This document shows positions 1-33,832 of a stretch of DNA of 33,832 nt, piece by piece. The DNA comes from Nocardioides sp. Its GTDB lineage: Bacteria; Actinomycetota; Actinomycetes; Propionibacteriales; Nocardioidaceae. The translations under genes and the position numbers were made by a program. Numbering within the stretch: the stretch's first letter is position 1; the number at the start of each line of letters is the position of its first letter. Where the stretch lies: positions 1 to 33,832 of the forward strand of contig NZ_JAEMSS010000026.1 in assembly GCF_016462705.1 (NCBI RefSeq). Direction: 5' to 3'. A model generated the notes under the pieces. The model worked only from the letters and a program-made list of their open reading frames with translations. It was not told the DNA's origin and searched no databases.

Positions 1-269
1 CACGGGCGGTCCGGGCCGTCCCGGACCCGGCTCCCGAGTCGCTGGCCAAGAAGCCCAGCGGCCGGATCCGGCACGACGAGAAGGTCACGGTCTACGTCAC
101 CTCCCAGGAGCTCCTCGACATCGAGCACGCCCGGCTGTCCCTGCGCAGCCAGCACGGGCTGGTGATCGACCGCGGACGGCTGCTGCGCGAGGCGATCTCG
201 CTGGTCCTGGCCGACGTCGAGGAGAACGGCGAGAACAGCGCCCTGGTCCGTCGGCTGAGCGGGGAATGA
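1..269 (+). CDS. C-terminal part of a small ribbon-helix-helix-like protein (5' truncated)
   Basis: The reading frame is open from base 3 to the TGA at 267-269 and enters from outside the window, so the N-terminus is missing. About 88 residues are visible. A basic, proline-rich linker is followed by a compact segment beginning VTVYVTSQELLDIEHARL and continuing through two predicted helices, a pattern of a short strand plus two helices that resembles ribbon-helix-helix DNA-binding proteins. Its stop overlaps the scpA start (ATGA). In actinobacteria the scpAB operon often follows a ParA-type ATPase, and this gene may belong to that segregation unit. The fold assignment is inference; the coding call is firm because of frame, codon bias and coupling to scpA. 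Confidence 0.7.
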   Translation, partial: RAVRAVPDPAPESLAKKPSGRIRHDEKVTVYVTSQELLDIEHARLSLRSQHGLVIDRGRLLREAISLVLADVEENGENSALVRRLSGE

Positions 270-1189
270 CGATCGCCCCTGAGCTCGAGTCGCCTGACGC
301 CCCCGGCGCCTCCGACGTCTCCGAGGCCTCGTTCGAGCTCCACCTGGACAACTTCGAGGGCCCGTTCGACCTGCTGCTCAGCCTGATCTCCAAGCACAAG
401 CTCGACATCACCGAGGTCTCGCTCTCCCAGGTCACCGACGAGTTCATCGCGCACGTCAAGGCGGGCGCCTCGGCGCGTGACGACGAGCACGGCGCGGGGG
501 AGTGGGACCTGGAGCAGACGTCGTCGTTCCTGCTCGTCGCGGCCACCCTCCTCGACCTCAAGGCGGCGCGGCTGCTGCCGCAGGGCGACGTCGAGGACGA
601 GGAGGACCTCGCGCTGCTGGAGGCGCGGGACCTGCTGTTCGCCCGGCTGCTGCAGTACCGCGCGTTCAAGCAGGTCGCCGGCGTGCTCGAGACCCGGCTC
701 GCCGGCGAGTCCCGCCGCCACCCGCGGGCGGTCGGCCTCGAGGAGCGGTTCGCGACCCTGCTGCCCGAGGTGCTCATCGGGATCGGGCTCGACCAGTTCG
801 CCCAGCTCGCGGCCAAGGCGCTGGCGCCCCGGCCCGAGGCCGAGGTGACGCTGCACCACATCCACGCCCACCGGGTGAGCGTGCGCGAGCAGGCCGCGCT
901 AGTGATCGAGCGGCTCCGGCGCAGTGGCGCGATGACGTTCCGGGCGCTGTGCGGCGACTCGCCGGACACGCTCACGACCGTCGCCCGGTTCCTCTCGCTG
1001 CTCGAGCTGTTCCGCGAGGGAGCGGTCGCGTTCGACCAGGTGAGCCCGCTGGGCGAGCTCACGGTCCGCTGGACCGGCAGCGACGACGCCGACGCCGAGG
1101 AGCTCGTCCACGACGAGTTCGACGGCGCACCCCCCGACGTCCCGTCGGAGGAACCGCAGGACGAGGACCGAGAAGAGGACAGAGCATGA
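266..1189 (+). CDS. scpA: Segregation and condensation protein A
   Basis: ScpA is the kleisin subunit of the bacterial SMC-ScpAB condensin, bridging the SMC head domains and recruiting ScpB to compact and segregate the chromosome. The 307-residue product has the family's N-terminal signature (FEGPFDLLLSLISKHKLDITEVSLSQVTDEFI, roughly residues 29-60, given here only in part: FDLLLSLISKHKLDI). An acidic spacer follows, then a DLLFARLLQYRAFKQVA segment and a C-terminal winged-helix region near residues 215-265. The tail is very acidic. The ATG overlaps the upstream stop as ATGA, and its own TGA overlaps the scpB ATG in the same way, so the three genes are translationally coupled. Length is slightly above the usual 240-290 residues because of the acidic tail. 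Confidence 0.95.
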   Translation: MTIAPELESPDAPGASDVSEASFELHLDNFEGPFDLLLSLISKHKLDITEVSLSQVTDEFIAHVKAGASARDDEHGAGEWDLEQTSSFLLVAATLLDLKAARLLPQGDVEDEEDLALLEARDLLFARLLQYRAFKQVAGVLETRLAGESRRHPRAVGLEERFATLLPEVLIGIGLDQFAQLAAKALAPRPEAEVTLHHIHAHRVSVREQAALVIERLRRSGAMTFRALCGDSPDTLTTVARFLSLLELFREGAVAFDQVSPLGELTVRWTGSDDADAEELVHDEFDGAPPDVPSEEPQDEDREEDRA

Positions 1190-1845
1190 CCCAGGACACG
1201 CTCGCCGTCGCCACCACGGAGCTCGCGCCGTCGTTGGAGGCGGTGCTGATGGTGGCCGACGAACCGCTCGACTCGACGAGCCTGGCCACCGCGGTCGGCT
1301 ACCCCGTCGAGGAGGTCGTCGCGGCACTGCAGACGCTCACCGAGGAGTACGACGAGCAGGGGCGCGGCTTCGAGCTGCGCAACGTCGCCGGTGGCTGGCG
1401 CTACTACACCCGCGAGGAGTATGCCTCCGTGGTCGAGGGCTTCGTGCTCGAGGGCCAGCAGGCCCGGCTGACCCAGGCCGCCCTGGAGACGCTGGCCGTG
1501 GTCGCCTACAAGCAGCCGGTCTCGCGGGCCCGGGTCTCCGCGATCCGTGGCGTCAACGTCGACGGCGTGATGCGCACGCTGCTCACCCGCGGCCTGGTCG
1601 AGGAGGCCGGCCAGGACGACTCGTCGGGGGCGACGCTGTTCCGGACCACCAGCTACTTCCTCGAGCGGATCGGCGTGACCGGCATCGAAGAGCTCCCGGA
1701 GCTCGCGCCGTACCTCCCGGACCTCGCCGACATGGAGGACCTGGACGGGCTGGACCGGATGGAGGCGGCGCTCGGCGGCGAGAACCTGCCCACGCCCGAG
1801 GAGGGGCCGAGCACCGAGCCCGACGGCGGCACGGAACCCACATGA
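1186..1845 (+). CDS. scpB: Segregation and condensation protein B
   Basis: ScpB dimers bind the middle of ScpA in the SMC condensin. The start chosen is the ATG at 1186, which overlaps the scpA stop (ATGA), giving 219 residues; the frame is open further upstream but that extension is a shadow of scpA. Tandem winged-helix domains are visible: the first from about residue 12 (LEAVLMVADEPLDSTSLATA) and the second beginning near residue 95 with the family hallmark LETLAVVAYKQPVSRARVSA followed by IRGVNVDGVMRTLL. The C-terminal 45 residues are acidic and probably disordered. The stop overlaps the next ATG at 1842. Order scpA-scpB-rluB is conserved across Gram-positive bacteria, which supports the call. 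Confidence 0.95.
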   Translation: MTQDTLAVATTELAPSLEAVLMVADEPLDSTSLATAVGYPVEEVVAALQTLTEEYDEQGRGFELRNVAGGWRYYTREEYASVVEGFVLEGQQARLTQAALETLAVVAYKQPVSRARVSAIRGVNVDGVMRTLLTRGLVEEAGQDDSSGATLFRTTSYFLERIGVTGIEELPELAPYLPDLADMEDLDGLDRMEAALGGENLPTPEEGPSTEPDGGTEPT

Positions 1846-2588
1846 TCCTCACCCCCGACGACGACGGGCTGGTCCGCCTCCAGAAGCTGCTGGCGACCTC
1901 GGGGGTCGCCTCCCGCCGCAAGTGCGAGGAGCTGATGCTGGCCGGCGAGGTCGAGGTGGACGGCGAGGTCGTCACCCGGCTCGGCACCAAGGTCGACCCG
2001 GCCACCGCGGTCATCCGGGTCAGCGGCCGGCGGCTGCCGCCCGCCTCGCCGAACGTGTACCTGGTGCTCAACAAGCCCCGTGGCGTCGTGTCGACCATGT
2101 CGGATCCCGAGGGGAGGCGCACGTTGGGCGACCTGGTCGCGGACCGGCCCGAACGGCTGTTCCACGTCGGGCGGCTCGACACCGACACCTCCGGCCTGAT
2201 CGTGCTCACCAACGACGGCGACTTCGCGCAACGGCTGGCGCACCCGTCCTACGAGGTGGACAAGACCTACGTCGCGGAGGTCGCCGGGGAGGTCACCAAG
2301 GCGACGCTGAAGCGGCTGATGGCGGGGGTCACCCTGGACGACGGTCCCATCGCGGTGTCGCGGGCGCGGATCGTGCAGCACGGCACCGGCAAGAGCATCG
2401 TCGAGGTGGTCATCCACGAGGGCCGCAACCGGATCGTCCGCCGGCTGCTCGAGCACGTCGGTCATCCGGTCACCCGGCTGACCCGGACCCGGCTCGGACC
2501 GGTGCGGCTCGGCCAGCTCAAGTCCGGCGAGCTGCGCGAGCTCACCCCCGACGAGCTCGGTGAGCTGCTCGACCGCGCGGAGTTGTAG
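1842..2588 (+). CDS. rluB: Pseudouridine synthase of the RsuA/RluB family
   Basis: This enzyme isomerises uridine to pseudouridine in ribosomal RNA; members located after scpAB are usually RluB-type and act on 23S rRNA helix 90. The 248-residue protein has an N-terminal S4 RNA-binding domain (residues about 8-55, with the SRRKCEELMLAGEVEVDG pattern). The catalytic domain contains the family motif GRLDTDTSGLIVLTNDG, where the Asp of RLDTDTSGL is the catalytic residue. The C-terminal EGRNRIVRRLLEHVGHPV motif is also typical. The ATG overlaps the scpB stop. The substrate (RluB versus RsuA-like) is inferred from context rather than from sequence alone. Confidence 0.92.
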   Translation: MILTPDDDGLVRLQKLLATSGVASRRKCEELMLAGEVEVDGEVVTRLGTKVDPATAVIRVSGRRLPPASPNVYLVLNKPRGVVSTMSDPEGRRTLGDLVADRPERLFHVGRLDTDTSGLIVLTNDGDFAQRLAHPSYEVDKTYVAEVAGEVTKATLKRLMAGVTLDDGPIAVSRARIVQHGTGKSIVEVVIHEGRNRIVRRLLEHVGHPVTRLTRTRLGPVRLGQLKSGELRELTPDELGELLDRAEL

Positions 2589-2615
2589 ACCCCCGCGAGC
2601 TTCGGCCCGGGCCCA

Positions 2616-2663
2616 CGACGGACGCTCGCTACGCTCGCAGGGCTCGCGCGTGGCCGTCCGTCG
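2616..2663. repeat. Inverted repeat between rluB and the AraC-family gene
   Basis: CGACGGACG at 2616-2624 is matched by its exact reverse complement CGTCCGTCG at 2655-2663, with a GC-rich loop that itself contains the short repeated element GCTCGC. It lies 27 bases after the rluB stop and before the AraC-family promoter. It may act as a transcription terminator for the scp operon, but there is no T-run, so this is only a plausible role. Confidence 0.45.
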
Positions 2664-2683
2664 CGGCCGCTGGCGCTCAGCGC

Positions 2684-2689
2684 TAACGT
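2684..2689 (+). promoter_or_regulatory. Probable -10 element (TAACGT) for a leaderless AraC-family mRNA
   Basis: TAACGT matches the actinobacterial TANNNT -10 pattern and ends 7 nt before the GTG at 2697. No Shine-Dalgarno sequence is visible, so transcription may start at or next to the start codon. This is a short motif and is supported mainly by the same spacing at several other genes in the window. Confidence 0.45.
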
Positions 2690-2696
2690 CGTCGTC

Positions 2697-3497
2697 GTGA
2701 CCGCTGTCCCGTCGGTCCTGGCGCCCTACGTCACCTCGCTGGTGGCCTACGACATCGACCTGGGTCGGCCAGGCGTCCATCGGGGGCTGCCGTCCACGAG
2801 CCTCACGCTCGTGCTGCCGATGGGCGAGCCGCTGGACGTGGGCTGGGCCGACGGCCGGGGTCGCGGCTCCCGCTGGACGACCGTGTCCGGCCTGCACCCC
2901 GGTCCCGCCGCCATCCACCACGACGGCCGTCAGCGCGGCATCCAGCTGGACCTGACCACCGCCGGGGCGCGGGCGCTCCTCGGCGTACCCGCGGCCGAGC
3001 TGTCCGGGGAGCTGCTCACCCTGGACGACGTGGCGCCCTCGCTGGCAGGGCTGGCGGAGCTGCCGGGGCGTCTGCACGGGCTGGCTCCCCGGGACGGGGT
3101 CGGGGTGGTGGTCTCGGCGCTCACCTGGGCCCTGGCCAGGCACGGCGCCGCGCGCCCGCAGGCGGAGGTCGGCCGCGCCCTGGCGCGACTGACCCGTGGA
3201 GCGGCGGTCGCCGCCGTCGCCGAGGAGGTCGGCTACAGCCGTCGCCGGCTGTCCACGCTGGTGCGGCAGGAGACCGGTCTGGGTCCCAAGGCCTACCAGC
3301 GGGTGGCCCGGTTCGAGGCGTCCCGGGCACTGCTCGGGCGCAGGCCGCTGGCCACCGTGGCGGCCGAGTGCGGCTACGCCGACCAGGCCCACCTGGCCCG
3401 GGACTGGTCCGAGCTCGCCGGCTGCTCGCCGACCACCTGGCTGCGCGAGGAGTTCCCATTCCTCCAAGACCCGGGTGCGCTCGAGGCGCCAGGCTGA
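2697..3497 (+). CDS. AraC-family transcriptional regulator
   Basis: The 266-residue protein has a degenerate N-terminal effector-type region (LPMGEPLDVGW, residues about 40-50, then a segment ending in IQLDLTTAGARALLGVPAAEL), as in AraC proteins whose N-terminal part resembles the DUF6597-type domain. The C-terminal AraC DNA-binding domain has two helix-turn-helix units: one around VAAVAEEVGYSRRRLSTLVRQETG and one around LATVAAECGYADQAHLARDWSELAG, followed by the SPTTWL end motif. It is followed after 4 bases by a VOC-family gene, so the two are probably co-transcribed. In actinobacteria such AraC/VOC pairs are common, but the effector is unknown. GTG start is chosen because of the -10-like hexamer 7 nt upstream. 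Confidence 0.88.
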   Translation: MTAVPSVLAPYVTSLVAYDIDLGRPGVHRGLPSTSLTLVLPMGEPLDVGWADGRGRGSRWTTVSGLHPGPAAIHHDGRQRGIQLDLTTAGARALLGVPAAELSGELLTLDDVAPSLAGLAELPGRLHGLAPRDGVGVVVSALTWALARHGAARPQAEVGRALARLTRGAAVAAVAEEVGYSRRRLSTLVRQETGLGPKAYQRVARFEASRALLGRRPLATVAAECGYADQAHLARDWSELAGCSPTTWLREEFPFLQDPGALEAPG

Positions 3498-3501
3498 CGT
3501 C

Positions 3502-3891
3502 ATGACAGCAGCAGACACGAAGCTCTGGCACACGATGGCGGTCCAGGACGCCGACCGGATGATCGCGTGGCTCACGGCGATCGGGTTCACCGAGCACGCG
3601 ACCTACCGCGACGACGCGGATGCCTCCGTCGTCACCCACGCCGAGTGGCTGTGGCCGGGCGGCGGCGGGATCATGTTCGGCTCCCGGCGTCCGGACGGCG
3701 CGGTCGACAACGTCGGCGGCTCGGCGGCCTACCTGGTCACCGACGACGTCGACGGCGTGTTCCAGCGGGCCGTGGAGGCCGGTGCGACGGTCGAGCGCGA
3801 GGTCGTGGAGCAGGACTACGGGGGCCGGAGCGGCAGCGTCGCGGATCCGGAGAGCAACCACTGGTCCATCGGGAGCTACCAGCCCAAGTAG
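3502..3891 (+). CDS. VOC-fold protein (glyoxalase/bleomycin-resistance superfamily)
   Basis: The 129-residue product has the paired beta-alpha-beta-beta-beta layout of the vicinal oxygen chelate superfamily. The first module runs from MAVQDADRMIAWLTAIGFTE and the second from AYLVTDDVDGVFQRAVEAGATVEREV to the typical ending VADPESNHWSIGSY. The second module resembles PhnB-like and glyoxalase-like members. Possible metal ligands are H11 (in WHTMAV) and the glutamate in the second half, but the triad is not certain. The ATG lies 4 bases after the AraC-family stop, so it is likely the regulator's co-transcribed partner. Substrate cannot be deduced. Confidence 0.85.
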   Translation: MTAADTKLWHTMAVQDADRMIAWLTAIGFTEHATYRDDADASVVTHAEWLWPGGGGIMFGSRRPDGAVDNVGGSAAYLVTDDVDGVFQRAVEAGATVEREVVEQDYGGRSGSVADPESNHWSIGSYQPK

Positions 3892-3894
3892 CCT
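3889..3894 (+). promoter_or_regulatory. Probable -10 element (TAGCCT) overlapping the VOC gene stop
   Basis: The stop codon TAG (3889-3891) of the VOC gene is the first half of TAGCCT, a TANNNT -10-like hexamer that ends 7 nt before the GTG of aroH. No Shine-Dalgarno sequence precedes that GTG. The arrangement suggests leaderless transcription of aroH-tyrA independent of the upstream pair. Confidence 0.45.
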
Positions 3895-3901
3895 TCGCCC
3901 C

Positions 3902-4285
3902 GTGGCAGTCAGGGCGGTACGCGGCGCGACCCAGCTCGACGCGGACGTGCGCGAGCACATGCTCGACCGGGTCGCGGAGATGGTGCTCGACTCGATGAGC
4001 GCCAACGGGCTCGAGGTCGACGACTTCATCTCGGTGATCTTCACCGCGACCTCCGACCTGGTCTCGGAGTTCCCGGCGTACGCCGCGCGGCAGCTGGGGT
4101 TCGGCGAGGTGCCGCTCCTGTGCGCCCGCGAGCTCGAGATCGAGCGGTCGATGCCCCGGGTCGTGCGGATGCTCGCGCACGTCGAGACGGACCTGCCGCG
4201 CGCCGACATCACCCACGTCTACCTGCACGGCGCCGCGGCGCTGCGCAGCGACCTGACCCGGACCCGGTCGACACCCGATGACTGA
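3902..4285 (+). CDS. aroH: Chorismate mutase, AroH type
   Basis: AroH converts chorismate to prephenate, the committed step to tyrosine and phenylalanine. The 127-residue protein matches the small trimeric Bacillus AroH class rather than the all-helical AroQ class: VRAVRGATQLDADVREHM at the start (the VRGA(T/I) motif carries an active-site Arg), FISVIFTATSDLVSEFPAYAAR in the middle, and VPLLCARELEIERSMPRVVRMLAHV with the conserved Cys-Ala-Arg and Glu. The GTG at 3902 is preferred because the VRAVRGAT motif begins directly after it. Its end overlaps the tyrA start by 8 bases, which pairs the mutase with the next enzyme of tyrosine synthesis. Confidence 0.93.
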   Translation: MAVRAVRGATQLDADVREHMLDRVAEMVLDSMSANGLEVDDFISVIFTATSDLVSEFPAYAARQLGFGEVPLLCARELEIERSMPRVVRMLAHVETDLPRADITHVYLHGAAALRSDLTRTRSTPDD

Positions 4286-5348
4286 GCTGACCGGTCCCGT
4301 CCAGGTCATCGGGGCCGGCCTGGTGGGGACCTCCATCGCGCTCGCCCTGAGCAGGTCGGGCGTCAAGTGCGTGCTCACCGACGACAACCCCGACAACCTG
4401 CGCACCGCCGCCGGGCTCGGTGCCGGGCGACCGGCGACGGCCGACGACCGGCCGCAGGTGGTGGTCGTCGCGGTGCCACCGGACCACCTCGGCGCGGTCA
4501 TCCGGGGCGCACTGGAGGCCACGGCGGCGTACGGCGCGGTGGTCACCGACGTCGGGAGCGTCAAGACCGGTCCGCTGGCCGAGGTCAGCGACGCCCCCGG
4601 GGTGGAGCGCTACGTCGGCGGGCACCCGATGGCCGGCAGTGAGCGGTCGGGTCCGCTCGCGGCGAGCGCCGCCCTGTTCGACGGCCGGCCGTGGGCGGTG
4701 ACGCCCCACGAGGCCGCCGGTCCCGCCGCCGTCGACCTGGTGGAGGACCTGGTCCGCCGGTGCGGCGCCGTACCCGTCCGGCTGAGCCCGGTCGAGCACG
4801 ACGCGGCCGTGGCCAGGACCTCGCACGTGCCGCACCTGCTGGCCTCCCTGGCGGCCGGGCGGCTGGCCGGCGCGCCGGGCGCCCACCTGACCCTGTCCGG
4901 CCAGGGCGTCCGGGACGTGACCCGGGTGGCGGCGGGTGACCCGGTGCTCTACGGCCAGATCGTCTCGGCCAACGCCGACCAGGTGCTCGCGCTGCTCACC
5001 GAGGTGCGGGACCGGCTCGACGACGTCATCGCGGCCGTGGGGGACCGGGACCGACCCGCGCTCGAGGCGCTCCTGGCCGAGGGAGTGGCGGGCACCCGGG
5101 CGATCCCGGGCAAGCACGGCGGCCCGGCCCGGCCCACCACATCGATCTTCGTGTCCATCCCTGACAGCCCCGGGGCGCTCGCCCGGCTCTTCGCCGACGC
5201 CGAGGCGAGCGGCGTCAACATCGAGGACCTCCGGATCGACCACGACCCGGGCCGAGCCACCGGACTGCTCGAGCTGCTGGTGGACGAGGAGCGCGCCGAG
5301 CACCTGCTCACGTCCCTGGAAGCCAAGGAATGGGTGACCCACCGGTAG
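4278..5348 (+). CDS. tyrA: Prephenate dehydrogenase with C-terminal ACT domain
   Basis: TyrA oxidatively decarboxylates prephenate (or arogenate) with NAD(P)+ in tyrosine synthesis. In 356 residues, the N-terminal Rossmann fold starts with VIGAGLVGTSIALAL (residues about 9-23). The substrate-site motif GGHPMAGSE lies near residue 115, and the helical dimerisation domain contains the conserved HDAAVARTSHVPHLLA. From about residue 290 the sequence TSIFVSIPDSPGALARLF begins an ACT domain, the usual site of tyrosine feedback inhibition. It overlaps aroH upstream. Prephenate versus arogenate specificity cannot be settled by eye. Confidence 0.95.
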   Translation: MTELTGPVQVIGAGLVGTSIALALSRSGVKCVLTDDNPDNLRTAAGLGAGRPATADDRPQVVVVAVPPDHLGAVIRGALEATAAYGAVVTDVGSVKTGPLAEVSDAPGVERYVGGHPMAGSERSGPLAASAALFDGRPWAVTPHEAAGPAAVDLVEDLVRRCGAVPVRLSPVEHDAAVARTSHVPHLLASLAAGRLAGAPGAHLTLSGQGVRDVTRVAAGDPVLYGQIVSANADQVLALLTEVRDRLDDVIAAVGDRDRPALEALLAEGVAGTRAIPGKHGGPARPTTSIFVSIPDSPGALARLFADAEASGVNIEDLRIDHDPGRATGLLELLVDEERAEHLLTSLEAKEWVTHR

Positions 5349-5351
5349 GCT
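5346..5351 (+). promoter_or_regulatory. Probable -10 element (TAGGCT) at the tyrA stop, upstream of cmk
   Basis: The tyrA stop codon TAG at 5346-5348 forms the start of TAGGCT, a TANNNT hexamer that ends 8 nt before the GTG at 5360. The spacing fits a leaderless cmk transcript and is one reason for choosing the 5360 start over the ATG at 5330. Confidence 0.45.
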
Positions 5352-5359
5352 CGCACCTC

Positions 5360-6070
5360 GTGAACAGCGCTGGTCCGGGTCCCGAGAGCGGGGTCGTCGT
5401 CGCCATCGACGGCACGTCGGGTTCCGGCAAGTCGAGCACCTCCCGCGGCGTCGCCAGACGGCTGGGCCTGCGCTACCTGGACACCGGTGCGATGTACCGC
5501 GCCGTCACCTGGTGGATGCTTCGCCACGGCGTCGACGTGCACGACCCGGAGGCCGTGGCCGCGCGCTGCGAGGAGCCGCGGATCGAGTCCGGCACCGACC
5601 CCGAGGGACCCACCATCTCCGTCGACGGCGCGGACGTGGCCGTCGAGATCCGCGGTGACGACGTCAACGCGGCGGTGTCCCCGGTGAGCGCGGTCCCACG
5701 GGTGCGCTCCCGGATGCAGGTGATGCAGCGCCAGACCATCGAGGACGCCCTGCGGACCGGGGGGATCGTGGTGGAGGGACGCGACATCGGGTCGGTCGTC
5801 TGGCCCGACGCGCCGGTCAAGGTCTACCTCTCCGCCGACGCCGCCGCCCGCGCCCACCGCCGCGCCCTCGAGGAGGGCGGCAGCGACGTCGAGGCCACCC
5901 GTGAGTCCCTGCTCGCCCGGGACCGGATCGACTCCGGCCGGGCGGTCTCGCCGCTGGTGCTGGCCGAGGGCGCGGTCCACGTGGACACGACCGACCTCAC
6001 CCTGGACCAGGCGATCGACACCATCGTGGCCATGGTGGAGTCCCTGAGCAGCGGGGTGAGCGCGCCGTGA
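5360..6070 (+). CDS. cmk: Cytidylate kinase
   Basis: Cmk phosphorylates CMP and dCMP using ATP. The product (236 residues from GTG 5360) shows the P-loop [15 protein letters not shown], then [16 protein letters not shown] for the NMP-binding region. [35 protein letters not shown] carries the family's GRDIGTVVFPDA-like signature and the lid region. The C-terminus holds [11 protein letters not shown]. An ATG at 5330 in the same frame would add 10 residues and overlap tyrA by 19 bases; 5360 is preferred because it lies just before the conserved domain and has a well spaced -10-like hexamer. Its stop overlaps the next gene's GTG. Cmk next to der and a PlsC gene is a common actinobacterial order. 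Confidence 0.94.
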
Positions 6071-6840
6071 GCGACGTACGCCGCCCCCACCACGACCACC
6101 ATCACCGGCACCACCTGCTCCCGGCGAGCGCGGCCAAGCACCCGCCCCGGGTCCTGATCAACAACCTGCGCAGACCCGCCCGGTTCGTGGTCCGGCGCCG
6201 GTTCGAGGTGACCACCCACGGCACCGAGCACGTCCCCAGCGACGGCCCGGTCATCCTGGCGAGCAACCACGTCGGCATCGCCGACGGACCCCTGCTCGCG
6301 ATCTTCAGTCCCCGCCCCGTGCACGTGCTGACCAAGAAGGAGATGTTCGACGGGCGGCTGGGCCGGTTCCTGCTGTCGTCGGGCCAGCTCCCGCTCGACC
6401 GCTTCAACTCCGACCCGGCGGCGGTCAAGGCGTGCCTGCGCGTGCTCCGCGACGGCGGGATGGTCGGGATCTTCCCCGAGGGTGCCCGCGGTTCCGGCGA
6501 GTTCCACCGGTTCCACCGCGGCACGGCGTACCTCGGCCTGGTCTCCGGCGCTCCCATCGTCCCCGTCATCCAGTTCGGCACCCGCGAGCCGGGCGCCGGG
6601 AGCAGCGCGCTACCCAGGAGAGGTGGCCACGTGGAGCTCGTCTACGGCCCGCCGTACACGTTCGACCCGATGCCGTGGCCGCGCACCAAGCAGACGGTGG
6701 AAGAGGCCTCGCGGACCCTGCGGGACGCCATGGTCGCCCACCTGGACCACGCCAGGGAGCTGACCGGCCGGACCCTGCCCGGCCCGATCCCGGCGGCCAA
6801 GGACAAGGACTCCGAGCCCGACACGAGCATCCCGAAGTGA
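6067..6840 (+). CDS. PlsC-type 1-acyl-glycerol-3-phosphate acyltransferase family protein
   Basis: Members transfer acyl groups from acyl-CoA or acyl-ACP to lysophospholipids at the membrane. The 257-residue protein contains block I as [11 protein letters not shown] (the HX4D catalytic motif, with an Asn before the His as in the family), block II around [10 protein letters not shown], and block [12 protein letters not shown], which fits the FPEGTRS-like substrate motif. Block IV is [12 protein letters not shown]. An unusual N-terminal stretch of about 20 residues has eight His among eleven positions (HHDHHHRHH). GTG overlaps the cmk stop (GTGA), and its own stop overlaps der. The exact acceptor is unknown. 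Confidence 0.9.
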
Positions 6841-8192
6841 CCGGCATCCACGAGGAGACGCCGGGCGAGACCACGGGTCCGGTCCCGGTCCTCGCCGTCG
6901 TCGGCCGCCCCAACGTCGGCAAGTCGACGCTGGTCAACCGGATCATCGGCCGGCGCGAGGCCGTCGTCGAGGACGTGCCAGGTGTGACCCGCGACCGGGT
7001 GTCGTACGACGCGGTGTGGAGCGGTCGCGCGTTCACCGTCGTGGACACCGGCGGGTGGGACCCGGACGCCCGCGGGCTCGCCGAGCGGATCGCAGGTCAG
7101 GCCGAGGTCGCGGTCTCCCTCGCCGACGCGGTGCTGTTCGTGGTGGACGCGACGGTCGGCATCACCGACATCGACGAGGCCGTCGTCCGGATCCTGCGCA
7201 AGTCCGGCAAGCCGGTTGTGCTCGCGGCCAACAAGGTCGACGACCAGCGCACCGAGGCGGAGGCCTACGGGCTGTGGAACCTCGGGCTGGGAGAGCCGGT
7301 GCCCGTCTCCGCCCTGCACGGGCGGGGCTCCGGCGACATGCTGGACGCGATCCTCGAGGCGCTGCCCGAGCCGCCGCCCGAGCGGGACGCCGAGGTCGGC
7401 GGACCGCGCCGGGTCGCCATCGTCGGCCGGCCGAACGTCGGCAAGTCCTCGCTGCTCAACCGGCTGGCCGGCTCCGAGCGGGTCGTCGTCGACGACGTCG
7501 CCGGCACCACCGTCGACCCGGTCGACGAGCTGGTCGAGCTCGGCGGCCGGACCTGGCGGTTCATCGACACCGCCGGCATCCGCAAGCGGGTCAAGGAGGC
7601 GTCCGGCCACGAGTACTACGCCTCGCTGCGCACCTCCACCGCGATCGACCGCGCCGAGGTCGCCGTCCTGGTCCTCGACGCCTCGCAGTCGGTCGCCGAG
7701 CAGGACGTCCGGATCCTCCAGACGGTCCGCGACGCCGGGCGGGCGCTCGTCATCGCCTTCAACAAGTGGGACCTCGTCGACGAGGAGCGCCGCCACTACC
7801 TGCAGCGCGAGATCGAGCGCGACCTGGTGCAGGTGCAGTGGGCGCCGCGGATCAACGTCACCGCCCGCACCGGCTGGCACGTCGACCGGCTGGTCCCGGC
7901 GCTGGACAAGGCCCTCGAGGGCTGGGAGACCCGGGTCGGCACCGGTGCCCTCAACGCGTTCCTCGGCCGGCTGGTCGCCGAGCACCCCCATCCCGTGCGT
8001 GGCGGCAAGCAGCCCAAGATCCTGTTCGCGACGCAGCCCTCGACCGCACCGCCGACGTTCGTGCTGTTCACCAGCGGCAAGCTCGAGGCGTCCTACGAGC
8101 GCTACGTCGAGCGCCGGCTCCGCGAGGACTTCGGGTTCGTCGGCACGCCGATCGTGATCACCCAGCGGGTGCGGGAGAAGCGCAAGCGCTGA
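6837..8192 (+). CDS. der: Ribosome-assembly GTPase Der (EngA)
   Basis: Der has two tandem GTPase domains and acts in 50S ribosomal subunit maturation. The 451-residue product starts at the GTG overlapping the upstream stop. The first G1 motif GRPNVGKST is at residues 23-31, followed by DTGGWD (G3, near 70) and NKVDD (G4). A second set starts with GRPNVGKSS near residue 197 and continues with DTAGIRKR and NKWDLVDE. The C-terminal KH-like domain is present ([21 protein letters not shown], with [18 protein letters not shown]). The order cmk-plsC-der supports the call. This is the last gene of the conserved housekeeping run. Confidence 0.97.
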
Positions 8193-8194
8193 AG

Positions 8195-8214
8195 TACTAG
8201 AACGTGTTCTAGTA
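8195..8214. promoter_or_regulatory. TetR/KstR-like palindromic operator
   Basis: TACTAGAACGTGTTCTAGTA is a palindrome with two perfect 9-bp arms around a GT centre. Its core TAGAACGTGTTCTA agrees at every fixed position with TnnAACnnGTTnnA, the inverted repeat reported for the steroid-catabolism repressor KstR of mycobacteria. It sits directly after the der stop and overlaps the -10-like hexamer of the DUF1295 gene, the position expected for a repressor. Which TetR-type protein binds it is inference, since none is encoded in this window. Confidence 0.7.
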
Positions 8215-8215
8215 T
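8210..8215 (+). promoter_or_regulatory. Probable -10 element (TAGTAT) for a leaderless DUF1295 transcript
   Basis: TAGTAT overlaps the right arm of the palindrome and ends 6 nt before the GTG at 8222, so the mRNA probably starts at the start codon. There is no Shine-Dalgarno sequence. A repressor on the palindrome would occlude this element. Confidence 0.55.
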
Positions 8216-8221
8216 GCGGCC

Positions 8222-9109
8222 GTGGGGAAGACCGAGTCGATCGTGCGGGTCGGCGTCTCGTACGTCGTCGGGCTGGGCCTGGCCGCCCTGTGGCTGTTCC
8301 TCGGCCCGGACACCGGGCACCTGTGGCTCGACGGGCTGGTCGCCGACCTGATCGCCACGCTGGTCGTCTACGCCGCCAGCCGGATCCACCGCAACTCGAG
8401 CTTCTACGACGCCTACTGGAGCGTGCTGCCGCCGTTCCTGGCGCTGTACTGGTTCGTCGAGCGCTCGCCCGACGCGACGGACGCCCGCTTCTGGCTGCTC
8501 TTCGCGGTGCTGGTGGCGTGGGCGGTGCGGCTGACCGGCAACTGGGTCTACGCATTCCCGGGCCTGCACCACGAGGACTGGCGCTACGGGCCGATGAAGG
8601 AACAGGCGCGGGCCAGGGCGCCGTGGCTCGAGCCCGTGGTGGACCTGATGGGCATCCACGTCATTCCGACACTTCAGGTGTTCCTCGGGATGCTCCCGGT
8701 CTACGTCGTCACCCGTGAGGGCCGGGACCTCGGCTGGCTCGATGGCGTCGCGGTGCTGGTCGGGCTCGGTGCCGTGGCCCTGGAGACGGTGGCCGATGTG
8801 CAGATGCACCGGTTCGGCCGCACCAAGCAGCCCGGCCAGGTGATGGACCGCGGCCTGTGGTCCTGGTCTCGGCACCCCAACTACTTCGGCGAGTTCTCGT
8901 TCTGGCTCGCGCTCGGCCTGTTCGGGCTCGCTGCCTCGCCGTCCTCGTGGTGGGCGCTCGTCGGTGCGGTCGCCATGCTGGCGATGTTCCTGGGCGCCAG
9001 CATCCCGATGATGGAGAAGCGCAGCCTGGACCGGCGGCCGGCGTACCAGGACGTCGTCGACCGGGTCCCGCTGTTCGTGCCTCGGCCGCCCCGCAAGCGG
9101 GCCGCATGA
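8222..9109 (+). CDS. DUF1295 membrane protein (steroid 5-alpha-reductase-like)
   Basis: The 295-residue product is an integral membrane protein with about six to seven hydrophobic segments. The C-terminal signature GLWSWSRHPNYFGEFSFW is the hallmark of DUF1295 and of the 3-oxo-5-alpha-steroid 4-dehydrogenase/isoprenylcysteine methyltransferase superfamily, where it helps bind NADPH or S-adenosylmethionine. Earlier conserved parts are SFYDAYWSVLPPFLALYWF and LTGNWVYAFPGLHHEDWRYG. The family is usually uncharacterised in bacteria. A KstR-like operator lies immediately upstream, and a FAD oxidoreductase begins 7 bases after its stop, so a role in steroid or isoprenoid-lipid reduction is a reasonable but untested inference. 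Confidence 0.85.
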   Translation: MGKTESIVRVGVSYVVGLGLAALWLFLGPDTGHLWLDGLVADLIATLVVYAASRIHRNSSFYDAYWSVLPPFLALYWFVERSPDATDARFWLLFAVLVAWAVRLTGNWVYAFPGLHHEDWRYGPMKEQARARAPWLEPVVDLMGIHVIPTLQVFLGMLPVYVVTREGRDLGWLDGVAVLVGLGAVALETVADVQMHRFGRTKQPGQVMDRGLWSWSRHPNYFGEFSFWLALGLFGLAASPSSWWALVGAVAMLAMFLGASIPMMEKRSLDRRPAYQDVVDRVPLFVPRPPRKRAA

Positions 9110-9116
9110 CTCCCGC

Positions 9117-10220
9117 ATGACCAGGCCCCGGGTGGTCATCGCCGGACTCGGCGAGACAGGCGTGCTGACCGCCGTGCGACTCGCCAAGCGGTACGACGTG
9201 GTCGGCATCTCCACCAAGCCGGCGCTGGTGAGCGGCCAGGAGCTCGGCCTGCGGCTGACCCGGCCGGACTGGTGGGCGCGGGACTACCACCACTCCTTCG
9301 CGGCCCTCCGGGGACTCGACCGGGCCCGGGTCCTGCACGGCACGCTCACCGGTGCCGACCTCGCCTCGAAGACCGTGAGCGTGGCCATGGCCGACGGGAC
9401 CATCGTGGACGAGCCGTACGACGTGCTGGTGATCTCGACCGGCGTGAGCAACGGCTTCTGGCGGCGTCCCGGCCTCGAGTCGGCCGAGGAGGTCGCGGCC
9501 ACCATCGACGGCACGCACCGCCAGCTCGCCCGCGCCCGCTCGATCGCCGTCATCGGCGGGGGAGCGGCGGCGGTCGGGACCGCCTGGAACGCGGCGCGGG
9601 TCTGGCCCGACAAGCGTGTCGACCTCTTCTTCCCCGGCGAGGGGGCGCTGCCCGAGCACCACCGCCGGGTGTGGGCCCGGGTCCGCGGTGAGCTCGAGGC
9701 GGCGGGTGTCGGCATCCATCCCGGCCACCGTGCGGTCGTCCCTGCCGAGATCGACCGGATCACCACCGAGCCCGTCCCGTGGAGCACCGGACAGGACCCC
9801 GTCCACGCGGACGCCGTGCTCTGGGCGATCGGCCGGACCTCGCCTAACACGGACTGGGTGCCGGCCGAGCTCCTCGACGAGCACGGGTACGTCCGGGCGG
9901 GCCTGGACCTCAAGGTCCCCGGTGTCGACGACGTGTTCGCGATCGGCGACGTCGCCGCCACCGACCCCCTGCGGTCCTCTGCGCGCAACTTCACCTTCAA
10001 GCTGCTGGCCCGCAACATCCGGGCCCACCTCGAGGGCGGGCCGCTCAAGACCTTCACCCCGCCCCGGCGGCGGTGGGGCTCCGTGACCGGCTACCAGGAC
10101 GACGGGCTGGTCGTGTTCACGGCGCGGGGCCAGCGGCTTCGGATCCCGCGGCTTCCGGTGGACCGGATGGTCCGCGCGCGTGTCGTCGATCGGGGCTACT
10201 ACCGCGGGATCCGGCGCTAG
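9117..10220 (+). CDS. FAD-dependent pyridine-nucleotide oxidoreductase
   Basis: This 367-residue flavoprotein shows an N-terminal dinucleotide fold (VVIAGLGETGVLTAVRLAKRYDVVGI, with GxGxxG at GLGETG), an internal NAD(P)H-binding fold (IAVIGGGAAAVGTAWNAAR, near residue 142) and the FAD motif VDDVFAIGDVAATDP. The layout resembles NDH-2/FSP1-like (AMID) oxidoreductases that pass electrons from NAD(P)H to quinones or other acceptors. It lacks a visible redox-active CxxC pair. It starts 7 bases after the DUF1295 stop and is likely in the same operon, which would make it a candidate electron donor or partner for that reductase-like protein. Substrate unknown. Confidence 0.87.
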   Translation: MTRPRVVIAGLGETGVLTAVRLAKRYDVVGISTKPALVSGQELGLRLTRPDWWARDYHHSFAALRGLDRARVLHGTLTGADLASKTVSVAMADGTIVDEPYDVLVISTGVSNGFWRRPGLESAEEVAATIDGTHRQLARARSIAVIGGGAAAVGTAWNAARVWPDKRVDLFFPGEGALPEHHRRVWARVRGELEAAGVGIHPGHRAVVPAEIDRITTEPVPWSTGQDPVHADAVLWAIGRTSPNTDWVPAELLDEHGYVRAGLDLKVPGVDDVFAIGDVAATDPLRSSARNFTFKLLARNIRAHLEGGPLKTFTPPRRRWGSVTGYQDDGLVVFTARGQRLRIPRLPVDRMVRARVVDRGYYRGIRR

Positions 10221-10223
10221 CCT
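10218..10223 (+). promoter_or_regulatory. Probable -10 element (TAGCCT) at the FAD oxidoreductase stop
   Basis: The TAG stop of the oxidoreductase gene at 10218-10220 is part of TAGCCT, and the ATG at 10230 follows 6 nt after it. This is the same arrangement as before aroH and cmk and suggests leaderless transcription of the secreted-protein gene. Confidence 0.4.
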
Positions 10224-10229
10224 CGGGGG

Positions 10230-11213
10230 ATGCCCGTCGCCTCTCGGACGCTGTTCCCGGCCCTGCTCTTCGCGGGCGGGCTGGGCGTCTCCACGCTCCT
10301 GGTTCCCTCGGACGCGTCTACTCCCGTCCCTGAGAAGCCGATCGCCAAGACCCGGTGCTCGGAGTTCCCGGCCGACAACTGGTGGCACGCCGACGTCAGT
10401 GACCTGCCCGTGCACCCGCGCAGCCCGGCGTGGCTCTCGCACATGTCGACCGACCGGGAGCTCCATCCCGACTTCGGGCCGTCGTACGGCGACGGGCCCG
10501 GGTACGGGATCCCCATCACCGTCGTCGACAAGAGCCACCGCAGGGTGAAGGTGTCGTTCCACTACGCCTCGGAGAGCGACAAGGTCCGCTACCCGCTCGG
10601 CAAGGACACCCGGATCGAGGGCGGCCGCAACAGCGACGGCGACCGGCACGCGATCGTCGTCGACAAGTCGCGGTGCAAGCTCTACGAGACCTTCGACACC
10701 AGGAAGACCGACGGGAAGTGGCGGGCGGGGTCCGGCGCGGTGTGGTCGCTGAAGCGGAACCGGCTCCGGCCCGACGGGTGGACCTCCGCGGACGCCGCCG
10801 GCCTGCCGATCCTGCCCGGGCTGCTGCGCTGGAACGAGGTGAAGGCCGACCGGATCGACCACGCCATCCGGTTCACGACCGACGAGACCTCGAGCCACCA
10901 CCTCTGGCCGGCCCGGCACGACGCGGGCTCGACCGACGACCTCGACTACCCGCCGATGGGCGCGCGGTTCCGGCTCGACGCGTCGTACGACGCCTCCGGG
11001 CTGTCGCCGTACGCGCAGCGGGTCGTGGCCGCGATGAAGACGTACGGCCTGGTGCTCGCCGACAACGGGTCCCCGTGGTACTTCCAGGGCGAGCAGCACC
11101 GCAAGTGGCCCGACCGGCTCATCGAGGACCTCAAGCAGATCCCCGCAGACCAGTTCGTGGCGGTGGACACCTCGTCGCTCATGGTCGACCCGGACTCGGG
11201 TCAGGTGGGTTAG
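10230..11213 (+). CDS. Secreted protein of unknown function
   Basis: I do not recognise the function. The 327-residue product begins with a short basic residue (R6) and a hydrophobic stretch ending in SDAS near residue 30, consistent with a Sec signal peptide and export. The mature part is rich in Trp, Tyr, Asp and His, with motifs such as FPADNWWHADVSDLPVHP, GYGIPITVVDK, HAIRFTTDETSSHHLWPARH, YAQRVVAAMKTYGLVLADNG and WYFQGEQH. Only two cysteines are visible outside the leader region (RCSEFP and SRCKLYE), which could form one disulfide. The pattern suggests an extracellular enzyme or carbohydrate-binding protein, but no catalytic signature is clear. Its 3' end overlaps the convergent nuclease gene by 35 bases. 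Confidence 0.8.
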   Translation: MPVASRTLFPALLFAGGLGVSTLLVPSDASTPVPEKPIAKTRCSEFPADNWWHADVSDLPVHPRSPAWLSHMSTDRELHPDFGPSYGDGPGYGIPITVVDKSHRRVKVSFHYASESDKVRYPLGKDTRIEGGRNSDGDRHAIVVDKSRCKLYETFDTRKTDGKWRAGSGAVWSLKRNRLRPDGWTSADAAGLPILPGLLRWNEVKADRIDHAIRFTTDETSSHHLWPARHDAGSTDDLDYPPMGARFRLDASYDASGLSPYAQRVVAAMKTYGLVLADNGSPWYFQGEQHRKWPDRLIEDLKQIPADQFVAVDTSSLMVDPDSGQVG

Positions 11214-11976
11214 AGCGGCCGGTTCCGTTCAGCGAGACAACCCCCACCTTGAAGTCCGCGTAGGCCGACAGGTTGATGCCCGTGAAGCCTGCGACGACTG
11301 CAATGGGTATCAGGTAGCAGTCGAGGTCCCCGGTGATGACGAAGAAGCAGTCGACCTCCTCCGCGGTGTAGACGGTGCGGCGGTGTTGTCCCCCCGTGGG
11401 ATGGCCGCTGGTGGACAGGGACACGTGCCAACCATCCGCACGTTGCTTCCAGCAGGTCTTGACCTGTACACGCCACGTCGCGCCACGGCTGCTGACCGCG
11501 AGGTCGTAGCGACAGGGCTCGAGCGGCCAAGCCACCTCGTGGCCGCTCAACGTGAACCAGGCGGCGGCCAGCACCGGGCCTGCCCGTGACAGGTTCTCGA
11601 GGTCGGGCGTGAGGATGGGTTCCGACGTCCTGGTCCGGCTCCGAGGGTGCTGGAGGTGGCCCGTGTCGATTCCCAGGCGGAGCGCGTGACCACGGATGGT
11701 CTCTGTCCCGGAGCCTCTCGCGAGACCCAGCGTGTCCAAGACCTGCATCCAGGTGCGCGATCCGGCGATCGCCGCCCTGAGGTCATCCTCGTTCCAGCGA
11801 CGCTGTCCCGTGAAGTGACTGTGGTCGAGTCCCAACAGCTCGGCTCGCCGTCGCACCGAGCGCGCGGCCCCGGCGGAGGTCGCCAGCAGACCCAGGTGAC
11901 GGAGCACGCCACGCCACGAACGGCTCTGCGCCACGGCTGTCGCCAGGTCTGCGTCGGTGTAGGTGCGTTCGGCCAC
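11179..11976 (-). CDS. PD-(D/E)XK nuclease of the group I intron-associated type with two tandem HTH-like repeats
   Basis: GTG 11976 is chosen because a GGGGG stretch lies about 6 nt upstream and the upstream extension would run into the tRNA region. The 265-residue product has two tandem repeats of about 48 residues (6-55 and 61-108), each of form DL..A(V/I)..S.(S/T)W..VL..LGL then R..A..LG(L/I)D, a helix-turn-helix-like unit of homing endonucleases. The C-terminal half has the core of the PDDEXK_5 family: E147, then D158 in RYDLAV and Q171-x-K173 in WRVQVKT. Q in place of Glu is common in this family. Base composition is lower in GC than its neighbours. Whether it is mobile, defensive or a repair nuclease is unknown. 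Confidence 0.8.
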   Translation of the reverse strand: MAERTYTDADLATAVAQSRSWRGVLRHLGLLATSAGAARSVRRRAELLGLDHSHFTGQRRWNEDDLRAAIAGSRTWMQVLDTLGLARGSGTETIRGHALRLGIDTGHLQHPRSRTRTSEPILTPDLENLSRAGPVLAAAWFTLSGHEVAWPLEPCRYDLAVSSRGATWRVQVKTCWKQRADGWHVSLSTSGHPTGGQHRRTVYTAEEVDCFFVITGDLDCYLIPIAVVAGFTGINLSAYADFKVGVVSLNGTGRSNPPDPSPGRP

Positions 11977-12065
11977 GGAGCCCCCAGATGTCTCGTGGGA
12001 CGACGCTACGGCTCGGCGCCGACAACCCGGCGCGACCCGATTCAGGCCCTGTGCGGCGGCTCGGG

Positions 12066-12071
12066 TAGCCT
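12066..12071 (+). promoter_or_regulatory. Possible -10 element for tRNA-Pro (TAGCCT)
   Basis: TAGCCT lies 27 nt before the mature tRNA 5' end, and a TTCAGG hexamer (12041-12046) sits 19 nt upstream as a possible -35. The spacing is one or two bases longer than ideal, so this is tentative. Confidence 0.35.
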
Positions 12072-12098
12072 CCTCCATGGTCGTCCGCACGAGACCGA

Positions 12099-12172
12099 CG
12101 GGCTGTGGCGCAGTTTGGTAGCGCACCTGACTGGGGGTCAGGGGGGCGCAGGTTCAAATCCTGTCAGCCCGA
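12099..12172 (+). tRNA. tRNA-Pro (anticodon GGG)
   Basis: A complete cloverleaf can be folded. The acceptor arms CGGGCTG (12099-12105) and CAGCCCG (12165-12171) pair perfectly, followed by discriminator A12172. The D arm contains GCGCAGTTTGGTAGCGC. The anticodon stem CCTGA/TCAGG encloses the 7-nt loop CTGGGGG, which places GGG at positions 34-36 and reads CCC proline codons. The T arm carries GGTTCAAATCC. CCA is not encoded. It lies between the divergent nuclease gene and a hairpin, with no sign of an intron. Confidence 0.96.
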
Positions 12173-12196
12173 CCGTGTGATGTCCCAGGACATCGA

Positions 12197-12232
12197 GACA
12201 CCCGGACCTGCGAGGCTGCAGGTTCGGGTGTC
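12197..12232. terminator. Hairpin after tRNA-Pro, between convergent units
   Basis: A 15-bp stem (12197-12211 with 12218-12232) has one G-T pair and a 6-nt loop. It follows the tRNA by 24 bases and precedes the end of the minus-strand hydrolase gene by 46 bases, so it could terminate transcription from both sides. There is no U-run, as is common in high-GC genomes. Confidence 0.7.
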
Positions 12233-12278
12233 GCACTCCTCGGCGCGAGGCAGCTTGTGTCGACCGTCGCGGGCCAGG

Positions 12279-13421
12279 TCAGGCAAGAGCCGCGTCGAGG
12301 AACGCGAGCACCCGCCGGGCCCACTCGTCGGGCTCGGCCCGCAGGCCGCCGGTGTGCCCGGCGCCGGCCACCGTCCAGATGTCCACGGCGTCGGGGGCGG
12401 CCCGGTCCATCAGCTCCGCGGCGAGCAGCTCGGTCTCGACGTCGCCGGCGGTGATCAGCAGCATCGGGGTGGGCGTGCCGTCCGCCTGGGCGGCCGCGAC
12501 GGACTCGCGCAGGGGCGGCGGCTCCGGCGCCGGGCTGAGCAGCCCGGCCACGGCGTAGGTGCCCCAGTCGATCCGGCGCTGGACGTCCCCGCGGACGCCG
12601 TACTCCGACAGGTAGGCCTTGTCGGCCGCGACCCGGTGGGTCGCGCCCTCGGCGACGACCACCTGCACGCGTGGGTCGGCGCCGGCCGTGCCGATCGCCT
12701 CTTCCCCACCCATCGACATGCCGACCACGCCGAGCCGGTCCGGCGAGACGCCGGGCTGGTCCTCGAGGAAGTCCAGCGCCGCCGCGACGTCCCGCTCGCC
12801 GTACCAGCCGAACTCCATGCCGCGCCCGTCGCTCTCCCCGTGGCCGCGGGCGTCGAGCAGGAGCACCCCGTAGCCGCCGGACGCCAGCACCTCGGCCTGG
12901 TCCAGCACGGCGGTGCGCGTGGAGCCGGCGCCGTGCAGCAGCACCACCGCCGCGTCGGCCTCGCCGGGCACCCACCAGGCCGCGAGGTCGACCCCGTCGG
13001 CGGTCCGCAGGGTCACCGGCTGGTGGACCAGTCCGACGTCGGCGGGGGTGCGGGACCCGAGCGACGGGTGCGCCGGAAGTCCGGCGACGAAGCCCTGCGC
13101 CACGGTCCAGAGGACCAGATAGGTGACCACGAGGAGCGCCGGCACGGCCAGCGCCCACCAGCGCCGCCGCACGGCGTGCAGGACCCGCCACGCGCACCAG
13201 GCGGCAGCCGATCCGCCCACCGCGAGGGCCAGCAACCCGAGCCAGGCGAGCCACCCGGCGTCGTCCTTGGCGAGTCGGGGCGCCGCCAGGCCCAGTCCGG
13301 CCGCGACGGCGGTCATGGCCACGACGTACGCCGCCGCGGGTGGCCCGACGCGGCGCGGACGACCGCGCAGACGAGGGGGCGCGGACGGGTCCGGGCGAGC
13401 CGGGGCCTGCGTGTTCGTCAC
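12279..13421 (-). CDS. Membrane-anchored alpha/beta hydrolase
   Basis: The 380-residue product has three hydrophobic segments in its first 115 residues (about 28-50, 57-80 and 88-112), followed by an alpha/beta-hydrolase domain. Visible elements are the oxyanion segment VVLLHGAGSTRTAV (about 159-172), the loop LLLDARGHGESDG, the nucleophile elbow GMSMGGEE with Ser236, an acid candidate Asp327 in LLITAGDVETE and His356 in GAGHTGG. This fits the 'prolyl oligopeptidase-like/dienelactone hydrolase-like' group (family level only). It follows marR on the same strand after 48 bases and may be co-transcribed. The GTG has a GGGAGG directly next to it, an unusually tight spacing, so the start is not secure. 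Confidence 0.88.
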   Translation of the reverse strand: MTNTQAPARPDPSAPPRLRGRPRRVGPPAAAYVVAMTAVAAGLGLAAPRLAKDDAGWLAWLGLLALAVGGSAAAWCAWRVLHAVRRRWWALAVPALLVVTYLVLWTVAQGFVAGLPAHPSLGSRTPADVGLVHQPVTLRTADGVDLAAWWVPGEADAAVVLLHGAGSTRTAVLDQAEVLASGGYGVLLLDARGHGESDGRGMEFGWYGERDVAAALDFLEDQPGVSPDRLGVVGMSMGGEEAIGTAGADPRVQVVVAEGATHRVAADKAYLSEYGVRGDVQRRIDWGTYAVAGLLSPAPEPPPLRESVAAAQADGTPTPMLLITAGDVETELLAAELMDRAAPDAVDIWTVAGAGHTGGLRAEPDEWARRVLAFLDAALA

Positions 13422-13469
13422 CCTCCCAGCCTCGGCGGTCCGGGCTCCGCCGGGCAGGGGCGAAGGGCC

Positions 13470-13946
13470 TCAGGCCGGGGTCTGGAGGACCCGTCCCTCG
13501 AGCCGGCCGCAGATCTTGCCGACCACCCGGCCGAGGACCTCGAGCTCGTCGTCGTCGAGGTCGGCGAACACCAGGTCCTTCACCGTCGCCGCGTGCGGCG
13601 GAGCCGCCTGCTCGATGGCTGCCCGCCCCTCAGGGGTGAGGACGACGAAGGCGCCGCGGCCGTCGTCCGCGCACTCCTGCCGGTCCACCAGCCCACGCTT
13701 CTGCATCCTGGTGAGGTGGTGCGAGGCTCGGCTCCGCTCCCACGTGAGCGCCCGGGCGAGATCGGCGACCCGGAGCCGTCCCGCCGGAGACTCGCTGAGC
13801 TGGACCAGCACGTCGAAGTCCGGGAGGGACAGACCGCTGTCGCGGGCGAGCTGTCGATGCAGCGCGGCGGGCAGCAGGGCGCTCAGCGCCAGCCACGACC
13901 GCCAGACCGACTGCTGCTCCGCGGACAGCCAGGGGGACTCGCTCAT
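13470..13946 (-). CDS. MarR-family transcriptional regulator
   Basis: The product (158 residues from ATG 13946) has the MarR winged-helix core: LSLPDFDVLVQLSESPAGRLRVADLARALTWERSRASHHLTRMQKRGLVDRQE, here split between the recognition helix (SRASHHLTRMQKRGLV) and the wing (DDGRGAFVVLTPEGRAAI). A longer frame upstream exists but would start inside the operator, so ATG 13946 is preferred. It is divergent from the LLM gene, and a perfect palindrome lies between the two (13964-13983). MarR proteins of this type usually repress the neighbouring flavin or quinone-responsive genes and themselves, which fits an oxidoreductase target. Effector unknown. Confidence 0.9.
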   Translation of the reverse strand: MSESPWLSAEQQSVWRSWLALSALLPAALHRQLARDSGLSLPDFDVLVQLSESPAGRLRVADLARALTWERSRASHHLTRMQKRGLVDRQECADDGRGAFVVLTPEGRAAIEQAAPPHAATVKDLVFADLDDDELEVLGRVVGKICGRLEGRVLQTPA

Positions 13947-13952
13947 GCACCC

Positions 13953-13958
13953 AGGGTA
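13953..13958 (-). promoter_or_regulatory. Possible -10 element (TACCCT) for a leaderless marR mRNA
   Basis: On the minus strand TACCCT ends 6 nt before the marR ATG at 13946, with no Shine-Dalgarno sequence. It lies next to the palindrome at 13964-13983, so binding there would block it. Confidence 0.35.
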
Positions 13959-13963
13959 CGGGA

Positions 13964-13983
13964 ATAGGTGACACGTCACCTAT
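13964..13983. promoter_or_regulatory. Palindromic operator between marR and the LLM gene
   Basis: ATAGGTGACACGTCACCTAT has perfect 9-bp arms around a central AC. It lies in the divergent promoter region, 17 bases upstream of the marR ATG and 64 bases before the LLM ATG. TATCGT (13981-13986) is a candidate -10 for the LLM gene and overlaps the right arm. A MarR dimer binding here would control both directions; the pairing with this regulator is inferred from position. Confidence 0.75.
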
Positions 13984-14047
13984 CGTTGTGCCGACGAACC
14001 TGACACGGCACCGACCGTCCGTGTCGACCCGACCCGAGCGAGGCACC

Positions 14048-15214
14048 ATGCAGATCGGCATCTTCACCGTCGGCGACGTCACCGCCGACCCGACCACCGG
14101 ACGCACCCCGACCGAGCACGAGCGGATCAAGGCGACCGTGGCGATCGCGAGGAAGGCCGAGGAGATCGGCTTGGACGTGTTCGCGACGGGCGAGCACCAC
14201 AACCCGCCGTTCATCGCCTCGAACCCGACCGCGACGCTGGCCTACGTCGGCGCCCGGACCGACCGGCTCATCCTGTCCACGGCGACCACGTTGATCACGA
14301 CCACCGACCCGGTGCTGATCGCCGAGGACTACGCCAAGGTCCAGCACCTCACCGACGGTCGCGTCGACCTGATGCTGGGCCGCGGCAACACCGGCCCGGT
14401 CTACCCCTGGTTCGGCAAGGACATCCGGCAGGGCATCAACCTGGCGATCGAGAACTACGCGCTGCTGCGCCGGCTCTGGCGCGAGGACGTCGTCGACTGG
14501 GAAGGCCGGTTCCGGACGCCGCTGCAGGGCTACACCTCGACCCCGCGGCCGCTGGACGGTGTGCCGCCGTTCGTCTGGCACGGATCCATCCGGAGCCCCG
14601 AGATCGCCGAGCAGGCGGCGTTCTACGGCGACGGGTTCTTCCACAACCACATCTTCTGGCCCGCCTCGCACACCCAGCAGATGGTCGACCTCTACCGCAG
14701 GCGTTTCGAGCACTACGGCCACGGCCCGGCCGACACGGCGATCGTGGGGCTGGGCGGCCAGTTCTTCATGCGGCCCAACAGCCAGGACGCGGTCGACGAG
14801 TTCCGCCCCTACTTCGACAACGCGCCGGTCTACGGCCACGGTCCGTCGCTCGAGGACTTCACGGAGGCCACGCCGCTGACCGTCGGGTCCCCGCAGCAGG
14901 TGCTGGAGCGGACGCTGTCGTTCCGCGACTACGCCGGCCACTACCAGCGTCAGCTCTTCCTCGTCGACCACGCCGGGCTCCCGCTCAAGACCGTGCTCGA
15001 GCAGCTCGACCTGCTCGGTGAGATCCTCCCCGAGATGCGCAAGGGGTTCGCCGAGGGGCGGCCGGCCCACGTCCCGGACGCGCCGACTCACGCGTCGCTG
15101 GTGGCCGCCGCGGGCGGGGCCCACGACACGTCGGTCCACGCCGTCGACGACGTCACCGGCACGACCGACCGCGAGCCCGACCGCGAGCCCGACCGCGAGG
15201 AGGTGTCCGCGTGA
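14048..15214 (+). CDS. Luciferase-like flavin monooxygenase, CE1758 type
   Basis: The 388-residue product is a TIM-barrel LLM protein. It starts MQIGIFTVGDVT and contains the family's GLDVFATGEHHNPPFIASNP, TTLITTTDPVLIAEDYAKVQHLTDGRVDLMLGRGNTGP and FVWHGSIRSPEIAEQAAFYGDGFFHN segments. This type matches the group paired with an FMN reductase partner (TIGR04036, CE1758-like). The last 50 residues are a hydrophilic tail with a short DREP-DREP-DREE repeat at 15169-15205, probably disordered. The ATG at 14048 follows a GAGCGAGG stretch; the stop overlaps the GTG of the reductase. The substrate is unknown; such pairs oxidise small organic molecules with reduced flavin and oxygen. Confidence 0.9.
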   Translation: MQIGIFTVGDVTADPTTGRTPTEHERIKATVAIARKAEEIGLDVFATGEHHNPPFIASNPTATLAYVGARTDRLILSTATTLITTTDPVLIAEDYAKVQHLTDGRVDLMLGRGNTGPVYPWFGKDIRQGINLAIENYALLRRLWREDVVDWEGRFRTPLQGYTSTPRPLDGVPPFVWHGSIRSPEIAEQAAFYGDGFFHNHIFWPASHTQQMVDLYRRRFEHYGHGPADTAIVGLGGQFFMRPNSQDAVDEFRPYFDNAPVYGHGPSLEDFTEATPLTVGSPQQVLERTLSFRDYAGHYQRQLFLVDHAGLPLKTVLEQLDLLGEILPEMRKGFAEGRPAHVPDAPTHASLVAAAGGAHDTSVHAVDDVTGTTDREPDREPDREEVSA

Positions 15215-15828
15215 CCTCGATCGTCGTCGTCTCCGCAGGTCTCAGCGTCCCGTCGTCCACCCGGCTGCTGGCCGACCGGATCGCCGCAGTCACCGCGCAG
15301 GCCCTCGAGGAGCCGGAGGTCGTCCACGTCGAGCTCCGCGACCTCGCGCACGACCTGATCGACAACCTGCTGACCGGGTTCCCGAGCCCCAGGCTCGGCG
15401 AGGCCCTCGACGCGGTACGCCGGGCGGACGGGCTCGTCGCCGTCACGCCGGTCTTCTCCGCCTCCTACTCCGGGCTCTTCAAGACGTTCTTCGACGTCCT
15501 CGAGCCCGGGGTCCTCGACGGGAAGCCCGTGCTCGTCGCCGCGACCGCGGGGACCGCCCGCCACTCGCTGGTCCTCGACCATGCCTTGCGCCCGCTGTTC
15601 ACCTACCTGCACGCGGTCGTCGTGCCGACCGGCGTCTTCGCGGCCACCGACGACTTCGGCGACGCGGGGCTCGACGCCCGGATCGCCCGGGCCGCGGGCG
15701 AGCTGGCCTCGCTCTCCGCCGGGCGGGGAGTGGCGCGGTCCGTCCCGAGCACCCGGCGCACGGTCGAGGAGGAGCTCGCCGACCCGACCCCGTTCGAGCA
15801 GCTCCTGCGGACGCTGGCACCCAGCTGA
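15211..15828 (+). CDS. NAD(P)H-dependent FMN reductase, CE1759 type (partner of the LLM)
   Basis: A flavodoxin-like flavin reductase of 205 residues supplies reduced FMN to the upstream monooxygenase. It shows SAGLSVPSSTRLLADRIAA near the start (phosphate-binding loop), ADGLVAVTPVFSASYSGLFKTFFDVLEPG in the middle (typical of the NADPH-dependent FMN reductase fold) and GKPVLVAATAGTARHSLVLDHALRPLF. The GTG overlaps the LLM stop (GTGA). It fits the TIGR04037 CE1759-like 'LLM-partnered' group. Coupled translation and a shared divergent operator argue for one functional module with MarR. Confidence 0.9.
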   Translation: MTSIVVVSAGLSVPSSTRLLADRIAAVTAQALEEPEVVHVELRDLAHDLIDNLLTGFPSPRLGEALDAVRRADGLVAVTPVFSASYSGLFKTFFDVLEPGVLDGKPVLVAATAGTARHSLVLDHALRPLFTYLHAVVVPTGVFAATDDFGDAGLDARIARAAGELASLSAGRGVARSVPSTRRTVEEELADPTPFEQLLRTLAPS

Positions 15829-15844
15829 CCTGGGCCACACGCCT

Positions 15845-15859
15845 AGGTCCTTTGGGCCT
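15845..15859 (+). promoter_or_regulatory. DosR-like box 1 (AGGTCCTTTGGGCCT)
   Basis: AGGTCCTTTGGGCCT is a near-palindrome of form AGGNCC-N3-GGNCCT and is followed by GACTCG. It aligns with three other boxes in the right half of the window. It lies 78 nt before the membrane-protein ATG at 15938. The assignment to a DosR-type regulator is inference from motif and gene content. Confidence 0.6.
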
Positions 15860-15937
15860 GACTCGTGGCGACTTCCGCCACTGGCCGCAGGGCCGGCGCG
15901 GAGAGAGGGTGGGTCTGGCAGGAAGGAGGTGGGGACG

Positions 15938-16306
15938 ATGAGGATCTCGTGGAAGGACCTCGTCGCAACTTTGCTGCTCGCCGCCATCGCGGTGCCCTAC
16001 ATCGGGTACCTCGTGCGCGACGAGATGCCGTTCATCGAGGATCCGCGCGGCATGGCAGCCACTGGTCTGCTGCTGGGCATCGCGGCGTTCCTGGTGATGC
16101 GGCAGGGCGACGCGATCGACCGGATCGGCAAGCTCGAGCTCGCGGCAGCCGGTGTCAGCCTGGCTCTGGGCGTCACAGCCCTGGTCGTGGCCGAGACCGC
16201 CGCGGCGGAAGCGATGCTGGCCGTGTTCATGGGTTCGCTCCTGATCGTGTGGATGCTGGAGCTCACCGACCACGTCGGGGTGCTCCACCACGCGCAGACG
16301 GGCTGA
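15938..16306 (+). CDS. Small four-segment membrane protein of unknown function
   Basis: The 122-residue product has four hydrophobic segments: ATLLLAAIAVPYIGYLV (about 9-25), AATGLLLGIAAFLVM (about 40-54), LAAAGVSLALGVTALVVAET (about 68-87) and AMLAVFMGSLLIVWMLEL (about 91-108). The ATG is supported by a good Shine-Dalgarno GGAAGGAGG 8 nt upstream. It is the first gene after box 1 and ends before a strong hairpin, so it looks like a single-gene unit. A short cytoplasmic RQGDAIDRIGKLE segment separates the second and third segments. I do not recognise a catalytic or transport motif. Confidence 0.8.
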   Translation: MRISWKDLVATLLLAAIAVPYIGYLVRDEMPFIEDPRGMAATGLLLGIAAFLVMRQGDAIDRIGKLELAAAGVSLALGVTALVVAETAAAEAMLAVFMGSLLIVWMLELTDHVGVLHHAQTG

Positions 16307-16321
16307 GCCCTCGCGGCACCC

Positions 16322-16354
16322 GGGGTGTCATCGGGCCTGGCCCGGTGACACCCC
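16322..16354. terminator. Strong hairpin terminator after the small membrane-protein gene
   Basis: 16322-16337 and 16339-16354 are complementary over 16 positions with one G-T pair. Realistically about 13 bp of stem would enclose a 7-nt loop. It lies 15 bases after the membrane-protein stop and before the P-type ATPase gene, so it probably isolates the two. No T-run follows. Confidence 0.75.
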
Positions 16355-16403
16355 TGCATCTCTGCTCGGGGCCCCGACATCCCCTGACGGAGGTCTCGGC
16401 AGG

Positions 16404-19049
16404 GTGGGACCAACGACTCTCCTGCGGCGCCACCGCCGCTGCGATCGTCGTCGTGTGGGCGTCGCGCGAGGAGTCCCGTCGGCTGCGGACGCCGTGGCGC
16501 CTGGCGGGCTCACCTCGACGGAGGCGGCGGAGCGGCTGCGCCGGGACGGGCCGAACCTCCTCCCGGAGCCCAGGCGGGCGTCGTCCCTGCGGCTCCTGGC
16601 CGCCCAGCTCACGCACCTGCTGGCCGTCCTGCTCTGGGTCGCCTCGGGCCTGGCGCTCCTGGCGGGCATGCCCGAGCTGGCGGCGGCCATCCTCGTCATC
16701 ATCGTCCTGAACGGCGGGTTCGCGTTCTGGCAGGAGCACCGGGCCGACCGCTCCGCCCAGCGGCTGCGGGCCCTGCTGCCGTCGGACACGCGGGTCGTCC
16801 GGGACGGCCGCACGGTCGTCGTCCAGGCCGCCGGGCTCGTCGTCGGCGACGTCGTCCTGCTCGAGGCCGGCGACCGGGTGGCCGCGGACCTCTCCGTCGT
16901 GTCGGCGCGCAGCCTCGGGATGGACGAGTCCATGGTCACCGGCGAGAGCGGTTCGGTCCCGCGCCACGAGGGTGATCGGCTGCTCGGGGGGAGCTTCGTG
17001 GTGCAGGGTGACGCGACCTGCCTGGTCGCGGCGACCGGCACGTCGACCACGCTTGCCGGCATCGCCGACCTCGCCGCGTCCGCCGAGCGGCCGCCGAGCC
17101 CGCTGACCCGCCAGCTGGACCGGGTGGTCCGCGTCCTGGCCGTCATCGCCACCGGGACGGGGGTCGGCCTGGGCGCCGTCGCGCTCGGTCTCGGTCTCAC
17201 GGCGACCGAGGCGTTCCTGTTCGGGGTCGGAGTCGCGGTGGCGCTGGTGCCGGAGGGGATGCTGCCCACGGTCACCCTGTCCCTGGCCCGCGGAGCGCAG
17301 AGCATGGCCGCTCGCCAGGCGCTCGTGCGGCGTCTCGACGCCGTCGAGACGCTGGGCGCCACCACGTTCATCTGCACGGACAAGACGGGCACGCTCACGC
17401 AGAACCGGATGAACGTGGTCGAGGTGGTCACGCCCGTCGGCTCGGTCACCGTCGAGGGCAACGGCTACGAGCCGGTCGCCACGGCGGTCGGTCCACGAGC
17501 GGCCCTGGACCGGTCCCGGCAGGCCGCCCTGGCCGCCGTCGCGTGCGTCACCGGTCGCGTCGTCGAGCGGACCGGGGAGCACGAGGGCTGGCAGGCGCTG
17601 GGCGACCCGATGGAGGCGGCCCTGCACTGCTTCGCGCTGCGACTGGGCGCGGAGGTCCCGGACCACGACGACACCCAGCGGCGGCCGTACTCGAGCGACC
17701 GGATGCTCACCTCGGCACTGGACCGGCACGGGGAGGTGTCCGTGCTGGGTGCGCCGGAGAGCGTGCTGCGCCGGTGCTCGGGGTCGAGCGAGGGCGCCGG
17801 CCTCGAGCAGCAGCTCGACCGGCTGACCACGAGCGGACGACGGGTCCTCGCGGTCGCGCGACGTACCTGGACCGGCGAGCCCTCCGCGGAGATGGAGGCC
17901 GGCCTCGAGCTCCTCGGCCTCGTAGCCCTCGAGGACCCGCCACGACCCGACGTGCGCGACGCGCTGGCCGCCTGCCGTGAGGCCGGCATCAGGGTCGCGA
18001 TGATCTCCGGGGACCACCCGCGGACCGCCGAGGCGATCGCCCGCCAGGTCGGGCTCCTGGGCGAGGGCGGCCTGGTCGTCACCGGTGACCAGCTCCCGGC
18101 GGACGACGCCGAGCTGGCGGCGCTCCTGGACCGGGACGACGGCGTCGTCGTGGCCCGGGTCTCCCCGGCGGACAAGTTCCGGATCGCCTCCTCGCTCCGC
18201 GGACGGGGGCACGTGGTCGCGATGACCGGTGACGGGGTCAACGACGCACCGGCCCTGCGGGAGGCGGACGTCGGGATCGCGATGGGCGCCAGCGGGTCCG
18301 ACGTCGCCCGCGAGGCCGCGGACCTGGTCCTCCTCGACGACCACTTCGCGACGATCGTCGCGGCCATCGAGCTCGGGCGGGCCACGTTCCGCAACATCCG
18401 CAGGTTCCTCACCTACCACCTCACCGACAACGTGGCCGAGCTGGCGCCGTTCGCGGTGTGGGCCCTCAGCGGAGGCAACTACCCGCTCGCCATCTCCGTC
18501 CTCCAGGTCCTCGCCCTCGACATCGGGACGGACCTGCTCCCGGCTCTGGCTCTGGGTGCCGAGCCTCCCCGCGACGGCATCATGCACGGCTCGTCGAGAC
18601 GCAGGCTGGTCGACCGTTCCCTGCTCGTCCGGGCGCTCGCCGTCCTCGGGCTCACCGAGGCCGTGCTGGCGCTGGGTGTGTGCACCATCGTGCTGACCTC
18701 CGGCGGCTGGACGTGGGGGGAGACGCCCTCCGCGGAGCTCCTCGCCGTCGCGTCGGGGTCGACCTTCGCCGCTATCGCGGTGGCGCAGATGGCCAACGCG
18801 TTCGCCTGCCGCAGCGCGGTCGTCCCGGCCTGGCGGATGCCGCTGCTCGGCAACCGGCTGGTCCTCGCGGCGGTGGCGGCCGAGCTGGTGCTGCTGGTGG
18901 TGTTCCTGGGCGTCCCGAGCCTGGCCGACCTCCTCGGCGGCAGCTGGCCGGCACCGCTGGGCTGGCTCGCCGCGGGTGCCGGGGCGGCGGTGCTGGTCCT
19001 CGTCGACGGGGCGGCCAAGCGCGCCCGCGCGAAGCACCGGCTCAGGTGA
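16404..19049 (+). CDS. P-type cation-transporting ATPase with type IIC-like ion-site motifs
   Basis: This 881-residue pump has the actuator TGES near residue 179, the phosphorylated Asp326 in DKTGT, and the hinge TGDGVND near 607. Residue numbers assume GTG 16404, which has GGAGG 9 nt upstream; later GTG codons are possible. Membrane helix 4 reads ALVPEGMLPTVTLSLA and helix 6 reads LDIGTDLLPALALGAE with D706, T709 and D710. The D-x-x-T-D pattern plus PEG(M/L)L resemble the Na,K-ATPase class (IIC) rather than SERCA. N-terminal cation-ATPase domain (LTSTEAAERLRRDGPNLLPEP) is present. No soft-metal CPC motif. The transported ion is unknown. Its end overlaps the convergent sulP gene by 8 bases. 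Confidence 0.93.
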   Translation: MGPTTLLRRHRRCDRRRVGVARGVPSAADAVAPGGLTSTEAAERLRRDGPNLLPEPRRASSLRLLAAQLTHLLAVLLWVASGLALLAGMPELAAAILVIIVLNGGFAFWQEHRADRSAQRLRALLPSDTRVVRDGRTVVVQAAGLVVGDVVLLEAGDRVAADLSVVSARSLGMDESMVTGESGSVPRHEGDRLLGGSFVVQGDATCLVAATGTSTTLAGIADLAASAERPPSPLTRQLDRVVRVLAVIATGTGVGLGAVALGLGLTATEAFLFGVGVAVALVPEGMLPTVTLSLARGAQSMAARQALVRRLDAVETLGATTFICTDKTGTLTQNRMNVVEVVTPVGSVTVEGNGYEPVATAVGPRAALDRSRQAALAAVACVTGRVVERTGEHEGWQALGDPMEAALHCFALRLGAEVPDHDDTQRRPYSSDRMLTSALDRHGEVSVLGAPESVLRRCSGSSEGAGLEQQLDRLTTSGRRVLAVARRTWTGEPSAEMEAGLELLGLVALEDPPRPDVRDALAACREAGIRVAMISGDHPRTAEAIARQVGLLGEGGLVVTGDQLPADDAELAALLDRDDGVVVARVSPADKFRIASSLRGRGHVVAMTGDGVNDAPALREADVGIAMGASGSDVAREAADLVLLDDHFATIVAAIELGRATFRNIRRFLTYHLTDNVAELAPFAVWALSGGNYPLAISVLQVLALDIGTDLLPALALGAEPPRDGIMHGSSRRRLVDRSLLVRALAVLGLTEAVLALGVCTIVLTSGGWTWGETPSAELLAVASGSTFAAIAVAQMANAFACRSAVVPAWRMPLLGNRLVLAAVAAELVLLVVFLGVPSLADLLGGSWPAPLGWLAAGAGAAVLVLVDGAAKRARAKHRLR

Positions 19050-20727
19050 CCGGCGCCGGCTCGTGCTCGATGCGCGCCGCGTGGACGCGCGCGTGCGCGA
19101 TCGCCTCGGGTGTGGTGTCGAACAGGTGGCGCTCGTGGGCGAGCCGGCCGTAGACGCCCAGCTCGCGGAGCACCTGCTCGTGGTGCTGCTGGACGCCGGA
19201 CAGCAGGACCGTGACGTGACGGTGCTCGAGGCGGCTGATCGTGTCGGCGAGGACATGGGCGCCGGTGGCGTCGATGGCCGTGACCCGGGACATCCTCAGG
19301 ATCACCACCCGTACCCGGGTCACGTCGGTGAGCTCGAGCAGGAAGTCGTGGGCCGCGGCGAAGAACAGCGGCCCGTCGAGACGGTAGGCGACGATGTGCT
19401 CGTCCAGGAGGGACCGCTCCTCGTCGCCGTGGTCAGCCTCGTCCAGGGGCATCTCCTCCAGCCGCGCCGAACGAGCCGCCTCCCGGAGCGCGAAGAAGCC
19501 CGCGACCACCAACCCGACGAGGACCGCCGTCACCAGGTCGACGACGATCGTCGCAGCGGCGGTGACGGCCAGGACGACGGCGTCGCCGCGCGTCGAGCGG
19601 AGGAGCGCCGCCAGGCTGGACACCCGGACCATCTGCACGGCGGTGGCGACGAGGACCCCGGCCAGCGCGGCCCGCGGGATGTCCCCGACCCATCGGGCGG
19701 CCACCAGCACCACGGCCAGGAGCAGCACCGCGTGGGTCAGGGCGGCCAACCTCGACGCCGCCCCGGACCGGACGTTGACCGCGGTCCGGGCGATCGCCGC
19801 GGTGGCCGGGATCCCGCCGAAGAGGGGCGCGGCCAGGTTGGCCAGGCCCTGCCCGACGAGCTCGCGGTCGGAGTCGTGACGCTGACCGACGCTCATGCCG
19901 TCGGCGACGGTGGCCGAGAGCAGGCTCTCCAGGGCCGCGAGCGCGGCGACGGCGACGGCCGGCAGGAGCAGGGCGTCGAGGTCTGCCCAGGGCACGTCGG
20001 GGAGCGAGGGGCCCGGCAGGCTGGCCGGGATGTGGCCGATGGTCGCCGCGTCCCAGTCGAACGCCGAGGTCGCCAGGGTCGCGAGGACCACGGCGGCGAG
20101 GGACCCGGGCAGCAGGGGCACGACCCGGGCGGACAGCAGGACCACGACGACGACCCCTGCGGCGATCCCGAGGGGCACCCAGTGGGGATCGTCCGCCCAG
20201 GCCCGCGCGGCGCGGGCGGCGAGGACCAGCACCCGCTCCGCGTGCACGTCCGTCCCGAGGGCGGCGGGCACCTGCTGCAGCGCGATGATGGCCGCGATGC
20301 CGACCGTGAAGCCCTCCACGACCGGGACCGGCACGTAGCGGATGAACCGGCCGGCACCCGCAGCGCCCAGCCCGACGAGGATCAGCCCGGCCAGCAGCCC
20401 GACGACGAGCACCCCGTCGGGCCCGTGGGTCGCGATGATGGGGACCAGGACCACCGTCATCGCTCCGGTGGGACCGCTGACCTGGACCCGGCTCCCGCCG
20501 AAGACCGCAGCCACCGCACCGGCGACGATCGCCGTGACCAGCCCGGCGGCCGCCCCCATGCCCGAGCTGACCCCGAAGCCGAGGGCGAGCGGCAGGGCGA
20601 CCAGACCGACCATGAGGCCGGCGGTCAGGTCGCGGGCCGGCCGGGCCGCCGTCCAGTCCGAGCGCCGCGGCAGCAGCCTGCCGGTCCGGGCCAGTGCGGC
20701 GCCGGCGGCCTGGGCGGCTGCGCTCAC
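19042..20727 (-). CDS. SulP-family anion transporter with STAS domain
   Basis: SulP carriers move sulfate, bicarbonate or related anions. The protein (561 residues from GTG 20727, which overlaps the arsR stop as GTGA) begins with the family's DLTAGLMVGLVALPLALGFGVSSGMG motif and has about 10-12 membrane segments, including GPTGAMTVVLVPII and the conserved GGIPATAAIARTAVNVRSGA. A C-terminal STAS domain starts near residue 430 (IVAYRLDGPLFFAAAHDFLLEL) and includes LRMSRVTAIDATGAHVLAD. The tail ends with a variable stretch. Co-transcription with an ArsR-type regulator suggests repressor control. Sulfate versus bicarbonate cannot be decided by sequence reading. Confidence 0.93.
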   Translation of the reverse strand: MSAAAQAAGAALARTGRLLPRRSDWTAARPARDLTAGLMVGLVALPLALGFGVSSGMGAAAGLVTAIVAGAVAAVFGGSRVQVSGPTGAMTVVLVPIIATHGPDGVLVVGLLAGLILVGLGAAGAGRFIRYVPVPVVEGFTVGIAAIIALQQVPAALGTDVHAERVLVLAARAARAWADDPHWVPLGIAAGVVVVVLLSARVVPLLPGSLAAVVLATLATSAFDWDAATIGHIPASLPGPSLPDVPWADLDALLLPAVAVAALAALESLLSATVADGMSVGQRHDSDRELVGQGLANLAAPLFGGIPATAAIARTAVNVRSGAASRLAALTHAVLLLAVVLVAARWVGDIPRAALAGVLVATAVQMVRVSSLAALLRSTRGDAVVLAVTAAATIVVDLVTAVLVGLVVAGFFALREAARSARLEEMPLDEADHGDEERSLLDEHIVAYRLDGPLFFAAAHDFLLELTDVTRVRVVILRMSRVTAIDATGAHVLADTISRLEHRHVTVLLSGVQQHHEQVLRELGVYGRLAHERHLFDTTPEAIAHARVHAARIEHEPAPVT

Positions 20728-21059
20728 GGGAGGGCGTCGGTCGTCAGCTCGGCCCCGAGCTCGCCCTTCACGGCGATCATCCCGGACAGGATCTTCCGGG
20801 CGACCAGGAGCAGGTCCCGGACCTCGGGGACGCTGACCGAGTAGACGACCTCGCTGCCGAGCCGGTGCGAGACCACCATCGACGTACGGCGGAGCACCGC
20901 GAGCTGCTGGGACAGGTTGCTCGGCTCGATGTCGATCCGCTCGAGGAGCTCGTGCACCGCGTGGTCGCGTTCGGACAGCAGCTCGAGGATCCGGATGCGC
21001 GCCGGGTGGCCGAGGGTCTTGAAGAGCTCGGCCTTGGCTTGGTAGAGGGGGACGCTCAT
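20724..21059 (-). CDS. ArsR-family transcriptional repressor
   Basis: The product is 111 residues from ATG 21059. It has the ArsR/SmtB winged helix: AELFKTLGHPARIRILELLSERDHAVHELLERIDIEPSNLSQQLAVLRRTSMVVSHRLGSEVVYSV, here with recognition helix SNLSQQLAVLRRTSMV. The ELCVCDL-type metal site is replaced by ELLERID, and there is no cysteine in the protein, so classical metal sensing through Cys is unlikely. The frame is open 12 residues further up, but those codons lie inside the operator region, and a TAGTCT hexamer ends 8 nt before the chosen ATG. It shares an operon with sulP. Confidence 0.92.
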   Translation of the reverse strand: MSVPLYQAKAELFKTLGHPARIRILELLSERDHAVHELLERIDIEPSNLSQQLAVLRRTSMVVSHRLGSEVVYSVSVPEVRDLLLVARKILSGMIAVKGELGAELTTDALP

Positions 21060-21063
21060 TGAG

Positions 21064-21106
21064 TTGAAGACTACACCACTTGCAAACATCTTCAAGTCGT
21101 GGTGTA
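21064..21106. promoter_or_regulatory. Interleaved dyads in the arsR / PEP carboxykinase divergent promoter
   Basis: Two perfect inverted repeats overlap: TACACCAC (21072-21079) with GTGGTGTA (21099-21106), and TTGAAGA (21064-21070) with TCTTCAA (21089-21095). On the minus strand TAGTCT (21073-21068) is a likely -10 ending 8 nt before the arsR ATG. On the plus strand TACCGT (21105-21110) is a possible -10 for the carboxykinase. ArsR-type repressors bind such spaced dyads. Confidence 0.65.
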
Positions 21107-21163
21107 CCGTCGGCGACGACGACCGCGAGCGACCTGACCGCGAACGACCTCGACAGGCAAGGG

Positions 21164-23011
21164 ATGACGATGACTGACGTGCGCACGGTGCTGGACGAGG
21201 CGGGGCTGACGAACCCGCGGGTGCAGGACTACGTCGCCCACTGGGCCGAGCTCACCGGAGCAGACCGCGTCGAGGTCGTCACCGCCGCCGACGACGCCCG
21301 GCTCGTCCAGGAGGCGCTCGACGCGGGCGAGCTGCTGCCCGCGGGCCGGGGGCGCTACTACTCCCGCAGCCACTCCAAGGACACGGCGCGCTCGGAGGAG
21401 CGGACCATCGTGGCGACCAGCCGGCCCGAGGACCGCGGCCTCTACAACAACTGGCGCCCGGCCGCCGAGATCACCCCGGTGGTCACGGAGCGGATGCGCG
21501 GTGCCTCGGCCGGCAAGACGATGTACGTGATCCCCTACCTGATGGCCCCGCCCGGCAACGTGCTCTCGCCGTGGGCGACCGGCGTCGAGCTGACCGACGC
21601 CCGCACCGTCGTGCTGCACATGATCCGGATGTCTCGCGTCGGCGTCGAGCACCTCCAGGACCTCGAGGACCCCGACTCCTTCGTCCGGGCGGTGCACGTG
21701 ACCGGCGACCTCGACTCCCTCGGCCACGGCACCCCCGACGACCAGCGCTGCTTCGTCACGGTCGCGGACGAGCGGACGATCCTGCACTACGGGTCGTCGT
21801 ACGGCGGCAACGCCCTGCTCGGCAAGATCGCCCACGGACTGCGTCAGGCGGCGTACGACGGCTGGGTGACCGACACCTTCCTCGGCGAGCAGTACATGCT
21901 GATCGGCATCCACGACAAGGAGACCGGCAAGACGTCCCACATCTGCGGCGGGTTCCCGAGCGCATCGGGCAAGACCAACCTGGCGATGATGCTCGCGCCG
22001 GACGCGCTGGGCGACCGCTACCACGTCTCGTTCTACGGCGACGACATCGCGTGGCTGTGGGTCGACAAGACCGACGGCCGGCTCTACGGCATGAACCCGG
22101 AGTTCGGCGTCTTCGGCGTCGCCAAGGACACCAACGAGGGCACCAACCCGACCGCCCTCCACTCCGTCGACGAGGGGAGCGGGGCGATCTTCACCAACGT
22201 CGCCTACAACCCGGACACGCAGGAGGTCTGGTGGGAGGGGCGCACGCCCGAACCGCCGGCCGACACGGCCGGCTGGCTGGACTGGAAGGGCGAGCCGATC
22301 GCCGACCGCGAACCCGGGGACACCAGCCCGTGGGCGCACCCCAACAGCCGGTTCACCACCACCCTCGACAACGTCCCCAACATCGCCCCCGACTACAACA
22401 GCCCCCGGGGCGTCCCGATCGACGCCATCATCTTCGGCGGGCGCACCCGGGACCGCGAGCCGCTCATCCGCGCGATCACCGACCTCGCCGAGGGTGTCTA
22501 CGACGGTCTCACCCTGGGGGCGGAGGCCACCTCCGCCGCCGAGGGCGTCGAGGGGATGCTCCGCTACGACCCGATGTCCAACCGGCCGTTCATGGCGTAC
22601 GGCGAGGGCGACTACGCCGCGCACTACCTCAAGATCGTCGGAGCGGCCACCGACCAGCCGATCTTCGCCCACGTCAACTGGTTCCAGCGGGACCCGGAGG
22701 ACGGCCACTTCCTGTGGCCGGGCTACCGGGACAACCTGCGGCCGTTGCTGTGGCTGCTGCAGCTGCGCAACGGCGAGGTGAAGGGCCGGCAGACGCCGGT
22801 GGGCATCCTCCCGACGGAGGACGAGCTCAACCTCGAGGGTGTCGACATCACGCCCGAGGACCTCGAGACGATCCTGTCGATCGACGTCGCGCGCTGGCGC
22901 GAGGAGATGGGCTTCCGTCAGGCGCACCTCGAGGAGCTCCCCAACCTGCCCGAGGAGATCTGGGAGGCCCACCGCCGGGTGGCGAAGGCGCTGGAGGATC
23001 ACAGCGGCTGA
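21164..23011 (+). CDS. pckG: GTP-type phosphoenolpyruvate carboxykinase, sequence-variant form
   Basis: PckG interconverts oxaloacetate and phosphoenolpyruvate with GTP. The length (615 residues from ATG 21164, or 613 from 21170, which has AAGGG at better spacing) fits the family. Family segments are YGGNALLGKIAHGLRQA, FPSASGKTNLAMM, FYGDDIAWLWVD, MNPEFGVFGVAKDTNEGTNP, PIDAIIFGGRTRDREPLI and HVNWFQRDPEDGHFLWPGY. In classical enzymes the P-loop reads FPSACGKT; here the cysteine is Ser268. The helix usually reading LLGKKC(F/Y)ALR is LLGKIAHGLR, and the Phe-loop region (FLWPGFGEN) is altered to FLWPGYRDN. It may be a diverged paralogue with different kinetics. It is divergent from arsR-sulP. Confidence 0.9.
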   Translation: MTMTDVRTVLDEAGLTNPRVQDYVAHWAELTGADRVEVVTAADDARLVQEALDAGELLPAGRGRYYSRSHSKDTARSEERTIVATSRPEDRGLYNNWRPAAEITPVVTERMRGASAGKTMYVIPYLMAPPGNVLSPWATGVELTDARTVVLHMIRMSRVGVEHLQDLEDPDSFVRAVHVTGDLDSLGHGTPDDQRCFVTVADERTILHYGSSYGGNALLGKIAHGLRQAAYDGWVTDTFLGEQYMLIGIHDKETGKTSHICGGFPSASGKTNLAMMLAPDALGDRYHVSFYGDDIAWLWVDKTDGRLYGMNPEFGVFGVAKDTNEGTNPTALHSVDEGSGAIFTNVAYNPDTQEVWWEGRTPEPPADTAGWLDWKGEPIADREPGDTSPWAHPNSRFTTTLDNVPNIAPDYNSPRGVPIDAIIFGGRTRDREPLIRAITDLAEGVYDGLTLGAEATSAAEGVEGMLRYDPMSNRPFMAYGEGDYAAHYLKIVGAATDQPIFAHVNWFQRDPEDGHFLWPGYRDNLRPLLWLLQLRNGEVKGRQTPVGILPTEDELNLEGVDITPEDLETILSIDVARWREEMGFRQAHLEELPNLPEEIWEAHRRVAKALEDHSG

Positions 23012-23122
23012 CCCGGGGCGGCCGAAGGTCAGCCCGAGACGGGACCTCGACCTCTGCCGGCTGCGCCCCGGCGCGGCTGATGCTGGACGGGCCAGTTCCC
23101 GGCGAGGCACGAGGTGGAGACG

Positions 23123-24505
23123 ATGAGCAACCCGGTCCTGACCTTCCTCGGCGCCACCGGCGCCGTGACCGGCAGCAAGTTCCTGGTCGACACCACCGAC
23201 TCGCGCACGCTGGTCGACGCCGGGCTCTTCCAGGGCCCACCGGACCTGCGCCGCCGCAACTGGGAGGAGTTCCCGGTCGCGGCATCGTCGCTGGACGCGG
23301 TCACCGTGAGCCACGCGCACCTGGACCACTGCGGGCACCTGCCCCGGCTCGTGCGCGAGGGGTTCGCGGGTCCGATCTACTGCTCGCCCGAGACGGCCGA
23401 GCTCGTGGAGATCGTGCTGCGCGACAGTGCGCACCTGCAGGAGGAGGACGCACAGCACGCGAACGCCGGCGGCTACTCCAAGCACCGTCCGGCTCTCCCG
23501 CTCTACGACCGGGAGGACGTGGAACGGACCTTGCCGTTGCTGCGACCGGTCGGGTTCGGGGAGACGACCCAGGTGGCCGCGGGAGCCAGGGTGACGCTGC
23601 ACCCGGCCGGCCACATCCTCGGCTCGGCGACCGTGCTCCTCGAGACCGACGGACGCCGCACGCTGTTCAGCGGGGACCTCGGCCGGCCGAGCCATCCGCT
23701 GCTCCGGCCCCCGGACCCGCCGCCCGCCGTCCACACCGTGGTGGTCGAGTCGACCTACGGCGGCCGGACCCACGAGCCGGCCGGGCCGGACACGCTCGGC
23801 GCGGCGGTCCGGCGGGCCGCCCACCGTGGTGGGTCGGTGCTGATCCCGGCCTTCGCGGTGGATCGGACCGAGCTGGTCATCCTGGCCATCCACCGGCTGA
23901 TGGAGGAGGGCAGGATCCCGAGGCTCCCGGTCTTCGTCGACAGCCCGATGGCGGTCGCCGCGCTGCACGTCTACCGACGCGCGCTGGGCGCCCCGTCCCC
24001 GCAGCTCCGTCCCGACAGCGGGGAGCTACGGGCCGCTCTGGACTCCGTCGAGGTGCACGGGGTGGGGGACGTCGCGGGCTCGATGCGCCTCAACCGGCCC
24101 GCGATGCCGTCGATCGTGATCTCCGCCTCCGGGATGGCCACCGGCGGCCGGGTCATCCACCACCTGGCCCATCAGCTGCCGGACCCACGCAACGTCGTGG
24201 TGCTCACCGGCTACCAGGCGGTGGGGACGCGGGGCCGGCAGCTCCAGGAAGGCGCCCGGCAGGTGAAGATCCACGGACGCTACGTCCCGGTGCGTGCCGA
24301 GATCGTCGACGTGCCGGACTTCTCGGTGCACGCCGACAGCGACGAGCTGTGCGCCTGGCTGGCCTCGGCGCCGGAGCCTCCGGAGGTCGTGTACGTCGTG
24401 CACGGCGAGCCCGACTCGTCCGAGGCCCTGGCTGTCCGGATCAGGGACGAGCTCGGCTGGTCCGCCGTCGTCCCGAAGCGGGGCGAGCGGGTGCGGCTCG
24501 ACTGA
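23123..24505 (+). CDS. Metallo-beta-lactamase fold protein with beta-CASP domain
   Basis: Members of this group (RNase J/CPSF-73-like) process or degrade RNA, though some bacterial ones are uncharacterised. ATG 23123 is chosen because GAGGTGGAG lies just upstream; the in-frame GTG at 23114 falls in that Shine-Dalgarno. The 460-residue product has the first motif HAHLDHCGH (HxHxDH, residues 64-69), HPAGHILGSATVLLE, SGDLGRPSHP (a metal-ligand Asp) and ESTYGGR. The beta-CASP insertion continues with IPAFAVDRTELVILAIHRL, VFVDSPMA, ISASGMATGGRVIHHL and a final FSVHADSDEL. It starts 111 bases after pckG. Target RNA unknown. Confidence 0.92.
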   Translation: MSNPVLTFLGATGAVTGSKFLVDTTDSRTLVDAGLFQGPPDLRRRNWEEFPVAASSLDAVTVSHAHLDHCGHLPRLVREGFAGPIYCSPETAELVEIVLRDSAHLQEEDAQHANAGGYSKHRPALPLYDREDVERTLPLLRPVGFGETTQVAAGARVTLHPAGHILGSATVLLETDGRRTLFSGDLGRPSHPLLRPPDPPPAVHTVVVESTYGGRTHEPAGPDTLGAAVRRAAHRGGSVLIPAFAVDRTELVILAIHRLMEEGRIPRLPVFVDSPMAVAALHVYRRALGAPSPQLRPDSGELRAALDSVEVHGVGDVAGSMRLNRPAMPSIVISASGMATGGRVIHHLAHQLPDPRNVVVLTGYQAVGTRGRQLQEGARQVKIHGRYVPVRAEIVDVPDFSVHADSDELCAWLASAPEPPEVVYVVHGEPDSSEALAVRIRDELGWSAVVPKRGERVRLD

Positions 24506-24524
24506 CCGGGCTCGGTGGCTTCTC

Positions 24525-25472
24525 TCAGTCGATCGGTGCCAGCGTCTCGAGGAGCCGGTTGACCCGCCGCTCGCGCCGCATCTCCTTGGCGGTGACGGGC
24601 GACTCGGGCGTGACGAGCACCGGTGCGGTCGCGTGGGCCAGGGCGGCGCGGGCGACCGGGCCCAGGTGGGTGCGCAGGGGGAGCAGGTGGTGACGACGGC
24701 CGATCACGAGGAGGTCCGAGACCTCGGCCGCGTCGAGGACCGCCTCGGCCGGCGGGGCATGCCGCACGTCGACGGCGACCTCGACATCGGGGAACGCCGA
24801 GCGGAAGGGGGCCAGGAGGGGGTGCAGCTCGGTCCGCCAGCGGTCGGCCCACTCCGCGCGCATCGCCTCGTCGACGACCTCCGCCTCGAAGCCCGAGTCC
24901 AGCCACCACGCGTGCAGCACGACGAGCGACGCGCCGAGCTTGCGGGCCTCCGCGAAGGCGGCGCGCAGGACCATCGGGGCCTCGATGGGGTCCTGGACCG
25001 CGGCGGTCACGACGGCGGTCGGGTGCGCGCGTGGCGACCACCCCTCGGGCACCGAGACGACCGGCCCGTGGGCCCGGCCGGCGACGCTCTGGACCACGGA
25101 GCCGCCGACGAGGCGGTGCAGGCGTCCGAACGCTCGGTGCTCCAGCACGAGGAGCTCCTCGTCACTGGTGCGCTTGGTCAGCTCGTCGACGACCCTGCCC
25201 ATGCTGACCAGCTCGGACGTCACGGCGACCTCGTCGCCCGCGAGGCGCTCGGCCTCGGCCACCGCGCGGGCCAGGGTCGCGCGGGCACCCTCCAGCGCTT
25301 CGCCGTACAGGCCGGCGTACGCCTCGCTGGACGGGAGCTGCAGGACGTGCACCAGGTGTACCGGCCGCGACCAGCGCCGGGCCTCCTCGACGGCGAACCC
25401 GAGGGCGGATCCGGAGCCTTCGGCGCCGACGCCCACGACGATCGGGGTGCTCGGGGTGCTCGGGGTGGTCAT
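24525..25472 (-). CDS. Tandem universal stress protein (UspA family), copy 1
   Basis: The 315-residue product contains two UspA domains. Domain 1 begins IVVGVGAEGSGSALGFAVEEARRW and domain 2 begins near residue 155 (TAVVTAAVQDPIEAPMVLRAAFAEARKLGA). The ATP-loop region of domain 1 reads LLVLEHRAFGRLHRLVGGSV and of domain 2 LLVIGRRHHLLPLRTHLGPV; neither matches the classical G-2X-G-9X-G(S/T) motif. ATG is supported by GAGGA 8 nt upstream. It follows the other minus-strand stress gene by 35 bases, so the two form an operon reading away from the box at 26468. Confidence 0.92.
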   Translation of the reverse strand: MTTPSTPSTPIVVGVGAEGSGSALGFAVEEARRWSRPVHLVHVLQLPSSEAYAGLYGEALEGARATLARAVAEAERLAGDEVAVTSELVSMGRVVDELTKRTSDEELLVLEHRAFGRLHRLVGGSVVQSVAGRAHGPVVSVPEGWSPRAHPTAVVTAAVQDPIEAPMVLRAAFAEARKLGASLVVLHAWWLDSGFEAEVVDEAMRAEWADRWRTELHPLLAPFRSAFPDVEVAVDVRHAPPAEAVLDAAEVSDLLVIGRRHHLLPLRTHLGPVARAALAHATAPVLVTPESPVTAKEMRRERRVNRLLETLAPID

Positions 25473-25507
25473 GGCTGGTTCCTCTCTGGGCAGGCTGGTC
25501 GGCCCCG

Positions 25508-26410
25508 TCACTCGGCCGGCTGCTCGGGCACCACGACGACGGTGGTCCGGGCGCGCTCCAGGACGGCGAGGGCGCAGGACGAGTACAGGAGCCGCGACCA
25601 GCCGCTGACGTCGCTGCGCCCGACGACGACCAGCTCGGCCTCGGGTGCCTCGTGGAGCAGGCACTGGTCGACGAGTCCCTGCGACAGCTGCAGGTCGACC
25701 TCGACGTCCGGGTACTTCTCGCCCAGACCCGCCACGGACTCCGAGAGGAGCATCCGCAGCTCGACGACGTCGCTGGGTTCCGCCTGGACACCGGCAGCGC
25801 CCTGCGTGACGAGCGTGGGATCGACGAAGCTGTGCATGACCACGAGGGGGAGGTGGTGCAGCGACGCCTGCTGGAAGGCGAACTCGACGACGGGCAGCGA
25901 GGCCACGCTCCCCTCGGCGCCGACGAGGACCTCGTGCCGACCGTCGTGCGGCTCCTGAGGGCGGCACACGACCACCGGACACCGGGCCAGCCGGGCCACG
26001 GACTGGCTGACCGACCCGAGCACCAGGGAGCGCAGGGGACCGCGCCCCCGGGAGCCGAGCACGACGACGTGGGCCGAGGCCGAGGCCTCGACGAGCGCGT
26101 CCCTGGCGTCGGTCCCGAGCACGTGGGTCCGCACCTCGAGGCCCGGCACCTCGAGGACGGCGATCTCCCGAGCCTCGGCGGCCAGCGTCTCGCCGGCCTC
26201 GTGCAGGGCTCGGGTGAGCACGCTCTGGTCCAGGCCGGGGGTTCCCAGCCACGCGAGCTCGCCGACCCCGACCCGGCCGTAGGCGTGCACGATGTCCAGG
26301 GGGCGCCCTTCCAGGTGTGCCTGCCGGGCCGCCCACACGACGGCCCGCTCGGCGTGGGCCGAGCCGTCGGTGCCGACGACGATGCTGCCTGCGGGGATGT
26401 CTCTGGTCAC
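25508..26410 (-). CDS. Tandem universal stress protein (UspA family), copy 2
   Basis: The start GTG 26410 gives 300 residues with two UspA domains. Domain 1 (SIVVGTDGSAHAERAVVWAARQA) has the only classical ATP-binding loop of the four stress proteins here: VVVLGSRGRGPLRSLVLGSVSQSV, fitting G-2X-G-9X-G-S. Domain 2 has a degenerate loop, VVVGRSDVSGWSRLLYSSCALAV. Such tandem Usp proteins bind ATP and help regulate growth arrest in mycobacteria. It is the first gene of the minus-strand pair, divergent from the next stress-protein gene across a DosR-like box. Confidence 0.93.
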   Translation of the reverse strand: MTRDIPAGSIVVGTDGSAHAERAVVWAARQAHLEGRPLDIVHAYGRVGVGELAWLGTPGLDQSVLTRALHEAGETLAAEAREIAVLEVPGLEVRTHVLGTDARDALVEASASAHVVVLGSRGRGPLRSLVLGSVSQSVARLARCPVVVCRPQEPHDGRHEVLVGAEGSVASLPVVEFAFQQASLHHLPLVVMHSFVDPTLVTQGAAGVQAEPSDVVELRMLLSESVAGLGEKYPDVEVDLQLSQGLVDQCLLHEAPEAELVVVGRSDVSGWSRLLYSSCALAVLERARTTVVVVPEQPAE

Positions 26411-26467
26411 GTCTCCACTCTCGTTCGCCCTCCCCGCCGGGCGTACAGGCTTGCGGCCCGCCGGCCC

Positions 26468-26481
26468 GGGACCTAGGGCCC
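26468..26481. promoter_or_regulatory. DosR-like box 2 between divergent stress-protein genes (GGGACCTAGGGCCC)
   Basis: GGGACCTAGGGCCC is a near-perfect palindrome (GGG-A/C-CC-TA-GG-G/T-CCC) at the middle of the 126-base divergent region. It is 57 bases upstream of the minus-strand Usp GTG and 55 bases before the plus-strand Usp ATG, so one site can serve both directions. It aligns with boxes 1, 3 and 4. Confidence 0.7.
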
Positions 26482-26536
26482 TGCCGACGGGGGAGGCGGA
26501 CGACAAGCATCGAGGTAGTGACCGAAGGAGGCGTCC

Positions 26537-27478
26537 ATGAACAGCCCCGAGACTGGTCCGGTCGTCGTCGGCGTCGACGGCACCCCCGGGAGCGCCGGCG
26601 CCCTGCGCTACGCGGTCGCCGAGGCGGCCCGCCGAGGAGCCTCGCTGCGCCTCGTGCACGTGCTGCCCGTGACCGCCCCCGTCTGGCCGGGCGTGCCCAT
26701 GAGCGGTGTGGGAGACAGTGAGCTCCGCGACGTCGCCACCTCGATCCTCGAGGAGTCCGTCGCCGCGGTGCGTGACCTCGCGCCCGACCTCGAGGTGGTG
26801 ACCCGCCTGAGCGCCGGGTCCCGGAGCGGAGCGGTCGTCGAGGCCTCCGAGGACGCGCAGCTCGTGGTCGTGGGACGGGAGACCCAGCACGGTGTCGACC
26901 GGATCCTGGTCGGCGCGGTCACCGCGGCGGTGGCCGCCCACGCCCACTGCGGCGTGGCCGTCGTGCCGTCGTTCTGGTCGGGTGACCACCCGCGCGCCCG
27001 CGTCGTGGTCGCGATGAAGTCCCGGGCCAACGCCCACGCCGTCCTCACCGAGGCCTTCTCCCAGGCGCGCCGGCGAGGCGCGAGCCTCACCATCGTGACC
27101 GCCTGGGAGCTGCCCGACCCCTACCTCGACCGGATCGAGGTGCGCACGCACTCCGACGACTGGGAGGAGGAGGGTCGCAGTGTCATCGAGGACGTGCTCA
27201 CGAGCTGGCGTCGCGAGTACCCCGACGTGGCCGTCGACGTCCGGGTCCAGCACGGCCGGGCCGCCGAGGTGCTGCTCGCCGCGAGCCGCGACAGCGACCT
27301 GCTCGTCCTCTCGCGCCGGCACCGCGCCATCCCGCCCTACGGCCACCTCGGCGGCGTCGCCCACGCGATCCTCAGGGCGAGTGACGTCCCCGTCGTCGTG
27401 GTCCCCTTCACCGACGCGCACGACGACCCGGCCGAGGACGTGCTCGTGCTCGAGGAGTCGGGCGCCCCGGTCAAGTGA
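26537..27478 (+). CDS. Tandem universal stress protein (UspA family), copy 3
   Basis: The 313-residue product starts at ATG 26537 with AAGGAGG 5 nt upstream. Domain 1 begins VVVGVDGTPGSAGALRYAVAEAARRGAS and has the loop LVVVGRETQHGVDRILVGAVTAAV. Domain 2 begins near residue 157 and has LLVLSRRHRAIPPYGHLGGVAHAIL. Neither loop is the classical ATP-binding one. It is divergent from the minus-strand stress genes, shares the central box, and its stop overlaps the GTG of the second P-type ATPase, so the two are coupled. A similar pairing, Usp plus P-type ATPase (Rv1996 and CtpF), occurs in the DosR regulon of Mycobacterium tuberculosis. Confidence 0.93.
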   Translation: MNSPETGPVVVGVDGTPGSAGALRYAVAEAARRGASLRLVHVLPVTAPVWPGVPMSGVGDSELRDVATSILEESVAAVRDLAPDLEVVTRLSAGSRSGAVVEASEDAQLVVVGRETQHGVDRILVGAVTAAVAAHAHCGVAVVPSFWSGDHPRARVVVAMKSRANAHAVLTEAFSQARRRGASLTIVTAWELPDPYLDRIEVRTHSDDWEEEGRSVIEDVLTSWRREYPDVAVDVRVQHGRAAEVLLAASRDSDLLVLSRRHRAIPPYGHLGGVAHAILRASDVPVVVVPFTDAHDDPAEDVLVLEESGAPVK

Positions 27479-29997
27479 CGACCGGGCCCGTGACCGGCCG
27501 GACCGCACGCGGCCTGACCGGTGACGAGGCGGCCCGGCGGCTGGTGGAGCACGGCCCGAACGAGCTGCCCCCGGAGGTGTCGGTCAGTCTCCTCGCCCGG
27601 ATCGGGCAGCAGCTGCGTGACCCGATGATCCTGCTGCTGTGCGGTGCCCTGGTGCTGGTCGTCGCCGTCGGAGACCACGCCGACGCGGTGATCATCGCCG
27701 CGGTGATCGTGCTCAACACCACCATCGGAGTGGTCCAGGACGTACGCGCCCAGCACGCGGTGGACGCCCTCTCGCGGATGGCGGCCCCCCGGGCCCACGT
27801 GTGGCGAGACGGTGCCCTGGTCGAGGTGGCCGCCGGGGACGTCGTCCCCGGGGACACGGTCCGCCTCGAGGCCGGCGACATCGTGCCTGCCGACCTGCTC
27901 CTGGTCGAGGCGTCCTCGCTCGAGGTGGACGAGTCGACGATGACAGGGGAGTCGATGCCGGTCCCGCGAGCCCTCGCGGAGGAGGTGGTCTCGGGCACGG
28001 TCGTCACCCGCGGCCGGGGCATCGGACGCGTGGTCCGCACCGGCGCCGACAGCGGGCTCGGCAGGATCGCGGCGCTCGTGGCCGGTGCGGGGCTGCGACC
28101 GACGCCCCTGCAGCTGCGCCTGGCCCGGCTGTCCCGTCAGCTGGTCCTCGTCACCAGCATCATCTGCCTCGGCGTGTTCGGGCTCGCGATGGCCCAGGGG
28201 ATGTCCTGGACGGCGGCGTCGGTGCTGGCGGTGAGCCTCGGCGTGGCCGCCGTCCCCGAGTCGCTGCCCGCGGTGGTGACGATCTCACTGGCCCTGGGAG
28301 CCCGCCGGATGGCGCGACGCTCGGCGGTCGTCCGCCGGCTGCCCGCCGTGGAGACCCTGGGCTCGGTGACCGTCCTGGCCTCGGACAAGACCGGCACCCT
28401 GACCCAGGGCGTGCTGACCGCACGCCAGCTGTGGACCCCCGCCGGCACCTGCGAGGTCAGCGGGACGGCGTACGCCGTCGACGGGCGCGTCGAGGGGTCG
28501 CCGGAGGCACGCGCCGAAGCCGTCGGGCTGCTGCGCAACGCCGCCCTCTGCAACGACGCGTCCCTGAGAGCGGGCGACGAGCCGGGGGAGTGGCTCGCGG
28601 TGGGCGACCCCTTCGACGTGGCGCTGCTCGTGGCCGCGGCAAAGGGTGGTCTCGACCTCGACTCCCTCGCTCACTGGAACCGGATCGACGAGTCGCCGTT
28701 CGACAGTGACGTCGGGTTCTCCCGCACGGTGCACAGCGGCCCGGACGGCGTCGAGGTGGAGGTCCTGAAGGGTGCCCCGGAGCGACTGCTCCCGATGCTC
28801 GCACCGGGGCCCGTGGCGGAACAGGCCCGGGTCCAGGCCGAGCTGTGGGCCGCCCAGGGCCATCGGGTCCTGGCCGTCCTCGAGGACCGCCGGGCCGTGG
28901 GGCTGGTGGCGGTGACCGACCCTCCCCAGCCGGACGCGGCCCAGGTGGTCGAGGACTGCCACGCCGCCGGCATCAGGATCGTCCTGGTCACCGGCGACCA
29001 CCCCGCCACCGCCCGGGTGGTGGCCGAGGAGCTGGGCATCCTGTCCGACGACGGGTTGGTCGTGGAGGGCGAGGCCGTGGCCCGGGGTGAGCACCTGGAC
29101 CTGGTGGAGCAGATCGACGTCTACTCCCGGGTCCGGCCCGAGCAGAAGGTCGGCATCGTCGACGCGTGGCAGGCCCACGGTGACGTCGTCGCGATGACGG
29201 GAGACGGGGTCAACGACGCGCCGGCCCTGCGCCGTGCCGACATCGGCGTGGCCATGGGGCGCAGCGGGACCGAGGTGGCCCGACAGGCGGCCGACCTGGT
29301 CCTCCTCGACGACGACCTGCGCACCCTGGTCGTCGCGGTGGGGGAGGGGCGGCGGATCCACGCGAACATCCGGACGTTCCTGCGCTACGGCCTCGCCGGC
29401 GGTCTGGCCGAGATCGTGGTGCTGCTGACCGCCCCGCTCCTCGGTCTCCCGATCCCGCTCACCCCGGCCATGATCCTGTGGGTCAACATGGTGACGCACG
29501 GGCTGCCCGGGGTCGCGTTCGGCGGCGAGCCGCTCGACCCCGACCTCATGCGCAGGCCCTCTCCTCCGCCGACCCAGTCCGTGCTGGACCGAGGCCTCAT
29601 CGGCCAGATCGTCGCGGCCGGCGCCCTGCTCTCGGTCGCGTCGCTCGGTGCCGGCCTCCTCGCCTCCCACCTGGGCCAGGACGTCCGGACGGCGGTGTTC
29701 CTCACGCTGGGGCTCGGGCAGCTGGCCGTGGCGCTGGCCCTGCGGGCGCCGCGCCGCGGCTGGGACTGGCGTGAGCGCGGTCTCGAGATCGCGGTCCTGC
29801 TGGCCGGGGCCTGCCAGCTCACCGGTGTCGCGATCCCAGGGGTGCGCGAGCTGCTCGGGACCGAGCCTCTCGGGACGGGCATGACCGTGGCGCTGGTGGG
29901 CATCGCCGCGCTCCCTGGCGTGCTCGTCGCGCTCTCGCGCCGACCATGGTCCCGGCGGCAGGGGACCTTCGCCTCCGGACCTGGACCGGTGGCCTGA
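27475..29997 (+). CDS. P-type cation ATPase, SERCA-like with altered helix 6
   Basis: This 840-residue pump starts at GTG 27475, overlapping the stress-protein stop. Catalytic features are TGES at 157-160, phosphorylated Asp304 in DKTGTLTQ and TGDGVND near 580. Helix 4 reads [19 protein letters not shown] with Glu262 in the place of SERCA's Glu309. Helix 6 reads [25 protein letters not shown] has N-x-x-T-D, and here the Asp position is His675. The family matches calcium-type (IIA) pumps and mycobacterial CtpF-related enzymes. The ion cannot be assigned; the His may alter selectivity. It is in an operon with stress protein copy 3. Confidence 0.93.
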
Positions 29998-30010
29998 GGA
30001 CCCTGGGGGC

Positions 30011-30706
30011 ATGGGCCCTCCCCTGGGACGGCAACGACGCGCGGGCTCGCCGAAGCGGGTCGCGGCGGCGGTCCTCGCTGCCGCGGTGACGCTCGGCGGC
30101 TGCTCCGTGGACAGCCCGATGGGCGAGCGCCACCGGTCCGGACGGACCCTGGGCGGCACGCCCGGCTCCGCCATGCCCGGCTCCGCCATGCCCGGCTCCG
30201 CCATGCCCGGCGCCATGGGAGGAGGCCTCGGCATGCGCGCTGTCCAGGGCATGGGCGGGATGCACGCGACGATGGCCCCTCGGGACGAGGCCGACTACCT
30301 GCTGACCATGCTGCCGCACCACCGCGAGGCCATCGTCGCGGCCGAGTCGCTCACGCGCTCGCCGCACCCCGAGCTGCGGCGCCTCGGGCGGGCGATCCGG
30401 ACGAGCCAGTCCCGGCAGGTGCGGATGATGGAGCGTTGGGTCGCCCGCTGGTACCCGCAGGAGACACCGTCCATCGACTACCAGCCGATGATGAGCGACC
30501 TGACGGGTCTGAGCGGGGACGAGCTCGACCGGACCTTCCTCACCGAGATGGTCCACCACCACATGATGGCCGTGATGATGTCCCGCCACCTGGTGAGAGC
30601 CGGCCTGGTCCGTCATCCGGTGGTGGCCGGCCTGGCCGAGTCGGTGATCCGCGAGCAGAGCGCCGAGATCCGCCTGATGCGGCAGTGGCTGCTGCAGTGG
30701 AGCTGA
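30011..30706 (+). CDS. DUF305 lipoprotein, Met/His-rich
   Basis: The 231-residue product has a signal peptide with basic start (RQRRAGSPKR), hydrophobic core VAAAVLAAAVTLGG and lipobox LGGC with Cys31, so it should be lipid-anchored on the outside of the cell membrane. A linker contains three exact copies of PGSAM (see 30161-30205) and a Met/Gly-rich stretch. The DUF305 domain follows, with two His-Met motifs: ADYLLTMLPHHREAIVAAE and TFLTEMVHHHMMAVMMSRHLV. DUF305 is a ferritin-like four-helix family often linked to copper. Shine-Dalgarno match is weak (GGGGG very close to the ATG). It begins 13 bases after the ATPase stop and may be in that operon. Confidence 0.88.
   Translation: MGPPLGRQRRAGSPKRVAAAVLAAAVTLGGCSVDSPMGERHRSGRTLGGTPGSAMPGSAMPGSAMPGAMGGGLGMRAVQGMGGMHATMAPRDEADYLLTMLPHHREAIVAAESLTRSPHPELRRLGRAIRTSQSRQVRMMERWVARWYPQETPSIDYQPMMSDLTGLSGDELDRTFLTEMVHHHMMAVMMSRHLVRAGLVRHPVVAGLAESVIREQSAEIRLMRQWLLQWS
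30161..30205 (+). repeat. Three tandem 15-bp repeats inside the DUF305 gene
   Basis: CCCGGCTCCGCCATG occurs three times in a row (30161-30175, 30176-30190, 30191-30205), then a diverged partial copy. It encodes PGSAM repeats in the linker. The perfect identity at DNA level suggests recent slippage; the copy number may vary between strains. Confidence 0.95.
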
Positions 30707-30732
30707 GCTCCTGAGAGCGGTCCCGCCAACTG

Positions 30733-30747
30733 GTGACCAAGGGCCCT
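30733..30747 (+). promoter_or_regulatory. DosR-like box 3 (GTGACCAAGGGCCCT)
   Basis: GTGACCAAGGGCCCT is followed by GATTCGCGG and lies 73 nt before the flavoprotein start. A TAGCGT hexamer (30771-30776) lies 23 nt downstream as a possible -10, which would place the box centre near -40, the usual position of an activator site. It aligns with the other boxes with one change in the left arm. Confidence 0.65.
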
Positions 30748-30820
30748 GATTCGCGGTGCCTCGACCGACCTAGCGTCGTCCCACACAGACCGGGCACAAC
30801 GGTCCCGATCGGGAGAGACG

Positions 30821-31276
30821 GTGGTGGCGATGGCGATGCCGACGGACGAGGACCCGGTGGTCGAGCTGAGTGTCGAGGAGTGCTGGGACCTGCTCGAGGA
30901 GGAGCAGTTCGGCCGGCTGGCCTACCGGCTCGTCGACGAGGTCCACCTGGTGCCGATCAACTACGTGACCGACGGCAGGTCGCTGTTGTTCCGGACCGGT
31001 TCCGGCAACAAGCTGCTCGCCGCAGCACTGCACTCGGACGTGGCCCTCGAGATCGACTGGCACGACGATCTCTCGGCCTGGTCGGTCGTCGCCCGAGGCC
31101 GGCTTCGTCGCCTCGGTGAGGACGAGGCCGCACGGGTCGAATCGCTTCCGCTGCAACCGTGGGTCGAGACCCTCAAGTACGACGTCGTCGAGCTCGCCGC
31201 CGATGTCGTCACGGGCCGCCGGTTCCGGCTGCACCGGCCGGAGCCGGACCACCAGCTGTCGCGGTCCCAGGGGTAG
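30821..31276 (+). CDS. Pyridoxamine 5'-phosphate oxidase-fold flavoprotein
   Basis: The 151-residue product has the FMN-binding split-barrel of the pyridoxamine oxidase/NimA-like family: VEECWDLLEEEQFGRLAYRLVDEVHLVPINYVTDGRSLLFRTGSG is the conserved first half (only parts quoted: FGRLAYRLV, PINYVTDGRSLLFRTG) and ALEIDWHDDLSAWSVVARGRL the second. Start is uncertain: GTG 30821, GTG 30824 (best spacing to GGGAGAG) or ATG 30830. Homologues such as Rv3129 belong to the DosR regulon. The substrate is unknown; members use FMN or F420. It is preceded by box 3 and followed by box 4. Confidence 0.85.
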   Translation: MVAMAMPTDEDPVVELSVEECWDLLEEEQFGRLAYRLVDEVHLVPINYVTDGRSLLFRTGSGNKLLAAALHSDVALEIDWHDDLSAWSVVARGRLRRLGEDEAARVESLPLQPWVETLKYDVVELAADVVTGRRFRLHRPEPDHQLSRSQG

Positions 31277-31313
31277 CCCGGGTGCTGGTTGTGGTCCGTC
31301 GACTCCCAGCGCG

Positions 31314-31328
31314 AGGACCAAGGACCCT
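31314..31328 (+). promoter_or_regulatory. DosR-like box 4 (AGGACCAAGGACCCT)
   Basis: AGGACCAAGGACCCT is followed by GATGCG and lies 49 nt before the ATG of stress-protein copy 4. It matches box 3 at 12 of 15 positions and also shares the trailing GAT.CG with boxes 1 and 3. Confidence 0.65.
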
Positions 31329-31377
31329 GATGCGCCCAGCGGGCGCGGTGTGATCGTCGAGGAAAAGGAGGTCCGTC

Positions 31378-32376
31378 ATGAAGGACACGCACGCGACGGT
31401 GCCCAGCACCCGCACGACCGGTCGCACCGGCCCCCACGACAGCACCGCGAGCTGCGGGTGGACGGGACCGATCCTGGTCGGTGTCGGGCCCGAGGGGCGC
31501 CTCTCCGACGGCACGCTCGAGTTCGCCGTGACCACGGCGTTGCAGCTGGAGATCGGCGTCGAGCTCCTGCACGTCGTGCCCCGTCTCATCGGCGGACCCG
31601 CCGGAACCTCCGAGGTCGGCATCGGGTTCGAGCAGCTCGTCTCCCAGGGCCAGGTTCTCCTGGACGAGGCCGTGCGCCGGGTCCGGGACCGCGTCAGCGG
31701 AGCCCAGCCGGTGAGCGGACGGCTCGTCCGCGGTGCGGTCATCGACACCCTGGTGGAGCAGAGCGCCTTCGCGCAGATGGTGGTGCTCGAGCACCGCGAC
31801 CTGCCGCGTTGGGAACGGTGGGGAAGCGGGTCGGTGACCGCGGGCGTGGCGGCCCGCGCCCATGCCCCCGTCGTCTCGGTGCCTGCCACCTGGCGGCCGG
31901 GAGACCACCCGCGGCCGATCACCGTGGCGGTCGAGGACGCCGAGCGGGCCGGGGCGGAGATCTGGACCGCACTCGGCCTGGCCGCGGTCAACGACGCGCG
32001 GGTCGTGGTGCTGCGCGCGACGTACCTTCCGCCGGCCATCGAGGAGATGATGCGGCACGAGGTCAGCCATGAGCAGATGCTGGTCTCCGCCCGGGCCGAG
32101 CTGGCGCACGACGTGAACCTGCCGGACGAGATCTGCGAACGAGTGCCCTGCACCTTCGCCGTGCGTTGGGGCCGCCCCGCGGACGTCCTCGTGGCGGCGT
32201 CGGAGCGCTCGTCGTTGCTGGTGGTCGCGCGCCGCGACCCGGCGCTGCCGTTCGGCTCCCACCTGGGTCCGGTGCTGCGTCAGGTGCTCCGGGAGGCGAC
32301 GTGCCCCGTGCTCGTCGTCGAACCCTCGCCGCTCCCCGGCGAGGTCCCCGTCGCCGCCGCCGCCGGTGTGCACTGA
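31378..32376 (+). CDS. Tandem universal stress protein (UspA family), copy 4
   Basis: The 332-residue product starts at ATG 31378 behind a strong AAAGGAGG. About 30 Thr/Ser-rich residues precede domain 1 (PILVGVGPEGRLSDGTLEFAVTTALQLE). Its loop reads MVVLEHRDLPRWERWGSGSVTAGV. Domain 2 (PITVAVEDAERAGAEIWTALGLAAV) has LLVVARRDPALPFGSHLGPVLRQVL. The LEHR and RR..P..HLGPV patterns match copies 1 and 3, so these form a sub-family distinct from classical ATP-binding UspA. It is followed by the acyltransferase gene after 36 bases, with no obvious terminator between, so an operon is likely. Confidence 0.92.
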   Translation: MKDTHATVPSTRTTGRTGPHDSTASCGWTGPILVGVGPEGRLSDGTLEFAVTTALQLEIGVELLHVVPRLIGGPAGTSEVGIGFEQLVSQGQVLLDEAVRRVRDRVSGAQPVSGRLVRGAVIDTLVEQSAFAQMVVLEHRDLPRWERWGSGSVTAGVAARAHAPVVSVPATWRPGDHPRPITVAVEDAERAGAEIWTALGLAAVNDARVVVLRATYLPPAIEEMMRHEVSHEQMLVSARAELAHDVNLPDEICERVPCTFAVRWGRPADVLVAASERSSLLVVARRDPALPFGSHLGPVLRQVLREATCPVLVVEPSPLPGEVPVAAAAGVH

Positions 32377-32412
32377 CGTCAGCCGGGCGAGAGCAGAGTC
32401 CGGAGCAGGACC

Positions 32413-33720
32413 GTGTCCGTCGCGCTGAACGCGCTGTCGGCGGCGTTCCTCGCCGCGGAGGACGTCGACCCCGGCAACTCGCTGGTCATCGGGTCGTTCG
32501 CGGTGCTGAGCGGGCCGTTGCCGTCGATCGCCGCCGTCCGCCGGCACGTCGAGAGCCGGCTGCCGCTCGCGCCGCGCTACCGCCAGGTGGTCCGGCGCAC
32601 GGTGCTCGACCTGCGGGCGCCGACCTGGGAGGACGACCCGGACTTCGTCCTGGACCGGCACGTCGGGCGACTGACGGTGCGGTCACCTGGCGGGGACGGC
32701 GAGGTCGCAGAGCTGATCGCCAGGTGCATGGCCGTCCGGATGGACCGCGACCACCCACTGTGGGACATCACCCTGTGTGAGGGACTGTCCGACGGCAGGT
32801 GGGGACTGCTCAGCCGGGTCCACCACGCCCTCGCCGACGGCGTGTCGGGGACTGCCCTGCTCCGGGTCCTCTTCGACATCCCGGAGGAGGCGACCCCGCC
32901 GGTCGTCGGGATCGGACAGCGCGCCGGATCCCGGTGGCGCGGCGCCGCCACGGCGGCGCTGGCGGCGGGCCGGGGGAGCCTGGCTCTCGGAGCCGCGGTC
33001 GTGCCGGTCCACGGGCCGTCGGTCTCGGGCGTGGTCGGACCCGGTCGTCGCTACGCGTGGACCACGGTCCCGCTCGTCTCGGCCCGGCAGGTGCGCCGCG
33101 CGCTGGGTGTCACCGTCAACGACGTGGCGCTCGCCGCGGTGGCCGCGGGCTTCGGGGACCTGATGCGGAGCCGGGGCATCGAGGCCCATCCACACTCCCT
33201 GCGCTCCTTGGTGCCCGTGTCGGCCTGGTCCGGGACGTCCGACGAGCCCGACAACCACGTCACCCTGATGCTGGCCGACCTCCCGGTGGACGTCGACGAC
33301 CCGGTCGCCCGGGTGCAGGCGGTGCATGCGCTGATGGCGCGGCTACGACGGACCGGGGAGCCCGAGGCCGGGGTGCTCGCCCAGCAGCTGATCGGTGCGG
33401 TCCCGTACGCGGTCGTCGGCGCGGCCACCCGCTGGGCACTCAGGGTGCCCCACCACCACCTCAGCACCGTGACGACCAACGTCCCCGGGCCACGCCGCCG
33501 GCTGTCGTTCCTGGGAGCCGAGGTCGAGCAGATGCTGCCGTACGTGCCGATCGCGGACCGGGTGCCGATCGGGGTGGCCATGTTCACCTACGCGGGCCAG
33601 CTCACCTTCGGCGTGACCGCCGACCGCGCGGTCTCCGACCTCGACGTGCTGGTCGACGGCATCACCTCCGCCTGGTGGTCGCTCGCCGGCACCAAGGTCC
33701 TCGGTCCCCAGGACTTGTGA
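32413..33720 (+). CDS. Wax ester synthase/diacylglycerol acyltransferase (WS/DGAT)
   Basis: The enzyme transfers acyl-CoA to diacylglycerol or fatty alcohols and makes storage lipid. The 435-residue product from GTG 32413 has the catalytic HHALADG (HHxxxDG, residues 137-143), the upstream PLWDITLCEGL, VTVNDVALAAVAAGF (ND motif) and the C-terminal TTNVPGPRRRLSFLGAEVEQM, IGVAMFTYAGQLTFGVTAD pattern of the family. The usual N-terminal MxxLDAxFL motif appears as ALNALSAAFLAAED. Mycobacterial Tgs1 (Rv3130c) is a strong DosR target and builds triacylglycerol in non-replicating cells, which fits this stress island. GTG has GGAGCAGG about 3-8 nt upstream. Confidence 0.93.
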   Translation: MSVALNALSAAFLAAEDVDPGNSLVIGSFAVLSGPLPSIAAVRRHVESRLPLAPRYRQVVRRTVLDLRAPTWEDDPDFVLDRHVGRLTVRSPGGDGEVAELIARCMAVRMDRDHPLWDITLCEGLSDGRWGLLSRVHHALADGVSGTALLRVLFDIPEEATPPVVGIGQRAGSRWRGAATAALAAGRGSLALGAAVVPVHGPSVSGVVGPGRRYAWTTVPLVSARQVRRALGVTVNDVALAAVAAGFGDLMRSRGIEAHPHSLRSLVPVSAWSGTSDEPDNHVTLMLADLPVDVDDPVARVQAVHALMARLRRTGEPEAGVLAQQLIGAVPYAVVGAATRWALRVPHHHLSTVTTNVPGPRRRLSFLGAEVEQMLPYVPIADRVPIGVAMFTYAGQLTFGVTADRAVSDLDVLVDGITSAWWSLAGTKVLGPQDL

Positions 33721-33763
33721 CCCTGACCGCTGGCACCCGCCAGGTCGCAGGCTCGAGACGGGT

Positions 33764-33780
33764 CGGGCCACCGGGGCCCG
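33764..33780. other. Inverted repeat before the GAPDH gene
   Basis: CGGGCC (33764-33769) and GGCCCG (33775-33780) flank ACCGG. It may be a small terminator hairpin for the acyltransferase gene or a weak DosR-like box (GGGCC-N5-GGCCC), 15 bases before the next ATG. Neither role is secure; the spacing to the start is short for an activator site. Confidence 0.35.
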
Positions 33781-33795
33781 CGGAGGAGGTAGGAC

Positions 33796-33832
33796 ATGAC
33801 CACGAGGATCGCGATCAACGGGCTGGGCCGGG
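33796..33832 (+). CDS. gap: Start of a type I glyceraldehyde-3-phosphate dehydrogenase (3' truncated by window)
   Basis: Only 12 codons are present: MTTRIAINGLGR, followed by GG. The segment RIAINGLGR matches the invariant NAD-binding start of GAPDH (usually KVGINGFGRIGR). GGAGGAGG and AGGA lie just upstream of ATG 33796. The enzyme makes 1,3-bisphosphoglycerate in glycolysis. The rest of the gene lies outside the window, so the assignment rests on this short motif. Confidence 0.75.
   Translation, partial: MTTRIAINGLGR

Follow-up and report, generated by a model that had tools for sequence, protein, structure and literature searches.

DosR of Mycobacterium tuberculosis controls genes for Usp, CtpF, Tgs1 and pyridoxamine-oxidase-like proteins. 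A stringent mycobacterial DosR consensus is GGGACTTNNGNCCCT, and the same source describes Mycobacterium smegmatis DosR with this consensus, −10 ANNNT promoters and measured hypoxic induction (PMC6448022). In Streptomyces coelicolor, the OsdR/OsdK system has a 16-nt palindrome with the consensus AGGGCCGATCGGCCCT; CGGGACCTTCGGCCCT and AGGGACCTTCGGCCCC are among the predicted sites, and Usp, pyridoxamine 5'-phosphate oxidase, pyruvate phosphate dikinase, Zn-alcohol dehydrogenase and nitrate reductase among the predicted targets (PMC5069765). For Nocardioides, our search of the open-licence literature found no prior account of DosR/DevR.

The Nocardioides system described here is like M. tuberculosis DosR (DevR)/DosS/DosT in its DosR orthologue with an identical recognition helix, in a kinase of the GAF-heme type and in a palindromic GGGAC-N4-GNCCC box close to the promoter. 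Its predicted targets include kinds that we take to be shared with M. tuberculosis DosR, namely Usp, P-type ATPase, pyridoxamine-oxidase-like, WS/DGAT (Tgs), CBS and nitroreductase genes. It differs in the inner position of the box, which is C or G here and T there, and in that some predicted targets here are central-metabolism enzymes (PPDK, phosphoketolase, Zn-alcohol dehydrogenase). It resembles M. smegmatis DosR in its consensus and −10 promoters, although the inner base there is again T, and hypoxic induction is measured there and predicted here (PMC6448022). With OsdR/OsdK it has in common the 16-nt palindrome, predicted sites such as CGGGACCTTCGGCCCT and the kinds of predicted target, which we count as a likeness, whereas at positions 5 and 7, where A and C dominate here around a W-W centre, the OsdR consensus reads C and G (PMC5069765).

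The window analyzed, a single stretch of 33,832 nt, holds four boxes (26467, 30732, 31313, and 16405) that, judged from sequence, are very probably sites of the genome's own DosR/DosS-like system, which would switch on a stress island at low oxygen.

The stress island and its boxes

The window is an entire contig (C194) of a 4.32-Mb assembly that comprises 305 contigs and is 88% complete; gene starts and calls are those of a simple caller trained on window genes. The stress island (24525–33720) consists of eight genes by Pfam (Table 1), and to its left lie FMN reductase, 122-aa protein, second P-type ATPase, SulP, ArsR-type, PEPCK and beta-CASP genes. The island ATPase is 65–72% identical to those of Nocardioides islandensis, N. 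halotolerans, and N. agariphilus, and 51% identical to that of Actinopolymorpha alba. Separately, a tRNA-Pro (anticodon GGG) occupies positions 12099–12174, and the open reading frames that overlap it are probably spurious.

Table 1. Boxes and genes of the window, with matrix ranks and scores or the basis of each assignment.
Feature	Position	Strand	Remark
Box of the sequence-only reading, AGGTCCTTTGGGCCT	15845–15859
Box of the sequence-only reading, GGGACCTAGGGCCCT	26468–26482
Box of the sequence-only reading, GTGACCAAGGGCCCT	30733–30747
Box of the sequence-only reading, AGGACCAAGGACCCT	31314–31328
DosR-type box, CGGGACCTAGGGCCCT	26467–26482		between two divergent Usp genes; rank 1, score 18.6
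DosR-type box, GAGGACCAAGGACCCT	31313–31328	+	before Usp and WS/DGAT genes; rank 2, score 16.3
DosR-type box, GGTGACCAAGGGCCCT	30732–30747	+	before pyridoxamine-oxidase-like gene; rank 3, score 13.2
DosR-type box, TGGGACCAACGACTCT	16405–16420	+	before second P-type ATPase; rank 4, score 12.8
Weak, possibly degenerate (distal) DosR-type site, AGGTCCTTTGGGCCT	15844–15859	+	before 122-aa protein gene
122-aa protein, possible target of 15844 box	15938–16306	+	without Pfam match
Second P-type cation ATPase, predicted target of 16405 box	16455–19049	+	Pfam; start from gene caller
Usp, second gene of leftward unit	24525–25472	−	PF00582
Usp, first gene of leftward unit	25508–26410	−	PF00582; start from simple gene caller
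Usp	26537–27478	+	PF00582
P-type cation ATPase	27475–29997	+	E1-E2_ATPase, Cation_ATPase_N/C (Pfam)
DUF305 protein	30011–30706	+	PF03713
Pyridoxamine 5'-phosphate oxidase-like protein	30821–31276	+	PF12900
Usp	31378–32376	+	PF00582
WS/DGAT (wax ester synthase/diacylglycerol acyltransferase; Tgs1 type of enzyme)	32413–33720	+	PF03007, PF06974

A sequence-only reading of this DNA had proposed four matching DosR-like boxes lying 49–78 nt before gene starts. A pattern search of the window found all four sequences in place, and the measured distances agree (77 nt; 54 and 56 nt for the divergent pair; 73 nt; 49 nt). Loose versions of the pattern, in so GC-rich a window, occur at about the chance level (12 matches vs. 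7.1 expected, 28 vs. 26.7, and 41 vs. 58.4). Because they are not clearly commoner than chance, an independent motif test was needed.

A motif derived from dosR upstream regions

DosR was searched for across 147 genomes of the genus at a cut-off of E ≤ 1e-60, and at least 132 of them have a match among the matches listed. Of the 30 genomes with the best matches our own was left out, and the dosR upstream regions of the remaining 29, all relatives, served as training set for an expectation-maximisation search for a 16-bp palindrome. The motif recovered before dosR in these relatives, AGGGACCWWGGTCCCT, has a log-likelihood of 186.8, against 24.7–31.0 in five shuffled sets in which base composition alone was preserved. 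The best upstream match scores at least 12 in 28 of 30 dosR loci (29 of the 30 being training loci), and the own dosR box (C211:5563), which lies outside the training set, scores 22.0. At the inner position the genus motif has C in 66%, G in 25%, and T in 7%. For DosR in other families, 29 loci from the phylum were retrieved and 17 of them parsed; six of the 17 carry a box (shuffle p ≤ 0.03; the inner base is C in two, G in three, and T in one), and the other 11 carry none.

When the window is scored with this matrix, four positions reach at least 12—all of them intergenic—compared with 0.55 expected from 60 Markov simulations, and the highest simulated score (17.3) is exceeded by the best window position alone (18.6). 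Positions scoring at least 8 number 14 against 5.6 expected and fall mostly within genes; since lower scores are thus also in excess, the simulation somewhat underestimates the background. Three of the boxes from the sequence-only reading (26467, 31313, and 30732) emerge as strong sites, while the fourth, at 15845, scores weakly and is no more than a possible site. The box at 16405–16420 was absent from that reading; it would fall inside the second ATPase gene if the upstream GTG at 16404 were the start. Upstream of the PEPCK gene in the window, the matrix scan gave no box at threshold.

DosR and its kinase in the same genome

The genome encodes a DosR of 217 aa (L087:4854–5507 on C211) whose best PDB match is DevR 3c3w (E 3e-69), aligned over residues 9–214 with the phospho-site Asp54 kept. 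Its recognition helix, AEKTVKNYVS, is identical to that of M. tuberculosis DevR, and EKT(V/I)KNYVS is kept in 30/30 genus dosR loci. The residues aligned with K179, K182, and N183, which we take to be the DNA contacts of DosR, are identical as well. The same genome encodes a DosS/DosT-like kinase with two GAF stretches, HisKA_3 and HATPase. Its first GAF matches the DosT GAF 2vzw (E 5e-48) and the DevS 2w3d heme domains and keeps the HPPM histidine, presumably the heme ligand. The dosR and dosS homologues belong to the same assembly as the window and lie on another contig, where a pattern match between the kinase and a pyridoxamine-oxidase-like gene (C211:4375) has a matrix score below 12.

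Matches across the genome

A genome-wide search, suggested by the sequence-only reading as a check, bore that reading out for close matches and not for looser ones. Specifically, the pattern GGGACCWWNGGCCCT occurs with at most one mismatch at 16 places, two of them window boxes, and 16/16 are intergenic although intergenic sequence makes up 11% of the examined bases; for 14 of the 16 a called start lies no more than 200 nt away, and one of these overlaps it. The reversed pattern, as a control, gave seven such places, 1/7 intergenic. With up to two mismatches there is no enrichment (92 matches vs. 149 in the reversed control), and among the first 14 of the 76 two-mismatch places 2 are intergenic and 12 lie inside genes. 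As this total falls below the control, information is carried by the close matches alone. The matrix, applied at a threshold of 12 to 14 own-genome stretches chosen by pattern, Usp or kinase matches, placed 13 of 15 matches in intergenic sequence (6.9% of bases).

Beyond the window, the predicted targets comprise dosR and a CBS/nitroreductase unit (C211); Usp and acetyltransferase/acyl-CoA ligase genes (C121); PPDK plus a pyridoxamine-oxidase-like gene (C102, box L092:7052); phosphoketolase and Fe-S protein genes, with an acetate kinase gene near phosphoketolase (C139, box L099:6552); a second WS/DGAT gene (C76, box L089:11268); a zinc alcohol dehydrogenase gene (C25, box L090:878); and CBS and pyridoxamine-oxidase-like genes (C182).

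Distribution across the genus

Across the 147 genus genomes, 416 exact copies of the site GGGACSWWSGTCCC were counted, compared with 18 of its reversed control. With dosR status taken from the matches listed, the 132 dosR-bearing genomes average 3.04 exact sites (401 in all) and the other 15 genomes average 1.0 (15 in all), a difference with a Mann–Whitney p of 4e-5. One genome, G117, contains six exact sites, yet no DosR of its own reaches E 1e-60 among the matches listed; it has either a more divergent DosR, a gap (the genome is 91% complete), or another reader of the site.

Boxes also recur at the island's kinds of locus. At 30 loci with ATPase orthologues, 18 of 19 matches scoring at least 12 are intergenic (7.6% of bases), three being the window's own, and boxes are present in 14 of the 30 loci, own locus counted. 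At 30 loci with pyridoxamine-oxidase orthologues, 23 of 25 matches scoring at least 11 are intergenic (15.3% of bases), two being the window's own, and boxes are present in 19/30, again with the own locus. Of the 42 other genomes that have a match to the island ATPase, we took the 25 relatives whose full-length matches were best and set aside 17 with weaker or partial ones; in 13 of these 25, the ATPase lies within 50 kb of a dosR match, among the matches listed.

Phosphoketolase is a different case: a box is found upstream in 5 of 30 loci, own locus included, compared with 1/30 in the downstream control, which rules the gene out as a genus-wide DosR target. In N. islandensis and N. agariphilus, boxes precede GAPDH; pyruvate:ferredoxin oxidoreductase genes stand behind GAPDH in the former, and a box precedes class I fructose-bisphosphate aldolase in the latter. 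By Pfam, the genes behind the boxes of these two species (L101:13498, 21007; L104:13807, 22187) are GAPDH, MFS transporter and class I aldolase genes.

Promoter geometry

Box geometry was studied in 132 unique boxes scoring at least 14, of which 123 are intergenic and 112 could be oriented; dosR loci, including some used to train the matrix, contributed 43 of the 132, and loci retrieved by pattern contributed 33. Of the 112 oriented boxes, 28 have a −10-like nAnnnT at offset 39, counted from the box start (27/110 without those of the window), over a background of about 2.3 per offset, and offset 40 is weakly enriched (6/110). None of the 28 belongs to a dosR promoter. The GA(C/T)xCG tail that had been seen after three of the window's boxes does not extend to the wider set, in which positions 17–22 after the box all carry ≤0.12 bit (112 oriented boxes).

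In the window, the corresponding elements are AAGCAT at offset 39 for the 26467 box (+ side), GATCGT and TAGCGT at offset 40 for the 31313 and 30732 boxes, and GATCGT at offset 39 for the 16405 box; on the leftward Usp side of the 26467 box there is no −10-like element at offsets 36–45. Since a −10 element usually lies about 7 nt before the transcription start, the center of a class-one box would be near −42.5. Judged by spacing alone, the box would overlap the −35 region, the window's four good boxes being placed at 39 or 40 (+ side). At 16405 the GTG start (16455) is 7 nt downstream of the element, a distance also found in 5 of 33 other boxes with nAnnnT at 39 or 40, and the predicted transcript is possibly a leaderless mRNA.

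A second class, with TAnnnT at offsets 61–63, accounts for 17 of the 112 boxes, and 13 of the 17 stand before dosR. The second-class dosR promoters (L106–L134) have a strong box, the TAnnnT at 61–63 and a start codon a few nt downstream. Weak G and C signals between box and TAnnnT may represent a second, degenerate box. For M. tuberculosis, close-packed boxes have been described in which the near one overlaps the −35 (PMC3029386).

The box at 15845

The remaining box of the sequence-only reading may be a chance dyad, or part of a hairpin that ends the FMN-reductase gene, rather than a DosR site. It scores 6.6 (rank 21, near background), its half-sites are three bases apart rather than two, and nothing −10-like stands at offsets 36–45, where the first promoter class would have its element. 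Moreover, the left half of the dyad pairs within a 9-bp hairpin (15827–15849; fold z −2.1) directly after the FMN-reductase stop, though this hairpin is without a T run.

Against this stands the evidence from relatives. The 122-aa protein downstream has matches in 3 of 147 genomes, own included, and thus two orthologues, and the 200 nt upstream of each have their highest matrix score at the equivalent place (77 nt and score 7.2 in L203; 73 nt and 4.6 in L204). When columns were shuffled 5000 times, the summed score of the aligned columns was reached 3 times with the three sequences and 31 times in 5000 with two. Likewise, the sole nAnnnT at offsets 34–69 stands at 62 (GAGGGT, own), 60, and 61, close to the spacing of the second promoter class, though shared ancestry could explain part of this agreement. 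Because the best position before both orthologues coincides, the 15845 box may be a real degenerate site. We put the chances of a weak, distal DosR-type site at about even, and would give the chance-or-hairpin reading one chance in two.

Discussion

The sequence-only reading had proposed a DosR-type regulon, and this proposal is now strongly supported by the genome's own DosR and DosS-like proteins and the occurrence of the same box before dosR, as well as by the proximity of ATPase and dosR (13/25, among the matches listed) and the intergenic position of 16/16 close matches. As the boxes match the motif found before dosR in relatives, the own DosR/DosS-like system likely turns the cluster on. 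In the mechanism we propose, the GAF-heme kinase would sense the loss of O2 (or NO/CO) and phosphorylate DosR at the conserved Asp, and a DosR dimer centered near −42.5, over the −35 region, would recruit RNA polymerase. Three boxes would then drive the eight island genes in four units: two Usp genes leftward; Usp, P-type ATPase, and DUF305; the pyridoxamine-oxidase-like gene; and Usp with WS/DGAT. The 16405 box would drive the second P-type ATPase, and the 15845 box could act as a weaker, distal site of the same DosR type.

The CC in place of CT in the left half of the boxes had been taken to indicate a possibly distinct regulator specificity, and a different regulator with a specificity of its own (inner CC/GG, not CT/AG) might then control the island. 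Such a regulator would account for the scarcity of inner T in the genus motif (7%, against 66% C and 25% G) relative to a stringent mycobacterial consensus, GGGACTTNNGNCCCT (PMC6448022), and G117, with sites and no dosR at the cut-off among the matches listed, points the same way. However, the CC-type box also precedes dosR itself, the DosR recognition helix is unchanged, and the OsdR study, in whose assays OsdR bound M. tuberculosis promoters, has GGGACC-type predicted sites that include CGGGACCTTCGGCCCT and AGGGACCTTCGGCCCC (PMC5069765). Since inner CC/GG thus also occurs in predicted Streptomyces OsdR sites, a separate specificity is not supported, and we regard control by a different regulator as highly unlikely. 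Given the unchanged recognition helix, the most plausible account of the inner C-G pair flanking the W-W centre is drift within the lineage, which would make the box a lineage version of what appears to be one DosR/OsdR site type.

The least probable reading, which can be dismissed, is that the whole set of boxes consists of GC-rich palindromes arising by chance in a genome of high GC content. In its favor, the loose patterns occur in the window about as often as chance predicts, and 12/14 inspected two-mismatch matches lie inside genes. It is opposed by the independent matrix that ranks three of the boxes first to third in the window, the 16/16 close own-genome matches in intergenic sequence, the 416 vs. 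18 exact sites in the genus, and the fixed −10 spacing.

A DosR/OsdR-type regulon, as predicted here, is well supported as a new example of a known form of control and is ordinary in kind. DosR boxes before PPDK, phosphoketolase, and alcohol dehydrogenase genes in this genome, and before GAPDH and aldolase genes in the two named relatives, suggest control of anaerobic energy metabolism, though the phosphoketolase box recurs in few (5/30) of the loci compared. We tentatively raise the possibility, which we hold somewhat short of an even bet, that the Nocardioides DosR switch has been extended from dormancy genes to anaerobic energy metabolism while the inner base pair drifted and the recognition helix stayed unchanged.

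Sequence evidence thus supports a DosR regulon in a genus common in soil, and direct predictions follow from the matrix, from the −10 spacing and from the list of targets. A non-pathogenic Nocardioides could serve to test the DosR switch—its box geometry, its leaderless-looking promoters, and the drift of its inner base.
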